From IMG/VR virus record IMGVR_UViG_3300031787_000001, positions 222,786 to 286,785 of that record: a stretch of DNA of 64,000 bases; one strand, 5' to 3'. Within the stretch, counting starts at the first letter, position 1; each line of letters opens with the position of its first letter. The notes under the pieces were generated by a model that worked only from the letters and a program-made list of their open reading frames with translations, made no database searches and was not told the DNA's origin. Of this stretch, positions 1 to 64,000 are shown piece by piece. Position numbers and translations under genes: made by a program. Source of the DNA: a virus.

Positions 1-741
1 CCATTGACCACTTAATTGTCCTGTTGGATAGTTACCTGAGTAGACTCTAAAATTATTTCCGTTCTGTTCGATACGACTCCACCAATTACCATTATAACCA
101 CCGGAATTTCCCGATGGTCTAAATGTCATTCTTGTTATAAAAGAACCTTCATCAGAAATTTCTACAATACCGTCATTTGAATTTCCATACAAAAAACCAT
201 ATCCATAACTAGAACCAATAACAACACCCGCATTTCTTGTTCTTAAATCTATATTTGTAACATTGGAATGTGGTGAATTTGTATACGTTGGTGATATATC
301 GAGACCAATTAAAGTATTTCCAGATATTGATGCCGTCAATGATGGATTAAATATTGTACCTATTGTTGTTGCGGTGGTTACTGTTACCGATGTAATTGAA
401 GGTGAAAAAGTTGTTTGTGGATTAATTGTTAATGTGTACCCACTTGTGGTTGATACCGTTCTGTTTGATTGTAATGTTCCATCAATATTATAAAGATTAT
501 CTACATTAGTTAAATTAGATCCATCACCATATATCGTGTTCCCACTAATGGTAGTTGCGGTAACACCACTTTGAAATAATACATCACCAGTAACTGTTCC
601 ACCACTTAATGGTAAATAATCTGTAATAACCGCTGTTGTTCCTGTCCATACACCCCAATACTCACCTGACCACTGCCATGTTGTACTAGCGAAAGTATAT
701 AAATCTCCGATAACCGGTGAATTTGGAAAATTAATTGCCAT
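1..741 (-). CDS. Tail fibre/adhesin-like protein, 3' end outside the window
   Basis: The frame is open from an ATG at 741 to the window edge (247 codons), so the C-terminus is missing. The N-terminus (MAINFPNSP, then WQWSGEYW) resembles the small N-terminal module found on many phage fibre and tail proteins. Residues about 45-60 contain LPLSGGTVTGDVLFQSG, which recurs almost exactly in the 1402-residue fibre gene upstream. A YGDGSNLTN block is shared with that gene as well. The rest is rich in Thr, Ser, Asn and Gly, typical of trimeric beta-structured fibres. A TATTTATA box lies 5 bases before the start. I infer a virion fibre or receptor-binding protein; the receptor and exact position in the virion cannot be read from sequence. 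Confidence 0.75.
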   Translation of the reverse strand, partial: MAINFPNSPVIGDLYTFASTTWQWSGEYWGVWTGTTAVITDYLPLSGGTVTGDVLFQSGVTATTISGNTIYGDGSNLTNVDNLYNIDGTLQSNRTVSTTSGYTLTINPQTTFSPSITSVTVTTATTIGTIFNPSLTASISGNTLIGLDISPTYTNSPHSNVTNIDLRTRNAGVVIGSSYGYGFLYGNSNDGIVEISDEGSFITRMTFRPSGNSGGYNGNWWSRIEQNGNNFRVYSGNYPTGQLSGQW

Positions 742-745
742 TTAT

Positions 746-753
746 TATAAATA
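746..753 (-). promoter_or_regulatory. TATTTATA box 5 nt upstream of the fibre gene start
   Basis: Coding-strand TATTTATA immediately before the ATG at 741. The same box precedes several other genes in the window (5252, 7835, 16558, 18076, 54900, 63663). It could be a late promoter -10 element giving a very short leader, or an AU-rich initiation signal; no recognisable -35 or Shine-Dalgarno accompanies it. Confidence 0.35.
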
Positions 754-775
754 TTTTTTTATTCATTTATCTTTA

Positions 776-1015
776 TTAAATTGGTTCTGTTGGTATCAAC
801 CCAGATGAATTTAAATCATCGTACAATTGAATAATTTCATTTTTATTTTGGGTCACCCATTTTCTTCTATCATCACTATAACCAAATTCCATGATCTCCG
901 CTTTAAATTCATTGTATTTGATTACAAATAAATCGGCGAAGGAATTGAAACCAATCATATAGTCAACCCCAAATTGAACTAATTTACCATATTTAATTGC
1001 CAATTCTTCAGTCAT
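776..1015 (-). CDS. Small conserved-looking hypothetical protein between fibre genes
   Basis: 79 residues, soluble, with no signal peptide or membrane segment. The sequence is Phe/Tyr/Asp-rich and probably alpha-helical in the second half (FKAEIMEFGY ... NEIIQLYDDLNSSG). It starts 8 bases after the stop of the 1402-residue fibre gene and ends 35 bases before the next fibre gene. In other myoviruses small genes in this position encode fibre assembly chaperones or short fibre-associated proteins, but nothing in this sequence proves such a role. I do not recognise the family. Coding status is supported by the tight spacing and same strand. Confidence 0.6.
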   Translation of the reverse strand: MTEELAIKYGKLVQFGVDYMIGFNSFADLFVIKYNEFKAEIMEFGYSDDRRKWVTQNKNEIIQLYDDLNSSGLIPTEPI

Positions 1016-1023
1016 AATTTATA

Positions 1024-4000
1024 TTAATTAAATCTTAAATTTGCTCCGATTACACTTGTTGAACCTCCGGCAAATCTTTCCATTATTATTTCAAATTTTA
1101 TATAATAAACGGGTTGACCCAAATAATTTTTAGGTACATTAACAACAACATCAGAATATTGAAGTGCATAATTTGTACTTGTTTGTGATAAGTACGTCGC
1201 TGGTGCAATTGTATTATATGGAAACTCACCGGCAGTACTTGCAAGTACCGTTCTAACACCGACATTATTTTGAACACCACCAAATTGTTCATGTGTTGTT
1301 ACTCTAAATGAATAAACATAATCTGTTGCCGTTGTGGTATGTGGTAATTTTAATGCAGTTTCTAAATCAAAAGCAACGAACATACCCCTATCAAGTAGTC
1401 CAAAATTTTGTACTCCAGTTCCACCAAAAACTTCATAATTAGGTATACCGTTAAAACCTAATTTAAAACTAACTGGAAGTGTTGATGCGAATTGAGGTAG
1501 TGTACTAGAAGCGAGAACACCATCATTGTTTATTGTAACAACTTTATTGTTTGTATCACCACTTTGTAACCCCTCAATTCTTACTGGATTTTCTGAACCA
1601 ACAATATGTAATTTATTTGTTGGTGATCTTGTTCCAATACCAATACCACCTTTACCTTCTGATAGTTGTATACTAATACCTGATGTTGATGATCCAAAAT
1701 TTATGTCACCCTCGTTTAAGGGATTAATATTTAATGGTGAACAAGAATGTATATTTGAAACATATAAATCATTAACACAATCTCCGGATATACCTATTTG
1801 ATTTACATTAATTGTATTTGCAGTTAAACCACTTAAAACTAAATAATCACCGATTGTGGTAGTACCACCTCCACCACCTCCTATTGTTGCCGGTTGTACC
1901 CATTGTGATGAATTTCCGTCATTTATCCACACATATTCAATACCATTGTTTGTGTTATACCATCTATCACCATTAACTAAAACATAACCCGTTGGTGTTG
2001 ATCCCGAAATAAAATATCTCGATGCGTTTACTAATGTGTTTCCAGTGTTACCTGTTATATCTAAATAAATTCTAAATCCACCTCCAGTATTATACCCTAA
2101 ATAAAGTATATTATATCTATTATCAAAACTACCACCAGAAATCCATTTATCATTTGTTAACCCACTATATGGTGAATAATGTAGAACACCGTTAGAGTCT
2201 ACCGTAACTATATTGTTGTCATTTGATAATTGTAGACCTTGAATTCTAACAGGATCGGTAGAACCTGTAATATGTAATAAATTTGTTGGGGATTCCGTAC
2301 CAATACCAACATTGGTACCGTCATATGTGAATCCTGTACTGCCCGATAATATACCATTATTATTGTATATTACTTGTTTATTAGAACCGACACCATAAAA
2401 TGTTTGACCACTTATAGTTGTTGCGGTGATTCCACTTTGGAATAATACGTCGTCAGTAACCGTTCCACCACTTAATGGTAAGTAGTTTCCTGATATTGTT
2501 ATATCACTTAAATTTTTATATTTTATAATACCATTATTGTCGGATGTTAATATTCTGGTTTCCGTTGTTCCACTTTGTAATCCAACGAATCTAACAGGAT
2601 CGATTGTATCTTCAACATGTAATCTGTTTAAAGGTGTTACGACACCTATACCTATTTTTCCTGTTGTTGTAGGTGAATCACTAGGACTTCCACCAGAAGT
2701 ATCAAAATTAGTATTGATACCAAATAATACACCACCAATATTAATAGAATCCGTGGTTCCATTTGGTAATGTGATAGAATTACCAATAATGATATTATTT
2801 TTTCCTATTTTACTAAACCCAAATCTAGGTGTTCCTACATTAAAACCTATTAATGTTGAATACGATGCGTTGGTTGAATCTTTACCTGCCAAATAACCAA
2901 TAAAATTTGAAAATCTAGCGTAATTAGCATTTGAACCCGCGTTAGTACCTATAAAAGTTGAACCTGACGCATACAATGCACCACTACCCGCTAAATTACC
3001 TATAAAATTTGAATCAAAACCTCTGATTTGTCTATCAAATCCAACAATTGTTTCACCGTTGATATTATATCCCGCATTATACCCTATAAAATTTGAAAAT
3101 CCTGCGTTTTTTGAATTTTGTCCCGCACCAATACCAATAAAATTTGAATTGTTTGAATTTTTTGAATCTGAACCGGCACTTTGTCCAATAAAATTACTTA
3201 GATCACTATCATTAGCCCTAATACCTGATCCATACCCTATAAATGTTGATCTACTTGCACCTGTTGTTTCTCTACCCGCAAAATCACCAAACGAAATTTG
3301 GTCAAAACTTAAAGACTGGGCATTAGGTCCTAATGCAAATGAACCTTGACCAGTACTACCAGTAATGACATATGGTTTCTCGTATGGATAAACTGTAGGT
3401 ATAACATCACTTTCGGCATACCATTTTGGGATACCTTGTAAATTTCTTCCGTCACCATAAAATGTTTGACCACTTATAGTTGTTGCGGATATTGTATTTA
3501 CCTCTAAGTAATTTAAATTAGTGTTTCCACTAACACTTAAATCACCGTTAATAGTTAATCCTGTTAGTTCATTAATAAGTACACTAAACGTAGATCCTGA
3601 ATTATCAAATATTGTAAATTTATTTGAATTGTTATATGTGAATCCAGTCACATATGTGTCACCTGTCACAGAAGATATAATATCCGATAATGATCTATAT
3701 TGAATGGTGTTACCAGTACTTAAACTTAATATTTTTGTGTCAGATGTACTTAAATTAACCGTATCTAATTGAACAGTATTTGAAAATCTACTTGTACCAT
3801 TAACATCAAATTGAAATGTGCCGGGTAAAACATTAACGCCCACTTTACCATTAAATCTCAACAAATCATTTGCGAAATCACCATATATCAATGGTGTTGA
3901 TGAAGTGGTATTTTCAATGTAAAGTAAATTTGATCCCGTTTCGTTTCTACCCGCATTAAGACCAATAAAAACATTATTACTACCAGTTATATTATTAAAA

Positions 4001-5232
4001 CCAGCATTTTTTCCGACAATTGTGTTACCATCTCCAGAAGTCGCATTTTGTCTTGTGTTGGTTCCGATATATACGTTGTTTCTACCTGTAAGTTGATTCA
4101 ATGCTGAACCATTTCCTATAAAAACATTGTCATCACCAAACGTCCCTGTTGTTGCACCAGTAAAATTAATTGCAACAGTATCACCAATTATACTATTAAA
4201 ACTACCTCTAATGAGTTTTGTTAAAGAATTATTACCAAAAACTGTATTTTTAACACCACTAGTGATTCCCGTCATTGAGGTGTTACCAACAACTAAGTTA
4301 GTTCTAACGTTAGATGTTGAAATTCTACCAGCATTTTTACCGATAAATAAATTTGCAAATTCTAATTCCGCGGGATTAGTTATAGATGATCTTATTTCAA
4401 ATAATATATTTCCCGACTCGTCTAATCCATTTAAAAATCTATCATTAATATTAGAAGTTCTTCTTAACGATAACGTATTTCCACTTAAATCAACAATCCT
4501 ATTTGACAATAGATAACCATCGACAGTATATATATTATCTATATTTGTTAAGTTAGATCCGTCACCATATAATGTTCCACCACTTATCGTTGTTGCCGAT
4601 ATTATATTAGAAAATAAAGTATTGAGATTTGTGTCTCCACTAACACTTAAATCACCATTAATGGTCAATCCTGTTAAATCGTTTATTGTAATAACAAACG
4701 AAGAATTGTTATTATCATTAATTGTAAGTGTATTATTTCCATAGGTGACTCCCGTAACAAAAATATTTGGGTCTATTGGAAGATTTTGATAAGTAGTCGC
4801 ACTTATTGTCGTTGCAATAAACCCGCCATTTAATGTGGTGTTACCCGTTATATTTAAATCACCATTAAGATCTAAATCACCATTAATTGTTAATCCTGTT
4901 AGTATGTTAAAAGATGCGGTTAATGTGTATCCCGACCTGTCGACTATTGTAAAAGTATTGTCACTATATGTAAATCCTGTGGTATAACGATCAAAATCGT
5001 ATTCAAAACCACTAACAGTTATCGTGTTACCACTATTGCTAGTTAGTGTTAAGACACCTTGACTAAATGATCCACTATTAAGATACAAATCACTTATTGG
5101 TGTACCTGACAAATATATATTCTCAGAATATATTGCATCTATAGGTCCATCAATTTTACCTATTTGAACCGTGTACCCCGAAGGTACGGTTATGGAGTCA
5201 ATTTGTGACCAATTTATCTTTTGTAATCCCAT
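1024..5232 (-). CDS. Large tail fibre / adhesin with modular repeats (1402 aa)
   Basis: The protein is built from repeated modules. LTGLTINGDL(S/D)(V/L)SG(N/D)TNLN-type units followed by ISATTISGxTxYGDG occur about four times. Two arrays of F(I/V)GxxAG-type repeats (for example SNFIGYNAGYN, NVFIGLNAGRN) lie roughly at residues 290-440 and 680-860. GIGTxSPTNxLHI units occur at about 980 and 1250. A different C-terminal domain of about 130 residues begins near VSFKLGFNGIPNYE. Such beta-rich, Gly/Asn/Ser/Thr-rich repeats are typical of trimeric phage fibres with a distal receptor-binding tip. No S74 intramolecular chaperone motif is visible. It shares blocks with the downstream fibre gene at 1-741. 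A terminator separates it from glutaredoxin, so it probably has its own promoter (TATTTATA at 5252). Confidence 0.8.
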   Translation of the reverse strand: MGLQKINWSQIDSITVPSGYTVQIGKIDGPIDAIYSENIYLSGTPISDLYLNSGSFSQGVLTLTSNSGNTITVSGFEYDFDRYTTGFTYSDNTFTIVDRSGYTLTASFNILTGLTINGDLDLNGDLNITGNTTLNGGFIATTISATTYQNLPIDPNIFVTGVTYGNNTLTINDNNNSSFVITINDLTGLTINGDLSVSGDTNLNTLFSNIISATTISGGTLYGDGSNLTNIDNIYTVDGYLLSNRIVDLSGNTLSLRRTSNINDRFLNGLDESGNILFEIRSSITNPAELEFANLFIGKNAGRISTSNVRTNLVVGNTSMTGITSGVKNTVFGNNSLTKLIRGSFNSIIGDTVAINFTGATTGTFGDDNVFIGNGSALNQLTGRNNVYIGTNTRQNATSGDGNTIVGKNAGFNNITGSNNVFIGLNAGRNETGSNLLYIENTTSSTPLIYGDFANDLLRFNGKVGVNVLPGTFQFDVNGTSRFSNTVQLDTVNLSTSDTKILSLSTGNTIQYRSLSDIISSVTGDTYVTGFTYNNSNKFTIFDNSGSTFSVLINELTGLTINGDLSVSGNTNLNYLEVNTISATTISGQTFYGDGRNLQGIPKWYAESDVIPTVYPYEKPYVITGSTGQGSFALGPNAQSLSFDQISFGDFAGRETTGASRSTFIGYGSGIRANDSDLSNFIGQSAGSDSKNSNNSNFIGIGAGQNSKNAGFSNFIGYNAGYNINGETIVGFDRQIRGFDSNFIGNLAGSGALYASGSTFIGTNAGSNANYARFSNFIGYLAGKDSTNASYSTLIGFNVGTPRFGFSKIGKNNIIIGNSITLPNGTTDSINIGGVLFGINTNFDTSGGSPSDSPTTTGKIGIGVVTPLNRLHVEDTIDPVRFVGLQSGTTETRILTSDNNGIIKYKNLSDITISGNYLPLSGGTVTDDVLFQSGITATTISGQTFYGVGSNKQVIYNNNGILSGSTGFTYDGTNVGIGTESPTNLLHITGSTDPVRIQGLQLSNDNNIVTVDSNGVLHYSPYSGLTNDKWISGGSFDNRYNILYLGYNTGGGFRIYLDITGNTGNTLVNASRYFISGSTPTGYVLVNGDRWYNTNNGIEYVWINDGNSSQWVQPATIGGGGGGTTTIGDYLVLSGLTANTINVNQIGISGDCVNDLYVSNIHSCSPLNINPLNEGDINFGSSTSGISIQLSEGKGGIGIGTRSPTNKLHIVGSENPVRIEGLQSGDTNNKVVTINNDGVLASSTLPQFASTLPVSFKLGFNGIPNYEVFGGTGVQNFGLLDRGMFVAFDLETALKLPHTTTATDYVYSFRVTTHEQFGGVQNNVGVRTVLASTAGEFPYNTIAPATYLSQTSTNYALQYSDVVVNVPKNYLGQPVYYIKFEIIMERFAGGSTSVIGANLRFN

Positions 5233-5251
5233 ATTAAAAGTAAAGTCTTTA

Positions 5252-5259
5252 TATAAATA
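5252..5259 (-). promoter_or_regulatory. TATTTATA box 20 nt upstream of the large fibre gene
   Basis: Coding-strand GTATTTATATAAAG lies just downstream of the 5281-5310 terminator and 20 bases before the ATG at 5232. That position suits a promoter restarting transcription for the fibre genes. Confidence 0.4.
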
Positions 5260-5280
5260 CTTTTATATGGTTTAATTAAT

Positions 5281-5310
5281 AAAAAAAGGAGGTTAAACCT
5301 CCTTTTTTTT
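5281..5310 (-). terminator. Intrinsic terminator after the trx/grx operon
   Basis: An A-run, a GGAGG/CCTCC stem with a TTAAA loop and a T-run form a symmetrical hairpin. Because A-runs and T-runs flank the stem, it could work on both strands. It lies between the glutaredoxin stop and the fibre gene start, so it should end the minus-strand AAA-trx-grx transcript. Confidence 0.85.
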
Positions 5311-5313
5311 ATT

Positions 5314-5583
5314 TTAGAAATAATTTTTTATTATTTCAACAATTTCATCTTCTGTTTTATAATTTATTGATGGTACATATATATGTCCTGTTTCAGAATT
5401 ATCAGGAGACACTAAAATTGTAGGTAAAAAATCATAATTTGTTAGTTTAACAATTTCATCCCAAACTTCTTTATTTTGTGTTACCTCAACCTCCTTATAT
5501 GATATATTAATTTCATCAAGTCTTTTTTTAAGACTTGAACAATGGTAGCACCCATCAAGAGTAAAAATAACTATTTTATCCAT
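5314..5583 (-). CDS. Glutaredoxin-like protein
   Basis: 89 residues with the thioredoxin-fold start KIVIFTLDGCYHCSSLKKRL. The redox CxxC motif is CYHC at about residues 12-15, and the cis-proline region is FLPTILV near residue 55. Length and motif order fit glutaredoxins, which reduce disulfides using glutathione or a thioredoxin-type partner. In this genome the likely client is the class II ribonucleotide reductase or another viral dithiol enzyme. Its ATG overlaps the stop codon of the thioredoxin gene (TAATG), which indicates translational coupling. Cytosolic; the exact reductant is unknown. Confidence 0.85.
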   Translation of the reverse strand: MDKIVIFTLDGCYHCSSLKKRLDEINISYKEVEVTQNKEVWDEIVKLTNYDFLPTILVSPDNSETGHIYVPSINYKTEDEIVEIIKNYF

Positions 5584-5891
5584 TATTTTATTTTATCAAG
5601 AAATTCTTTATAATATGAATCAGGTCTAGCCCCATTTGATCTATCTATTAGATTTGATCCGTCATATATCATAATCGTAGGTACAGAAGTTATTCCTAAC
5701 TCAACTGTAGAATCTCTATTTTGGTCAACATCAACCTTTAAAAATTTAAACTCGGGATATTGTTTTGATAATTCATCTAATCTAGGTGTTAACATCCTGC
5801 AAGGTCCACACCAAGAAGCCGAATAACTAACCAATAATTTATTACCTTCTGATTGTAGTTGTTTAACTACGCTTGAACTTACATTTTCCAT
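5583..5891 (-). CDS. Thioredoxin
   Basis: 102 residues, the usual length for thioredoxin. It carries YSASWCGPCRMLTPRL with the canonical WCGPC active site at about residues 27-31, the FLKVDVDQN strand and the cis-Pro loop SVPTIMIY. It transfers reducing equivalents to target disulfides. A class II ribonucleotide reductase encoded by the same phage (55230-57509) has C-terminal cysteines that would need such a donor. It is coupled to glutaredoxin by a TAATG overlap and follows the AAA+ gene by two bases, so the three genes form one operon ending at the terminator at 5281-5310. Confidence 0.93.
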   Translation of the reverse strand: MENVSSSVVKQLQSEGNKLLVSYSASWCGPCRMLTPRLDELSKQYPEFKFLKVDVDQNRDSTVELGITSVPTIMIYDGSNLIDRSNGARPDSYYKEFLDKIK

Positions 5892-5893
5892 AA

Positions 5894-6967
5894 TTAATTT
5901 CTATTAAATCCTATTTTATTTTCTTTTTGTGTTTTAAAAGTTTCAACATCAATATTATATATATCTGCTAATACCATTCCTTCATTTACTTCCACATTTT
6001 TTCCTAATTTTTTTAATAGTTTATTCGTTTCTTCGGAATTTAGGGACCCAAATTTGTGTTCCGCAATCAATCTACCTTTACGCAAAAGAGCGGGGTCGAT
6101 TTTTTCTCTTTTCATATTAAATGTGGCAATTATTTGAATACCTAAACAATCACCCAAAATACCATCTGTTAAATTTAATATGTTCGATACTCCTGCAGGT
6201 GAACCATTACCTTCCCTATCTGAAATTACACGTTCAGCGTCTTCAATTACTAATATTGAGTTTTTATGTTCCATCAAAAATGGAATTATTGATGGTTCAG
6301 ATAGAACTTCCGCCATTGACGGAGGGATAAATAAAATTTCCTTTTCTTTTATTAATTTAGTTAGAAATTTTAAATAAGATGTTTTACCTGTGCCAGGATC
6401 TCCATGTAAAAGGATTATACCTTTATCCATTTCTTTATTTAATCTTTCAACAATTACATCATGTATCTTTGCAAATTTACCACCATAATTTAATTCGAGA
6501 TCGATTTCGGTTGTTGGTAAATCATATTCCTCCAAATCCAAATGACCCATCTCACTTTTGATTAAAGAAATATTTTTCTTCTTCTTAATTCTTTCAAATT
6601 CTTTTAATTTATCGAAATTAAGTTGTTGATCTATCTCGCCATTTCTAAAGTCATATAATATTTCTAATTGGTAATATTCGTCAGCATTATTTGTTTCGTT
6701 TATCATTTTTAAAATGATACCGTTTTTTTTGTTGATGAAAATAAACGACATCACCGTTCTATTTGATTTTCCAAATGTTTGATTTCTTGTTTCAACAAGA
6801 AAACCATTTTCGATTAAATAATTTTTAAGTGAAATATCATATACTTTAGAATAGTTAGAGTACTTTGAGGGTATAACGTCAAATAACGTTATAAAAACTT
6901 GTTCTAATGGGAAATCATTACCATATACAGTATCGTATAAGGGATAATATTTGGATAATTTTGACAT
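5894..6967 (-). CDS. AAA+ ATPase, BCS1-like
   Basis: 357 residues. The N-terminal ~160 residues match nothing I recognise. The AAA+ core begins near residue 165 and contains Walker A (HGDPGTGKTS), Walker B (ILVIEDAE), a sensor-1 region (IIATFNM) and an arginine-finger/sensor segment DPALLRKGRL. This arrangement resembles BCS1-type or FtsH-type AAA modules that remodel or thread proteins. No protease motif (HExxH) and no membrane segment are present, so it is probably a soluble remodelling ATPase. It heads an operon with thioredoxin and glutaredoxin. The substrate is unknown; phage replication, virion assembly or host take-over are all possible. Confidence 0.8.
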   Translation of the reverse strand: MSKLSKYYPLYDTVYGNDFPLEQVFITLFDVIPSKYSNYSKVYDISLKNYLIENGFLVETRNQTFGKSNRTVMSFIFINKKNGIILKMINETNNADEYYQLEILYDFRNGEIDQQLNFDKLKEFERIKKKKNISLIKSEMGHLDLEEYDLPTTEIDLELNYGGKFAKIHDVIVERLNKEMDKGIILLHGDPGTGKTSYLKFLTKLIKEKEILFIPPSMAEVLSEPSIIPFLMEHKNSILVIEDAERVISDREGNGSPAGVSNILNLTDGILGDCLGIQIIATFNMKREKIDPALLRKGRLIAEHKFGSLNSEETNKLLKKLGKNVEVNEGMVLADIYNIDVETFKTQKENKIGFNRN

Positions 6968-7003
6968 ACTACAAATGTAATAAAATTAATGAATAAAAAA
7001 AAA

Positions 7004-7303
7004 TTAGTTCAAACATATTTTACCAAAAGTACCGACATCCATAAATAACTTATCTTCTATAGTCTCTTCCTTAAATTCTTTTTTGGTGATATCAACTAAT
7101 TGTAATGTTTTTCTTATTAACTCAAACTGATCTTTTGTTAATATAGGTTCACCATCTTTTTCAAAATTTTTTTGTGATATCTCAGTTAGATATTTAAAAA
7201 ACATTTCCTCATCTATCTCATTTAAAAAATAGTTTCTCGCATCCAAATCTTTATTTAGATAGTTTCTAACATTTTGAACATATATTAAAACTTCAGGTGA
7301 CAT
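7004..7303 (-). CDS. Hypothetical alpha-helical protein
   Basis: 99 residues, charged and predicted helical (VLIYVQNVRNYLNKDLDARN, then FFKYLTEISQKNFEK). It has no signal peptide, membrane helix or cysteine motif. It overlaps the NusG-like gene by one base, so the two are likely translated together. The partnership suggests a role near transcription, but this is inference. I do not recognise the family. Confidence 0.65.
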   Translation of the reverse strand: MSPEVLIYVQNVRNYLNKDLDARNYFLNEIDEEMFFKYLTEISQKNFEKDGEPILTKDQFELIRKTLQLVDITKKEFKEETIEDKLFMDVGTFGKICLN

Positions 7304-7830
7304 TAGTTTTGATTTTTTATTTGATTTACTGATAGTGTTACCGGTGTCGTTCTACCAAAAATCTTAACGTCAACATCTACTTTATCATTTTCTACCGAAG
7401 ATACTGTACCGATAAATCCACTGAATGGACCATCACAAATTGTAACACTCGATCCAATATTCACGGACATTTTTTTATTGTTTTTATGTTCTTCAAGAAG
7501 ATCATCTTTAATGATTTTTTCAACGTCACTCTTTCTCAATAATAAAGGTTTTTTATCTCCCATCATACCCATTATATTTGGTATTGATGATATTTCTTTT
7601 AATTCATCTTCATTCATTTCTTTATTGGCTTCAAAATAAAGATACCCACCATATATCACTTTTTCCCTCAAAACTTTTTTCTCTTTAACCATAACAAATT
7701 CGGTTTCAGTGGGGCAAATAAATCTTTTAATGTTCTTTATATTACCCAAAGAAATCTGCATGTTATACTGTTCGTTTAATTGTCTCTCTTTACCAGGTAA
7801 AACTTTAATTACATACCAAAATGTGTTCAT
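7303..7830 (-). CDS. NusG-like transcription elongation factor
   Basis: 175 residues, the usual bacterial NusG size. The N-terminal NGN-type domain begins FWYVIKVLPGKERQLNEQ and contains YGGYLYFEAN, the equivalent of the conserved 'PGYvlv' strand. The C-terminal KOW domain spans about 125-170, with SVTICDGPFSGFIGTVSSV matching the 'v.i.dGpF.g..G.V' signature. NusG proteins bind the RNA polymerase clamp and suppress pausing, and the KOW domain recruits ribosome or Rho. A phage copy probably steers host polymerase onto phage operons or acts as an antiterminator, in the manner of specialised NusG paralogues such as RfaH. A TATTTATA box lies 5 bases upstream. Confidence 0.85.
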   Translation of the reverse strand: MNTFWYVIKVLPGKERQLNEQYNMQISLGNIKNIKRFICPTETEFVMVKEKKVLREKVIYGGYLYFEANKEMNEDELKEISSIPNIMGMMGDKKPLLLRKSDVEKIIKDDLLEEHKNNKKMSVNIGSSVTICDGPFSGFIGTVSSVENDKVDVDVKIFGRTTPVTLSVNQIKNQN

Positions 7831-7834
7831 ACTA

Positions 7835-7842
7835 TATAAATA
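7835..7842 (-). promoter_or_regulatory. TATTTATA box 5 nt upstream of the NusG-like gene
   Basis: Coding-strand AATATTTATATAG directly precedes the ATG at 7830. It lies in the 17-base gap after the methylase stop codon at 7848, so it may restart transcription or mark the start codon. Confidence 0.35.
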
Positions 7843-7847
7843 TTTAG

Positions 7848-8690
7848 TTAATAGTTCATTATTAATAATTCAGTACCTTCGTTTTGTGTACCATCTTTTT
7901 TAGCTGCTGCCGCTTTTTTGAAATTTTTACTTTCCCATTTATATTGTGTTTGGGGGAACCATATGTGTAACAATTCAAATTCATAATAAGATAAAGAAAA
8001 TTTACCTTTTATTGTTTTTAGACTATTTGCCAATCTTTCGTGGTCGTTTCTATCAAAATCATGGTTTGAATAATAGTTCTCTGTTTTCCAATAGGGAGGG
8101 TCCATATAAAAATATGTTGTGGGTGAATCATATTTTTTAACAACATCTTCAAAGTCCTTGTTTTCCACAAAAGTTATTTTATCAATATGTTCCCTATATT
8201 TTGGATTTTTTAGTTTGTCCATGAATATCAATACTTTACAACGATATTTTCCCTTGTAATCGGTATAAGATGATGTCTCGGGTTTAGATCCGGAAAAAAC
8301 TTGGGTTAGAACATACACATATTTACATGCAATTTCAAATTTATTTTCTTCTGTTATCACCAGATCAGGACTAAAAACCTCTCTCTGATATTCACTAAAC
8401 ATTTGTGAATATTCCGGTGGTGTGTCCACCACACCCAACTGTTGACAGGGGTATTTGGATAATTCTTCCCAAAGTCTATCGTATTCTTTGGTACAATTAA
8501 ATAAATTGGTATTTAATCTATTAAAATCGTTATATACTACCGTTTTAAGGTTAGGGTAATCTTTTAGATCCATATTATAAAAGACCCAAAACATACCTGA
8601 AAAACCCTCTACGTATGTTTCTATGTCTTTAGGTATAAAAGGTACTATCCATTTCCCTATTCTAGCTTTTCCTCCAATGTATGAAATCAT
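7848..8690 (-). CDS. dam: DNA adenine N6-methyltransferase, Dam/D12 type
   Basis: 280 residues. The N-terminal motif YIGGKARIGKWIVPFIP (residues 4-20) is the FxGxK-type S-adenosylmethionine-binding loop. VVYNDFN (51-57) is the second cofactor motif, and DPPY at 197-200 is the catalytic motif IV of N6-adenine methyltransferases. The order matches the Dam/D12 class. It methylates adenine in a short DNA target; the target cannot be read from sequence. No partner restriction endonuclease is adjacent, so it is probably a solitary methylase protecting phage DNA or marking it for regulation. It diverges from the plus-strand gene at 8786. Confidence 0.93.
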   Translation of the reverse strand: MISYIGGKARIGKWIVPFIPKDIETYVEGFSGMFWVFYNMDLKDYPNLKTVVYNDFNRLNTNLFNCTKEYDRLWEELSKYPCQQLGVVDTPPEYSQMFSEYQREVFSPDLVITEENKFEIACKYVYVLTQVFSGSKPETSSYTDYKGKYRCKVLIFMDKLKNPKYREHIDKITFVENKDFEDVVKKYDSPTTYFYMDPPYWKTENYYSNHDFDRNDHERLANSLKTIKGKFSLSYYEFELLHIWFPQTQYKWESKNFKKAAAAKKDGTQNEGTELLIMNY

Positions 8691-8738
8691 ATTATGTTTT
8701 TAACTTGTTTAGAATTAAAAATAGATAAAAAAAATTAA

Positions 8739-8754
8739 AAAACGAAATCGTTTT
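8739..8754. promoter_or_regulatory. Inverted repeat overlapping a putative -35, candidate operator
   Basis: AAAACGA-AA-TCGTTTT is a perfect 7-base inverted repeat with a 2-base centre. It sits in the divergent gap between the methylase and the plus-strand gene and overlaps the putative -35 box at 8753-8758, a position suited to a repressor. Confidence 0.35.
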
Positions 8755-8782
8755 GAAAATTGTAGAAAAATACTTATATTAT
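8753..8782 (+). promoter_or_regulatory. Putative promoter of the plus-strand gene pair
   Basis: TTGAAA at 8753-8758 is followed after 16-18 bases by TATATT/TATTAT at 8775-8782. The -10 is only about 4-10 bases from the ATG at 8786, so the transcript would be leaderless or nearly so. The only plus-strand genes of the window start here. Confidence 0.4.
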
Positions 8783-8785
8783 AGT

Positions 8786-8938
8786 ATGGCATGTAACGAA
8801 TGTAAAAAGAAAAAAGAAGAAAGAATAAAGAAAGAAAAGGAAATTAGATTTGTGGAAAATTGGGTAATTGTCTTTATGGTTGTTTGGACAGGACTCGCAA
8901 TTTATGGTCTGGTTTCTTTAATTTCAAAACTTTTATGA
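8786..8938 (+). CDS. Small single-span membrane protein with N-terminal CxxC
   Basis: 50 residues from the ATG at 8786; an upstream in-frame TTG at 8753 lies inside the promoter and is rejected. The N-terminus is MACNECKKKKEERIKKEKE, with a CxxC pair followed by a very basic stretch. One hydrophobic helix follows (WVIVFMVVWTGLAIYGLVSLI, about 28-47). The positive N-terminus should stay in the cytoplasm. Small proteins of this kind often act at the host membrane early in infection, but no function can be assigned. Its stop overlaps the next start (ATGA), so the two genes are coupled. Confidence 0.75.
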   Translation: MACNECKKKKEERIKKEKEIRFVENWVIVFMVVWTGLAIYGLVSLISKLL

Positions 8939-9573
8939 AAAATGGTAAATATTTCATAGTTCTTTTTTGTAACAAAAAAAGAGTTAAAATACTTTATCGT
9001 TGTATGAAAAGAACAACAATATATGAATACTGGAGGGAATTTAGAACTCAGAAAAAACCTCCATTTATAAAGCTACGCGGTAATAAACGAAAATTAGAAT
9101 TAACTTATGAATTGGCACTAATCTTCCCAAATAATAGATGGGCAACAAAAACATATGTTAAAGATAGTTTGGGTAGAAATGTTGAGGCAAAAATTGAAAA
9201 CGATAAATTTAGAATAAAAGAAATGATCCCGTATTGGGAAGAAGAATTGATTTATGATTTTCAAAAGAAAAAAAGAATAAGATATCATCAAATGATGGAT
9301 CAAATCACACCAATAAAAGATATTGCCCAGATCTTCACTTTAAACAACAAAGTATTTGTTCAGATAGAAAATGATGTTATGATGTTTGGTAACAAAAATA
9401 TATCTGATTCCGAAAGATTATTTGAAATAATAAAAGAAGATATATTAAAAAGAAAGATAGGTAATTTTATTTTTGTAAAAGATGTGTCAACACATCAGAG
9501 AAAATTGTTGTATAATTTATTGGAATCTAAAGGATATAAACGTAGTGAATTGTTTAGACATTATTCATATTAA
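8935..9573 (+). CDS. Hypothetical basic protein, coupled to the membrane protein
   Basis: 212 residues from the ATG at 8935, which overlaps the upstream stop (ATGA). A longer reading from a TTG at 8860 would lie wholly inside the previous gene. The protein is basic, without membrane helices or cysteine motifs. Recognisable stretches are TTIYEYWREFRTQKKPPFIKLRG near the start, a central FTLNNKVFVQIENDVMMFG and a C-terminal LLYNLLESKGYKRSELFRHY. The last part resembles helix-rich nucleic-acid-binding folds only loosely. I do not recognise the family. It is one of only two plus-strand genes, which suggests expression at a different time from its neighbours. Confidence 0.75.
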   Translation: MKNGKYFIVLFCNKKRVKILYRCMKRTTIYEYWREFRTQKKPPFIKLRGNKRKLELTYELALIFPNNRWATKTYVKDSLGRNVEAKIENDKFRIKEMIPYWEEELIYDFQKKKRIRYHQMMDQITPIKDIAQIFTLNNKVFVQIENDVMMFGNKNISDSERLFEIIKEDILKRKIGNFIFVKDVSTHQRKLLYNLLESKGYKRSELFRHYSY

Positions 9574-9787
9574 AAATAATATCAATCGTACCTATACTTA
9601 TTTTAAAAGTATCTTTTGGTTTATCCATTTTCTTATTATATTTTTTTTGTACTAAATCGAATATTCTTTCGAATTCTTCCTTAGATATACCAAATACTAT
9701 TGTTGAAGAATCTGTGTTAGCATTAACTTTTTCAAGTAAGTCAGATATTATTGCCAATTGATTTAAAAAATCACCTTTTTTTTCCAT
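9554..9787 (-). CDS. Small hypothetical protein
   Basis: 77 residues, soluble, mixed alpha/beta, ending FKISIGTIDIIFNMNNV. It converges with the plus-strand gene at 8935-9573 and overlaps its end by 20 bases, while its own start overlaps the next upstream minus gene by 17 bases. Helical segments (FLNQLAIISDLLEKVN, EEFERIFDLVQKKY) suggest a small helical domain. No family recognised. Confidence 0.6.
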   Translation of the reverse strand: MEKKGDFLNQLAIISDLLEKVNANTDSSTIVFGISKEEFERIFDLVQKKYNKKMDKPKDTFKISIGTIDIIFNMNNV

Positions 9788-9974
9788 ATCCCAATATTCT
9801 AACTATTTTTTTAAAAAATAAATATTTTTCTTTTGGTTTAGGTTGAAACATTTTTGTTTTATCGAGATTTTTAACCTCATCAATCATCTTCTCCTTGTGT
9901 TTCGCTATCTCCATATTGTCCTTCTCTATCTCCTTCTTCAACCATTCCAATCCCTGTTGTATCCTCTTGTCCAT
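9771..9974 (-). CDS. Small coiled-coil hypothetical protein
   Basis: 67 residues from the ATG at 9974; an earlier TTG at 9983 is less likely. Residues 1-40 are charged and heptad-like (QQGLEWLKKEIEKDN, KHKEKMIDEVKN), predicting one long helix or coiled coil, followed by a basic tail (KPKEKYLFFKKIVRILGYGKKR). It overlaps the next upstream gene (9880-10335) by 95 bases in another frame, which is unusually long for this compact genome, so one start may be misplaced or one gene may have grown over the other. Function unknown. Confidence 0.55.
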   Translation of the reverse strand: MDKRIQQGLEWLKKEIEKDNMEIAKHKEKMIDEVKNLDKTKMFQPKPKEKYLFFKKIVRILGYGKKR

Positions 9975-10335
9975 TTTCGTCAATTAATTTAATATCTTTT
10001 AATTTATCCAATGACTGATTTTGAAATAAAATTTTCAATTCATTAACTTTCTCTTCAAATAATTTTCTTTTTTCTTCCTCTTCTTTATTAACTAAAATAA
10101 TTTCATTGGCACATCCAATAACAATATCGTAACCTTCTTGTGTTGCAACTGAAAATATCGAAATGAGATTAAACTTATCATTCTTATCTTGTACTTTAAA
10201 TTTAATTGACCTATATGGTGCAATTATATGTTCATATTTCCAAGATGTTGGTAGTTTAATATCTAAACTAACACTGTTATCAACTTCTCTTAATGAGAAA
10301 AAATAAGGTTTAAGTGATTTTATAATTTCGTACAT
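9880..10335 (-). CDS. Hypothetical protein with acidic C-terminal tail
   Basis: 151 residues. The N-terminal half looks like a compact beta-rich domain (VSLDIKLPTSWKYEHI, SIKFKVQDKNDKFNLISIF). A charged helix follows (VNKEEEEKRKLFEEKVNELK), and the last 30 residues are disordered and acidic (DENGQEDTTGIGMVEEGDRE). The acidic tail is encoded in the segment overlapping the coiled-coil gene at 9771-9974. No enzymatic motif is visible and I do not recognise the family. It belongs to a run of small same-strand genes, probably middle or late functions of unknown role. Confidence 0.7.
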   Translation of the reverse strand: MYEIIKSLKPYFFSLREVDNSVSLDIKLPTSWKYEHIIAPYRSIKFKVQDKNDKFNLISIFSVATQEGYDIVIGCANEIILVNKEEEEKRKLFEEKVNELKILFQNQSLDKLKDIKLIDENGQEDTTGIGMVEEGDREGQYGDSETQGEDD

Positions 10336-10341
10336 ATGTTC

Positions 10342-10521
10342 TTAAATAAAGAAATAAGTTATAATATAGGAAATGGCAAAATATAAAAAAATTTGATTAT
10401 TTTTTGATATCACCAAAACAGAAGGATTCTCTTCAAATAATTTAAAGATAAATTCTATAACAAATCTTGATGTATATATTATACTCAAAATGAATAAAAA
10501 TATTTTAATTTCCGACATCAT
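10342..10521 (-). CDS. Small two-span membrane protein
   Basis: About 59 residues from the ATG at 10521; another ATG follows at 10518. The protein has two hydrophobic helices, EIKIFLFILSIIYTSRFVIEFIF at the N-terminus and IFLYFAISYIITYFFI at the C-terminus, separated by a short polar loop containing EENPSVLVISKNN. It overlaps the end of the histone-like gene by about 17 bases. Small inner-membrane phage proteins include holins, antiholins and exclusion factors. Two helices and small size would fit a holin-like protein, but no lysis gene is directly adjacent (the amidase-like gene lies 4 kb upstream). Confidence 0.6.
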   Translation of the reverse strand: MMSEIKIFLFILSIIYTSRFVIEFIFKLFEENPSVLVISKNNQIFLYFAISYIITYFFI

Positions 10522-10702
10522 CTTTTTTATGTTTTTTAATTTCTTCAAGTATTTCTTTTCTAAATACTTTTGTTAAATCTTTTATTTCTTGTGCATATTT
10601 TCTGGCTCTTATTGACGCACTATGATTTCCTTTTAAAAATACCTTGTTTGTATCAACAGACATTTTCTCAACTAAATCTTTTATGGCTTTTAATGTTTCC
10701 AT
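10505..10702 (-). CDS. Histone H1-like (Hc1-type) DNA-binding protein
   Basis: 65 residues, lysine-rich. The central GNHSASIRARKYAQEIKDLTK matches the GNKAAGxRARKxxxEIxxLxKEFRK pattern of the small histone H1-like proteins (Hc1 family) common in Bacteroidota and Chlamydia, and VFRKEILEEIKKHKK completes it. These proteins bind and compact DNA and influence transcription. A phage version could coat incoming or replicating DNA, or displace host nucleoid proteins. It is monocistronic-like, overlapping only the small membrane gene. The family match comes from my memory of the consensus and has not been tested by a search. Confidence 0.7.
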   Translation of the reverse strand: METLKAIKDLVEKMSVDTNKVFLKGNHSASIRARKYAQEIKDLTKVFRKEILEEIKKHKKDDVGN

Positions 10703-10739
10703 AATATCCTGTTTTTAATATCAATATAAGGAAAAAAAT

Positions 10740-11195
10740 TCATTTTTTCAAGTTTTGATCTAACAATCTATATATTTCTGTGACAACATCTAATTCGGAT
10801 TTATTTTTTATAAAATCCATATCAAAAAGTTTGTCAAAATATTCGTCAATTTTAATCTTTTTATTTTCTATTTTATTAAAATAAAATGCCTCTAAAAAAA
10901 AATTCCAGAAATACTCGTGACAGTTACTTCTATTTTTAAAATATATTTTTTCCTTGTTGAAGTTCTCTACAATTTTATCCCAACACCAGTTAAAGTGACC
11001 TTTAATATCTTCAGTTGTGGAAAGTACATCGGAACCTAAATAAGTATTTTCAATTATCTCATATAATGAGATAAGAAAGTCGTGAAAAAGTTCCATTTTC
11101 TCACGACTTATATTGTAGGCCCTATACCAAATTTCTATTTGATATCTGTAGTTATCTAACGGATTGAATCCATCAATAATTTCTTTTTTATTCAT
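10740..11195 (-). CDS. Hypothetical Trp/Tyr/Phe-rich helical protein
   Basis: 151 residues from the ATG at 11195; a GTG two codons earlier lies inside a hairpin. The sequence is rich in aromatic and charged residues (NYRYQIEIWYRAYNISREK, FNWCWDKIVENFNKEKI, CHEYFWNFFLEAFYF). It is mainly alpha-helical and soluble, with no catalytic motif recognised. The start codon directly follows a perfect 10-bp hairpin (11197-11222), which could regulate initiation. Its neighbours give no clear functional hint. Confidence 0.7.
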   Translation of the reverse strand: MNKKEIIDGFNPLDNYRYQIEIWYRAYNISREKMELFHDFLISLYEIIENTYLGSDVLSTTEDIKGHFNWCWDKIVENFNKEKIYFKNRSNCHEYFWNFFLEAFYFNKIENKKIKIDEYFDKLFDMDFIKNKSELDVVTEIYRLLDQNLKK

Positions 11196-11196
11196 A

Positions 11197-11222
11197 ATCA
11201 CTATATGTTACAATATAGTGAT
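11197..11222 (-). promoter_or_regulatory. Perfect 10-bp hairpin abutting a start codon
   Basis: ATCACTATAT and ATATAGTGAT pair around a 6-base loop, one base before the ATG at 11195. On the minus strand no T-run follows, so it does not look like a terminator for the coding strand. Possible roles are a translational operator, an mRNA-stabilising hairpin or a protein-binding DNA palindrome. Confidence 0.45.
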
Positions 11223-11243
11223 AAATAAAAATAAAAAAAAGAA

Positions 11244-12725
11244 TTACTGTGTTTTTTTATTGTAGGAATATAATTTATTTATTTTTTTAAGTTCTTCTTC
11301 AAGTACGTTAGATAATTTATTAGTTGATTCTTTAACAAAATGAACATCTGCAGGATTTTCCCAACTGTGTCCCCAACTAACATCTTTTTTCTTTTTAATA
11401 CTTTCTTTTTTTCTTTTTGTCTTATCTACAATTTTACTTCCTGTTTTATCTTTTACGACGTTTCCGGCATCAGATGAATTACCCATTGTACTATCACCTT
11501 CTAAAGCCTTTTTAACTCTATCTTTAAAACCTTCTGTTGGTTCATAATCAAAAGTTAAATCGCTAGCGGTTTCTCCTCTTTTATCTTCTATCTTTTTTTC
11601 ATCTTCTGATGTGTTTCTAAAAGCCATTTTATCTCCTTTACCTATTGGTTTTGGAAATTCAGGATTATCGTTTCCATCAAAACTTAAATATTTTTTCAAT
11701 TTAGTTGAAAGTTCTTTAGCATAATCTTCATTTTCTTTTTTAGATCCTGATTGAGCTTTTTTAGTTACAGTGACACCAGGAATGCCGGGAATACCAGGTT
11801 GACCTTTAGCCGCTTCTGTTACCATATTACTAATTAAAGAAACTAATTCAGATTCTTTTAAACGTAATTTTTTCTTTGTGGATTCTTTCATTGAACCACA
11901 TTCGTTACATTGACCTTCTTCATTTAATTCACCGATACCACATTCAGAACAAGTTGTTTTTTCACCATCTTCCGCAATATAATCTAAAGATTTCGCCATA
12001 TCGGGTTCATAATCACGTAAACTATCATTGAATCTATCTCCAACTTTTTTACTTATGTCACGTATTTTAGAAAATAATGATATTTTTCCTTTTTTACTTT
12101 GGATATCACTAAGATCTTTATCTAGTTCTGATGTATTTTCGTCTTCGAAACCATCCATGGCTAGATCTATTTCAGATAAGTCAGTATCGTTAGGTAAATT
12201 ACCGTCTTCGGGATTTTCATCAGTTTCATTATCCAAATCCTCTTCCATGTTACATTCTTCACAAGTTTCTTCTTCTTCCATTTTTTTCCACATTTCCTCA
12301 ACGTCGTACACTTCTTCGTTTATTTTTAATTTACTTTTGTTTTGTGTTTTAGCCAATAAAATAGCCTCAGCTAAACTTTTTACTTTTGGTTTACTTTTCA
12401 TATCTTGATTTTCTTTTTCTTGTAATTCTTCACCCATTTTATCCAATTCATCTAACATATGATCATATGAATCATATTCACCTGGTTCAATAATAAATTG
12501 TTTACCTGGGTGTTCTTTTTTTAATTTATCAACAATTTCATTCGCTTCTTCTTCACTTCCACAAACTTGTACGGGTTCACCCTCACAGGTTATTTCATAA
12601 ACCTCATGTTTTCCTTCTTTAGATTCATTAATTATTCTTTTTTTAACCTCGTTAAATAAAGAACTTTCAATAAGATTATTTAAATCAATTGGTTTCATAT
12701 CAAATAAATATCTTCTTAATCTCAT
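11244..12725 (-). CDS. Large acidic protein with zinc ribbon and disordered regions
   Basis: 493 residues from the ATG at 12725; an in-frame ATG at 12698 lies just after the previous stop and is an alternative. The N-terminal domain (YEITCEGEPVQVCGSEEEAN) looks globular. A long acidic, disordered stretch follows, with CEEC. A zinc ribbon CSECGIGELNEEGQCNECG (about 259-277) comes next, then a short collagen-like GQPGIPGIPG and a basic C-terminal region. The mix of low-complexity acid, Lys-rich helix and zinc ribbon would suit a scaffold/core or an adaptor protein, but I do not recognise the family. It overlaps the upstream gene by 26 bases and appears in one operon with three other conserved unknowns. 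Confidence 0.7.
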   Translation of the reverse strand: MRLRRYLFDMKPIDLNNLIESSLFNEVKKRIINESKEGKHEVYEITCEGEPVQVCGSEEEANEIVDKLKKEHPGKQFIIEPGEYDSYDHMLDELDKMGEELQEKENQDMKSKPKVKSLAEAILLAKTQNKSKLKINEEVYDVEEMWKKMEEEETCEECNMEEDLDNETDENPEDGNLPNDTDLSEIDLAMDGFEDENTSELDKDLSDIQSKKGKISLFSKIRDISKKVGDRFNDSLRDYEPDMAKSLDYIAEDGEKTTCSECGIGELNEEGQCNECGSMKESTKKKLRLKESELVSLISNMVTEAAKGQPGIPGIPGVTVTKKAQSGSKKENEDYAKELSTKLKKYLSFDGNDNPEFPKPIGKGDKMAFRNTSEDEKKIEDKRGETASDLTFDYEPTEGFKDRVKKALEGDSTMGNSSDAGNVVKDKTGSKIVDKTKRKKESIKKKKDVSWGHSWENPADVHFVKESTNKLSNVLEEELKKINKLYSYNKKTQ

Positions 12726-13389
12726 TTAATACGATATTTTCCAATTCTTTCACTGGTATACCGTGTTTTTTAGATACATCATCTATTGATTCCCTCAAAA
12801 CCTCCAATGCATTTATGTCACCCTGATTACAATATGGGAATTTTTTACATTTATCCTTTATTTTTATAAAGATTCCACCTGGTCCACCCCACTTTGGGAA
12901 GTTTTTATCTTTAACCGCCCTACTTTTACCTATTGTTTCGGGTCCACCGATACTTAAAGGATTCTTTCTACCCTTGGTGGTTTTACCAAATAATGGAACA
13001 TCAAAAGCTGCCCCTGCTGATACAGAAGAGTCCAATGCTTCTGTAAATTCACCTTTTTTACCGTATTCTTTTGAATTTGGTATTGTACTTATTTTTCTTT
13101 TGATTATAGGTGAACTTAGACCTGCCTCAAATGAACCAGACGCGTCGGCGCCCATCATTTCTTTTGTTTCGATCTTTTTTAATTTAGTGTAATATTTCGG
13201 ATCTTCAGATAAATGATCCATAGCAATCTCTCTGGCCATTAATAAATCTTTAGTGTGTTCTTTTTCAACTTTTTGACCTTTTTTTAACTGATCTTTTAAG
13301 TATTCTATGGATACCTTATGTTTTTTAGATATATCAGTCAAAGACATTTTATCTGACAACCCACCTTTTAATTTATTAGTTTTTTTCAT
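12700..13389 (-). CDS. DUF5661-like protein
   Basis: 229 residues. The N-terminal block KGGLSDKMSLTDISKKHK ... LKKGQKVEKEHTKD ... AREIAMDHLSEDPKYYTKLK resembles the conserved 'KG.ad..t..diAkKHgv.....Q...GikvE.EHT....A.eIAmDHL.EdP.YYtkL' pattern. I associate that with DUF5661, found in large phages and their hosts. The C-terminal DDVSKKHGIPVKELENIVLNEI looks like a second partial copy of the first helix-turn-helix-like unit. The middle is Gly/Ser/Lys-rich (KWGGPGGIFIKIKDKCKKFP) with two cysteines. Function unknown. It lies in a block of conserved unknown genes that may be virion-internal or assembly factors. Confidence 0.65.
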   Translation of the reverse strand: MKKTNKLKGGLSDKMSLTDISKKHKVSIEYLKDQLKKGQKVEKEHTKDLLMAREIAMDHLSEDPKYYTKLKKIETKEMMGADASGSFEAGLSSPIIKRKISTIPNSKEYGKKGEFTEALDSSVSAGAAFDVPLFGKTTKGRKNPLSIGGPETIGKSRAVKDKNFPKWGGPGGIFIKIKDKCKKFPYCNQGDINALEVLRESIDDVSKKHGIPVKELENIVLNEIKKIFI

Positions 13390-13390
13390 A

Positions 13391-13630
13391 TTATCTAACA
13401 GATTTTAAAGAACTTTCCCAAAACGACTTTCTCTGCCATAAGGTTTTAAATAACTCAACAACTACTTTAGTTGAGAGGTCTACGATTTTATCATCAATGT
13501 TTTTAGTTCCTAACTCTTTTTGTATTATTTTTATAACGATATTATGTGCATTTGTCGAATCTAAAAAATCTTTCATCTCCTTTTGTGCAATTTTCTGTAT
13601 TTCTTTCTTATCGTCATTAGTGAGAGCCAT
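13391..13630 (-). CDS. Small conserved phage protein
   Basis: 79 residues, all-helical and strongly charged (NDDKKEIQKIAQKEMKDFLD), ending in an aromatic patch FKTLWQRKSFWESSLKSV. Similar short proteins with a C-terminal W-x(5)-FWE-like patch occur in other T4-related phages infecting Bacteroidota, to my recollection, but their role is not known. The gene is separated from its neighbours by one base on each side, so it is part of the operon 14748-11244. Confidence 0.65.
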   Translation of the reverse strand: MALTNDDKKEIQKIAQKEMKDFLDSTNAHNIVIKIIQKELGTKNIDDKIVDLSTKVVVELFKTLWQRKSFWESSLKSVR

Positions 13631-13631
13631 C

Positions 13632-14153
13632 TTAATTATTTTTTCTTTTTCTAATTATTTCATTCATTGTGGTTGAAAATGTCTCATTAAACTTTTCCAA
13701 CTTTGTTATGATTTCTATCACATCTGTCTCAACTTTTAACATATCTGCATTCAAATAAAGTCCATTTTCATCACCCGCAATAAATACAAAATCAATATCT
13801 TGATCCGTTACCGTACCATCCAATCTTATTTGTTCTTGTGTAATTGTTAAACCCGGATCAAATTCAACTAAATTTGAAACTTGTGATTTAAAATTATCAA
13901 TTAATCCCGATATTGAGGTCTTATCTTCTTCAGAAATTTTCATATCAATTTCATCAGAAGAAACTATTTTAACGTCAACATCATTTATAACTGTTATATC
14001 ATCCTGAGTATCGGTATTATTATCTACGGTAGGTATTTCTTGTTCATCTTCTCTTAAAATGTTACCATAAATTTTATTACTTTCATTGATTCTCCTCAAT
14101 GTGTTTAACATTTTCTTTGTCTGATCATAATTTGACATTTGTTTGTTCTGCAT
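13632..14153 (-). CDS. Hypothetical acidic protein
   Basis: 173 residues; an alternative ATG at 14138 would shorten the overlap with the amidase-like gene. The N-terminus is helical (YDQTKKMLNTLRRINESNKIYG), followed by an acidic linker (EQEIPTVDNNTDTQDD). A folded domain has alternating strands (IDFVFIAGDENGLYLNADMLKV) and a terminal helix. The N-terminal 'TLRRINES' resembles the start of several structural or assembly proteins that the same phages carry, such as the 493-residue neighbour's helical N-terminus. No function assigned. Confidence 0.65.
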   Translation of the reverse strand: MQNKQMSNYDQTKKMLNTLRRINESNKIYGNILREDEQEIPTVDNNTDTQDDITVINDVDVKIVSSDEIDMKISEEDKTSISGLIDNFKSQVSNLVEFDPGLTITQEQIRLDGTVTDQDIDFVFIAGDENGLYLNADMLKVETDVIEIITKLEKFNETFSTTMNEIIRKRKNN

Positions 14154-14748
14154 TTTTAAAAAATATATTAAAGTTAAATGAAGGGTTTATATCTGTATAA
14201 ATATCTGAAAAATTCGATTTACATGTTATCCCCCTAAAATTTCGAGCATTATTAAAAAATCCTTGTGAGGGTACTATTTGTTTATTTATACCGTGATTAT
14301 CACATAGTTTTTCACATAATTCGGAAAGGACAGATAATTGATCGTCGTTATATTTGTCCCAAAAATAGTGGTTTCTCCAATTTTTAACGAACGGTTCAGA
14401 TCTATATGGGTCTCCGATCCAATTATTTAAAAACCCATTTATTGTATTTTTATTTAACCACCCAAGATTTTCAATTGCTATTTTTATTATTTTTTTATCT
14501 AATTTATCGTCTTTAAATGTTCTTGAACTATAATTTGTGTCAAAAATTTGATATACCATACCTAATTTAGAGACAACAAAATGGGGCACATCTTCATATG
14601 CCCCATTTTTACGATATCTTATTTTATTTATGAAATCATCTACTCTTCTTTTGGTATCATAAAGTAGAATTTGACTTTTTTTCGTTTTTTTTCTAATTAT
14701 ATTAATTTTCGAATTATCTAAATTTTCTACGTTGTGAATTATTAACAT
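14125..14748 (-). CDS. N-acetylmuramoyl-L-alanine amidase-like protein (divergent)
   Basis: 207 residues. VPHFVVSKLGMVYQIFDTN (54-72) resembles the amidase-2/PGRP pattern in which a zinc histidine precedes the 'dG.vyQl' strand, and IKIAIENLGWL (88-98) resembles the 'IgIE' strand. The usual distal ligand region 'GH.d..p.K.DPGP.F' appears as GITCKSNFSDIYTDINPSFNF (173-193), with cysteine where histidine is expected. It may therefore be a diverged endolysin, a peptidoglycan-binding protein or an inactive paralogue. No signal peptide is visible, so export would need a holin. A possible -1 frame extension of the upstream gene overlaps its first 35 bases. Confidence 0.65.
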   Translation of the reverse strand: MLIIHNVENLDNSKINIIRKKTKKSQILLYDTKRRVDDFINKIRYRKNGAYEDVPHFVVSKLGMVYQIFDTNYSSRTFKDDKLDKKIIKIAIENLGWLNKNTINGFLNNWIGDPYRSEPFVKNWRNHYFWDKYNDDQLSVLSELCEKLCDNHGINKQIVPSQGFFNNARNFRGITCKSNFSDIYTDINPSFNFNIFFKNAEQTNVKL

Positions 14749-15175
14749 TTCTTAACACTTTTTTTACTGTACCTCCGTTATTGTTTGGATCTTCTCCATT
14801 TTTATTTGGTCCATAACTATAATAATATGGTATATGTGTGCCCTCGTTAGTAAATTTCATATCATCAATCTTATTGTCAATAGGATTTGAATCGTTTTCT
14901 TTAATTTCAGATTGAGTAATGTCTTCTTGAATTAAGTTTTCCGTATTTTTTTCTTCTTGGATTTCCTCAACTTTATTTTCAGATAAGGTTTCTTTAACTT
15001 CTTCTTGGATTTCTTCGATTTTAGGATCAATTTCTTTTTCGTTATTTAAATTATCGTTTGTTTCATCCTGAATTTGATTATTGATAATTTCTTCTTCAAT
15101 AATTTGATCTTTTTTTTCTATCGTTTCATTATTTTCTAACTTTGTTGAATTCTCTATTTGGTTTTCTAATTTTTT
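14714..15175 (-). other. -1 frame extension of the membrane protein after an A10 run
   Basis: Starting at the A10 run (15166-15175 on the coding strand), the -1 frame stays open for about 150 codons to a TAA at 14714-14716. The composition continues that of the upstream tail: Glu/Lys/Asn/Ile repeats such as KIEEIQEEVKETLSENKVEE and VEEIQEEKNTENLIQED. It ends in a distinctive segment, GTHIPYYYSYGPNKNGEDPN, and a basic end (NNSQRRKFR). Either ribosomes slip on the A-run to make a longer product of about 510 residues, or one A was lost in the sequence or genome. There would otherwise be a 417-base gap in an almost gapless genome. Confidence 0.7.
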
Positions 15176-16254
15176 TTTTCTTCCTCTTCTTCTATTAATT
15201 TAGACTGTGGTATATTTTCATTTTGAACTTGTTCTTCAATTTTTTGTTCTTCTCTATCTATAAAATTATTTTCATTTGATTCAGATTCTATTTCTTCTAC
15301 TTGATCAATATTTTTATTTTCTTGGAAAATATTTTCCTCTTTTGATTCTATAGTGGAAAATTCTTCACTTTCAGAACGTTCAGTGGGCTCTATAGTGGAA
15401 TAATTTTGTTCTTCTTTTTTTGTGCTTTGATGAATTAAATCACCATCACTAATATCTTCACGTTCATGTTCGTGCACATATTCATTATTTGAGTTATTTT
15501 TTATTTCATTTTTTAATGAATCACCTTCACTTTCATCTTTTGAATTCTTTATTCTTTTTTTATCATTTACAATTTCATTGTCTGTTTTTTCAGTTTTTTT
15601 ATTGTCGCCATCAGAATTATTTATTTTATTTTCTTTACTTTTTTTTGTTATAAATTCTTCAATTTTTTGTAGTTCTTCTTCTGTTGGTGTGTATTTTTCA
15701 CTTAATTCCTTTTCCGCTTCGATAATAGCCGCCTCCCTACTTATTTTTTCTATATCAACAACAGGTTCAAGTGTCTGTGTTTTTTTTCTATCTTCTTCAG
15801 TAAATTTAACTAACATATGAAGAAACGATAACGAAATGATGGGAAGCATACCTCCAGCAAAAAACGCCAAAAATCTTTTATGACCAACTAGATCGGTGTT
15901 ATCTACACCCATAAACTCAACCATTGGGGAGACGAGTTCTATCCAATCTTTAAAAGATTTACTATCTATATCAATAAAGGAATAGGCAAAATAAATATTA
16001 CCAATAAATTGTACTAATGTAACTAACCCGAATGGGAAATATACTTTTTTACCCATATCAGCAGAAATGGCTGCAAGTGTAGATAACGCAGCAATTTCAA
16101 TACCTATTGAAAGATATATTGCCCAACTAACCGGATTAGATATTCCGTACCATTTAGTTACGTGTGAAATTGAAACTAACGCAACTGTGAAAATTGGTAC
16201 CAAAAAGGCACCAATGATCAAAAGTTTATAATTTTTACTTATCCAATTCTTCAT
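15166..16254 (-). CDS. Four-helix membrane protein with long charged cytoplasmic tail
   Basis: 362 residues as read to the first stop. Four hydrophobic segments lie at about 10-30 (LLIIGAFLVPIFTVALVSI), 41-63 (SWAIYLSIGIEIAALSTLAA), 71-93 (VYFPFGLVTLVQFIGNIYFAY) and 130-150 (FLAFFAGGMLPIISLSFLHML). From residue about 155 onwards the chain is a highly charged Glu/Lys/Asn/Ser tail without predicted fold. The frame ends inside AAA AAA AAT TAG within an A10 run, and the -1 frame continues with the same composition to 14714. Membrane topology with a long intracellular tail suggests a host-membrane remodelling or exclusion protein. No enzyme motif; family not recognised. Confidence 0.8.
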   Translation of the reverse strand: MKNWISKNYKLLIIGAFLVPIFTVALVSISHVTKWYGISNPVSWAIYLSIGIEIAALSTLAAISADMGKKVYFPFGLVTLVQFIGNIYFAYSFIDIDSKSFKDWIELVSPMVEFMGVDNTDLVGHKRFLAFFAGGMLPIISLSFLHMLVKFTEEDRKKTQTLEPVVDIEKISREAAIIEAEKELSEKYTPTEEELQKIEEFITKKSKENKINNSDGDNKKTEKTDNEIVNDKKRIKNSKDESEGDSLKNEIKNNSNNEYVHEHEREDISDGDLIHQSTKKEEQNYSTIEPTERSESEEFSTIESKEENIFQENKNIDQVEEIESESNENNFIDREEQKIEEQVQNENIPQSKLIEEEEEKKN

Positions 16255-16258
16255 AATA

Positions 16259-16546
16259 TTATTTTAATTTACCTTCAAGAGTTGTGATTTCCTGATCAAT
16301 TTGTGTTTGTCTATTAACGTCCAAAATTTTACGATCAGTTGATTGTATCATTCTCTTTTCAGATTTAAGACCTTCGATTTGTAATCTTAAATCCAACTCC
16401 TTTTTATTGTAAGTAGAATCTTTTAGTTCTTTCATTTCTTTTCTGATTTTACTAATCTCTCTACTATCACCACAACTTTTAAAGAATGATAATAACATAA
16501 TCACAAATACAATAATTGTAAATTTTTCTTCGATAAACTTTTTCAT
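16259..16546 (-). CDS. Membrane-anchored coiled-coil protein
   Basis: 95 residues. The N-terminal hydrophobic segment (FTIIVFVIMLLSFFKSC) is followed by a long charged helix (REISKIRKEMKELKD ... LDLRLQIEGLKSEKRM ... IDQEITTLEGKLK) with coiled-coil heptads. The cysteine after the helix could be a lipidation site, but the flanking residues fit a lipobox poorly, so a simple signal anchor is more likely. A membrane anchor plus periplasmic coiled coil is the architecture of inner-membrane spanins (Rz-like). The next upstream genes include another envelope protein (17439-18068), so an envelope role is plausible but unproven. Confidence 0.7.
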   Translation of the reverse strand: MKKFIEEKFTIIVFVIMLLSFFKSCGDSREISKIRKEMKELKDSTYNKKELDLRLQIEGLKSEKRMIQSTDRKILDVNRQTQIDQEITTLEGKLK

Positions 16547-16556
16547 ATTTTTTTAT

Positions 16557-17372
16557 TTATAAATAGTTAAATAGAGAATAACTCTCATTTCTTAATTTTT
16601 TTATTGCTTTATCTCTTAGTTGTCTTATTCTTTCTTTTGTACATCCGAATTGTTCTCCCAAGTCATCCAAATTAGATTCGACACCGGTTAAACCATAATA
16701 TCTTTCGATTATTGTTTTTTCTCTATCATCTAAAACACTTAACATCAATGAAACCTTTTTTTTGATTTCTTCTTTTGTGTTTAAAGAATTTTCAGGATTA
16801 TCGGCATTTTTATTTGGTACAATATCAATTATTTGGTCGCCGTCTTCATTTATCTCACTGTTCAAACTAATACAATAAGGTATACTAACATCAATAAAGT
16901 TATCGTTATTTTTGACCAAAAACATATCTTCGTCGTGTTCTACGTTTTTTTTCTGTTTCTGTGTTTCTTGAATAACATTTGATGGAATACGTATAGTTCT
17001 TGAATTTTCATTTAACGACGCTAAAATAGATTGTTTAACCCACCAAACAGCATAAGATATGAATTTAAATCCACTTGTTGGGTCGAACCTTTCTGCTGCT
17101 TTTATTAAACCTATATTACCTTCTGAAATTAAATCAAGTAATTCCAATCCTTGATTTTGATACATTTTAGCAACGGAAATAACAAATCTAAGATTACCTA
17201 CAACCAACTCATTTAATAATTTTCCTCTTTCGTTTTTAGATAAGTTTTTGTCTTTTAAAGTTTCGAAGATTTCTTCTTGTCTTTCATGACTGATTACAGG
17301 AATCTTTTTAAGGTCTTTAATGTAGGATTGTAATTCTTCCGTGTTCGGTGCAATCGACTTTTTTAGTTGCAT
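16557..17372 (-). CDS. Sigma-70 family RNA polymerase sigma factor
   Basis: 271 residues with the main sigma-70 regions. Region 1.2 lies near residues 10-35. Region 2 spans about 52-130 (LNELVVGNLRFVISVAKMYQ, LDLISEGNIGLIKAAERFDP, FKFISYAVWWVKQSI, TIRIPSNV), including the core-binding 'DLI.EGN.GLi.A...FD' and the -10 recognition 'Y..WWV.qsI'. Region 4 spans about 203-262 (LDDREKTIIERYYGL, LDDLGEQFGCTKERIRQLRDKA). It would direct host core RNA polymerase to phage promoters, taking the role gp55 has in T4, but with a normal bacterial architecture including the -35-reading region 4. Its targets may be the TATTTATA boxes seen here; this is inference. Confidence 0.95.
   Translation of the reverse strand: MQLKKSIAPNTEELQSYIKDLKKIPVISHERQEEIFETLKDKNLSKNERGKLLNELVVGNLRFVISVAKMYQNQGLELLDLISEGNIGLIKAAERFDPTSGFKFISYAVWWVKQSILASLNENSRTIRIPSNVIQETQKQKKNVEHDEDMFLVKNNDNFIDVSIPYCISLNSEINEDGDQIIDIVPNKNADNPENSLNTKEEIKKKVSLMLSVLDDREKTIIERYYGLTGVESNLDDLGEQFGCTKERIRQLRDKAIKKLRNESYSLFNYL
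16558..16565 (-). promoter_or_regulatory. TATTTATA box 11 nt upstream of the coiled-coil gene
   Basis: Coding-strand CTATTTATAAAT overlaps the end of the sigma factor gene and precedes the ATG at 16546 by 11 bases. Confidence 0.35.
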
Positions 17373-17438
17373 AGTAATGGTATACGTTTTACGTTATAAA
17401 ATATAAACAAAAAAAATGAAAATGGGAAATTATTTCAG

Positions 17439-18068
17439 TTATTTTTTTAACTTAATCTTCCAATAAATTCCCGCCTGTATAGATGTGGTAAAGTTATTAT
17501 TTAACCCGATACCCAAACTATACATGTGATCTGTTTTGGTTTTCAACACTAAGGTAGGTCCAAAATAATTAAAACCAACTCTTCTATCTGCCCCGATCTG
17601 ACCACCAACATAAAGTTGAGGTTTTGGTAACTCTTTTACAATGATACTATCACGTACATGAACCTGATTTATGTTAGACTTAAAAGTCCTAGAAACAATT
17701 TTATTTTTCTGTATTGTATCAGTAATTTGAACTGTTCCCAAACTATCTTCAAGTTTAATAGTATCTTTATAAATGTATTTAGCGAAGTAATCTTTTAAAA
17801 TTTCTCCAGTATCAACATTACTAGGTACGTCAACATAAATTGGTTTTTCAACATATATTGTTTCACCTTGTTTATATATTGTCTGTGTTTTTGTTATATA
17901 CTGTGTGTCCCTTATTCTTTTAATGACCTCATACTTTTTACCATCTACTTTTATTATTTCACCGGGTTTTGGTTGAGGTTTGGGTGTACACATCTTCAAC
18001 AATAATATAACAATAATTAAAACCGCAATTAGTAATGTCTTAAAATCTAATTTTAATAAATTTCTCAT
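17439..18068 (-). CDS. Envelope protein with N-terminal anchor, DUF6808-like
   Basis: 209 residues. An N-terminal hydrophobic segment (LLIAVLIIVILLLKMC) is followed by a Pro/Lys linker, an extended region with DTQYITKTQTIYKQGETIYV and VDTGEILKDYFAKYIYKDTI, and a C-terminal part of alternating strands (LYVGGQIGADRRVGFNYFG, HMYSLGIGLNNNFTTSIQAGIYWKIK) resembling outer-membrane beta-hairpins. The 'VDT..IL.DYFAK..Y.DTI' stretch resembles DUF6808 proteins of Bacteroidota phages, as I recall them. An inner-membrane (or lipid) anchor joined by a periplasmic linker to a membrane-active C-terminus would suit an envelope-spanning lysis protein. A TATTTATA box lies 7 bases upstream. Confidence 0.65.
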   Translation of the reverse strand: MRNLLKLDFKTLLIAVLIIVILLLKMCTPKPQPKPGEIIKVDGKKYEVIKRIRDTQYITKTQTIYKQGETIYVEKPIYVDVPSNVDTGEILKDYFAKYIYKDTIKLEDSLGTVQITDTIQKNKIVSRTFKSNINQVHVRDSIIVKELPKPQLYVGGQIGADRRVGFNYFGPTLVLKTKTDHMYSLGIGLNNNFTTSIQAGIYWKIKLKK

Positions 18069-18075
18069 GTTTTTT

Positions 18076-18083
18076 TATAAATA
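18076..18083 (-). promoter_or_regulatory. TATTTATA box 7 nt upstream of the envelope protein
   Basis: Coding-strand GTATTTATTTATAAAAAAAC precedes the ATG at 18068, in the gap after ClpP. Two overlapping TATTTAT units are present. Confidence 0.35.
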
Positions 18084-18103
18084 AATACACAAAAATGAGA
18101 TTT

Positions 18104-18778
18104 TTACTTTTTCTTTTTGACGATTTCATCAATGATACCATACTCCAAAGCCTCTTCTGAAGACAACCACAAATCCCTTATTGTGTCAGTTTTTATCTGA
18201 TCTGCAGTCTTTCCACAATATTCCCCAAGTAATTCAAACAATTTATCATTTAATCTCTTCCATTGTTTCATGTCTATCTCAGCATCTTGAATATTACCTC
18301 TGAAACCACCACTAGATTGGTGTAACATTGTTTCGGAGTTCTCCAAAGAACCTCTTTTCCCTTTGGTTCCCGCCCCTAATAATACTGACCCCATTGATGC
18401 GGCCATTCCCGTATTAATAGTTCTAATGTCGGACTTAATATAATTCATAACATCAACCATTGATAACCCAGATTTAACACTACCACCTGGACTATCAATA
18501 TGCATGGTTATGTCATTATAATCTATACTATCCAAAAACATAAGTTGTGCTTGGACAATTGTGGACATGTGATCATTTACCTCACCAGCAACCCATATGA
18601 TACGTTCCATCATTAATCTTGAAAAGACATCCATTGCGGTAACATTCATTTGTCTTTCCTCGAGAATGTAGGGGGTTAAACTATTTTCTATTCTTTTGTT
18701 ATAGTAGTCCATTTTTAATGAACCGATACCGTGATCTTTGGCAAATAAACCGAAATTTTTTAAGTCTTTTGGTGTCAT
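18104..18778 (-). CDS. clpP: ClpP-family serine protease
   Basis: 224 residues. The catalytic triad can be placed at Ser128 in GMAASMGS, His153 in MLHQSSGG and Asp202 in RDLWLSSEEALEYGIID. The Ser-His and His-Asp spacings of 25 and 49 residues equal those of E. coli ClpP. The oxyanion/substrate strand IDSPGGSVKSGLSM is intact. ClpP forms tetradecameric chambers fed by Clp ATPases. In phages, ClpP-fold enzymes often serve as prohead proteases or process virion proteins, but head genes are not adjacent here, so host proteolysis or regulation is equally possible. No ClpX/ClpA is encoded in the window. Confidence 0.93.
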   Translation of the reverse strand: MTPKDLKNFGLFAKDHGIGSLKMDYYNKRIENSLTPYILEERQMNVTAMDVFSRLMMERIIWVAGEVNDHMSTIVQAQLMFLDSIDYNDITMHIDSPGGSVKSGLSMVDVMNYIKSDIRTINTGMAASMGSVLLGAGTKGKRGSLENSETMLHQSSGGFRGNIQDAEIDMKQWKRLNDKLFELLGEYCGKTADQIKTDTIRDLWLSSEEALEYGIIDEIVKKKK

Positions 18779-18827
18779 ATTTTATTTTTTTCAAAATTAA
18801 GTAATAATGTCTAGTATACAAAAAATG

Positions 18828-21164
18828 TTAAGAAATTTTTGTTGTTATGTAATCTATGGAAGAAATGTTTTCATCTTTTTTAATCATAATGATGTTATCG
18901 GACCAATTTCTAATCAATGGGTTATGTGAGATAACAAATATGTGTTCAAAATAATTTTTAATCTTCTTAAAAAATTCACCAACCATTTCTAAATTATCGT
19001 CAGCAATTTTACCAAATACTTCATCCATCACAACAATATTTGGTTTAGGTAAAGACGATACCTTTGTAAGAACACTCCTAATTGCAAGTGATGATATTGT
19101 TTTTTCGTAACCAGATCCACTTGATAGAGGTTTAACGACTCTTGTTTCATTATCGATCATTAGGAATTCTAACTCGTTTTTATCGTTAATATTCAACTCC
19201 AAAGTAAAGTAACAACTATCTGACAATAACCTATGTAATTCCTGATTCAATAATGGTATCATATTTTTTATGATAACTTTTGATATACCGTTTTTACCAT
19301 ATATTGTTAAGTAAGTTTTAAAGACAGATATCAATTCTTCTTCTGATTTAATTTTTTTAATTAAATCATCATTAATTGTTATCTTCTCTTCTAAATTCTT
19401 AATGTTGTTTCCATGTCTTTCAATACTTGTGGTGATTTGTCTTATTTCACCATTAGTACTTTCGATCTGAGTTCTCAAATTAATAATTTCAGAATCTATT
19501 TTTTTATTTTCCTCAAGTTTACTTTTATTGCTTTCGTATACTTCTAATTTTTTTTCTTTTGAATCTATTTCTAATTGTTTCTGTTCACACTCTAATTCGT
19601 ATTTGGCCCTACGAAGTTTATTTTTCTCATATTCATCATACTCCGTTTTTAAATTATTAAAAACAGATTCAGATTCCTTCAACCCATTTAACTTTTCTTC
19701 TGATTTTTTAAGTTCATCTTTTAACTCATTAATCTTTTTCCTTAAATTTTCAATTTCCTCGGTATGGTCAACATCTTCAAGGGGTCTACTACATGTTGGA
19801 CATATAGTTCCTTCTTCAAATTGTTTAATTAATTTTTCATCTTTATCAATTGTACCACCATCTAATTTAATCTTAACGATTAAATCATTTATTTCTCTTT
19901 TTAATGTTTCATGTTCATCTTCAAGGTAATATTCTGATGGTTCTTTAACATTGACTTCGTCAGCAAGTTTCTGTGTGTTTTGTTTTTTTAATTTTAATTC
20001 TGAAATTTCTTTAACTAAAGTATCGGGATTTATTTTAATTAATTCTTGATCAACATCATTGTTTCTTCTTTTAAGAACCTCTTCTTTTTGATCGTCTAAT
20101 TTTTTTAATTTCTTATTAGTATTTTTAAGATCCTTTTCCAGTTTATCGATTTCGGAATTTGAAGAGTCAATTTCCTCACGATTTTTTTTATTCTTATCTT
20201 CTAAATCAACGATATTGTTTGTATTTGATATTAATTTTTTAGACCAATCATTATAAATGTTTTTACATATTTCTTCTTTATGTTTTAAACTTTCAAGACC
20301 TAAAAATTTTGTAAGTATTTGTCCTCTTGCAGTTGGTTTGGATTCAATCAACTCTTCTAAGTTGTTGCCGGTTGTTAATATTGTAGAAAGGAAGTCCTCT
20401 TCAGTACCGATTGCCGAAGTTATAATAATTTCAGTTTCTCTTCTTTGTTCACCAGATAAATTGATAATACTGCCATCCTTTTCTATTTTAGAAAATTCCA
20501 AATCATTTTTTACTGTATATTCACCTGATTTACTTTTCTTTCTTGAAACAATTCTAGAAATTATATAATCTTCTCCGTCAATAGATACGTAACCTTTAAC
20601 ATTAACTTCATCAACATCAGTGAATTTATTAAAAATTTCTATATTTGTTTTTGTTTTCGTTGTTGAATTAAAAAATAAGAACATCAATAAGTCAACTGTT
20701 GATGTGGTTTTACCACCAAAGTTTCTCGGTGTAGATTCAATAACAGTAATACCATCAAGATTGTCGAAATCAATAACATTGTCTTGTCCAAAAGATAGAA
20801 AATTTGAAAATTCCAATTTCTTTATATGCCATTTATTATACCTAACTCTGTTTTGATTTAATTTATCAATTTCACCATTAACGCGATCATCTAATCTATT
20901 TATCATCTCCCACTTAATATCTATTTTATTATCTTGAATAAAATCTTTAATTAAGTTTTTTTGATTTTGATAATCCAAAATACTGTCACTAACATCTAGT
21001 GATTTCAATTTTGTTTTTGAATTATTAGACAGTATCTTAGTTACGATCTTTACGTTTGTTGAGTTGTATTTTTTTTCAAAATACGACTTGACTCTCTTTA
21101 TTCTTTCTTGTGTTAAGTTTTCGGGTGTATCCTCCCATTCAACCTTTATAAAAGGGTTATTCAT
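18828..21164 (-). CDS. SbcC/Rad50-like recombination nuclease subunit (gp46-like)
   Basis: About 778 residues from the ATG at 21164. An N-terminal extension of about 110 residues precedes the ABC-type ATPase. In the numbering from the TTG one codon earlier, the P-loop is NFGGKTT (149-155), a coiled coil spans about 300-610, and the zinc hook CPTC lies at 456-459. The signature LSSGSGYEK is at 681-689 and Walker B IVVMDEV at 711-717. With the gp47-like partner (22351-23169) it forms the complex that resects DNA ends for UvsX-dependent recombination and degrades host DNA in T4. The P-loop lacks the usual first glycine (N-F-G-G-K), which is odd but retains Lys-Thr. Confidence 0.92.
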   Translation of the reverse strand: MNNPFIKVEWEDTPENLTQERIKRVKSYFEKKYNSTNVKIVTKILSNNSKTKLKSLDVSDSILDYQNQKNLIKDFIQDNKIDIKWEMINRLDDRVNGEIDKLNQNRVRYNKWHIKKLEFSNFLSFGQDNVIDFDNLDGITVIESTPRNFGGKTTSTVDLLMFLFFNSTTKTKTNIEIFNKFTDVDEVNVKGYVSIDGEDYIISRIVSRKKSKSGEYTVKNDLEFSKIEKDGSIINLSGEQRRETEIIITSAIGTEEDFLSTILTTGNNLEELIESKPTARGQILTKFLGLESLKHKEEICKNIYNDWSKKLISNTNNIVDLEDKNKKNREEIDSSNSEIDKLEKDLKNTNKKLKKLDDQKEEVLKRRNNDVDQELIKINPDTLVKEISELKLKKQNTQKLADEVNVKEPSEYYLEDEHETLKREINDLIVKIKLDGGTIDKDEKLIKQFEEGTICPTCSRPLEDVDHTEEIENLRKKINELKDELKKSEEKLNGLKESESVFNNLKTEYDEYEKNKLRRAKYELECEQKQLEIDSKEKKLEVYESNKSKLEENKKIDSEIINLRTQIESTNGEIRQITTSIERHGNNIKNLEEKITINDDLIKKIKSEEELISVFKTYLTIYGKNGISKVIIKNMIPLLNQELHRLLSDSCYFTLELNINDKNELEFLMIDNETRVVKPLSSGSGYEKTISSLAIRSVLTKVSSLPKPNIVVMDEVFGKIADDNLEMVGEFFKKIKNYFEHIFVISHNPLIRNWSDNIIMIKKDENISSIDYITTKIS

Positions 21165-21216
21165 CAATAAATTGTTATTAATTCAAAAATAGTAATATTA
21201 TAAGTCTTTCTAAAAA

Positions 21217-21729
21217 CTAGTTTTCAACAATATTTAAAACAAACTTACCATCAATCAAATCATATGTTTCCACGTCTTCCCTTCTAAAACTCATCCAATC
21301 TTCCAATAAATTAGTGTTACTTGGGACAAAACTAGTTATTAACAATTTTTTATTATCTCTTACGGTTTCGGGTCTAATTAATATAAATTGTGTAAAATCC
21401 TTATTTGTTCTGATAAATATGTTTTTTTCTGCTCTCGGATTTAGTTTACCTTTATGTTCATCCAACCAGTATTTGTGTTTTCTTATTGGTATGTTTATTG
21501 TTCTAAATCCTTGACCACTTATTAACGAATAGGAATCGTTATTCCAAAAATTATTTTCCCACTTACCATGTTCTACCTCAATCCCAAAATTAGGATCGTC
21601 GTCACATATTAAATCAATTTTATTATGTTCAGGATTTATGTGTACATTTATGTTAAATGTATCCTTCATCATTTTGATGACAAAATTTTTAACTAAACTG
21701 TCATCCAAACTTTTTTTAGTGAATCCCAT
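21217..21729 (-). CDS. Hypothetical protein, possible PD-(D/E)xK-type fold
   Basis: 170 residues, soluble. NKIDLICDDDPNFGIEVEHGKW (about 40-61) places an Asp-rich strand before an E-x-E strand and a lysine. That loosely resembles the D...(D/E)xK core of restriction-like nucleases (D-x(n)-EVEhgK). A conserved-looking aromatic patch follows (NNFWNNDSYSLISGQGFRTI), and the C-terminal half is beta-rich. The gene lies among recombination nucleases, just downstream of a membrane gene and upstream of gp46. The nuclease idea is a weak inference from the motif and context; the alternative is a structural or regulatory protein. Confidence 0.55.
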   Translation of the reverse strand: MGFTKKSLDDSLVKNFVIKMMKDTFNINVHINPEHNKIDLICDDDPNFGIEVEHGKWENNFWNNDSYSLISGQGFRTINIPIRKHKYWLDEHKGKLNPRAEKNIFIRTNKDFTQFILIRPETVRDNKKLLITSFVPSNTNLLEDWMSFRREDVETYDLIDGKFVLNIVEN

Positions 21730-21733
21730 CTTA

Positions 21734-22045
21734 TCATTTTGGTCTATTCTCTTCGTAGTATTCTACGATTGAGTTTATAGCCCAAACGGCTCCTGCGGTA
21801 AACATACCGTCAAAAAATATTGATGGTATCCAATGAATTTCAAATAATCTGGTTGTTAGTCCACCTAAACAAAATGACAAGAAAAACCCGACCCATGTTG
21901 ATGTACATAGAGTACAACTAATTAAGTCACCAAAAAAAACAGAATTTCTTTTAATAAATTCTCTTGTAGATTCAAAAATGGATCCCCATACCAATATTGA
22001 TGTCATTCCATATGCCATAAAAATCCAAAAAATTAAATACATCAT
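21734..22045 (-). CDS. DUF1360-like small membrane protein
   Basis: 103 residues. N-terminal helix (LIFWIFMAYGMTSILVWGSI), then FESTREFIKRNSVFFGDLISCTLCTSTWVGFFLSF, a pattern seen in DUF1360 proteins ('i..Gs.f.....r........l..C..C...W.g'), and a third helix (FFDGMFTAGAVWAINSIVEY). The CxxC pair at about 45-48 lies at the end of a membrane helix. Members are frequent in phages and bacteria and are of unknown function. The gene is followed after four bases by 21217-21729. Confidence 0.7.
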   Translation of the reverse strand: MMYLIFWIFMAYGMTSILVWGSIFESTREFIKRNSVFFGDLISCTLCTSTWVGFFLSFCLGGLTTRLFEIHWIPSIFFDGMFTAGAVWAINSIVEYYEENRPK

Positions 22046-22112
22046 AAATTATAATTTTTTTAATCAATAAATTATACACAAAAAAAACGATAAAAAAAAG
22101 AATATTGCCGGA

Positions 22113-22382
22113 TTATTCGTCATATAAATCTTTAACTTCTTTTTTTATTATTATTGGTTCCACACTTTTTGGTTCGGATGTTAATACTGGTTCGGATGTT
22201 AATACTGGTTTAGTAGTCAATTCTTTATTTAGATGAATTGATTTAGGTAACTCACCGTATTTAACAATTGTAAAACCTTTTTCGAAAACTTGTTTCGCGA
22301 ATTTCACCACATCATTAATATTATTCAATTTACAATATTGAATGAATTCATCATCCAATATTAACGTGTTCTTCGGTTTCAT
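22113..22382 (-). CDS. Small hypothetical protein with VLTSEP repeats
   Basis: 89 residues from the ATG at 22382; an earlier TTG start is unlikely. The N-terminal half is a compact helical domain (TLILDDEFIQYCKLNNINDV, VKFAKQVFEKGFTIVKYG). The second half is a low-complexity linker with KPVLTSEPVLTSEPKSVEP, from a near-perfect 18-bp tandem repeat at 22171-22206, ending in a basic-acidic tail. The start overlaps the gp47-like gene by 32 bases, implying coupling with recombination genes. Function unknown; related 'LDDEFIxYC' proteins occur in other T4-like phages by my recollection. Confidence 0.65.
   Translation of the reverse strand: MKPKNTLILDDEFIQYCKLNNINDVVKFAKQVFEKGFTIVKYGELPKSIHLNKELTTKPVLTSEPVLTSEPKSVEPIIIKKEVKDLYDE
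22171..22210. repeat. 18-bp tandem repeat within a coding region
   Basis: GGTTCGGATGTTAATACT occurs twice in direct succession, then begins a third time (GGTT). In frame it encodes the VLTSEP repeat of the 22113-22382 protein. Copy number could vary by slippage. Confidence 0.75.
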
Positions 22383-23169
22383 TTTCAATATCTTTAATGT
22401 CTTTTATTTTAAAGTGTAGAAATGGTTGTTCATTTGGTAGATCAAAAAATTCATAATTATCTTCTTCTACATCATATACACCATACCCATGATGTTTCAC
22501 TGTTTCACCAAAATTTTGTTGTATTAAACTACCAACCATTATTGCCTTACCACCATTAGGTAATTTGAATTGTTGTCTTTTATGTATATCTCCACATAGT
22601 AATAAATCAAGATCAACAAAATTTAATCTGTCATATGCATCTTCAAATTCAAACCCCAAATCTGTTGATAACCCCTGTATTGGTCCGTGAAATAAACCAA
22701 CATAAAAATGATCCTTTTCTTTTGTGAATACAGGTCTTTGATTATGTTGATACAAAGAATATACGATCCAACTAACATTATCATCAACGTATTCACCACT
22801 ATCTTTATAATATGTAATCCATTCATTTTTTAATAATTCAACAACCGGTGATATACTATCTAATCGTTGAACGTTGTTTTCCAAGAAGTCGTGGTTGCCG
22901 GGTATAATAACAACTTTACCAAATTTAGTTAATTCATTTAAAAACCAACTCGTTAACATTAATTGTTCATTTGATATGTTAATCTTTTGATGTGCAATAT
23001 CTCCCGTGATAACTATTCTTATATCAGAAGGTCCAATATTATCATCATACCAATCAACAACTTTTTTAGCAAGTTCATCTATCAATATTTCAAATTGTCT
23101 TTTATATAGATCATGTAATTGAAATGTTCTGATATGTAAATCAGAAATATGTATAATCTTCTTTATCAT
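22351..23169 (-). CDS. SbcD/Mre11-like nuclease subunit (gp47-like)
   Basis: 272 residues with all metallophosphoesterase motifs in order: HISDLHIR (7-14), GDIAH (56-60), GNHD (91-94), FHG (160-162) and GDIHKRQ (193-199). These bind two metal ions and cleave phosphodiester bonds. Partnered with the gp46-like ATPase it resects double-strand ends during recombination-dependent replication and degrades host DNA in T4. It overlaps the RecB-like nuclease gene by four bases (ATGA-type coupling). A short C-terminal region (FFDLPNEQPFLHFKIKDI) corresponds to the capping/partner-binding part. Confidence 0.93.
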   Translation of the reverse strand: MIKKIIHISDLHIRTFQLHDLYKRQFEILIDELAKKVVDWYDDNIGPSDIRIVITGDIAHQKINISNEQLMLTSWFLNELTKFGKVVIIPGNHDFLENNVQRLDSISPVVELLKNEWITYYKDSGEYVDDNVSWIVYSLYQHNQRPVFTKEKDHFYVGLFHGPIQGLSTDLGFEFEDAYDRLNFVDLDLLLCGDIHKRQQFKLPNGGKAIMVGSLIQQNFGETVKHHGYGVYDVEEDNYEFFDLPNEQPFLHFKIKDIKDIENETEEHVNIG

Positions 23170-24023
23170 CTTTTAATATATTTTGTTAAATCCAAATCAA
23201 ATACTTTTTTATTTACATCTTGTGGTACTTTATATTCAACAAACGTACCATCATCTTTTAATAAAACAACAACACAACCAAGTAATCTTAAATTTTCATA
23301 CTTAGTTCCTTTTAACATTTTAAGGAAAAGTCTGGCATATAATGGTAATTGTAAATAATAATGACCTAACGCCGTATCGTGATAGTCTTGAAACGGTGAA
23401 TATAATTTACCCGTATAATGTTGTACTTCAAAATTTTTAGGTTGATTTGTTTTCCAATCGGTAACTACCAACCCATAATCTGTTTTATCTTTATTTAACA
23501 TTAACCAAAATTTATCTGGTTGTCCTGTGTAACCTAATTCATTGTCACCTAAAACCATTTCAGTATCTAATAGTATCGCACCTCTTTCGTTCATTAAATC
23601 TAAAAAATTCTTACCTGCCGAAATCATACTATCCCCTTTTTGAATTTGGTTTTCATCACATTCAAATATTGGTTGTCTAACTTCTTTATAGTTACCGTAT
23701 CTTTCAACAAGTTCACTTTCTAAAATATAATGAACTCTACTACCCATATTAGTGGAAGTATTACCCGCCTCTCTCCATTGTTCCTGTAATTTTTTCGCTT
23801 CAATCGGATCACCATTACACATTCTTAAAGCGGTTCCTTCGGCATCAAATGGTTTGTAGAATTTTTTAATTAATTTAGATACAGATGGAAAATTACTTTT
23901 TATTTTACCGTCAGTATCCACCATATAATAAATGTGTTTATCCTCCACAAATGTTAATTGTAGTTCTTTTTGTCTTTTTGAAATAACTTCTTTTATTTCG
24001 TCAGAAATTTGTTTTAAATCCAT
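23166..24023 (-). CDS. RecB-like PD-(D/E)xK nuclease
   Basis: 285 residues. Motifs of the RecB/Cas4-type nuclease fold are visible: GSRVHYILE (95-102, His98), GYTGQPDKFW (164-173, Asp170), VVTDWKTN (186-193, Asp189 and Lys191) and HYYLQLPLYARL (221-232) with the Q-x(2)-Y motif. In this family the residues bind a metal ion and cleave DNA. It lies between primase and the gp47-like subunit, consistent with end processing in replication-recombination. No cysteine cluster for an iron-sulfur centre is seen, so it is RecB-like rather than a classical Cas4. Specificity is unknown. Confidence 0.88.
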   Translation of the reverse strand: MDLKQISDEIKEVISKRQKELQLTFVEDKHIYYMVDTDGKIKSNFPSVSKLIKKFYKPFDAEGTALRMCNGDPIEAKKLQEQWREAGNTSTNMGSRVHYILESELVERYGNYKEVRQPIFECDENQIQKGDSMISAGKNFLDLMNERGAILLDTEMVLGDNELGYTGQPDKFWLMLNKDKTDYGLVVTDWKTNQPKNFEVQHYTGKLYSPFQDYHDTALGHYYLQLPLYARLFLKMLKGTKYENLRLLGCVVVLLKDDGTFVEYKVPQDVNKKVFDLDLTKYIKR

Positions 24024-24024
24024 T

Positions 24025-24966
24025 TTAATCTAATTGATGTATTTTATAATCGTCTAATTTTCCTTGTAAGTCGGCAATGTCTTTGTCGCCTTCTAATTTT
24101 ATAACAAATACTTTACTAAATAATTTACCACAATTTATTCTGTGATAAAGTTTTTCTGTATCTAACCAAGCATCGGGGTCAAGTACTAAAATTATTTTTT
24201 TTGCCTTTTCATATAATAAATTAAATATTTTTTCACTCATAAATTTACCCAATAACGGAATTGAATTTGGGATAAATATACTATCAAAAACTCCTTCAAC
24301 AATATAAATCGGTTCATCCCATTTTATTAAATGTTCATTCCAAACTATCGTTTCTTTTGGAACATCGGGATTTTTATATTTCAATTTTGTTTTTGACAAA
24401 TACGAACGAGCAATAAAATAATTTAGATTTTGTTCCTCATCATATGATGGTATCAATATTCTGTTTTCATAATGACCAGTATAACAAAATCCAATGTTAT
24501 ACTTTTCAATCATTTCATCTGTTATGTTTCTTTTTTTAAGATAACCCATTGCTTGTTTATAGTGATGAGTTAATTTTAAACCAGATGAAATATTTTTAAA
24601 TGGTACGAATTCTTTTGGTAATCTTACTTTTTTATATGTTCTATTTTTAAAATCCTCAACTTCTTCTGGTTTTAACAATTGATATTTTTTCAATTGTTTT
24701 GGTGTTCCGAATTTTTTAATAAGTTTATATATTGATCCGTGTGTTTCATGGGTTTCACAACAAACCCAACATTTATAAACTGAATATTTGTAATTAACCT
24801 CTAAGTTACCTTTACCGTCACCAGAATCCAAACCTTTAACATCGTATGAACAAACAGGACAGTCAAAGGACATTTGGTATCTGTAATCATTGTGTGATCT
24901 ACATTCACCAAGAATATCTTCTAATATCTCTATTATCGGTTCGTATTGTACTTCTTGTTCGGTCAT
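24025..24966 (-). CDS. DnaG-type DNA primase (zinc finger plus Toprim)
   Basis: 313 residues from the ATG at 24966. An earlier in-frame start at 25035 would translate through a transcription terminator and is rejected. The zinc-binding domain has CPVC (36-39) and CWVC (66-69). The Toprim core has IYIVEGVFDSIF (acidic Glu in motif 1) and ILVLDPDAW (DxD). The middle contains a helicase/DNA-binding region (YLKKRNITDEMIEKYNIGF), typical of DnaG. It makes RNA primers and would act with the DnaB-like helicase at 57540-58916, as gp61 does with gp41 in T4. Shorter than E. coli DnaG, as phage primases often are. Confidence 0.92.
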   Translation of the reverse strand: MTEQEVQYEPIIEILEDILGECRSHNDYRYQMSFDCPVCSYDVKGLDSGDGKGNLEVNYKYSVYKCWVCCETHETHGSIYKLIKKFGTPKQLKKYQLLKPEEVEDFKNRTYKKVRLPKEFVPFKNISSGLKLTHHYKQAMGYLKKRNITDEMIEKYNIGFCYTGHYENRILIPSYDEEQNLNYFIARSYLSKTKLKYKNPDVPKETIVWNEHLIKWDEPIYIVEGVFDSIFIPNSIPLLGKFMSEKIFNLLYEKAKKIILVLDPDAWLDTEKLYHRINCGKLFSKVFVIKLEGDKDIADLQGKLDDYKIHQLD

Positions 24967-24993
24967 TGTCAAATGATAAGAAAAAAAAGTGAT

Positions 24994-25030
24994 AAAAAAA
25001 AATCCCCCGGAGACACCAACTCCGAGGGAT
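24994..25030 (-). terminator. Strong intrinsic terminator upstream of primase
   Basis: ATCCCTCGGAG pairs with CTCCGGGGGAT (11 positions, one mismatch) around a 7-base loop, followed on the minus strand by nine Ts. It should stop transcripts coming from the virion/RuvC side before the primase operon, or end the small RNA described at 24994-25060. Confidence 0.88.
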
Positions 25031-25060
25031 ACCAACCAACATGTATTTCTACATGCCCCG
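24994..25060 (-). ncRNA. Candidate small structured RNA ending in an intrinsic terminator
   Basis: Downstream of a TATTTATA box at 25065-25072 the minus strand encodes about 65 bases with no open frame. It starts GACGGGG, then has a perfect 6-bp stem CATGTA/TACATG closed by a GAAA tetraloop (25040-25055), a GUUGGUUGGUA linker and a GC-rich terminator hairpin with nine Ts. The GC content is far above the surroundings. It could be an independent small RNA or an attenuator/leader in front of primase. No known RNA family is recognised. Confidence 0.5.
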
Positions 25061-25064
25061 TCTA

Positions 25065-25072
25065 TATAAATA
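25065..25072 (-). promoter_or_regulatory. TATTTATA box ahead of the structured RNA
   Basis: Coding-strand CTATATTTATATAGACGGGG. Unlike the other boxes of this kind, the next start codon (24966) is about 100 bases away and the structured RNA begins about 6 bases after it, which favours a promoter role for the box here. Confidence 0.4.
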
Positions 25073-25117
25073 TAGTTGAATAATTATAAAATGTAAAATT
25101 TAAGTTGCCGGATTTTT

Positions 25118-25201
25118 TTAAAAATTTAATATTGCTCTATTAACACCTATTTTCATTGTTAATTCAGTTGGATTATCTGAACTATAATCTAATTCACCCA
25201 T
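25118..25201 (-). CDS. Possible 27-residue microprotein after the RuvC-like gene
   Basis: An ATG one base after the RuvC-like stop (TAG-T-ATG) opens a 27-codon frame, starting MGELDYSSDNPTELTMKIGV. The same stop-T-ATG spacing is used by the real gene at 47952. It is followed by a T-rich stretch. Nothing is known about such a product; it may be spurious. Confidence 0.3.
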   Translation of the reverse strand: MGELDYSSDNPTELTMKIGVNRAILNF

Positions 25202-25202
25202 A

Positions 25203-25808
25203 CTAATTTTTTTCTAATTTAATCATGTTAACATAACCAATAACAGCAGTTGCGGCATCACTCATATCAAAGTTTTCTTTCTTTAATTTGTTATTTTTAT
25301 CATATAACCACTTAACATCTGCACAAACCGCATTTACATGTTCCCAAATTACTTGTTTTTTATCAATGTCTTTTGGATAACCACCAAACAAAACATTTTT
25401 ACCTTTGTCATTTTTATTAACTAAATCAGGAAATGCAAATTTTCTTGCATTATATGTTGATATAAAGGTGGGCACAATTCCCAAAGTATCATAAACTATT
25501 TTACAAATCATTGTATTATACCTCAATAAAGTCTGAACGGTATAAATGTTATTTGAATTTAACAATGGTTCTTCGATGATTACACGAAGGATACCCATAT
25601 CTTTATAATTCTCGATATGTTTTTTGAAGGCATCCGCCTTCTTCAATAATTCCTCAAGTTTGTCTTCAGGTTGAGGTTTTATTTTTGGAGAAAAGTGTGT
25701 TAATTCCAATAATTTAGAACCAGTTAAATCAAATAACGCAAATCCAATTGTCTTTGTTGATATATCCAAACCTAATATCTTTGGACTATTCTTTAATTTT
25801 ATACTCAT
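25203..25808 (-). CDS. RuvC-like Holliday junction resolvase
   Basis: 201 residues with an RNase H-fold endonuclease layout: first strand ILGLDISTKTIGFALFD (Asp15), acidic strand RVIIEEP (Glu79/80) and C-terminal helix NFDMSDAATAVIGYV (Asp181, Asp184). These four carboxylates bind the two catalytic metal ions in RuvC-type resolvases. The phage would use it to resolve recombination intermediates and branched concatemers before packaging, the role of gp49 in T4. It lies between virion genes and the replication operon and is likely expressed from the virion side. Confidence 0.9.
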   Translation of the reverse strand: MSIKLKNSPKILGLDISTKTIGFALFDLTGSKLLELTHFSPKIKPQPEDKLEELLKKADAFKKHIENYKDMGILRVIIEEPLLNSNNIYTVQTLLRYNTMICKIVYDTLGIVPTFISTYNARKFAFPDLVNKNDKGKNVLFGGYPKDIDKKQVIWEHVNAVCADVKWLYDKNNKLKKENFDMSDAATAVIGYVNMIKLEKN

Positions 25809-25846
25809 AAAAGAATATATACGTGATATTTTTAAAAATGTAAAGT

Positions 25847-27952
25847 TTAGAAGTCTATTTTGATTGCAAAAACTTGTGTTCCTCTTCTAACAATTGGTTT
25901 CGCTGATTTAGCAACAACCAAGGCTTCTTTATTACTATCTAAAAGAGCAATCTCAGTTATCTTTTTATCTTCACCAGCAACATATGTTGGGTTCTGTGTT
26001 TCGGTAAATTGTGTACTTGGTAAGTTAACCAAAAAATTCATAACCTCAATGTCACTTGATCTAACAACTTTTATACTTCCAGGAAACGGTTGTTCATCAC
26101 CAAACTTTGGTTGCGTTGATGGTTCATGTACAATGTAACCATTACCAAAATAATTGTCTATCACATATTGTGTTCCGCTGTTATATTTTGAAAAATTAAC
26201 AATAAATGAAATGTCTCTTAAATTTACGGGGTCAAGAAAATTAACTCCGTTACCTCCCGCTTCTGTTGTAAAATCAATTTCAATCCAATCATCAGGTACG
26301 GGTCTTTGACCTGTTTTTGTTATTTGTACTAAAATTTTAAACTCAGTACCAACGAATCCATCAACAACATTTGGAAGAGTTGTTTTCATATAACTAAATG
26401 CGGTGGTATCGAATTTAACAACTAAACTTGTTGGTATTGTTGTGCCCTGTATTTTTGAATAATAATTACAAGGTAAACCATTTAAACCTTTATCTGAATT
26501 GGTAAAAGTATATGTCACCCATATTGTTTGATCTGTTGATCCTGTTAAAACTGAATTTGGTGCTGTGGTGTCACTTGGTACCAAATATAATTTTGGTGCA
26601 TCTAAAGTATATCTTCTATTGCTTCTGTAATCTAATAAAGCAACTAATTCTTGGTCATCAAAAATTATTGTTTTTTTAGTGTAAAAAACTTTACCAACTC
26701 TATTATTTTGTTCATCAAGTAAGTATCTATATGGTATATTTGAATTACCATTTAAGATTGGTGATGGTGTCGTGATTTCATAATCAACTGTATCCATATT
26801 AAATAACGCTCCAACAACATTACTTGTATTTCTATGGTAACAAATAAATGGTATAAATACTTGGAAGTATTCTAAATCAGTTAATGGTAAACCATTTTCA
26901 TCTTCTAATATTGAATCATTAACATTGTTATTGGTACTTAAATAATCATCATATTTAAAGAATCTTTCAGGATCAAATCTTATATCACCTAACTCTGAAT
27001 AATGTATAACCGCCAATACCCTTTGTTCTTCAGGTGTCACGGTTATTGATTCACCAAAAGAATTTTTGTACGATGTGGTATTATTAATGGTTTGTCCGGA
27101 TGATGTTGTGTATCCTAAAAATTGTTTTGTTGATATGTGTTGATTACTTGTGAAACCTGTTAAGTTTATGTTTGTTAAACCACTATAACCTATAGGATTC
27201 TCATTCCACACAACATTTAATGTCCACGGATCGTGTTGATCCATTGGATCAATTGGTTGTGGTAAACATATCGGTGCAACACTAGTTGATGGTGGAAATT
27301 CTATTTGACATTTATTACAAACAACTTGTGCAAAACCTGTTAAAGTTGATAAGTCTGGTGTGGGTCTATCAAGATATATTGTATTTCCACTAATACTTAA
27401 AACTTTATAAATTAAACTATTTGATTGTCCGGTTATTATTGGAACATTTGGATCGGTCCCACCAAACTGATCGAATACCAACGTAATATATTCACAAGTT
27501 TGAAATGTATCTCCAGATAAAACATCAATAGAAGAAGAACCATTAATTGTGGATATATCGATTCTATCCGTCACACACATTACCTTTGTTCCTATACAAT
27601 CAATATCATCATATTCAATATATTGTGAAACAAATCCCGCGGGACCCATCGGATTTCTTAAAATGTCAGTATATGAATTTTGAACAGGGACCCCATAGGT
27701 TGTTGTTGTTACTGTTGTGTCTATTTTGTATGGATATTTAACAACTGTTTCTTTATCGTGTGGGGCAAAAACTTTTTGAAATGGTTTTTTAAAAGTACCA
27801 TCTAAATTTGTAAATGGTGCACTATAATCATATTCGGAATCACCAATTTGGAAATATGAAATTACAAAATTTCCCTTAGCGATTGAATTTCTACCTTTTT
27901 TTGTTACTCTGGCCGATAAAAACTCAGAGTTATTTTCTGTTAAAAAGCTCAT
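25847..27952 (-). CDS. Putative virion protein, conserved N-terminal domain
   Basis: 701 residues. The N-terminus MSFLTENNSEFLSARVTKKG followed by RNSIAKGNFVISYFQIGDSEYDY resembles a domain I recall from structural proteins of related large phages. The remainder is beta-rich, Asn/Thr/Pro-rich and without repeats or enzymatic motifs. One CNKC pair is present near residue 213. The C-terminus (KITEIALLDSNKEALVVAKS, then GTQVFAIKIDF) looks like a compact 'appendage-like' end. It is the last gene of the virion cluster. A baseplate, tail or neck component is likely; the exact role is unknown. Confidence 0.7.
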   Translation of the reverse strand: MSFLTENNSEFLSARVTKKGRNSIAKGNFVISYFQIGDSEYDYSAPFTNLDGTFKKPFQKVFAPHDKETVVKYPYKIDTTVTTTTYGVPVQNSYTDILRNPMGPAGFVSQYIEYDDIDCIGTKVMCVTDRIDISTINGSSSIDVLSGDTFQTCEYITLVFDQFGGTDPNVPIITGQSNSLIYKVLSISGNTIYLDRPTPDLSTLTGFAQVVCNKCQIEFPPSTSVAPICLPQPIDPMDQHDPWTLNVVWNENPIGYSGLTNINLTGFTSNQHISTKQFLGYTTSSGQTINNTTSYKNSFGESITVTPEEQRVLAVIHYSELGDIRFDPERFFKYDDYLSTNNNVNDSILEDENGLPLTDLEYFQVFIPFICYHRNTSNVVGALFNMDTVDYEITTPSPILNGNSNIPYRYLLDEQNNRVGKVFYTKKTIIFDDQELVALLDYRSNRRYTLDAPKLYLVPSDTTAPNSVLTGSTDQTIWVTYTFTNSDKGLNGLPCNYYSKIQGTTIPTSLVVKFDTTAFSYMKTTLPNVVDGFVGTEFKILVQITKTGQRPVPDDWIEIDFTTEAGGNGVNFLDPVNLRDISFIVNFSKYNSGTQYVIDNYFGNGYIVHEPSTQPKFGDEQPFPGSIKVVRSSDIEVMNFLVNLPSTQFTETQNPTYVAGEDKKITEIALLDSNKEALVVAKSAKPIVRRGTQVFAIKIDF

Positions 27953-27979
27953 ACATTAATAAATACATTTATTTTTATT

Positions 27980-30067
27980 TTACATTCCCGTACATTGGTT
28001 TAATCCATAAATTTTGTAATTATTCGTACCAATAGTAATTATTTGTGGATTTGTTGTTAATCCAATTCCATTTACAGCCAAATTAATTACTCTTAAACTA
28101 GCAACACCGATTTCACTAACACCTGTACTATCAGTCGCCGATGTGTTTCCGGCAGGTAATAATAAACTAGGTAAGGTCGCGTTTCCACTTACAAATGTTG
28201 TACACGTCGGATCACTAAATCTTCTAATGACAAAATCGAAATCTAATAAATCTAAAGTCGTCCCCGCAATCACATTGACTGTTCCATTAATAAATCCAGA
28301 ACCATCACTTTCACCAAATGCAACAATTTCAGCGGTTATTCCGGTTGGTGTTGGTGTACTAGTTGGTGTTGGTGTACTAGTTGGTGTAGGTGTACTAGTA
28401 GGAGTTGGAGTGCTAGTCGATGTAGGTGTTGGTGTACTAGTAGGAGTTGGTGTACTAGTTGGTGTTGGTGTTACGATGGGTAGTGAACTGCAAAGTGACA
28501 AATTAAATCCTAAGTTATTTAGTGAGTTAATTATCAGATCTGCATAATATGATGGTGTTGACGCCGCCAAAGTATTTAATTCATAATTAATGTTATTTCT
28601 TCCAGATAAACCATATGTTGATCCAGTATATAGTGTTGATAAGGATGTATCACCACTAACAGCCTGAATAAATGAACCATACTCGGTACTTCCAATAACC
28701 CTAAATATGGTTGCAAAATATCTCCCAAATGGTAATTGATTTAATGTACTGGTTAAAGCAACCATATCTGTATCATACTGAGGTGTTCTGGCGGTTTCCC
28801 ATGATGAGACACCCCATTCTGCACCGTATGGACTATTTTCATCCGAAAAAACTAAATTAATAACAGTGGTTATTGATGGTGAACTACCTGTATTATTCAT
28901 CCATTGGAATATTCGTTCGTCACTAATTGATGTGATACTAACTCTTTGATCATATAAGACAGAATCATTATTAAAATAAGGTAATAAACATGGTTTTAAT
29001 ATTCCACTGTTCATATTGATTAATGGAGATAATGTTGAATTCATCGATCCGGATGAATCAAAATAAATATTTATTTCCGTATTTTCATCTATTTCTGGTA
29101 TGGTCAATTCATAAGTAAAATCACAAGGTAATGTTGTTCCTGTTACTTGAATATCACATGATGGTGGACATTCCTCAAATCTACTTGAAAAAATATCACC
29201 AACATTGGATGTGATTGCAGACCACATATACGTTGGTGGATTACTTACAGGATAATCAACATCATATGATAAAATAGAATGTAATGTACCATTACCAATA
29301 TCATCTCTTACTTCCCATCTATTATTAGATTCATTCCAAAATACATAATAATCATCACAACATATTTGATAATATGGTCTTTCATTGTAAACACCCATTG
29401 GATAATATAGTGTTGTATTATATTCTGTATCTGAACTATAACATAAATGATTAAAGCATACGGGGCATCCAATAAAAACAACCCTTACTTGAAATCCACC
29501 TTGTTTTTTTGGATCAGTTAATGTATTATTTTTTATACTACCGTCCCCATGTTCAAGAAAAATATAAACAGGTTTGTGTGTTGGACTAAAATTTTTAAAT
29601 TCATAAATAAACCCAGTAGATGGATTTGTTGTTGCCGTTGTTACAAATGTTGAAGCCGAAATTTCATATGTGAAACCTGTATATATACGATAACTATTTG
29701 GTACACCGTTAACGACAGATGAATGATTACCAAAATTTGTTGCACCTGAAACCAAATCATATATTGTAACACTACTATTAGTACAACTACCTGTGGTACT
29801 AACATCAAGATAAAAATCTACAGTATCATAACATTCATAAACCTTACTATCATTAGTATATATTGTAGTTATTGTTGATGTACCATCAACAATATCCGTT
29901 ACTTTTATAAAGTACCTCGTATCAAATTCCAAATTTGTTATAACAACAGATGATGTTAGGCTTGGAAATGCCCCAAAAAACACATATGAACTTGATGACC
30001 CTCCACTATATTCTACAATAAAGTTATGTGGTATTTGTAAATTATATAACCTAACATTTAAACCCAT
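27980..30067 (-). CDS. Adhesin-like virion protein with VWA-type domain and PT linker
   Basis: 695 residues. N-terminal fibronectin-like strands come first (residues 1-75). A module at about 215-280 contains YYVFWNESNNRWEVRDD, related to repeats in the 2329-residue protein. The next domain begins EINIYFDSSGSMNSTL (331-346) with the DxSxS MIDAS motif of von Willebrand A domains, which bind ligands through a metal ion. At about 540-600 a Pro-Thr-Ser linker follows, then a final beta domain (AEIVAFGESDGSGFINGTV). Modular binding domains on flexible linkers suggest a surface adhesin that binds host glycans or proteins. The VWA call rests on the DxSGS motif and surrounding hydrophobic pattern. Confidence 0.75.
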   Translation of the reverse strand: MGLNVRLYNLQIPHNFIVEYSGGSSSSYVFFGAFPSLTSSVVITNLEFDTRYFIKVTDIVDGTSTITTIYTNDSKVYECYDTVDFYLDVSTTGSCTNSSVTIYDLVSGATNFGNHSSVVNGVPNSYRIYTGFTYEISASTFVTTATTNPSTGFIYEFKNFSPTHKPVYIFLEHGDGSIKNNTLTDPKKQGGFQVRVVFIGCPVCFNHLCYSSDTEYNTTLYYPMGVYNERPYYQICCDDYYVFWNESNNRWEVRDDIGNGTLHSILSYDVDYPVSNPPTYMWSAITSNVGDIFSSRFEECPPSCDIQVTGTTLPCDFTYELTIPEIDENTEINIYFDSSGSMNSTLSPLINMNSGILKPCLLPYFNNDSVLYDQRVSITSISDERIFQWMNNTGSSPSITTVINLVFSDENSPYGAEWGVSSWETARTPQYDTDMVALTSTLNQLPFGRYFATIFRVIGSTEYGSFIQAVSGDTSLSTLYTGSTYGLSGRNNINYELNTLAASTPSYYADLIINSLNNLGFNLSLCSSLPIVTPTPTSTPTPTSTPTPTSTSTPTPTSTPTPTSTPTPTSTPTPTGITAEIVAFGESDGSGFINGTVNVIAGTTLDLLDFDFVIRRFSDPTCTTFVSGNATLPSLLLPAGNTSATDSTGVSEIGVASLRVINLAVNGIGLTTNPQIITIGTNNYKIYGLNQCTGM
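28341..28473. repeat. Pro-Thr-Ser linker repeat DNA
   Basis: Imperfect 18-bp units of the type GGTGTTGGTGTACTAGTT (plus strand) encode TPTPTS in the minus-strand gene. The same units recur at 32431-32500, 33041-33200 and 35593-35800. Confidence 0.85.
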
Positions 30068-30107
30068 GATATAATAAATATAAATTGTTTATTTTTAATA
30101 ATAAAGT

Positions 30108-30773
30108 TTATGGAACCGCAGCACTTGATGTTAATCCTACTGCTTCGGCATATTTTAACCAAGTTTCAACTCCTGCAAATTTTTCATTTTGACAATCATA
30201 TATCATTCCTTTATCAAGTAATTTTAATAAAAATAATCCTCTAAAATTTTCACTTTTGGTATCCAGATAATCAAGTAAACATTTTATAGAAATATTACCT
30301 AATAATACTACACCTTTATCTAAAATCACTTTAGTGGTATTATATCCAAATTCAGAAATAATTCTATTTAATACTGTATTAAAATCTAAATATGGGCAAT
30401 CATTTACTATATTTATACAATTCTGAAATGGTGGATCTCCCGTTGCACCTAAAGAATTTAAAAGTATGTCATAAGAATTAATATTACCATAAGCACTAAT
30501 ACAACAAGTTAAACCACTTACTGGACATGTACCATCATATGTTAAACTAACCGCTTCCGCATATTTCAAAAAAGTTTCAATCGACGCAAATACTGTGGTA
30601 CCCGATAGATCACATTCATCACAACATATAGTTTGAGTATATGCTGATGTAGAAAATCCTTCATCTAATAATTCATCCCAAGTACTTAAAACATCATCAT
30701 CGGTAGGTGATGGTGAATTATCTTCACAATAATTTATCAAAAATTCAAGAATATTATATTTTCTATTACTCAT
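30108..30773 (-). CDS. Hypothetical virion-cluster protein with duplicated motif
   Basis: 221 residues, cysteine-rich. Two copies of a short unit are visible: VFASIETFLKYAEAVSLTYD (about 60-79) and FAGVETWLKYAEAVGLTSS (about 200-218). The intervening sequence has CC pairs (QTICCDECD, GLTCCISAYG). The duplication suggests a two-domain helical protein. It lies between adhesin-like genes and the large structural gene. I do not recognise the family; a capsid or tail decoration, or a fibre-associated role, would fit the position. Confidence 0.65.
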   Translation of the reverse strand: MSNRKYNILEFLINYCEDNSPSPTDDDVLSTWDELLDEGFSTSAYTQTICCDECDLSGTTVFASIETFLKYAEAVSLTYDGTCPVSGLTCCISAYGNINSYDILLNSLGATGDPPFQNCINIVNDCPYLDFNTVLNRIISEFGYNTTKVILDKGVVLLGNISIKCLLDYLDTKSENFRGLFLLKLLDKGMIYDCQNEKFAGVETWLKYAEAVGLTSSAAVP

Positions 30774-30785
30774 ATATAATTATTT

Positions 30786-31748
30786 TTAAGGTATAATAGG
30801 GCTGGGTGGTGGTGTTGTTAAGTCTTCAATTGTTTTATTAAATCCTCCATGATCACCCATTCTATAATCACGACCATGACATAAAAAGAAAATACCACTA
30901 CTCATCCAATCTTGGATTGTATCTCCAATCGTATTAATTCCGTCATAATTATTTATGGTGTTACCGGTATAAAAATTTATTAAGTTATCTAATCCGGTTG
31001 AATTTCCGATTGTACCCACTTCAAAAATTCCAATCTCAATTAAACTACTAAATTTAGTTGGATCTAGAGTTTTTAACAATTGAATTTTTTCTTTAAATCC
31101 ATTGTTACATGAAGAATATTTGTATACCACACCATCTATTTCTTCATCAGGTGGAATTGCATTTGATATCCCGACAGTGGGAATGTAATCCAATAAATAT
31201 GTTTGTGCCGACATAGCGTAGTTTATACAACAACCTGTTAAGGCATTTATATACGTTTTATCATTTGGAACTGAAGCAGTCTCAAACATTGATAGGTACG
31301 TGTAAGTGTTACCTATATAATAAAAATCATTACATGGTGGACAAATTAGACATGATTGTGATTGACCCAAACCATTACTTAAAAATACATCGGTAAGCCA
31401 ATCTATCGGATTTGTTAAACTTGGTTCTAGTGATGGATTTTCATCTAATTCGATTATTGATTTTAATGTCAAATCAAAAATAAAATCAAATGGATTTATT
31501 GGTTGGCAATATTCAATGTCATGTGCCTTAACTTTAATTAATATATTTCCACATTCTTCACACGAAAGTTTTAGAAAATAATGTTGTAAAGTATTCGATC
31601 CGAGTACTAAATCTGTTATTTCAAAAGTATGTTCAAATGAATTTGTAACATTGGTTGCAATCAAATTAACCGTTGTACTTGATGTTAATCCGGAGTATAT
31701 ATCGAACGCTTGTCCTGTTGGTACTAAATTTATTGTTGTTTTAAACAT
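30786..31748 (-). CDS. Hypothetical virion-cluster protein
   Basis: 320 residues. The N-terminus is beta-rich with Ile/Thr/Val strands (FKTTINLVPTGQAFDIYSGL). Two cysteine pairs (CEEC near 97, CLICPPC near 153) could bind metal or form disulfides. The C-terminus is disordered and Pro-rich (LTTPPPSPIIP). It sits in one run with the adhesin genes, whose cysteine-rich style it shares. No catalytic motif recognised. It may be another receptor-facing accessory or a linker between fibre parts. Confidence 0.65.
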   Translation of the reverse strand: MFKTTINLVPTGQAFDIYSGLTSSTTVNLIATNVTNSFEHTFEITDLVLGSNTLQHYFLKLSCEECGNILIKVKAHDIEYCQPINPFDFIFDLTLKSIIELDENPSLEPSLTNPIDWLTDVFLSNGLGQSQSCLICPPCNDFYYIGNTYTYLSMFETASVPNDKTYINALTGCCINYAMSAQTYLLDYIPTVGISNAIPPDEEIDGVVYKYSSCNNGFKEKIQLLKTLDPTKFSSLIEIGIFEVGTIGNSTGLDNLINFYTGNTINNYDGINTIGDTIQDWMSSGIFFLCHGRDYRMGDHGGFNKTIEDLTTPPPSPIIP

Positions 31749-31766
31749 ATCATATTTTTTATTTTA

Positions 31767-32714
31767 TTAACAAGTACCTCCACTGTAATTAATATTACAT
31801 GGTATACCTGTTGTATATATTTGTAAATCAGAAAATGAGAATAATGTTGTTGGCCAAGTTTTACTACATACCAATGTCTCTGATGGTGATCCAAAAGTAC
31901 CTGATGGTATAACAACATCTTGAGATGTGTCATCACAACAATCTGTTATTGTAACAATTTTTGTTGATCCTGCGTTATATATCCTGAAAGATCTACATTC
32001 ACTTGAACAATCAAAAGTGGGTATTGATGGTTGTGAATTATAAATAATCTGTGCACTTCCAGTAAGATCATAAACTCTATTATTACTTACCCATCTACCA
32101 ATTGATTGTGTTGATGTGACATAATTCGTACATAAACACAATGGATAAAATAAAGCATCACAAGGATTACTTGGGTCTCCACAAAGAACAAGTGGATTTG
32201 AATAATTCACTGGTATACCTAAAGATGATGAATTTATTAATAGTTGTTGATTATTAGATATGGCCCCTGATGGTATACATACGTTACCCTCAATAAAAAC
32301 GGCATTATTTAACCATGGTAACCCATTCCCTGTACCTAAAGATGCGGTATTAGAAAGAAGTAACCCAACTTGACCACATTCAAATGATGATGGACAATTA
32401 ACAGATGGTACAACCGGTGGTGGTGGTGTTATTGTTGGTGTACTAGTAGGTGTCGGTGTTGCCGTAGGTGTTGGTGTACTGGTGGGGGTTGGTGTTGATG
32501 TTGGTACAGGTAAATTATTGGGTATTTCTAATGTACATTGTTTTTCAATACTAGAAAAATATATAACATACGTACCAAACACATAATTACTAATATATGT
32601 GTACGGTAATACTTGTGATCCTAAATTAAAAGTACCGCCAGTATCGGGGAAAAAAGTTATTTCTCCTGTTTCCCCCTCATAATTTTGTGTTTTTATTATT
32701 ATTTCTTGTATCAT
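31767..32714 (-). CDS. Adhesin-like virion protein with PT linker
   Basis: 315 residues. The N-terminal domain (residues 1-68) contains NYEGETGEITFFPDTGGTFN and GSQVLPYTYISNYVFGTYVI. It is clearly paralogous to the N-terminus of the neighbouring 779-residue protein. A linker of Pro-Thr-Ser repeats follows (about 70-98), then a cysteine-rich C-terminal domain (CPSSFECGQVGLLLSN; LYPLCLCTNYVTSTQSIG). The shared N-terminus probably docks both proteins to the same virion structure, while the different C-termini would bind different targets. That division is inferred from the domain layout. Confidence 0.7.
   Translation of the reverse strand: MIQEIIIKTQNYEGETGEITFFPDTGGTFNLGSQVLPYTYISNYVFGTYVIYFSSIEKQCTLEIPNNLPVPTSTPTPTSTPTPTATPTPTSTPTITPPPPVVPSVNCPSSFECGQVGLLLSNTASLGTGNGLPWLNNAVFIEGNVCIPSGAISNNQQLLINSSSLGIPVNYSNPLVLCGDPSNPCDALFYPLCLCTNYVTSTQSIGRWVSNNRVYDLTGSAQIIYNSQPSIPTFDCSSECRSFRIYNAGSTKIVTITDCCDDTSQDVVIPSGTFGSPSETLVCSKTWPTTLFSFSDLQIYTTGIPCNINYSGGTC
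32431..32500. repeat. Pro-Thr-Ser linker repeat DNA
   Basis: Four to five imperfect units of GGTGTTGGTGTACTAGTA type, encoding PTSTPTPT in the 31767-32714 gene. Closely related to the linkers of three neighbouring genes. Confidence 0.85.
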
Positions 32715-32743
32715 CTTTTATTAAATACCTAAAATTATTTTTT

Positions 32744-35083
32744 TTATGGACAACTAAAAGTATTTAATATCACACCACCACTATCAACTTGTATTGCTAA
32801 TCGTGATGTTCCAGAACAAAAAGTTGTCGAATTAACAATAACTATCCAATTTCCACCACCATCAGACGGAGCGGTTAATCCCGGGTCATCATACATTATC
32901 ATACCAGCACTAAATACAGGTATGTCTCTATAAAAAGCTCTTGCACATGTTGATCCCGCAGCACAAGCCAATCCCGATGTGGAATAAGTACTCACATTTC
33001 CGGCGAACACATATGAACTTGGTGGTGTACTACTAACCGTAGGAGTTGAGGTACTAGTTGGTGTTGGTGTACTAGTAGGAGTTGGTGTACTAGTTGATGT
33101 AGGTGTTGGTGTTGCAGTAGGAGTTGGAGTACTAGTCGATGTAGGTGTTGGTGTTGCAGTAGGAGTTGGAGTACTAGTCGATGTAGGTGTTGGTGTTGGT
33201 ATTATAAATGATCCACACTGTTGTAATATACCAGATGATCCCGAATATATTACACCTATAGTGTAAGTGTCGGATGGTAATCCCGAAAAAGTGTCATGGA
33301 AATAATTCGTATTAAAAGGTGAACTATATACATCTTGATCGATAATTGTTCCTGATGAATTTAATGCACATACAATTATTTGTGTTATTGATGGATTATT
33401 TTTTACAGAATTTTCAATACCAACTTCATAACCAAACTCTGTTGAATTTATATCACTTTGTATTGTAAAAGGACAATTTAATGTATATGTTATTGGGCAA
33501 CCTGAAGTTGGGTCCACACTAAAAAATGGTGCAACATAGTCGGGATCACCAACTGTATTATTTTTAATTTCACCTGTTGGGGTATTTGTGTTTATGTCAT
33601 ATTTTTCAAGTGTGTCAACTATTACATCACCCGTGTTTTCCAATCCGGTAACCGCGTTATTGTAAAAAACAACACTACCTTCACTTCTGTCTACTATTAC
33701 TCCTCCCCAACCTACTGTGGGACCAGGACTTACTGACATTAAACTATTTGTCCCGTATTCATTTGTAACTTGTTCAATACCGGATAGATAATAATTAGGT
33801 ATCAATCTTTTTATTTCATATGTGTCTCTATCAATTTCATAAGTTTGATATATTACAGTTGCATCTCCATTCACATTATTAATTAATTGAGTTGCTATGT
33901 ATAACTTACCGCTAACGGGATCTAAATTAAAAGTATAAACACCAACATCTTTACCTTGTAATCTTTTATTAAAAATAATTGTTGTTACAATTGTTGCTCC
34001 CGTATTTGTTGAATTTGGATTTAAAACCCACATTCTTCTTCCACCAATATCACTTACATAAACTTTGTTTTTTTCTATGTCATAAAATAGATATTGCCAA
34101 TATCTACCAGATCCACCGGGAACTGAGGTAGATGATCCTGGTAATGTTATATAGGTTATAAAATTGAAATTATCATCAAAAACACCGATATTACCAACTG
34201 TACCTGAACCCGAAGTTGACGTTACCCATAAATATGTTTGAGAGATCCCTGTACCAATTTCACGTGCAGTTGGTGCCCCTCCAACAAAATAAGTGTTTAG
34301 TTGAGTATTTCTTGGTATTATTGTTTTTGGTAAAGAAGGATTTTCTCTATTTATTCTTATTAAATCACCTGTTGGTGTTATTCCTGAAAGTGAACCGCCT
34401 CTAATGTCACCATATATAAAATTTTCTGAAACGTAAAGAAAATTTCTTTCGAATATATTATCACTACCGTATGATATTTGTGTTATGGTGTTTCCGGTTG
34501 TGTCATAAATGATCATTCCTGTTATAATAGTATCAGTTGGTAACGTATTAAGTGGCGTTTGATTTGTACCTGTAAAATATATTCTCTTGTATGTTTTATC
34601 AAAAGTGCTAATATACAATGCAGGTGCTCTCAACCAACTTACATCACCAGTTGCACCAGTGATAAATGTTACATTTGATACGGATGTAGATGCTGTGGTT
34701 GGTGTAAACCAATATATATTACCCCTAAGATTGTCATCCGCGTCTGCAACCCAAACTCTATTTGTATCATCGTCATACCAAACATAAGATGGTGATGATA
34801 TACCAGATAGTGAATTAGTGATTAAAAAGTTTGCACTTTGTTCACATGTGAAATCTAAAATTCTCCAAGCAAGTTCGGGTGACGTATCTATTAAAGTTGA
34901 CGAACATGTTATACCAAAACCAGAAAAATATAAAAAATATGTACCATAGGGATACGTTGACTCATATTGATAAGGTATAACATGTGAACCTAAATTAAAT
35001 GTTCCGCCGGTATCTGGATTAAATGTTATCTCCGCAACTTGGCCATTATAATTTTCACTTGTTAATGTAACATTATATTTCAT
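32744..35083 (-). CDS. Adhesin-like virion protein, propeller-like body and PT linker
   Basis: 779 residues. The N-terminal domain (NYNGQVAEITFNPDTGGTFN and following) is paralogous to that of the 31767 gene. Residues about 75-490 carry recurring strand patterns with 'xWVADADDN', 'KVYVSDIGGRRMWVLNP', 'KLYIATQ' and 'TNTGATIVTTIIF', reminiscent of beta-propeller proteins of the NHL type. An Ig-like domain follows, then Pro-Thr-Ser repeats (about 626-680) and a cysteine-containing C-terminal domain (LACAAGSTCARAFYRDIPV). It is likely a large receptor-binding or accessory virion protein. The propeller call is tentative and based on repeat spacing only. Confidence 0.7.
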   Translation of the reverse strand: MKYNVTLTSENYNGQVAEITFNPDTGGTFNLGSHVIPYQYESTYPYGTYFLYFSGFGITCSSTLIDTSPELAWRILDFTCEQSANFLITNSLSGISSPSYVWYDDDTNRVWVADADDNLRGNIYWFTPTTASTSVSNVTFITGATGDVSWLRAPALYISTFDKTYKRIYFTGTNQTPLNTLPTDTIITGMIIYDTTGNTITQISYGSDNIFERNFLYVSENFIYGDIRGGSLSGITPTGDLIRINRENPSLPKTIIPRNTQLNTYFVGGAPTAREIGTGISQTYLWVTSTSGSGTVGNIGVFDDNFNFITYITLPGSSTSVPGGSGRYWQYLFYDIEKNKVYVSDIGGRRMWVLNPNSTNTGATIVTTIIFNKRLQGKDVGVYTFNLDPVSGKLYIATQLINNVNGDATVIYQTYEIDRDTYEIKRLIPNYYLSGIEQVTNEYGTNSLMSVSPGPTVGWGGVIVDRSEGSVVFYNNAVTGLENTGDVIVDTLEKYDINTNTPTGEIKNNTVGDPDYVAPFFSVDPTSGCPITYTLNCPFTIQSDINSTEFGYEVGIENSVKNNPSITQIIVCALNSSGTIIDQDVYSSPFNTNYFHDTFSGLPSDTYTIGVIYSGSSGILQQCGSFIIPTPTPTSTSTPTPTATPTPTSTSTPTPTATPTPTSTSTPTPTSTPTPTSTSTPTVSSTPPSSYVFAGNVSTYSTSGLACAAGSTCARAFYRDIPVFSAGMIMYDDPGLTAPSDGGGNWIVIVNSTTFCSGTSRLAIQVDSGGVILNTFSCP
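33041..33200. repeat. Pro-Thr-Ser linker repeat DNA with a longer period
   Basis: Units of GGTGTTGGTGTACTAGTA type plus a larger repeat (GTAGGTGTTGGTGTTGCAGT followed by AGGAGTTGGAGTACTAGTCG) occurring twice in succession, encoding TSTSTPTPTATPTP in the 32744-35083 gene. Confidence 0.85.
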
Positions 35084-35108
35084 TATACCTAAATATATTT
35101 TTTTTAAT

Positions 35109-38100
35109 TTATGTTGTAAAGTTTAAACATATTTCATAATATGAACCGAGGTGGAACAACGGATCATCAGTTGTAAAATCAATAAACAATGTGTGTGTTG
35201 TTCCTGCCGATAAGAAATATGGTCCAGGTACAATGATATTCTGAATAACAGGACCCATTGTACATCCTTGATTCAAGTCTTGTGATGTTGCAGATGCTAA
35301 CAATGTTCCATCAAGATAGAAAGCTATGTTTTCATAACCCGTATCTTGTAATTCGGCTAAACCACTAAAACTTAAGTGTAAATAAGTATCAACCGGACCT
35401 ACTGTTATTGTTGCAGTTGCGGTACCATTTTGTGTTATATCACACGTACCACCACAGTTTAATGAATCCGCAATATTAAATCTAACACATAAATTATTTG
35501 GTGATACTACCCACTCAGCCGTTTCGCAACCCGTGACTCCTGACGTATTCTTAGTTGTTGTCCATATTAAACCAGATACAGGTAATGTTCCTGTTGGCGT
35601 AGATGTACTAGTAGGTGTTGGTGTAGATGTACTAGTAGGTGTTGGCGTACTAGTAGAAGTAGGTGTTGGTGTAGATGTACTAGTAGGTGTTGGCGTACTA
35701 GTAGGTGTTGGCGTACTAGTAGAAGTAGGTGTTGGCGTACTAGTTTCAGTTGGTGTTGGTGAAGGTGTTGGGGTTGGAGTTGCGGTAGGTGTTGGTGTGG
35801 GTGCTAATTGTAACTCAGCGGTACAACACTCTGGTATTTGTGATGCACCGTAAACCACTAATGACGGAATTGTTTGTATTAATGTTGGTGTATGTGGATA
35901 TGTTAAAGGTATATTATATATTTTACCATCCACGTTCGCAACATATAATGAACCATTATCTTGGAATATTCCATATGGTGTTGTGGCAGTTGTATTTAAA
36001 TCTGAACTTGTTTCAAATAAACCTGTATTATAATCATATTGAACTAAAAATACACCACCTAATTTTGTTATTGTTATTAAAATTTTATTATTTGTAGTAA
36101 ACATTATATCTCCGGCAATTGACTCAGTTGGTAGTAATGAAAATATTACATTTACCGTAGCCACAGAATTACTTACGTCTATTTCTATGATTTCCCACAA
36201 ACCAGATATACCATTGTATGATGATGACAATAATTTAGTATCATTTATTGCACATAATCCAGCACCAATATTTATTCCACTTGGTAAAGATACAATCCTA
36301 TTAAATGTTGTCGACCAAGGATTAGTACTTATATCCCATTCATATATAAAGGAATTATATAACCACATCTTATTTAATGTGTGAGCAATATCTGCGGAAA
36401 ATATAAATGTACCTAAATTGGTTTTAGTGTTTGAAGAATAATCATAATAATAAACATCATTAGAATCATCATTAATTAAAACACTACATTCAGGTAATAT
36501 TAGATTTGATGGTATTGAACATTCACCTACTGATGAGATTCCAGATAATGGTAATGTGGAACTCGTGTTACCAGTCCAAATGTATGTATCATTAGAAACA
36601 GGATATTCACTATTGTTACCTAAGTAACCATATATTTGACCGCCAACTGTATTTGTGAAAAGGTCATAAGTTTCCCTATGTTCCCATATAGTTGTACCAC
36701 TATTCCAAACAACATATGTAATAAAACCAGGAATAGAAAGACTAATTAACATATAATTAATTTTACCATCATAATATGTGTAAGATTGTCCACTAAAAAT
36801 AAAATTAGAACTGTTTCCGGAAGTTAAATAAAAGCATAATTCAGGTAAACAATCATTTAACTGTGAATTTACTAAACCAAATTGATCTTCAATACGAATC
36901 CAATTTTCTGTCGGTTCATTTGTTGGTGTGTCAAGGTTAACATTTAAATAACTTAAAACACCATATACAGTATCGGGTATTTTGTTTACAACATCATAAT
37001 TAGAATAGTTTTCCCATCTTGTTGTACCACTATTCCAAACAACAACACCGAATGGATAAGTCATGCCTGTTCCTGTATTTGTGTAACCTAAACTATAGTA
37101 GTACTTACCATCATGGTATCCTGCAGGGTATCTAAGATTAACATTAGATCCCATATTACCAAAAGTTTCACCAGGGTCGTATGTAAAACATACTTGTGGT
37201 GGACAATCATTTACTGTTGTAATGTACGCTCCAAGTTCAGGATTATAATCATAAACCCATTGATATTGTGAACTACTAATTGGTGTGTTTCCACTATAAT
37301 TTAAATACGAATATAATGTTCCTGATGTTCCGACATTTACGTCAAAGTTTTCCCAATTTTCCCATCTAGTTGTGCCACTGTTCCATATCAAATAATATGG
37401 GAAATTTACATCAGTAGATTTATAATAATTTCTATTGTTATACACACCAAATATTTCGTAGATATATGAAGTATATTGTGTTGTTGATGAGTATGTTCCT
37501 ATTAAACAAATGTCACTACATATTTCATCACTACAATCATCCGGTAATTGTTGTGTTGGTGGTATACAATTTCCACTAATTGAATTTATTATTTGGTAAC
37601 TTGCAGATGGTAAATCAATAATATTCCAAGAATATGATCCTTCAACGATTGGTAAATTTGGATTTTCATTATATTGGTACAATGTACCTGAATTTAATGA
37701 TGATCTATATTCCCATCTATTATTATTTATCGACCAAGAAACATAATAAACAAACGTATCGTTTTTAGGACTAAAAATATATGATGGTTTTTCATTAACG
37801 ATAACCCCCGGACTAACTGTTACAAATTCAGGGTTAGAAAACGCTTCGGCAGCAATTTCAAAACATATAGTTGGTTCGGTAAAATATTCTGTAGGGCAAT
37901 CTTCAATATCACTATAGAATTGTTGTGGACAATCTTCTATTAAATTAGAAACATGTGTTTGATATTTGTGTTGTAGTAATACTTGATGACTATCGTTACC
38001 ATTAAATATTATTAAATCTTCACCGACAGGTACATCTCTACCAGAAGTTTCAAAATTAAAATTATAATACATATTTGGTTCACAGTAATCAAGATCTACC

Positions 38101-41100
38101 GCAATAACCTCAATAGGAAAACCATCGACATTCAATAAGAAATCACCATAATTTTCATAATAATCTTTTGGATATGGACAACATGGTTCTGGTGGTGTTT
38201 CTCCGGGTAATTGTAAATGTTCAGGTATTCTCTCATCAAGGAAATAATCTGTTTTAGTTACAATACCTCCATCAACTATTTTGTTTGTATATACTCTTAA
38301 TTTTGTTGTTGGTAAAACTTCAATAACTGTTGTTGTATTATTTACTGTTCTTCCCGTTATTAAACTTTTCTTAACAGATCCAAGACATTCTATACTTTTT
38401 ACTTCATTATAATCATATTGAAAAGTAAAGGCATATCCATATAGATAAGCAAGTTTAAAATCTTGATATGAGAAATTACATGGTTTATATGTTGCGGTTA
38501 ATAAAATATCACCAACAACAACGTCCTCAACATTTGTTATTTCAATATCACCAAAATTAATATAATGTACTATTGCGTTGTAATCTATTGTACCGTTTTC
38601 TATTTGAATTATTGGAAACTGTCCAACAATTTTTAAAACTTTACTATCAGACAATAATCCATAATCATAAGATGGTTCATATTTTAATCTTGGTACGAAT
38701 ATACAGTCAATAAAATTATCACAAAATGTGACCGCTGTTTGTGAAGAAATTAATGTTTCACCACTACAAGGTAGTGAACATCCACTCATATATGTATTGA
38801 TAACAAATTGTTGATAATATTCTTTAGACTCATTATGTTCATATTTTTTCTGAAATCCGTCTATTGATATTTTTGTCTCACAATTAGCAGCATCTAAAAA
38901 ATTTAATTCTATTTTTTTACTAAGAGAAGCACCTGATATAGATATTTTACAATTATCAACTTCACCAAATTTAATTCCTGTACTTGTTGTTCCAGTTTTA
39001 CCTGTGATAAACATACAATCAGAGTGGTAATAAGTAGAAGAACCAAAACCACCTTTTTGTATACCAACATTATTTTTAAGTACAATATCTAAATCAATAA
39101 TAGGACAATAGTCTGTTTGACACTCTGTTGTATTTACATTAATATCTAAATCATTATTACATATTGGATTTATTGGTGTATATTCAGTGTCAAATCTATA
39201 TATAAAATAATCTTCAACAGAACAATCATTAAAATCATATTTTATTGATGTGAATCTAACTTTTTCTTTACCGTCAATATCGGTGAAAAATTCAAAAGTT
39301 AACTTTGGTTTATATTCCCATGTGTATGTTGAATTAGGTTGTTGTAGAAAAGGTTCGTAATTTTCATATCCCGCAGTATATCCCGTTGTAAATTTATTTA
39401 CAACATTTTCAACCAACCCAGATAATGCAACCACCCAAAGTTCTTTTATTTTATCGACATCGGGATCTACAAATTCTTTATAGTCACATATCAAAGGCAA
39501 TGCCGTTGTACCGCTATCAGGTAAAATTGTACAACCAGTCATTGGCATTGGATTAAATAATTTAGCACTGTTACTTGTATTTGTTGTCCCACTAACAAGT
39601 ACACAATAAGGGTGTCCAGAAAACACATATCCATCAATTTCTATTATTGGACAATATGTTACCCCTGTTATATTGATTAATCCTCTAAAATTTTCTTCTT
39701 CACCTAATATTGTTTCTAAATCTTCATTTATCGCATCACCAAAATTTGGGTATAAATTCTCAACTATTGTTTTTGGTTGACATCCTAAATTATATTTATA
39801 TTTTGGTCTACCAAAAAAGTTATTATCTATTAAATTACCTCCTGTCCATAATGTAGTTGCGGGAATTACTTGATCAAGTATTTGCATCCAATATGGACTC
39901 ATTCGTTGTATAAACTCATGTGAATCAATATAATTATAAGAAGTAAAACCAGTGCTAGTGAAATAAGATGTGTAAACATCCTCGAGTGCAATGTAATTTT
40001 TCTTATATCTTATAACGTGGGAATTTTTTAATTGGGAATGTAATGTCTTTTCTAAAAATTCCGCAAATGTGACACCTGTTTGTGGATATAATGTATTTGA
40101 ACCGAATGTTAATAATAAATCTCTAGATTTTCTCCAAATATCATAATCGATCGCCCTACTTGGTGATAAGTAGACTTCAATATTTTTTCTATTTAAAACA
40201 TAAGATGAATTTCCATCATAGAAACTGGCCTTAACGTTATCTATTTCAGAATCCAAACCATATCCAGTATCTAATCCTGGTAATGTTCTAAAAACGTCAA
40301 AATATTCTTCACCATAAGAATATGGTTTTGCCTTTGTTTTAATCGTTTTTGTTCTACCTGTTAAAATAGAATTTTCTTCATCAAGTATATCGGGTGTTCT
40401 ATGTTTTAAAGTCATATCATACCATCCCGAACCTTTCTGAAAAAATATATCACTTATTGGATCAAATGCTCTTCTAGGTAATCCGGTTTTTTCATCAACA
40501 GGATAACCCTCTCTATTAAATGTTGTTAATCCTTGTTCTATATTTTTTGTATAAAGATATGTTGTTGGTGAAAATAATGCTGTCGTTAAAAATTTACTTC
40601 TTTGTAAAACATCATAGATATCATTTTCGAGGTCACTAGAATTTGGCATTGATGTGACTCTGTAAATATATTCATCAATTCTTATTAAAGGTTCAGGTGC
40701 ACCCAAAAATCTTAGAAAGAAATGTATCGATGATCTAGTTCCTTTTGATTTATATAGATAGGCTAAATTAACTAATAGTCTTCTATAGAATTCATATTCG
40801 GCTTCAATTAAATTTTTACCAATACTTTGTGATGAATAGTTAGATCTACTTCTACTATACAATGCACTATCTAATGTATCTTCATCAAATAAACTAACAG
40901 TGGTCAAACCTAAATTTTCCGCTAAATTCTTAAGTAGAATATCGGGTAAATTATTTATACCATCATAACTTACATTTCTCATGTAAGCGATGTTGTCTAT
41001 ATATTTCTTTATTTTATCAAAACTTTGTCCATATAATTGAAAAACACTTTCTGCCTTTTTTTCATCAGAATCAAACTCATACAATTGGGGTGATGTTAAA

Positions 41101-42098
41101 AATCTAATAAATAAATTAGATTTATAATTATCGATTTCGTCTCCTAAATTTTTTAAACTATCTAGATACCCATCAAAATCAGAACCAATTATTTTTATAT
41201 TCCAACCATCTTTAGATAATGGCCAATTATATGCAACTTGTATTAAATTTGTATTTGTTTTATCAAAATTTTCTCTTGGCACAACAAAAAATGCAGTAAA
41301 CTTTGGATTAGTTTCTCTATTAACTAATTGTTCCTCAATTTCATCTAAACTTTTATAAAACTCCTCAACAATACCATCATTTGGTCTAACTAATATATTT
41401 TCAGTATAAGTCGTGTCGCCAGAAAACGGATTACCCTTTATTTTTAATTTAAAGTTACTTTTACTGTCTGGTTGTACAAAGTCAACTATTTCGTAAGGTT
41501 GTTCTTTGATTACTGTTACATATTTCTTAAATGAAGAATAAAAGTTTCTAATATTAGTATCACCATCAGGTAAGGTATTACTTTGTGGTCTACTTAATTT
41601 TATTTCAAACGTATTAAATAGTCTAGGTAACTCAACTTCAAAAATTGTTGTGTCTCTATCAATATCGTATGATATATTATAGGCCGTATATTGATTTGTT
41701 ACAATTAAACTGTCTTTGTCTATTAAAAAAGATGCGGGATATTTTTTAATAATATTTTTAATTGATACTTCTAATCTTCTAGATAACGACCCGAATAAAG
41801 ATTTACCAGCATCATTTTTAGCATTTCTAAATCTCAACTCTCTGTCACTTTTTTTAGTCGATGACATTAATGGAGTTGAAAATTCATTTTCTTCTTCTTT
41901 TAACGTGTCTAATGTTAAAAAATCCGAAAACGGACTTGTTCTAAAATTTTTACTGTCTTTTTCAGGAATTGCTCTATCTAAAGCAAAGTTGGTATTAGTT
42001 AATTGACTAGACCCATCGGTAATTTGCACACCGACTAAACTATCACTAAAGGTTTCTCTTCCACTTGCTGCCTGACTTGGTACTTTTCTTCTTGCCAT
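35109..42098 (-). CDS. Giant tail/baseplate-associated structural protein (2329 aa)
   Basis: The longest gene of the window. The N-terminal ~900 residues (MARRKVPSQAASGRETFSDS; PLSKDGWNIKIIGSDFDGYL; FHFLGAPEPL-like SIHFFLRFLGAPEP) look like a virion scaffold domain. At least four copies of a module with WN(S)GTTRWE and WEx-like cores (about residues 1455, 1572, 1690, 1800) follow, each with a YxY-L-x-Y-(S/N) pattern. A stretch with propeller-like strands precedes a PT-repeat linker (about 2094-2169) and a C-terminal jelly-roll-like domain of about 150 residues. A single protein that spans structural attachment and a distal binding domain is typical of huge phage tail proteins. It overlaps the next upstream gene by one base. 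Confidence 0.75.
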   Translation of the reverse strand: MARRKVPSQAASGRETFSDSLVGVQITDGSSQLTNTNFALDRAIPEKDSKNFRTSPFSDFLTLDTLKEEENEFSTPLMSSTKKSDRELRFRNAKNDAGKSLFGSLSRRLEVSIKNIIKKYPASFLIDKDSLIVTNQYTAYNISYDIDRDTTIFEVELPRLFNTFEIKLSRPQSNTLPDGDTNIRNFYSSFKKYVTVIKEQPYEIVDFVQPDSKSNFKLKIKGNPFSGDTTYTENILVRPNDGIVEEFYKSLDEIEEQLVNRETNPKFTAFFVVPRENFDKTNTNLIQVAYNWPLSKDGWNIKIIGSDFDGYLDSLKNLGDEIDNYKSNLFIRFLTSPQLYEFDSDEKKAESVFQLYGQSFDKIKKYIDNIAYMRNVSYDGINNLPDILLKNLAENLGLTTVSLFDEDTLDSALYSRSRSNYSSQSIGKNLIEAEYEFYRRLLVNLAYLYKSKGTRSSIHFFLRFLGAPEPLIRIDEYIYRVTSMPNSSDLENDIYDVLQRSKFLTTALFSPTTYLYTKNIEQGLTTFNREGYPVDEKTGLPRRAFDPISDIFFQKGSGWYDMTLKHRTPDILDEENSILTGRTKTIKTKAKPYSYGEEYFDVFRTLPGLDTGYGLDSEIDNVKASFYDGNSSYVLNRKNIEVYLSPSRAIDYDIWRKSRDLLLTFGSNTLYPQTGVTFAEFLEKTLHSQLKNSHVIRYKKNYIALEDVYTSYFTSTGFTSYNYIDSHEFIQRMSPYWMQILDQVIPATTLWTGGNLIDNNFFGRPKYKYNLGCQPKTIVENLYPNFGDAINEDLETILGEEENFRGLINITGVTYCPIIEIDGYVFSGHPYCVLVSGTTNTSNSAKLFNPMPMTGCTILPDSGTTALPLICDYKEFVDPDVDKIKELWVVALSGLVENVVNKFTTGYTAGYENYEPFLQQPNSTYTWEYKPKLTFEFFTDIDGKEKVRFTSIKYDFNDCSVEDYFIYRFDTEYTPINPICNNDLDINVNTTECQTDYCPIIDLDIVLKNNVGIQKGGFGSSTYYHSDCMFITGKTGTTSTGIKFGEVDNCKISISGASLSKKIELNFLDAANCETKISIDGFQKKYEHNESKEYYQQFVINTYMSGCSLPCSGETLISSQTAVTFCDNFIDCIFVPRLKYEPSYDYGLLSDSKVLKIVGQFPIIQIENGTIDYNAIVHYINFGDIEITNVEDVVVGDILLTATYKPCNFSYQDFKLAYLYGYAFTFQYDYNEVKSIECLGSVKKSLITGRTVNNTTTVIEVLPTTKLRVYTNKIVDGGIVTKTDYFLDERIPEHLQLPGETPPEPCCPYPKDYYENYGDFLLNVDGFPIEVIAVDLDYCEPNMYYNFNFETSGRDVPVGEDLIIFNGNDSHQVLLQHKYQTHVSNLIEDCPQQFYSDIEDCPTEYFTEPTICFEIAAEAFSNPEFVTVSPGVIVNEKPSYIFSPKNDTFVYYVSWSINNNRWEYRSSLNSGTLYQYNENPNLPIVEGSYSWNIIDLPSASYQIINSISGNCIPPTQQLPDDCSDEICSDICLIGTYSSTTQYTSYIYEIFGVYNNRNYYKSTDVNFPYYLIWNSGTTRWENWENFDVNVGTSGTLYSYLNYSGNTPISSSQYQWVYDYNPELGAYITTVNDCPPQVCFTYDPGETFGNMGSNVNLRYPAGYHDGKYYYSLGYTNTGTGMTYPFGVVVWNSGTTRWENYSNYDVVNKIPDTVYGVLSYLNVNLDTPTNEPTENWIRIEDQFGLVNSQLNDCLPELCFYLTSGNSSNFIFSGQSYTYYDGKINYMLISLSIPGFITYVVWNSGTTIWEHRETYDLFTNTVGGQIYGYLGNNSEYPVSNDTYIWTGNTSSTLPLSGISSVGECSIPSNLILPECSVLINDDSNDVYYYDYSSNTKTNLGTFIFSADIAHTLNKMWLYNSFIYEWDISTNPWSTTFNRIVSLPSGINIGAGLCAINDTKLLSSSYNGISGLWEIIEIDVSNSVATVNVIFSLLPTESIAGDIMFTTNNKILITITKLGGVFLVQYDYNTGLFETSSDLNTTATTPYGIFQDNGSLYVANVDGKIYNIPLTYPHTPTLIQTIPSLVVYGASQIPECCTAELQLAPTPTPTATPTPTPSPTPTETSTPTPTSTSTPTPTSTPTPTSTSTPTPTSTSTPTPTSTSTPTPTSTSTPTGTLPVSGLIWTTTKNTSGVTGCETAEWVVSPNNLCVRFNIADSLNCGGTCDITQNGTATATITVGPVDTYLHLSFSGLAELQDTGYENIAFYLDGTLLASATSQDLNQGCTMGPVIQNIIVPGPYFLSAGTTHTLFIDFTTDDPLFHLGSYYEICLNFTT
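35593..35800. repeat. Pro-Thr-Ser linker repeat DNA, longest array
   Basis: About a dozen 18-bp-type units with repeated ACTAGT hexamers, encoding PTSTPTPTST in the C-terminal part of the 2329-residue gene. Period and sequence match the other three linker arrays. Confidence 0.85.
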
Positions 42099-43018
42099 TA
42101 TATATTTGTAATAGTATCAAAATCTAATGATTGGTCAATATCTGTTTTTCTTTCTCTAACCTCATACAATGTGTCATTTAGATCATCTTTAATCTCATAC
42201 AAGTTGTATTGTCTATAGATATTGTTATTATTATCGTAAATCGTATAGATACCCGGTGCAACCGCCTTAGTTTGATTACCATAAAGTGCGTGTGCTAATG
42301 TAGTTGCATCATGTTCAACCATCTCGATTTCAATTGTAGTTGGATTTAAAAAAGTATTTGTTAAAATAATTTTTTGTGATGGTTGTCCAATAAAAGGTAC
42401 CGTATTTGGTTTACTGGATGGTGCGGAGGACGGTGTAACAGTAAGAAACATTAAATTTGTCGCTTGATCAGTGTACTGATATCTTATCGCTTTTTGAGTT
42501 GTATTTGTCAAATTTGATGCAATTGGTGTACAATAAAATGATGAAGTTACGACTCTATAAAAATTTGGTATTTTAGTATTGTTATTTGTGTTGATATACT
42601 CTATTCTATACCCAACCAATCCTTGTGGTGTGAATTTATTTCTATCTTCGGTTGGAACGTTACTTATATCAATAATTAATCCTCTAACTGAAGGTAAAGA
42701 AGCCAAAATACCACAATCGGTTATTGTTGTTCTTATTTGTTTGGGTCTAATGTGTAAGGTATATATACCTAATTCGGAAAAATCACTAGAGGATAATTTT
42801 AAATTATATAAACCACCTAATATTTCAACATTTGGTGCATTATTGTCATCGGTTGTTTCATTATTATGAAAAACCGGTGTTAAAATGTCCTGAGAGGCTA
42901 ATTTTTTTAATGTAACCTCAGATGTTGTCAATCGATTTGCAACATAATGATAATATATATCAACATCTTGTGGTGATATATCCGATGGTCTAACTATACC
43001 GTATGATCCTACTGCCAT
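42098..43018 (-). CDS. Putative structural protein of the tail/baseplate cluster
   Basis: 306 residues. The N-terminus MAVGSYGIVRPSDISPQDVD and the following YYHYVANRLTTSEVTLKKLA suggest a conserved phage structural domain. The C-terminal half contains a strand-rich domain (GQPSQKIILTNTFLNPTTIE, IEMVEHDATTLAHALYGN). No motif for enzymatic activity is seen. It is translationally linked to the 2329-residue gene (overlap of one base) and follows the 43045 gene by 26 bases. Position suggests a baseplate or tail attachment component. Confidence 0.7.
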   Translation of the reverse strand: MAVGSYGIVRPSDISPQDVDIYYHYVANRLTTSEVTLKKLASQDILTPVFHNNETTDDNNAPNVEILGGLYNLKLSSSDFSELGIYTLHIRPKQIRTTITDCGILASLPSVRGLIIDISNVPTEDRNKFTPQGLVGYRIEYINTNNNTKIPNFYRVVTSSFYCTPIASNLTNTTQKAIRYQYTDQATNLMFLTVTPSSAPSSKPNTVPFIGQPSQKIILTNTFLNPTTIEIEMVEHDATTLAHALYGNQTKAVAPGIYTIYDNNNNIYRQYNLYEIKDDLNDTLYEVRERKTDIDQSLDFDTITNI

Positions 43019-43044
43019 GTATTTTTATTTAATAAATATATTTT

Positions 43045-43968
43045 TTATTGTTTTATTACATTAAAAAATCCATTTCCATAAATTCTTAATTCACCGGTAT
43101 TGTCTACTTCAGTTAATCTTAGATTATATTCCATAACACTAAGTTTACCTCTTTCAACAAAAATATCGGAATAGATCGTCGGTTCATCAATAAACCCAAG
43201 AAAATGTTCATTCCTTGTTATTAGATTATCGAAAACTTCTTCTTTTGTGAATCCAACGGTCGTACCCGTTATCATCGTATAACCATCAGAATAATCTTTA
43301 TAAACTAAATTGTCAATAGTATATGCACTATAACTACCGATTTCATCGACCCCGCCCGTTACCCCAGTATATGAATTTGACCCATATAACCTTTTTTCAT
43401 CTATTCTACTTCCACCTATAGCAACATACTTAAATGTTGTTTGTCCAGTGTTATTTGTGTAATCTAAATCATTTAGATAATCTTGATCACCCGTTAAAAC
43501 GGTATAAGGTATAGTAAATCCACTAAAAGTACCAAGTGGATTTGGTTTTGATATGTCTTGAGGTATTTTAACTATTTTACTTAAGTTTTGTTTTGTCCAT
43601 GGACTATCTAAACTTATCGTTATGGTGTATGAACTATATCCAATAGATGGTATTGGGTAAGTTTTTGAAACGGTAGACAGTAAATTACCTGTATGTATAG
43701 GTAATGGAGAAGACGTACCATCTCCCCAATTTATAGTGAAAGTGGCTTCTTTTATATATCTAAATTTTTCAATGAATACGGTATTATATACATCAATTAC
43801 ATTAACATTTTGTGTGTAACTAAAATTACAAAATTCTTCTATTTGACTTATTTTACCATCAAAACCGACCATGATACCCATTTCATCAACCGATGAATCT
43901 AAATATATAGGTAGGTTATATGTTAACCCCGTATTTGTCCTTAATATTTCGTATTTAGTTTTTCTCAT
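43045..43968 (-). CDS. Putative structural protein with PKD-like domain
   Basis: 307 residues. ATFTINWGDGTSSPLPIHTG (about 94-113) followed by SYTITISLDSPW matches the WGDGT core of PKD/Ig-like domains, here in a beta-sandwich of about 80 residues. Other parts are Gly/Tyr-rich (NSYTGVTGGVDEIGSYSAYT) and end in a short strand-rich tail (LTEVDNTGELRIYGNGFFN). PKD domains mediate protein-protein or glycan contacts and are frequent in phage tail proteins. It abuts the next gene without a gap, so it belongs to the baseplate/tail operon. Confidence 0.7.
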   Translation of the reverse strand: MRKTKYEILRTNTGLTYNLPIYLDSSVDEMGIMVGFDGKISQIEEFCNFSYTQNVNVIDVYNTVFIEKFRYIKEATFTINWGDGTSSPLPIHTGNLLSTVSKTYPIPSIGYSSYTITISLDSPWTKQNLSKIVKIPQDISKPNPLGTFSGFTIPYTVLTGDQDYLNDLDYTNNTGQTTFKYVAIGGSRIDEKRLYGSNSYTGVTGGVDEIGSYSAYTIDNLVYKDYSDGYTMITGTTVGFTKEEVFDNLITRNEHFLGFIDEPTIYSDIFVERGKLSVMEYNLRLTEVDNTGELRIYGNGFFNVIKQ

Positions 43969-44784
43969 CTATGAAAATGATTGATAAAATTTAATTGGGT
44001 TATACCTGGTACCGACTCTAGCACCGGTAGATCCACTATAACTATAAACAATATATGAATAATCAGTTCTTCCAGGTGTGTCTGTTCTATTTATTTCCAA
44101 TTTATAATACATGTCTCTAGATTCGACTATTTCAGTTGTTGGTGTTAATCCACTATTTGTTAGATTTAATATTTCACCATCCTTTGCGTTATAAAATCTG
44201 GCAGACACCCAAAAAGTATTTCCGGTTATTAATGTTTCTTCGAATGCGCTATCATCTTTAAACCAAAAAAGATACATGTTTTCTTTATTCCTATAATTTG
44301 ATCCCGAAAAAACAGGAACAAATATGTTTTTTATTAGTGGTGCAAAAAAGTATCTTTCACCTAATGGTAATGTTAGATTTTTTGTAAAAACTAATTTTCT
44401 GTTACTTCTATCTGGCACATCGTTATTGGGTGTTTTGTAAAATTCTAATCTAAAAAAACTTTCAGTTGCTACTTTTAATAATTTAGCGTTTTCATCTGGT
44501 TGTATACCAACTAAATTATAATCTAATCCATTTGTATAGGTTGTTCCTGTTGTAAAATAAAAATAAAACCAAATGTCATTTTGTGTAAAATTAGTAACTC
44601 CACTTATTGGATATTCTTCATGTATATATCTAACAGTTTCATAATTATCTATTGGGTTTATAATTCTTTTTAAACTTTCTTTTTCTAATTCTTCGGCGTT
44701 CTCTTGCCACCCGAGATCTGTTTTGAAATCGTTTTCGTTATTTATTAAGATATTTTTATCACTATCGTTTCTTAATATATTCAT
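43969..44784 (-). CDS. Putative structural protein of the tail/baseplate cluster
   Basis: 271 residues from the ATG at 44784, which overlaps the upstream stop in a TAATG arrangement; an earlier TTG start is unlikely. The protein has an N-terminal helical part (NENDFKTDLGWQENAEELEK) and a beta-rich remainder (DIWFYFYFTTGTTYTNGLDY, ENMYLFWFKDDSAFEETLIT). It ends in RYNPIKFYQSFS. No recognisable domain. The tight coupling to its neighbours on both sides suggests a stoichiometric partner of the 582-residue protein. Confidence 0.7.
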   Translation of the reverse strand: MNILRNDSDKNILINNENDFKTDLGWQENAEELEKESLKRIINPIDNYETVRYIHEEYPISGVTNFTQNDIWFYFYFTTGTTYTNGLDYNLVGIQPDENAKLLKVATESFFRLEFYKTPNNDVPDRSNRKLVFTKNLTLPLGERYFFAPLIKNIFVPVFSGSNYRNKENMYLFWFKDDSAFEETLITGNTFWVSARFYNAKDGEILNLTNSGLTPTTEIVESRDMYYKLEINRTDTPGRTDYSYIVYSYSGSTGARVGTRYNPIKFYQSFS

Positions 44785-46532
44785 TAACAATCTATTTTTA
44801 GATTTTGTGTCTTTTTAACACCATCTTGTTTATTTGTATAGTCTTCCTCATTTTTTAAATAGAAATTAATATCAAATTTTAAATAATGACAATCATTTAA
44901 AAACGGAAAATTAGTTCCAAATCCATCAACATCGACATATCCGTGATCATATAGATCTCTCCATTTCCATAAATTTTCTGATTTGTCATATATTATATTT
45001 TCAGGTAATCCATAAATTTGGTCGGTATTTGATGTTTCTATATATGGTGATAATTGTCTAATTTTTACTCTATAGTGTGGTTGATAATATAACCCAACCA
45101 AATTAGTCGGTACCGCATCCATAGCGGTATCTTGTCCATGATCAAAAATATTCAAAGGTGATGTTATTTTATGGAAAGATTCGCTTATTATCCTTTCTTT
45201 TAATTCTTTTGTATTGTATTCAACAAATGCTCCCACTAAATCTGTACCTTTTGGTATTGGGTTACCTCTATTAAATGTTATACCTGAATTAATAAATGGT
45301 GTACTTGTTAAACTATTTTCAAAAGGTGAATTTGAATCATCAAAATGTTTATCTACCCAAGTATCGTGAAAATTAAATTTGTAACCGACTTTTGGTGGAT
45401 AATTAAAATATCCGTTATCGTTTCTAAAGATTATTGATACATATAATTCTGTTGGTGTGTAACCTAAATTATTTGTTATCCCACTTAATGTGTATGGTTC
45501 TTTAAAATCAAAAAGTACTGATTCCATTCTATTTTGTTCAACCAAATAGTCAATAACACCTTGGCTATTTTCAAATAATAATTTTTTTTCATCTTCAAAT
45601 ACTGGCGATTCAAACCCCATTTTATCTAAGATGTAATCTTTTAATTCAGTTAATGTTTTGTGTCTATGAACATAGTACTTTGAAGTTGTTTCAGATATAT
45701 TATTTATATCGAGACATCTCTTTATAAAGATAACGGTATCAAGCGTTAATGATGGTGGAAATTGACTTTTTAGAATGTTTAAAACATAATTTTCAGAATC
45801 ATATATTTCGTCACCAATACTATCAACATAAAAAGTTCTATTTTCTACCGGTACCGTATTATTTAATGTTGTTTCTAAAATTGTTATATATTCTCCTTGA
45901 TTTATACCATGTGTAACTGGTGACGTAAATTTATAATATTTACCATTATTAGTAACTCTAAATGGGATACCATCTTGTGCTTGAAAAGAGTAAACTGTAC
46001 CATCAGATAAACTGTAATTTATTGGATACGTTGTGTCTCCACTATAAACATATGATAAATAAAAATTCCAATTTTTATAAGGTGCGTCAGTTTGGGACAT
46101 ACCAATATGATCAAGTCCACCATCTGTCAAAGTGATATTAGGGACGAATGCACCAGGTGTTGATCCTGATATTGGTTCATTTTTTTCTCTTAAAAGATCT
46201 GTTCTTAAAAAGGCAAATTCATTATAGTTTAGATATCCTGTAAAATCACCATCCCCACCATCACCGACTAGTGCCAAATTTCTTTCAAGTGGACCATATG
46301 TTGTGTCACCAGAATAGGTATTTCTGAATATCATTTTTATTTTACCAAATATTTTATAATTTTGACATTCGTTTCTTTCTTCATTAAAAAGTCTAGCCAA
46401 ATCTAAAATAACATCTCTGTCACCTTCTCTTAATAAATTTTTAGATTCATCTAAATTTATTCTAATTGTTAGATTTTCATCGGGTGCACTTTCAAATCTT
46501 CTATCTGGTAATATGATTTTTTTCTTATTCAT
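44784..46532 (-). CDS. Putative baseplate/tail structural protein (582 aa)
   Basis: 582 residues, beta-rich with alternating polar and aromatic strands. The N-terminus (KKIILPDRRFESAPDENLTI) resembles small tail-protein N-termini. The segment LDTVIFIKRCLDINNISETT precedes a helix-rich middle (KTLTELKDYILDKMGFESPV), and the C-terminus is Tyr/Asp-rich (YDHGYVDVDGFGTNFPFLND). No enzymatic signature. In T4 the baseplate gene order continues gp6, gp7, gp8; here this gene follows the 1533-residue protein and the twin caspase-like genes, so it may occupy a wedge or peripheral baseplate role. The relation to gp8 is not proven. Confidence 0.65.
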   Translation of the reverse strand: MNKKKIILPDRRFESAPDENLTIRINLDESKNLLREGDRDVILDLARLFNEERNECQNYKIFGKIKMIFRNTYSGDTTYGPLERNLALVGDGGDGDFTGYLNYNEFAFLRTDLLREKNEPISGSTPGAFVPNITLTDGGLDHIGMSQTDAPYKNWNFYLSYVYSGDTTYPINYSLSDGTVYSFQAQDGIPFRVTNNGKYYKFTSPVTHGINQGEYITILETTLNNTVPVENRTFYVDSIGDEIYDSENYVLNILKSQFPPSLTLDTVIFIKRCLDINNISETTSKYYVHRHKTLTELKDYILDKMGFESPVFEDEKKLLFENSQGVIDYLVEQNRMESVLFDFKEPYTLSGITNNLGYTPTELYVSIIFRNDNGYFNYPPKVGYKFNFHDTWVDKHFDDSNSPFENSLTSTPFINSGITFNRGNPIPKGTDLVGAFVEYNTKELKERIISESFHKITSPLNIFDHGQDTAMDAVPTNLVGLYYQPHYRVKIRQLSPYIETSNTDQIYGLPENIIYDKSENLWKWRDLYDHGYVDVDGFGTNFPFLNDCHYLKFDINFYLKNEEDYTNKQDGVKKTQNLKIDC

Positions 46533-47240
46533 TTATCTTTGTATATTAAATAAATAATTCATAACACATCTTATTGATGATGATGGTTGTTTTTTTATTT
46601 CACAAATTCCATTTTCAATCATTATTTTATTATATTCATAGGCCATTCCACAAGTTTCCCAACTCATTTCCTCACCATCAGTTCTTCGGTATATGTTCAT
46701 CATTTCCACTTCATCATTAAAAATACCATTCTTACTTGGTTTCATATTATCTATTGTTTTTTTACTAAACCCATTTTCTTTACATTTACAAACAACGGCT
46801 TTACCATTTAAACTGTAAGCACCATACATTGAGGCTGTTTTTATACCACCATACTTTTCAGAAACCTCAACCAATTTTCTATGTGCCATTCCAGCGAAAC
46901 ATGTTGCAAATTGCAATGTACCATTTGTATCTAATAGACTAACCAATTCATTTAATAATAAATTTAATTTTTCATCACCATCAATTTCTTTTAACTCTTT
47001 TGAGTTTATTAAATGTTTACCTCTACCATATGTATTAATGGTAACGTACTTCAATTTATTTGGATACTTTTGTTTAAATTTTTTTATATTTTCAATAACT
47101 TCGTTTACTGTTTTAACCGGACCAATTGAATAAGTGAATTTGGAAAATGTTCTAAATAAAAGTTTATCTTTTTTATCATAATCCAGATAAACAACAACAT
47201 GATTTGGTCTTCTTTTACTAAATAAATCTTTTATAAACAT
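46533..47240 (-). CDS. Caspase-fold-like protein, copy 2 of a tandem pair
   Basis: 235 residues. It shares the N-terminus MFIKDLFSKRRPNH and most of its length with the preceding gene (47242-47952), so the pair arose by tandem duplication. A central GRGKHLI with His76 and FATCFAG with Cys114, each after a hydrophobic strand (YVTINTY, GTLQFAT), recalls the His-then-Cys dyad of clan CD peptidases such as caspases, gingipain-type or toxin CPD domains. The C-terminus keeps W-E-x-CGMAYEYNK and NGICE. If active it could cleave virion or host proteins, or process itself; alternatively the fold may only bind. It is embedded between structural genes. Confidence 0.65.
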   Translation of the reverse strand: MFIKDLFSKRRPNHVVVYLDYDKKDKLLFRTFSKFTYSIGPVKTVNEVIENIKKFKQKYPNKLKYVTINTYGRGKHLINSKELKEIDGDEKLNLLLNELVSLLDTNGTLQFATCFAGMAHRKLVEVSEKYGGIKTASMYGAYSLNGKAVVCKCKENGFSKKTIDNMKPSKNGIFNDEVEMMNIYRRTDGEEMSWETCGMAYEYNKIMIENGICEIKKQPSSSIRCVMNYLFNIQR

Positions 47241-47241
47241 A

Positions 47242-47952
47242 TTATTGTGTATTAAAAAAATAATTCATTAATCCATGAATCGCTAACCATGGTTGTGTAA
47301 TATTTTCACAAATTCCATCTTCGATAGTTCTTTTATTATATTCATAAGCCATACCACAACTTTCCCAATTTATCACTTCATTATCTGTTCTTCTGTTTAT
47401 TTCGATCATTGTTTGTTCGTCTCGTTCCATACCTCTTTGACTTTGTGGTAATTTAGATATTAAATTTTGACTATAATTTTTATCTTTACATGAACACATT
47501 TTCCCATGTTTAAATAATCTAAATAAAGAAGTAAAATAATTAGCAATCGTGTCTGGTGCAACTATTTTAATTCCATCTAATTTTTGTGACATTTCAACTA
47601 ATTTCCTATTTATTGTTCCAACAAAACAAGTACCGAATAACATTGATCCGTTTTCCTTTAACATTGGTTTTAATTGTAACAATAATTCAAAAACTTTATC
47701 GTCACCTTCTTTTGTGTGTACTAAATGTTTACCTTTACCATTTGTCATTATGATTATGTAATCTAATTTATTTGTATATTTTTTTTTAAAAATATTTAGA
47801 TCGTGTATCACATCATCAATTTTCCGATATGGACCAATGGAATGTAAAAATTTAGAAAAAATTGTAAATAATCCATTATCTGTTTTATTGTTATCAATAA
47901 AAATTATCAAATGGTTTGGTCTTCTTTTACTAAATAAATCTTTTATAAACAT
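47242..47952 (-). CDS. Caspase-fold-like protein, copy 1 of a tandem pair
   Basis: 236 residues from the ATG at 47952, one base after the stop of the 1533-residue gene; an upstream TTG start at 47988 lies inside that gene and lacks a counterpart in the paralogue. NGKGKHLV has His76 at exactly the paralogue's position, and LFGTCFVG has Cys109. The two copies share MFIKDLFSKRRPNH, the FSKF-x-x-SIGP block, RKLVE(V/M)S and W-E-x-CGMAYEYNK, while the middle has diverged. Conservation of both His and Cys after duplication argues that they matter. The family could be a cysteine peptidase of clan CD; this is an inference from motif geometry. Confidence 0.65.
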   Translation of the reverse strand: MFIKDLFSKRRPNHLIIFIDNNKTDNGLFTIFSKFLHSIGPYRKIDDVIHDLNIFKKKYTNKLDYIIIMTNGKGKHLVHTKEGDDKVFELLLQLKPMLKENGSMLFGTCFVGTINRKLVEMSQKLDGIKIVAPDTIANYFTSLFRLFKHGKMCSCKDKNYSQNLISKLPQSQRGMERDEQTMIEINRRTDNEVINWESCGMAYEYNKRTIEDGICENITQPWLAIHGLMNYFFNTQ

Positions 47953-47953
47953 A

Positions 47954-50900
47954 TTAGAAAGGTCCGTAAAATTCAATAAATTTATCAAAGGCGGTCTTAC
48001 CTTTTCTTAATCCAAAATAATAATGAAATGGTATACCAATTTCCATAGTATGTCTTTTGACACCATTCACAGTATGTTCTTTATAATTGTCATTATATTT
48101 CTTTTCACCACTACCAGCATCAATACAATCTCTTATTGGTGGTAAAACATAGGGATCAAAATAATCATCATCCAACGGATTTGCGTTTGGATCAGGATTC
48201 ATATTACCCTTCATTAATTGTATTTTTTGGTTATATATTTTACCACTATAATAACTTTGTCCTTCATCACTACCTATATTACCAGTTGTTGATTCTCCGA
48301 AACCATGTCCTATAGTATCCCACATATAATATGGAACTCTTTGGGATACGTCACCAAGCCTTGTTGGTTCATTTAAACATTTTCTAATTAGTTCACCTGC
48401 TCTTTCAAATGTAACCGTATCGGGATCATCTTCACTAAATACAAAATCAAGACCGACTGGACCTTTACCATCAAATACCGTACTGTATTGTGCTGTGTAT
48501 GGTGAAAATGATTCTTCATATTCAAATGGAAAAATTCCCGATTGTGTATTAAAATTCATTAATTGGGCGATATCACCATCTATTAGTCCGTTTGCTCTTG
48601 CATCAAATAAATCTTGTACATCTAATTTTCCCCTTTCTTTTATTTCTTTAGATTGAACAATATATTCCATTAAATCATCTAATCCTTTATATGATGTTGC
48701 ACCTATACTTCTAGATATCGAACAATTAACATCTAACTCAGGATCGGTACATATTTCATTAATCCAAGTGTTTCTTGGTCCTAAATCAATAATTGTTGTT
48801 GGGAAATTTATTTCTCTTTTGTAATTTAACCCATTAAACAAATCACCAATTAAATTCATAAAAGGTAATGGAGTACTAAAATTTGCACCATAATCAATTG
48901 CCCTAACTTGACCATAAAATCCTTTTGTTTTGTTCGCATAATCACTCGTTAAAGAAGTATTTACACCTAATTGAGTTCCAGTTGCGGGATCGTAATCATA
49001 TTGTGTTTCTGATGCCGAATAACTCGGACTATATGGTGTAGATCTATAATAGAAATGGAGGCCCGTTGCGTCTTGAACTTTATACACACATTCTTTACAA
49101 AATCTATTACTTCCTCTTTTCATAAATTGAAAGAAATATAGTGACCCTAATAACCACGAATCATTAAATGTATATGATACCACCCCTCCACACATTAGCT
49201 TATGGAATAATTTTCTTCTTCTAAAAGATTTTAACATTGTAAATGTGTTTCCTGCTAATGGTACTATACTATAAACACCATCTCTAAATTCAGAATATCC
49301 TGATAATGTACCTCTTTGTGTTAATCCTTGATCACAATAATATGGTCCCTTTTTCTTTACTTCGCCAGCATATGCACCATTCACAATACATCTTGTTGTG
49401 GCATTTCTAAATCCTCCATTCGGATCTGTTGGCCATTTGGCATAAATACTTGCAACAGCACCAACATTACATGGTACACCACTAAAGCATGGATCGGGAT
49501 GTGATTGTAAAATATTTGTTGAATAATTTCCATCCAATTGATCCCATAAACTAGTTCCGGCACCAATAGAACCATTACTAATACAACCAACATTATATGT
49601 ACTTGAATTTGTTGGGTAACAATCACCTGGTCTACAACCCATTAAAACATTTCTCGCGGCGGCATATTCTTGTAGTGGTGTTCCGCCATTATATAACGGG
49701 AAAACAAATGCCTGTAAATTCATACTACCACCACCACCATCTTCTGTCCATTTTGTGTCAATTATAAAATCGTACTTATTACAACCTTCTTCCTCAATTC
49801 CTGATGGTAGATTTGGGTCCGGTGCTGATACGTCAGAACAATCTTCCACATATATAAGTTTAGATATAGGAAAAACACAACCATGATCTTCATGTACAGA
49901 ATTTTGAATAGGTGTATCATATCTTGTGTTAGTTTCATCGGCAAGAAAACTAGCCAAAACACTATATACCCCTCCACCTACTTTCCATCTACCATATTGT
50001 CCAGAATATATTATGGGGTAATTGGTTCCACATCCAATAAAAATATATTGTGGGTCTGTACCAATAAGTGGTGTAATTTCCAATAGATATTTTCTATTCA
50101 TAATGGCACCATCAACAGTTGACCCTGTATAATTTGAAAATACGTCAATTCCCGTACCACCACATCTATTACAATATGCCGATGTTGATGATGTGGTATA
50201 AGTTACACCAGTAAATTGTGGTGGAATTGTAAATGATTGTCCTCTTTTAGCACAAAAAACAAATGTGTTACCAGATGTTCCTGTTGGAACTGTTATAGTA
50301 TTTCCTGACGCATTATTACAATCAACAAAATTATTTATTGTAAAAGCACTTAAACCTATATTTTTAAAAGTATATGCATCACAAGGATATGTGAAATATA
50401 AAGAATCATCAGCGTTGCCGGAACAATAAGCACCGGGACTTTGTTGTGTAGCCGTTACTTGTGAACCAAAACCTGGCGGTATTGTAATGGTTTGACCTTT
50501 TTTTGCACATACTTCAATTCCATTAGACGGATTTTCTTCAACAGGAAGATATATCGTTCTACTGACATCATCGCAATCTATATATGTTAAAGTACATGCA
50601 CTTGAACTATAATTTCTAAATACATACTTTCTACATATGTCGGTATTTCTTCTAATCTCATATTTTTCTTCTACAGTGAAATTTGTGGCAACAGGTGGTT
50701 TATTTTTATAATCATCGGCCGTCGGTGCCACTGGTGGAGTTTGTACAGGTGTTTCTTCATTATCTTCATTACAATCGTAACAATCAGGATACACCAATAA
50801 CTGAAGTCTAAAAATATTTGTAAATTGAAATTCCTTACCCCTTCTAAATGTTCTAGCAGCAGCATCGTTTGACACCCCACTACTTGCTATTGCTTCCGCA

Positions 50901-52555
50901 ATACCAAAAAGAGCGGCCGTCACAAATTCTTTTATAAATAAAGAAATCACGTTACCGATATATTCAATAAAATTTAATACCGTTAAAATGAAAAATTGAA
51001 ATCTATGATTTCTAACCGCATCGTTTACAGGAAAATAATTATTAACATTTTCACAATCATCTTTTTCTTGTGGCCAGTTTTCTTTAATACCAATAAAAGA
51101 TTCTCTTCTATCCTTTTTAAAAAAACTAAATGCCCTTTCTAATGCACTTGTTTTATAATATTTGTTTATAAATTCACTAACGGTGTATATTCTACCGTAT
51201 CTAAATTGGTAAAAATAGTCTTGTGGAACCCCGTAGTTATCACTAGTAATTGCGTCCACACTTGTTCCGGCAATTTCTTTTCTTGCGTCAGGAGGATAAT
51301 CATCAATATTAGTACTAAATGAATATGATCTACTATCAATTGTTGTTGGTGATCCTTGAAAACTTGTATCACCTATATGATATTCCCTAACATTTGGTAC
51401 TAAGAATTTACCCGTAAATCTATTTCTAGCACCAGTATCTTCAGTCAATGAAAAACGAAATCTATAATTACCTTGTGTGGCAATACCGATATTCTTGTCA
51501 TTTGTTTCATAATATTCACCAAACTCATTTGTGGCAATATATTTCATATTCATTGGTATTCTAAAAAAGAATACACCATTCTCATCTATTGTACTATCTA
51601 TATCAAAAAATTCAAGTATTGGTCTGTCTATATTTGGTGATCCGTCAGGATTTTTCTCATAATTTCCAGTAAATCTAATTGATTCGACATCACCTTTGAA
51701 TGTTATCAATCTACATTTTTCACCCATTTGGTTGTCAACGTTACAGTTCACCCTTAACGCATCTTTACCTGAATCGGTAAAACTACCTCCCGCAATTATT
51801 GCATACGGGTCAATTCTTACTCCTTGAGAAGATAAATCAAAATCAACTCTAGTGATTGCAATTTGACATAACTCTTGGTTGCCCCAAAAAGGATAAACCT
51901 CAATAGATTTATCATAACTAACAATTTGTGGTAAAGAATCAATATCCGACGCACTTTTATATGTGTATTTATTTACGAATTTTTCTTCAGATATACCATC
52001 GTAAATAAAATCATATGGTACTAATGATTGACATCCCGCATCAGACATATCTAGGTCAATATGTAATGTTTGGTTACCTAATGGTACCCCCCATATCATA
52101 AAATCACCCGCTTCATTTGTTTTTACGGTGTACCTATAATATTTTTCAAAAACCTCTAAAACTTCCTCTCTATTTAAGATGTCAGATTGATCAGGAAATG
52201 TACCTGTTGGTACGTGTCCTGTATGTTGTTTTCTAGCCGGTAATAGGTTATATCTATAATTTGAATCGTTTCTTTGATCTATTGATCTATAAGGATACAA
52301 CTCAGATAAAACAGGATCATTTTCATCAACATCTGATATTGGTACAAAAATAGAAACTCTGGCATTTGGGAGACCAAAACCATTATTAACCGATATTCTA
52401 CCAACAACAACACCATAATCACCACAAAATGATGAGTAAGCCTCTTGTTGTGAAAATTTTAAAGATAGTATTTCTAGTAAATCGTAGTCTTGTTTTAATT
52501 CTACGGTTATTTTTTGATCTACACCTATGTCTGTATAAATTCTATGTTTTTGCAT
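47954..52555 (-). CDS. Large baseplate/tail protein in gp7-like position (1533 aa)
   Basis: The first 180 residues have VVVGRISVNNGFGLPNARVS ... VKTNEAGDFMIWGVPLGNQT, the pattern of a carboxypeptidase-regulatory/Ig-like beta sandwich. A short hydrophobic stretch with nearby helices occurs near 520-560 (FILTVLNFIEYIGNVISLF). The remainder is long, Cys- and Tyr-rich, with a segment (YIFIGCGTNYPIIYSGQYGR, then WKVGGGVYSVLASF) loosely like the repeat modules of the 2329-residue protein, and a helical C-terminus. It directly follows gp6, as gp7 does in T4, and probably has a comparable wedge role, but no clear sequence match to gp7 can be claimed from reading. Confidence 0.65.
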   Translation of the reverse strand: MQKHRIYTDIGVDQKITVELKQDYDLLEILSLKFSQQEAYSSFCGDYGVVVGRISVNNGFGLPNARVSIFVPISDVDENDPVLSELYPYRSIDQRNDSNYRYNLLPARKQHTGHVPTGTFPDQSDILNREEVLEVFEKYYRYTVKTNEAGDFMIWGVPLGNQTLHIDLDMSDAGCQSLVPYDFIYDGISEEKFVNKYTYKSASDIDSLPQIVSYDKSIEVYPFWGNQELCQIAITRVDFDLSSQGVRIDPYAIIAGGSFTDSGKDALRVNCNVDNQMGEKCRLITFKGDVESIRFTGNYEKNPDGSPNIDRPILEFFDIDSTIDENGVFFFRIPMNMKYIATNEFGEYYETNDKNIGIATQGNYRFRFSLTEDTGARNRFTGKFLVPNVREYHIGDTSFQGSPTTIDSRSYSFSTNIDDYPPDARKEIAGTSVDAITSDNYGVPQDYFYQFRYGRIYTVSEFINKYYKTSALERAFSFFKKDRRESFIGIKENWPQEKDDCENVNNYFPVNDAVRNHRFQFFILTVLNFIEYIGNVISLFIKEFVTAALFGIAEAIASSGVSNDAAARTFRRGKEFQFTNIFRLQLLVYPDCYDCNEDNEETPVQTPPVAPTADDYKNKPPVATNFTVEEKYEIRRNTDICRKYVFRNYSSSACTLTYIDCDDVSRTIYLPVEENPSNGIEVCAKKGQTITIPPGFGSQVTATQQSPGAYCSGNADDSLYFTYPCDAYTFKNIGLSAFTINNFVDCNNASGNTITVPTGTSGNTFVFCAKRGQSFTIPPQFTGVTYTTSSTSAYCNRCGGTGIDVFSNYTGSTVDGAIMNRKYLLEITPLIGTDPQYIFIGCGTNYPIIYSGQYGRWKVGGGVYSVLASFLADETNTRYDTPIQNSVHEDHGCVFPISKLIYVEDCSDVSAPDPNLPSGIEEEGCNKYDFIIDTKWTEDGGGGSMNLQAFVFPLYNGGTPLQEYAAARNVLMGCRPGDCYPTNSSTYNVGCISNGSIGAGTSLWDQLDGNYSTNILQSHPDPCFSGVPCNVGAVASIYAKWPTDPNGGFRNATTRCIVNGAYAGEVKKKGPYYCDQGLTQRGTLSGYSEFRDGVYSIVPLAGNTFTMLKSFRRRKLFHKLMCGGVVSYTFNDSWLLGSLYFFQFMKRGSNRFCKECVYKVQDATGLHFYYRSTPYSPSYSASETQYDYDPATGTQLGVNTSLTSDYANKTKGFYGQVRAIDYGANFSTPLPFMNLIGDLFNGLNYKREINFPTTIIDLGPRNTWINEICTDPELDVNCSISRSIGATSYKGLDDLMEYIVQSKEIKERGKLDVQDLFDARANGLIDGDIAQLMNFNTQSGIFPFEYEESFSPYTAQYSTVFDGKGPVGLDFVFSEDDPDTVTFERAGELIRKCLNEPTRLGDVSQRVPYYMWDTIGHGFGESTTGNIGSDEGQSYYSGKIYNQKIQLMKGNMNPDPNANPLDDDYFDPYVLPPIRDCIDAGSGEKKYNDNYKEHTVNGVKRHTMEIGIPFHYYFGLRKGKTAFDKFIEFYGPF

Positions 52556-52612
52556 AATTCTTATAATAAATAGAAACTAGTTGATTTTCTATTAATATAA
52601 AGAAAAATGTTT

Positions 52613-54445
52613 TTAGTATGTAGTCGAACCTAATGTTTTTACCCTAACTTTTATATCTTTATTTGGGAATCTTATTTGATATATTTGATTTGCTTTCATA
52701 AAGATGGTTTTATCGGATTGTAGAATTTCCCTTGTTACATCATCTACATACGGTTGTGAAACCTCAGCAGTGGAATATTCTCCCCCTAATAAGTTAAATG
52801 CTCTAATATCAACAACATTTATTACACCGTTTACATTACCAAGTTCTTTAAATAGATCACCCAAAAATAAAGGGTCTCCCATTTTTCTACCATCTATACT
52901 AAATGAAGTAATTGTTTTATTTATTGTTTCTTTAATTACTTCTGTCTTGTTTACGTTCTTATCTATGATTAAGTCTATTTCTAAACCCAAATCTATTACT
53001 TGACCACTAACAATATCGATGTAATCATTTATCATTCTAAATTCAGATAAATAATTTAAAATATTATTTTTTAATGTATTGGAGACGATATCAATTAAAT
53101 TACCTCTATCATCATATGATAATAATTTAATTCTAACTTTATTATCTTCTTCCATAACTTCAACTTTGGCGGGTGCCCCATATGTGGATGGCATTGTTTC
53201 AATCAAAGATTTATAGTCATTTAAAGTGACCGCCCTATTTTGTGCGGCAAAATTATATGCAATTAAATTTCTTAATTCTTCTATTGTTGGTTGATCGGAA
53301 CCGCCAACAGCCGGTGTTATATTAGTTACGTTTAATGTGTTAATAACTTGATTATTAATTGTACTATTTGGACCATTAACATTGAATTCCACTTCATCAA
53401 CACTGTTTATTACATTTACACCGAGATTAGTACTTTTACCACCACCAATTCTATATTTTACAAATAATGTTGTCCCAACCTTGGGTAATGCACCTAATGA
53501 AAGATTATTTAGATAAACACCTAAATTTACTTTCATATTATTAGTCATAAAATTATCTAAATTATCTAATGGATCAACATTTCCAGACCCAAACGTTAAC
53601 GAAAAATAACCCTCTGGTGTATATTCCGTAACAAACTTGTTAGTTACATTTATATAATTTCCTGCTTTAAAATTATCTCTATCAGATACAGATGTTGGAT
53701 CGGGAACAAAAACTTTATCTTCAATTAGTGATTTAACCTCATACCATTTATTTGTTGACGTATTAAATTCACCAGAATTTGGATTGGATGAGAAACTAGT
53801 TCCTTCTTTGTGTATTACTGCAGTAACACCCAAAACATTTTGTTCGGGTAAATAAAGTTTTAAAAATGGTTTTTGATCTAACTCATTTATGACTCTTCTA
53901 AAAATTCTTGAAACACCATTAACAACTGGTTCTCTTTTAACGATTGTATATGATACTAACTGATTATTTGCATCAAAGTTTGGTATTTTCAATCTATTTG
54001 GTTCACCTCTATTATTAAACGGATTTGAAAAATCAATATCGTCAATAGTTTCAAATACCTGTCCCCCACCAGAAACTTGTGCACCCCCTTTTAAAATACC
54101 TTCATATCTTTCATCTTCTTTATCACCTCTAACTGGAACTGTTATTGAAAAATCACACAACGCAACCGAAGGTCTATTTCCAGGTATTTTTAAACCATAT
54201 GTTTTAGCAATGAAAAATAGAGATTGTCTTTGTTGTGCAAAATCCAACATTGTTTCTTGCCAAACTCTATCAATGTGAAAATGTAGGTTATCTGCAACAG
54301 CCGCATTTATATCTAATAAAACAGAATATATAGATGCGTCGTTAGTGTTCTTAATTAGATCGGGATAATAATCTTTGGTCATTCTAACCAATTCTTCTCT
54401 TAAACCAGCGAAATCCCTTGTTGCGTATGATATTTTTTTTGCCAT
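52613..54445 (-). CDS. Baseplate wedge protein gp6-like (baseplate J-type)
   Basis: 610 residues. The N-terminus SYATRDFAGLREELVRMTKD (6-25) and VLLDINAAVADNLHFHIDRV resemble gp6/baseplate-J proteins, which share the 'yp.....d.p...llel.A.....l...i' start. The middle (FSLTFGSGNVDPLDNLDN) and the C-terminal part (TINKTITSFSIDGRKMGDPL; LFKELGNVNGVINVVDIRAF) fit the J family, in which the last helices build the wedge dimer. Gp6 forms the inner ring of the baseplate around the hub. The immediately upstream gene is gp25-like, an order shared with T4, which supports the call. Confidence 0.85.
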   Translation of the reverse strand: MAKKISYATRDFAGLREELVRMTKDYYPDLIKNTNDASIYSVLLDINAAVADNLHFHIDRVWQETMLDFAQQRQSLFFIAKTYGLKIPGNRPSVALCDFSITVPVRGDKEDERYEGILKGGAQVSGGGQVFETIDDIDFSNPFNNRGEPNRLKIPNFDANNQLVSYTIVKREPVVNGVSRIFRRVINELDQKPFLKLYLPEQNVLGVTAVIHKEGTSFSSNPNSGEFNTSTNKWYEVKSLIEDKVFVPDPTSVSDRDNFKAGNYINVTNKFVTEYTPEGYFSLTFGSGNVDPLDNLDNFMTNNMKVNLGVYLNNLSLGALPKVGTTLFVKYRIGGGKSTNLGVNVINSVDEVEFNVNGPNSTINNQVINTLNVTNITPAVGGSDQPTIEELRNLIAYNFAAQNRAVTLNDYKSLIETMPSTYGAPAKVEVMEEDNKVRIKLLSYDDRGNLIDIVSNTLKNNILNYLSEFRMINDYIDIVSGQVIDLGLEIDLIIDKNVNKTEVIKETINKTITSFSIDGRKMGDPLFLGDLFKELGNVNGVINVVDIRAFNLLGGEYSTAEVSQPYVDDVTREILQSDKTIFMKANQIYQIRFPNKDIKVRVKTLGSTTY

Positions 54446-54446
54446 C

Positions 54447-54896
54447 TTATATGTTAATAATTATAAAGTCGGAAGACGAAAATGTACCATTATTTACAGT
54501 ATAGTCTATTTTTACTTTTGCGGTATATGGTTTTGTAGAATAATCGGAAACTCTAAATAGTCTATTGTCTTCATCCTCCATTGATGCAATTGGTCTATCA
54601 GGATCATCTTCACCAGACATTATTTTTATTGAGTTTATATCCAAATTTGGTATATATTTTCTAACACTTTCTCTAATTTCATCTTCAATTAAATTATATG
54701 CAACTATATCATTTTGATCAAAAATGTATTCATATAATCTAGTACCAAAGTCGGGTAAATAATATCTACTACCCTTCCTTGTTAATAGAAGATGTAATAA
54801 ATTTGCTCTCACCTCTTTTTCGGTAGTTTCGGTCATTCTTAAAAAATCACCTTTTCTACTATCTCTAAATGGATAATCTATACCATATGTCGCCAT
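54447..54896 (-). CDS. Baseplate wedge protein gp25-like
   Basis: 149 residues from the ATG at 54896; an alternative upstream start would add a hydrophobic N-terminus absent from the family and cross the terminator hairpin. Features of the GPW/gp25 family are FRDSRKGDFLRMTETTEKEV (near 10-29), VRANLLHLLLTRKGSRYYLP (28-47), DFGTRLYEYIFDQND and the C-terminal IDYTVNNGTF. Gp25 is the wedge/tail-sheath initiator with lysozyme-like ancestry and is found with gp6 in most contractile systems. A TATTTATA box lies three bases before the start, so its transcript would be nearly leaderless. Confidence 0.9.
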   Translation of the reverse strand: MATYGIDYPFRDSRKGDFLRMTETTEKEVRANLLHLLLTRKGSRYYLPDFGTRLYEYIFDQNDIVAYNLIEDEIRESVRKYIPNLDINSIKIMSGEDDPDRPIASMEDEDNRLFRVSDYSTKPYTAKVKIDYTVNNGTFSSSDFIIINI

Positions 54897-54899
54897 GTT

Positions 54900-54907
54900 T
54901 ATAAATA
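54900..54907 (-). promoter_or_regulatory. TATTTATA box 3 nt upstream of gp25
   Basis: Coding-strand ATATTTATAAACATG: the box ends three bases before the ATG at 54896, just downstream of a terminator. Very close spacing makes it either a leaderless promoter or a translation-initiation signal. Confidence 0.4.
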
Positions 54908-54933
54908 TAATGAATATTAAAATGGTAATAAAT

Positions 54934-54962
54934 AAAAAATCGCAACATATGTTGCGATTTAA
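54934..54962 (-). terminator. Bidirectional terminator between replication and baseplate genes
   Basis: AAATCGCAAC pairs with GTTGCGATTT around ATAT, with T-runs on both sides, on the minus strand following the DUF5522 gene and the structured region. It separates the nucleotide-metabolism operon from the baseplate operon that starts with gp25. Confidence 0.8.
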
Positions 54963-57509
<2,547 letters not shown>

Positions 57510-57539
57510 CTCTGTTTTTAATTTATGTTTTGTTTATTA

Positions 57540-58916
57540 TTATTTTTTAACCATCTCCTGTCTCTTCAAAAAGGCTTCTTTGGCTCTATTTTGATTGTTC
57601 TGTACCTTTTGTTCTTCATGACCCAAAAGTGTATTCTGAGACTCTGTATCGATAAGTAAGAATTGATTATCGAATTTACAGTTTTGGAACACAACACCAT
57701 CTTTACCTATACGAGATTTAAGTAATGTTAATGTTGCTAAATTATGTTCCTTTTGTTCTAATGTTTTACCTATTGAAATGATAACGTGACCTATCTGAGC
57801 CTTTTTAATTGATCCACCCATTTGATCTGTTGTTACTACTTCAGATGATATCGATCCCCTATTACCTTGAGTGGCGGTCCAAATAACAATATCGAATTCT
57901 GTAGTCATGGCTTCTAAACTTCTCATTATAGAACCTTCTCCTTTCCATTCTTCCCCATTTGCAGATCTTTCAGGTGAGATACAATCAACATAATCAATAA
58001 CCAATAAATCAATATTAAAACCTTCAGATTTGAACTTTCTTATTTTAGATTTTATTTCACCTATTGTAATATTATCACTCGGTAGTTTTAATATTTTAAT
58101 TTGACCTTTGGTATTTTCATTAACCTCATTAATTTTTTCAATAACTTCTTTTTCATTATCCGGTTGATCATCAGGTGCAATACCTGTCCAAATAGTATAG
58201 TGTTTTCTTTTAATGTTATTTACATTATCTTCGAAAACTATTTGAAGAACATTGAAACCGTATATATATGCAGTGTTAGATATTTTCGTAAGTATTGTTG
58301 TTTTACCTGTACCTGTTGGTGCTAAAACAACTCCAAGTTCACCTCTACCTAAACCACCTTTCAATAAATTATCGATACCATGAATACCGGTTGGAATTGG
58401 ATGTCTATAGTCTTTTTTAAGAGCATCTTCAATGTTATCCAAAACATCTTCAACATCATCATTGGTTATACCAACTTGTAATGCCTTTTGAATGATATGT
58501 TCGATTTTTGAATATTCCTCAAAATTACCATTCTCAATAATGTTTGTTACCGTTTTTAATTCTCTTTTTAAATTCTGTTGTTTACAAAAATTAAGTGCGG
58601 TATCTTTCACATACATTATATCATCTTCGGTACTGTTTTTAATATTTTCTAATGTGTCGATATGAATTTTACCATTATCTTTATTTGTGTGTTCACCCAT
58701 TATTTTTTGGGCCAAAGTATTGTAATTAGGTATTTTACTATAAGTTCTATGTAATTCTTTTAAATTTTCCATGATATACTTAAAAGAATTATTATCAAAA
58801 TACTTACTTTCTATAACATCAATAATTGTATCTCCATATTTTTTATCTTCTATAATTGCTTTTATTAACGATTGTTGAAACGATGACCCTAGATGTCCAA
58901 AATTTTTTTCCTTCAT
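57540..58916 (-). CDS. DnaB-like replicative helicase (gp41-like)
   Basis: 458 residues. The N-terminal helical domain (1-150) is followed by a RecA-fold core: Walker A APTGTGKT (199-206), VLQIVFEDNV, Walker B FNIDLLVIDYVD, the DnaB-type Q/ATQGNRGSI and SEVVTTDQMGGSIKKAQIGHV segments, and KSRIGKDGVVF. It unwinds DNA 5' to 3' ahead of the fork and loads the primase. Gene order (helicase, a small accessory gene, RNase H, UvsX, gp32) resembles the recombination-replication clusters of T4-like phages. The gp59 loader homologue is not recognised. Confidence 0.92.
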   Translation of the reverse strand: MKEKNFGHLGSSFQQSLIKAIIEDKKYGDTIIDVIESKYFDNNSFKYIMENLKELHRTYSKIPNYNTLAQKIMGEHTNKDNGKIHIDTLENIKNSTEDDIMYVKDTALNFCKQQNLKRELKTVTNIIENGNFEEYSKIEHIIQKALQVGITNDDVEDVLDNIEDALKKDYRHPIPTGIHGIDNLLKGGLGRGELGVVLAPTGTGKTTILTKISNTAYIYGFNVLQIVFEDNVNNIKRKHYTIWTGIAPDDQPDNEKEVIEKINEVNENTKGQIKILKLPSDNITIGEIKSKIRKFKSEGFNIDLLVIDYVDCISPERSANGEEWKGEGSIMRSLEAMTTEFDIVIWTATQGNRGSISSEVVTTDQMGGSIKKAQIGHVIISIGKTLEQKEHNLATLTLLKSRIGKDGVVFQNCKFDNQFLLIDTESQNTLLGHEEQKVQNNQNRAKEAFLKRQEMVKK

Positions 58917-58928
58917 AATAGTTTTTTA

Positions 58929-59375
58929 TTAAAGTTCGTATTGTAAATAAGTTGTTTCTGGTTGAGACATTGACAGAATTTCAGTCAAATCTGACAAAAT
59001 TACTTTTAGTCTTGGTCTAATATCAACCGTGTACCTAACCTTTGGATGATAGTAGTGAGCCGGAAACATTCTTTGAATAAATACATCGTCACCGAGCTTA
59101 ATTTGGATTAAAAAATATTCTTCTAGCTTCTCATTGATATCTTCCACATTATCGGAATTCAAAAAATAATTTTGATTTTCACATAGATAATCGGAACTTT
59201 TTATTTTTAAATCTTCAGAAATTTTATCTGAAATTTCTTTTACATAATAATGTAAATCCATTGATCTCATTGCCTTCGGATTATGATCTTTTACGTTAAA
59301 GTACCTTTGACAGATAATGTTTTTACCTAATGTCATTAAAAACTCAAATTTTGTGATTTCTTGATTGTTAGTCAT
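58929..59375 (-). CDS. Conserved hypothetical in the replication cluster
   Basis: 148 residues. NIICQRYFNVKDHNPKAMRS (18-37), LHYYVKEISDKI and a C-terminal MFPAHYYHPKVRYTVDIRPR (105-124) are distinctive aromatic and His/Pro-rich segments. It lies between the helicase and the RNase H/FEN gene and overlaps the latter by eight bases, so it is probably part of the replisome. A helicase-loading or primosome accessory role would fit, but no homology to gp59 or gp41 partners can be read. I recall similar proteins in other T4-like phages only as unknowns. Confidence 0.75.
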   Translation of the reverse strand: MTNNQEITKFEFLMTLGKNIICQRYFNVKDHNPKAMRSMDLHYYVKEISDKISEDLKIKSSDYLCENQNYFLNSDNVEDINEKLEEYFLIQIKLGDDVFIQRMFPAHYYHPKVRYTVDIRPRLKVILSDLTEILSMSQPETTYLQYEL

Positions 59376-60387
59376 GATTTTTGATTTTGATTATTCTTTT
59401 ATTTTTTTCTTTTCTGGTTAATCTTAGGAAAGGATTGAAAAATATTGTCCACGCATCGTCTCTTTTTGGTAATACCTGAAATAGACCATCTTCCATCATC
59501 ATTTTTATGGTATTTTTATATGATCTACCTTCAGGATCTAATGTTCCATCAATTAACGATTGTATGTCTTCTATTGCTTCTTCGGTTAAAAATGGTTGAT
59601 CTAAACTAACTACTTTGGTATTTAATTCGTAGAACTCTTCTTCTAAAATACCTTTTTTAGTTACCCCACCTAATAAGTTTAATATTGTTTTATTATTCTT
59701 ATCATTTTCAAAAAGAATATTAGTTTTTTCTCTAATTTCTTCTATTGTAACTGGTATGTGTTTGATCTCAGGAAATATAGATATTAATTTTTTAATTCCA
59801 AAATTTCTGATACCAAAAACATTATCGGACGAATCTCCACATAGTATTTTAGCGATCTTTACATTTTTAATGTGGATCTCCTCTTTCAAGTAAAGAATAG
59901 TGTCATTCTCTTTGTATAATTTACCGTGACCCGGATTGTAAATTATTGTACTATCGGAAACCAATTGAGTTAAATCTCCGTCTGAAGAATAAATAATCTT
60001 TTTTTCTTTGGGTGAATTTTGAGTATAATAAGCAATACAGTCATCAGTTTCACAAAAATCATACTGACCCTGTCTAACATATATCTCTTCAAGATATTGT
60101 TTTATTCTGTTTCTTTGATAATTGTATGAACTTATTTCCTCTTCTGATCTTAATCTAGACTTTCTGTTTTCTTTATACCCTTCGTATATACGTTTACGTT
60201 GAATTGCACCATCTTCACCATCCCAAAAAACGACTATCTTTTCTAAATTATATGTCTCAAAAGATTTTCTAAGTGTATTAAGAAAATGATAGATACCTCC
60301 AATGTGTTGACCCTTGTAGAAGTAATTTTTAACACCGTAGAAACCAATTGTAAGTAAATTGTCACCATCAACAAGTAAGGTTGACAT
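59368..60387 (-). CDS. rnh: RNase H / 5'-3' exonuclease (FEN-type)
   Basis: 339 residues with flap-nuclease motifs: LLVDGDNLLTIGFYG (metal-binding Asp), VVFWDGEDGAIQRKRIYEGY, FCETDDCIAYY, IIYSSDGDLTQLV and CGDSSDNVFGIRNFGIKKLI with the helix-hairpin-helix region. These match T4 RNase H (rnh) and the FEN family, which remove RNA primers and trim flaps during lagging-strand synthesis. T4 RNase H is about 305 residues. The stop of the accessory gene and its start overlap, and UvsX lies 30 bases upstream, giving a replication-recombination operon. Confidence 0.9.
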   Translation of the reverse strand: MSTLLVDGDNLLTIGFYGVKNYFYKGQHIGGIYHFLNTLRKSFETYNLEKIVVFWDGEDGAIQRKRIYEGYKENRKSRLRSEEEISSYNYQRNRIKQYLEEIYVRQGQYDFCETDDCIAYYTQNSPKEKKIIYSSDGDLTQLVSDSTIIYNPGHGKLYKENDTILYLKEEIHIKNVKIAKILCGDSSDNVFGIRNFGIKKLISIFPEIKHIPVTIEEIREKTNILFENDKNNKTILNLLGGVTKKGILEEEFYELNTKVVSLDQPFLTEEAIEDIQSLIDGTLDPEGRSYKNTIKMMMEDGLFQVLPKRDDAWTIFFNPFLRLTRKEKNKRIIKIKNHD

Positions 60388-60417
60388 TAATGTTCATATT
60401 ATTAGTTAAAAATATTG

Positions 60418-61425
60418 TTACCCTTCAATTTCATCATCGTATTGAGAAAATGTTTCCGTCAATTTAAAATCACCTCCACCTAATTTATTAGTCCAATATG
60501 TGGAATATTTTTCCTTATATTCTTCAAGTGATTCTTTTGTGTCAGGAATGTATCCATTGTGTACCGCAATGATTTTACCATCTTTGTACCCCAAACCATT
60601 AACGTGATTTTTAAGTATTGAGATTTTTGTTCTAATTGCGTAAGAAACTTTTCTGCCATCTTTAGTTGCATCAATATGATTGATCCCCGCTTTCTTTTGA
60701 TTACCAAATAAGAATACTAATGATGACGCTAACCATAATGCTTCCCCACCTTTAGCCTTAATTTCCGGTTGACCAAATGGATTGTCGGGTAACTCAACCC
60801 ATGGTTGGTTTACAACAACTAAAGTATTGATTAATGGGTTTTCTGCGGTTGGGTAATCTTCTTTTTTAGATTTGGAAATTCTTGAATGAATACCCATACC
60901 AATTTTATCAGATAATACCGATGCGTTGTGTTGTTTACCACCTTTACCATCAAATGTCATCTTACAAGGTATTGATCCAATAGAATCCCATAGAAAACAT
61001 ATAGACCTATCAATTTCACCTTTTTCTTGTGCATCTAATACCTCATTAATAAACTCTGTTGCTTGTTCAATATAATCAAAACTATCATTAAAGATAAAAT
61101 CACCATCCCATTCACCATTACTATCTTTTTCAGCTTTTAATCCTAACTCGACAGCATGATCCCAACTCCATTTTTTTTCTGTAATAATGAATACAGGTAA
61201 GTGACCTTTCTTTTGAGCGTCTGCTGCCGTTAATACAAGTGCAGTTGTCTTAGATGAATTCGAATGTCCTAAAAACATATTAACACCACCCATAACAGGA
61301 CCGGGTAATCCGCAAGCGTTCATAAAGGCCTCACCACAATAATAGAAATTTGTTTCCTTATATTTGGTTTTTGAAGAGAATTTCTCTTTGTAATTAAATT
61401 CTTTTTTCTTTATACTTTTTGCCAT
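60418..61425 (-). CDS. uvsX: UvsX/RecA-like recombinase
   Basis: 335 residues. The RecA-type core contains a P-loop in MFLGHSNSSKTTALV (GHSNSSKT at 53-60), the Walker B strand ICFLWDSIGSI (about 142-152) and the MGIHSRISKSK/VVNQPWVELPD region corresponding to DNA-binding loop 1 and the Q-containing switch. The P-loop differs from the usual GPxxxGKT: the last glycine is replaced by Ser, keeping Lys-Thr. T4 UvsX also has a variant of this loop. The protein pairs homologous DNA in recombination-dependent replication, acting on gp32-covered ssDNA with gp46/47-processed ends. A terminator between gp32 and this gene suggests separate expression. Confidence 0.85.
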   Translation of the reverse strand: MAKSIKKKEFNYKEKFSSKTKYKETNFYYCGEAFMNACGLPGPVMGGVNMFLGHSNSSKTTALVLTAADAQKKGHLPVFIITEKKWSWDHAVELGLKAEKDSNGEWDGDFIFNDSFDYIEQATEFINEVLDAQEKGEIDRSICFLWDSIGSIPCKMTFDGKGGKQHNASVLSDKIGMGIHSRISKSKKEDYPTAENPLINTLVVVNQPWVELPDNPFGQPEIKAKGGEALWLASSLVFLFGNQKKAGINHIDATKDGRKVSYAIRTKISILKNHVNGLGYKDGKIIAVHNGYIPDTKESLEEYKEKYSTYWTNKLGGGDFKLTETFSQYDDEIEG

Positions 61426-61444
61426 TTCTTAAAATTTTTTAGAT

Positions 61445-61495
61445 AAAAAAACATGGACACCTACTTGGACATTGTGTCTATGTAAGTGTCCATGT
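61445..61495 (-). terminator. Long intrinsic terminator after gp32
   Basis: A 14-bp stem (ACATGGACACTTAC with GTAGGTGTCCATGT), enclosing an inner GACA/TGTC stem, is followed on the minus strand by a run of Ts. It should end the gp32 transcript before uvsX and could also stabilise the mRNA 3' end. Confidence 0.9.
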
Positions 61496-61503
61496 TCATT
61501 AAA

Positions 61504-62340
61504 TTAGAACGGTAACTCTGAATCTACATCTTCACTATCTTGAAGATCGGGAGTAGATGATTTCGATACACCGATGGTTTCTTCTGCGGTAGAATCGGAT
61601 ACCCATTTTTTACTATCAGAATCCCATCTTGGGGTCTCACCTTTTGCAACCATTTCAAGATATTCTACAGGTTTTTTAGAATAAACATCAGACCAAACCA
61701 ATTCATCATTAATCCATTCTTGAGCGATTGATTCATCACTGTGTAATGGTCCCACGTCTTCGGGGATCACAGAACTAACCGCCGTATATTCTTTACCATT
61801 ACCTGATTTTGTAAGTGACAATGTCACGATCAAGTCACGACCTTTTTGTGGATCAGTGATATCTCCCTTGTTTCTCCAAATAGGAATAATTTTGTCCAAT
61901 ACCCCCTCACCTTTTATGTTATTTTTAAATCTCCAAAATTTAACACCGTCTTGTTCGTTTTCTCTGTCAATAACTTTAACAATGTAGAATTTTTTTGACC
62001 TGTATTGTCTTGCTAATTCTTTATCAGAAGCAACACCACTCATATTTAATCCTTCAGCAACTTCATTTAATGGTGAACGATCACCATCTTGTGCTGGATC
62101 ATATAATTTAAGCCAATTACCATCAACTTGAAGTTCGTGGAACTTTACTTCAACAAATGGAGAAGAACCATCCTTTGTTGGGAGGATACGAATTCTTTTT
62201 TCTTGTGTTTTAACACCTTTAGGTAAGACAGTCGTGAAATACTTTTTCATTCTGTCTTCTTGTGATACTTTGTTTGAGTTGCCACTTGTGGCTTGTTTGT
62301 TTTTCTCGTACTGCGCAAGTACTGAATCTAATGTAGACAT
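61504..62340 (-). CDS. gp32-like single-stranded DNA-binding protein
   Basis: 278 residues. A short basic N-terminus (VLAQYEKNKQATSGNSNKVS) precedes the core, and the central RMKKYFTTVLPKGVKTQEKRIRI region resembles the gp32-type ssDNA-binding core of large phages. A canonical zinc-binding cysteine set, as in T4 gp32, is not apparent. The acidic C-terminus ends SEDVDSELPF, the partner-interaction tail typical of ssDNA-binding proteins. Cooperative binding to ssDNA supports replication, recombination and repair. The gene stands alone between two terminators, implying strong, separate expression as for T4 gene 32. Confidence 0.88.
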   Translation of the reverse strand: MSTLDSVLAQYEKNKQATSGNSNKVSQEDRMKKYFTTVLPKGVKTQEKRIRILPTKDGSSPFVEVKFHELQVDGNWLKLYDPAQDGDRSPLNEVAEGLNMSGVASDKELARQYRSKKFYIVKVIDRENEQDGVKFWRFKNNIKGEGVLDKIIPIWRNKGDITDPQKGRDLIVTLSLTKSGNGKEYTAVSSVIPEDVGPLHSDESIAQEWINDELVWSDVYSKKPVEYLEMVAKGETPRWDSDSKKWVSDSTAEETIGVSKSSTPDLQDSEDVDSELPF

Positions 62341-62385
62341 GCTTTAAAATTTAAATGTTTATAAAATGATTATGATAAAATATAA

Positions 62386-62421
62386 ATAAAAAAAACCAGA
62401 TTCGGAAATCTGGTCTTAGTT
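62386..62421. terminator. Bidirectional terminator upstream of gp32
   Basis: ACCAGATT and AATCTGGT pair around a 4-base loop, flanked by an A-run on one side and a T-run on the other. It should stop minus-strand transcripts from 62442-63652 before gp32, isolating the gp32 transcript. Confidence 0.85.
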
Positions 62422-62441
62422 TTTTTTAAAAAAAAATTATT

Positions 62442-62813
62442 TTACTCTAATGTTAACAAATATTTCATTTTTTGAACTAAACCTAATATTTCATCCCTTA
62501 AATTCAACAAATTTGTATCTTCAGGATCTATTTGTGAGGTCATTTGTTTCAATGCCTGACATATTGCTTCCGCCATTTCCATTGGTTTAGCCTCTGATAA
62601 ATTAATTAAATTTATATTTTTTGTTTCATCATCAAGTTTAAATCTACCGTATTGACCCATTGCCTGTTCAACAAATTCATCCATTAAATCATCCAATTGT
62701 TCTCTAATTTTTGCAAACGATTCGTGTCTGGCGATACTTTTAGTCTGCCAATGAAAAATCTTTAATTGTGCATGTAATCCTATAAATAAATTTATATTAG
62801 AATTTATATTCAT
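62442..62813 (-). CDS. DUF5856-like, ferritin/Dps-like protein
   Basis: 123 residues, all-helical. LFIGLHAQLKIFHWQTKSIARHESFAKI (9-36) followed by LDDLMDEFVEQAMGQYG (40-56) resembles the first two helices of Dps-like proteins, in which 'HWn..G..F..lH' and 'D..aE' hold the metal ligands. Families such as DUF5856 in large viruses have this pattern, by my recollection. The chain is shorter than Dps (about 160 residues), so a partial or diverged ferritin fold is possible. A DNA-protecting or iron-handling role is inference. The start overlaps the upstream gene by 17 bases. Confidence 0.65.
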   Translation of the reverse strand: MNINSNINLFIGLHAQLKIFHWQTKSIARHESFAKIREQLDDLMDEFVEQAMGQYGRFKLDDETKNINLINLSEAKPMEMAEAICQALKQMTSQIDPEDTNLLNLRDEILGLVQKMKYLLTLE

Positions 62814-63444
62814 CTTCTTGTTGATCGGGGTTAAAAGATTGTCTTATTGCATCGGTTGAATAACTTTCAACATCACTTTTTGTTAAAACATATTCATTTT
62901 TACCTGATGCCCTCATTTGATCTTGTTTATTAGCGAAAAATTGTTGTGGATTTTGATTAAATGGATACGAATCTAACGAACGCATTTCAAGTCTTTCTTG
63001 TGGAGTTTTTTCTTTCAATGTTTCCATTTTAGAATCCAATTTATTTATTCTATCCATCACCATATCCATTTGTGATAATTTTTGTTCTAAATCAGTTAAT
63101 TTAGAAAAAACATCATCCATTTTATTTATGACAGATGAATTGTCTTGTTTTCTATCTTCTAATTCTTTTTTAACACTTTTGGTCATATTAACCAAATCAG
63201 TTATATCAATTTCTTCCGTATCTGTAGTCGGAGCGGGTCCTGCAGCATCAGTTGGTGCCCCTCCCGCTGCGGAGTCTGGAGGAGGTATTGCACCGGGTGG
63301 TGGTGCACCCGCATCAGGAGGTGGGGGTGCCCCCATATCACCTGGTGGGGGAGGTGGAACGTCTTGTTCCATTATTAATTTATTTGCGTATCTATTGATA
63401 CTCCTAAAACGTTCTAATTCTTCTTGTATTGTATTTTTTGCCAT
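62797..63444 (-). CDS. Pro-rich plus coiled-coil protein
   Basis: 215 residues. An N-terminal basic helix (LERFRSINRYANKLIMEQ) is followed by a Pro/Gly/Ala-rich stretch (VPPPPPGDMGAPPPPDAG and following, residues 29-75), a coiled coil (about 100-148; INKMDDVFSKLTDLEQKLSQ) and a C-terminal region ending QSFNPDQQEDEYKF. The Pro-rich part is encoded by a GC-rich, codon-biased segment (63220-63365). A flexible linker between an anchoring helix and a coiled coil suits a structural or scaffolding protein, but nothing identifies it further. It overlaps the Dps-like gene by 17 bases. Confidence 0.7.
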   Translation of the reverse strand: MAKNTIQEELERFRSINRYANKLIMEQDVPPPPPGDMGAPPPPDAGAPPPGAIPPPDSAAGGAPTDAAGPAPTTDTEEIDITDLVNMTKSVKKELEDRKQDNSSVINKMDDVFSKLTDLEQKLSQMDMVMDRINKLDSKMETLKEKTPQERLEMRSLDSYPFNQNPQQFFANKQDQMRASGKNEYVLTKSDVESYSTDAIRQSFNPDQQEDEYKF

Positions 63445-63448
63445 AGTA

Positions 63449-63652
63449 TTAATCTTGTAATAATTGTCTACCGTCTTCGGTAATATATTTTTTATTTATT
63501 CTTTCTACTATACCATCTTTAGATCTTATCACATAACATTCTCCTGTTTGTAAATCACACTCTTCTCTTTCCATACCATCACTAGATACATTTTTGATAG
63601 TTTTTGGATTTAAAAATTGATCCATTGTTTTGTTTAATTTTGAATTATCCAT
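63449..63652 (-). CDS. Small hypothetical protein
   Basis: 67 residues, soluble. Distinctive stretches are EREECDLQTGECYVIRSKDG with two cysteines and ITEDGRQLLQD at the end. It is separated from the next gene by four bases and preceded by a TATTTATA box 10 bases upstream of the ATG at 63652. No family recognised; 'GRQLL' endings occur in small proteins of related phages in my recollection. Confidence 0.65.
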   Translation of the reverse strand: MDNSKLNKTMDQFLNPKTIKNVSSDGMEREECDLQTGECYVIRSKDGIVERINKKYITEDGRQLLQD

Positions 63653-63662
63653 AACTTTTTAT

Positions 63663-63670
63663 TATAAATA
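63663..63670 (-). promoter_or_regulatory. TATTTATA box upstream of the small protein gene
   Basis: Coding-strand GAATATTTATAATAAAAAG precedes the ATG at 63652 by 10 bases, in the gap after the partial gene at the right edge. Confidence 0.35.
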
Positions 63671-63690
63671 TTCTAAAAACTTGAATATTC

Positions 63691-64000
63691 TCAATATAGT
63701 TTAAAATAAACAATATCTCCATCAATTAGTCCCAAATCCCTCATTAGTTTATCTGACATACAAATACCGTATCCTTGTAATAATGGACCCACATGTACAG
63801 GTCCGGTTACTTTTTTAACTGTGGAATTTAAATCATATGATGGTGATACAAATACTTCTTTATTATTTTTAGGATTTATAAATTTAGCATTTGCGGTAAT
63901 AATTTTAGATCCACTAATAACATTAGGTGTTTGAAATCTAGTACCATAAAAATATGAAGTACTACTACTATCTTTTATTTCACCCCATAATAATGGTTTT
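63691..64000 (-). CDS. Partial gene at the right edge, hypothetical
   Basis: The minus frame is open from the window edge to a TGA at 63691-63693, giving the C-terminal ~102 residues. Visible segments are SGSKIITANAKFINPKNNKE, TVKKVTGPVHVGPLLQGYGI and MSDKLMRDLGLIDGDIVYFK. The end has the strand-loop pattern of small beta-barrel domains of the DPBB/3D type ('d..a.dlGl.dGd.v'), but the diagnostic residues cannot be judged from this fragment. The start lies outside the window, so the function is open. Confidence 0.6.
   Translation of the reverse strand, partial: KPLLWGEIKDSSSTSYFYGTRFQTPNVISGSKIITANAKFINPKNNKEVFVSPSYDLNSTVKKVTGPVHVGPLLQGYGICMSDKLMRDLGLIDGDIVYFKLY

Follow-up and report, generated by a model that had tools for sequence, protein, structure and literature searches.

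Repeat-coded linkers in four neighbouring genes

We aimed to determine whether repeat-coded linkers in a set of viral genes serve as joints at which the ends of putative tail adhesins are exchanged. The window, a 64,000-nt stretch of a 287-kb virus record, holds four neighbouring minus-strand genes (27980, 31767, 32744 and 35109), and in each of them a tandem array precedes the last, C-terminal domain, in agreement with the original prediction. The arrays code for Pro-Thr-Ser linkers, (P/T/S)n, of 52, 39, 66 and 76 aa, respectively; a search for the linker pattern at the protein level gave 3 matches, compared with none in 100 shuffles, and the tandem arrays include the cross-gene unit families D1 and D2. 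In gene 27980, the array (28334..28489, minus strand, as are all features of the window listed by coordinate below; aa 527-578; tandem units 28344-28472) is followed by a C-terminal domain of 117 aa (27983..28333) and preceded by a part (aa 326-527; 28487..29092) that is 39% identical to a domain (family 17, in L101) found C-terminally in array genes of other phages. We label this part VWA-like from its DxSGSM motif, not from a Pfam match in gene 27980. Gene 31767 combines an N-terminal module of ~64 aa (32523..32714), common to gene 32744 and one gene of a second array cluster, with an array of 39 aa (32406..32522; tandem units 32418-32505) and a C-terminal part of 212 aa (31770..32405). In gene 32744, the N-terminal module spans ~65 aa (34889..35083), the array of 66 aa (33014..33211; tandem units 33039-33198) has units in common with that of 27980, and the C-terminal domain comprises 89 aa (32747..33013). 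The 76-aa array of gene 35109 (35574..35801; tandem units 35592-35803), which is 147 nt shorter in strain L020, leads into a C-terminal domain of 154 aa (35112..35573).

The encoded proteins are probably adhesins of the tail or baseplate region of a jumbo phage, and a baseplate wedge gene is present in their neighbourhood. Pfam and PHROGs searches of the adhesins yielded no named family above the cut-off; the matches to PHROG 15511 and PHROG 38031 fall on the linker arrays and adjoining sequence. The 35109 C-domain is a predicted beta-sandwich with weak resemblance to carbohydrate-binding and adhesin modules of mixed functions (Z up to 9.8), the structural matches including gingipain adhesin, tail-fibre and carbohydrate-binding chains. 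As the matched sandwich fold is common and the functions are mixed, we claim no family assignment for this domain. The AlphaFold model of the 27980 C-domain was poor (pLDDT 36.5).

The four genes of the original prediction do carry arrays, but this scope proved too narrow. The record has a second array cluster (33.1 kb and 37.3-40.2 kb of G000:C1), which includes a 1150-aa protein with many arrays and in which PTPTET units are common. We used a conserved tail-region gene (25847..27952) as an anchor for finding relatives, keeping 80 of 142 in one search and 80 of 275 in another, and array genes lay at the same place in 42 of the 44 related phage groups for which 3 kb or more of upstream sequence was available. 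Of 93 non-redundant locus clusters, 81 had arrays and 55 had two or more array genes, and linker length in representatives had a median of 40 aa and a maximum of 984 aa. Counts were taken after antisense-like frames, ORFs below 120 aa and then contained ORFs had been dropped (439 to 249), on a set that left out loci below 6 kb, the short loci from the G000 searches, and both the window and L009, for which L018 stood in. The anchor protein and the N-terminal part of 35109 had no relatives among 50,697 phage records, and the anchor protein had none in genome contigs.

Likeness of the arrays at the DNA level

The likeness of the arrays was evaluated against 1000 simulations that kept the protein sequence fixed and sampled codons at the frequencies found in the arrays themselves. 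Within single genes, we counted 43 exact in-frame 18-mer repeats versus 1.25 expected (0/1000 simulations as high), by far the strongest signal and one of within-gene tandem duplication. Units common to different genes of the window amounted to 28 of 213, compared with 6.7 expected (4/1000 simulations as high), an expectation that falls to 2.5 under genomic codon usage. This excess came mainly from the 27980/32744 pair (match rate 0.091 versus 0.008 expected), and the 35109 array shared no units beyond chance with either 32744 or 27980 (match rate 0.000). The near-identity that had been predicted across all four genes is therefore found within each array and, between genes, only for 27980 and 32744. 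The arrays use Thr and Pro codons at near-genomic frequencies, with only Ser AGT clearly raised (0.57 versus 0.30).

Among the relatives, with L009 restored for this comparison, synonymous units were shared between different genes at 4.7 times expectation for arrays of the same genome and at 1.3 times for those of unrelated genomes. Some same-genome pairs lay far above the codon-usage expectation (L023, 0.49 versus 0.02; L101, L082, L099 and L173). The median same-genome pair showed nothing beyond chance (0.0013 versus 0.0060 expected), and on this basis we rejected a general homogenisation of the arrays within each genome. Array likeness between genes is thus sporadic, not general.

Exchange of end domains among related phages

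In the related phages, a conserved N-terminal part is combined with any of many C-terminal domains: the 37 genes with a 35109-type N-terminus hold 27 C families, and the 26 genes of the 27980 type hold 21. Conversely, of the 29 C families found more than once, 20 are joined to at least two N families. Matches between relatives were full for 33, partial for 5 and absent for 5 N segments, with corresponding figures of 7, 4 and 16 for internal segments and 10, 1 and 17 for C-terminal segments (n = 28), the last being nearly always either complete or missing. A homologue of the 27980 C-domain (42% identical) ends a different gene type in L023 (7620-8609), where the orthologue of 27980 itself ends early. 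Two further relatives, L067 and L069, differ by a domain of ~133 aa that lies between two arrays in one of them, the other having a single array.

A clean swap between close relatives is seen in the pair L183/L186, in which 97.5% identity over 16.0 kb stops inside the array of a 35109-type gene, well short of the array end in L183. Beyond the break the end domain differs, one form being VWA-like with a Pfam match below cut-off, and homology returns at the array of the next gene. Each form was recovered in two or more metagenome assemblies (L186 and L200 versus L183, L204 and L205), and L183 and L186 differ by a further exchange, located between two arrays.

Homology between relatives usually stops at an array and often returns at the following array or close to where the next gene begins. 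Breakpoints in array genes lay within 30 nt of an array in 49 of 61 cases, or 34 of 43 distinct ones compared with 20.6 expected (0/10000 simulations as high), although with array masking and a 60-nt match minimum a break up to ~60 nt past an array may be assigned to it, and events are not fully independent, several sharing lineages (for example the L105/L110/L116 group). Exchange points thus coincide with conserved low-complexity motifs, more weakly so at higher identity cut-offs (11 of 14 versus 7.2 expected at ≥94% identity in a 60-nt window; 324/10000 simulations as high). Gaps above 4.5 kb were dropped, as were 30 of 94 with detectable homology; a stricter first run gave 36 of 46 in array genes against an expected fraction of 0.152, a less fair expectation, and we prefer the 34 of 43 result. 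Together, these comparisons show that the architecture is found throughout a large group of uncultured phages, that C-terminal domains, and some internal ones, have been transferred between genes and genomes, that arrays gain and lose units, and that tips have been repeatedly replaced in related viruses with joins mostly at linkers, so that the end swaps originally predicted between adhesin genes do occur at the level of the phage group.

A fast switch within populations, in contrast, was not borne out. Changed or alternative end domains were absent from five same-species contigs, three of which match the window exactly over 22.1 kb, and in another species one array set was present in 10 of 10 contigs apart from one indel in L059. 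Most near-identical groups (a comparison that left out L067) likewise had no end-domain swap. Indels in arrays occurred in L020, L059, L068, L093, L094 and L108, length differences that short-read assembly may produce by collapsing repeats; the indels of L059 (41 nt) and L021 (176 nt) have lengths not divisible by 3. Fast array length polymorphism was rejected, as the indels may reflect such collapse. Strain comparison, the check proposed with the prediction, supports end swaps through the exchange within 97.5%-identical flanks, but not a fast switch, since near-identical strains mostly have the same arrays.

Mechanism, rival explanations and known systems

The best reading, to which we assign a probability of about 0.6, is that these are modular adhesins and that general recombination at the arrays exchanges their tips. 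Each is built from a conserved N-terminal part, a repeat-coded Pro-Thr-Ser linker and an exchangeable C-terminal domain; the exchanged tips would probably bind surfaces or receptors of a host that is possibly a member of the Bacteroidota, as SprB-type repeats in one relative suggest. The phage's own general recombination could make the exchanges, in mixed infections or between gene copies. In line with the UvsX and gp46/47 genes originally proposed, PHROG matches identify a UvsX-like recombinase (60418..61425; PHROG 97, E 4e-13; RecA Pfam below cut-off) and SbcC-like (gp46-type; 18828..21167; PHROG 77, E 7e-51) and SbcD-like (gp47-type; 22351..23169; PHROG 100, E 4e-17) genes, and a RuvC-like Holliday junction resolvase gene (25203..25808; PHROG 159, E 3e-6) lies near the cluster. 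The arrays may serve as joints because they are alike in DNA, preserve the reading frame (unit lengths being multiples of 3 nt) and tolerate a cut at any point with no damage to a fold. A more tentative proposal, which we consider rather doubtful, is that selection acts on linker DNA as well as protein, the likeness being kept since it provides genome-wide homology handles for grafting tips in frame without a dedicated recombinase.

The linkers may instead be passive, with recombination striking anywhere at random, selection retaining only those hybrids whose join falls in a flexible linker, and DNA likeness arising as a by-product of slippage within genes. The dominance of within-gene duplication and the lack of units shared beyond chance in most same-genome pairs are consistent with this, and selection alone predicts breakpoints clustered at domain borders; against it stand the same-genome pairs that exceed codon-usage limits and the L183/L186 break inside an array. 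On balance, we regard passive linkers as unlikely, if still a serious alternative.

Far less probable is a programmed cassette, in which site-specific recombination, inversion or a diversity-generating retroelement would switch ends within the genome of a single phage. Alike linkers in several neighbouring genes would fit such a system, as would intragenomic end-domain copies (83% alike in DNA in L051; 76% between an end copy and an internal one in L110), but the same-species contigs had no alternative ends and the enzymes were not found. Reverse transcriptase (PF00078) is absent from the 287-kb record, whose completeness is not stated, and a diversity-generating retroelement was rejected for this reason. 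Serine resolvase (PF00239) and tyrosine integrase (PF00589) are absent from the same record, as expected from the earlier report of no visible site-specific recombinase. The 66 inverted pairs in 25800-42200 are imperfect, the longest being 36 nt at 75%, and none of the 25 longest is a strong pair around end domains, although such a comparison could miss crossover sites that are short; with neither such enzymes nor a long, well-matched inverted repeat, a serine or tyrosine recombinase switch was also rejected, and inversion appears improbable. Least probable of all are ordinary low-complexity linkers with fixed domain partners and no exchange: the identical same-species contigs and mostly fixed arrays point that way, but the many end families per gene type and the recent, multiply assembled L183/L186 swap contradict it.

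Exchange at the arrays suggests a rule whereby large phages lacking a switching enzyme renew their host-binding tips through flexible, repeat-coded linkers that double as joints, which can be tested on public metagenomes and at the bench. As a practical aid, an array marks the end of the conserved base and the start of a probable binding domain, which helps in annotating adhesins that could not otherwise be recognised. Bacterial cellulases and surface proteins have extended Pro-Thr-rich linkers between folded domains, and the linkers described here are likewise extended and lie between folded domains. To our knowledge, linkers of this type have not been known as exchange joints in phages, and we found no description of Pro-Thr arrays in this role in the literature searched, which mostly excluded subscription papers.

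An archaeal virus system is glycine-rich where the present one is Pro-Thr-Ser. Polymorphic toxin systems (PMC3482391) likewise replace C-terminal domains by recombination, although these are bacterial toxins, whereas the ends here look like binding modules. Receptor-binding proteins of phages undergo domain shuffling (Smug et al. 2023, PMC10684548) that similarly involves a conserved N-terminus, a variable C-terminus and recent reshuffling; here the joint itself is identified, and neither 'linker' nor 'low-complexity' occurs in the main text of that study. The T-even gp38-type adhesins (PMC12529663) are also tail adhesins, in which conserved low-complexity motifs between variable segments act as exchange points. 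Those motifs are glycine-rich, whereas the joints described here are long Pro-Thr-Ser tandem arrays, spread over several genes in two clusters.

Linker arrays in two adhesin clusters and the likeness of their DNA

The window covers positions 222786-286785, the terminal stretch of a virus record of 286,785 bases. As originally noted, four neighbouring minus-strand adhesin-like genes, 27980 (695 aa), 31767 (315 aa), 32744 (779 aa) and 35109 (window 35109-42098; 2329 aa), each carry a Pro-Thr-Ser array with a C-terminal domain after it, and their units of 18, 24 and 42 nt are genuine tandem repeats. The arrays extend beyond these neighbours, as a second, distant cluster in the same record (L009) bears them in one 393-aa and one 1150-aa gene, with PTPTET units common. 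An N-terminal module of ~65 residues is common to genes 31767 and 32744 and the 393-aa gene. By eye, gene 35109 holds several copies of an ~85-residue module that also seems present in gene 27980 and at L009 6500-7681. The second cluster further includes a 408-aa gene beside the many-array gene (9940-11166), matching phage protease family PHROG 20754 (E 5e-23); an 842-aa gene built from short NN-, I-, G- and F-rich repeats (2834-5362), perhaps a beta-helix, for which a Pfam search returned no match; and, on the opposite strand, a 219-aa gene with approximately four copies of a 141-nt repeat (15918-16577).

Expected unit sharing was calculated with proteins held fixed and codons sampled from the arrays' own frequencies. 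Across the four window genes, 43 within-gene repeats were observed against 1.25 expected, indicating recent tandem duplication. The proposal that array DNA is more alike than the protein requires also held between genes (28 shared units versus 6.7 expected), chiefly for 27980 and 32744, but not for the 35109 array, which shared nothing above chance with those two. Across a wide range of phages (205 array genes), arrays belonging to separate genes within a genome matched at 4.7 times expectation and those from unrelated genomes at 1.3 times. Because the median same-genome pair showed no excess, array-to-array exchange is, judging from these sequences, sporadic.

End domains and breakpoints among related phages

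Relatives were collected with the conserved tail-region gene 25847 (25847-27952, minus strand; 7 loci directly and 142 by profile, 80 of the latter kept) and with the N-terminal part of 35109 (275 loci, 80 kept); array genes lay upstream of the 25847 anchor in 42 of 44 groups. When 249 distinct array genes were split wherever an array occurs, they gave 605 segments in 251 families, the N-terminal ones large and recurrent across many phages, the C-terminal ones small and numerous. The 35109-type base carried 27 C-terminal families among 37 genes and the 27980-type base 21 among 26, and 20 of the 29 C-terminal families seen at least twice occurred on two or more bases. The interior of gene 27980 itself holds a domain that is terminal in array genes elsewhere; after it come an array and a different end domain. 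Where two loci shared at least 88% identity, C-terminal segments were either complete or missing (10 full, 1 partial, 17 none), and N-terminal segments were mostly complete (33, 5 and 5).

With arrays masked, 79 locus-cluster pairs yielded 94 gaps, 64 of them non-homologous. Of 61 breakpoints in array genes, 49 fell no more than 30 nt from an array; with repeated places counted a single time, the figure was 34 of 43 (20.6 expected; 0 of 10,000 simulations as high), and a set of higher identity (at least 94%, 60-nt window) gave 11 of 14 versus 7.2 expected (324 of 10,000 as high). The exchange events are not all independent. One pair of loci with recent exchanges, L183 and L186, is 97.5% identical across 16.0 kb up to a point inside the array of a 35109-type gene, past which the two have different end domains and different beginnings of the following gene, until 93% identity returns at that gene's array; a second exchange further along concerns a domain between two arrays. 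Chimaeric assembly is unlikely here, since further assemblies carry the same two forms, L200 having one of them and L204 and L205 the other. Similarly, L067 and L069 differ by a domain between two arrays in one and a single array in its place in the other.

Strain variation and possible mechanism

Three loci (L018, L019 and L022) match the window exactly across 22,103 bases. L020 is missing 147 nt from the 35109 array and a further 18 nt outside it. Arrays of near-identical strains were mostly fixed (10 of 10 in one species, except one doubtful indel), with the caveat that assembly can distort repeats. Gene 27980 of L021 has lost 176 nt out of frame (~9010; window 28770-28945), outside the array and with a few base changes nearby; either this allele is null or the assembly is wrong there. 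In L023 (~78% identical to the window) the end of the 27980 gene is lost, and a 42%-identical version of the 27980 end domain sits on a gene with another N-terminal module. The idea that recombination swaps ends between genes draws support from C-terminal families on several bases, the L183/L186 exchange and breakpoints at arrays, but no change of end domain was observed among contigs of the window's own species.

General recombination genes (UvsX-like, SbcC-like and SbcD-like) are present, together with a RuvC-like resolvase close to the adhesin cluster. Searches of the whole record for a serine resolvase or tyrosine integrase found none, in line with the note that no site-specific recombinase is visible; nor did one for a reverse transcriptase, and no strong inverted repeats turned up in window 25800-42200. 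General recombination would join array to array, and the likeness, frame-keeping and flexibility of the arrays would let hybrids work. Selection alone, acting on where hybrids survive, would likewise place breakpoints at linkers.

One array gene of a relative (L107 2153-7132) contains six cadherin and six SprB repeats, bacterial-looking adhesin modules within a phage. In another (L024), a Fib_succ_major domain (Pfam) occurs on a related base, and the gene concerned (4204-5022) has no array; the adjacent gene (5037-5849) has a related N-terminal module and looks like the first. L186 gave a VWA match below cut-off. The modules in relatives and the predicted beta-sandwich of the 35109 end domain are in keeping with putative binding tips. 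What differs from known systems is the joint: long Pro-Thr-Ser arrays common to several adhesin genes in a widespread jumbo phage group.
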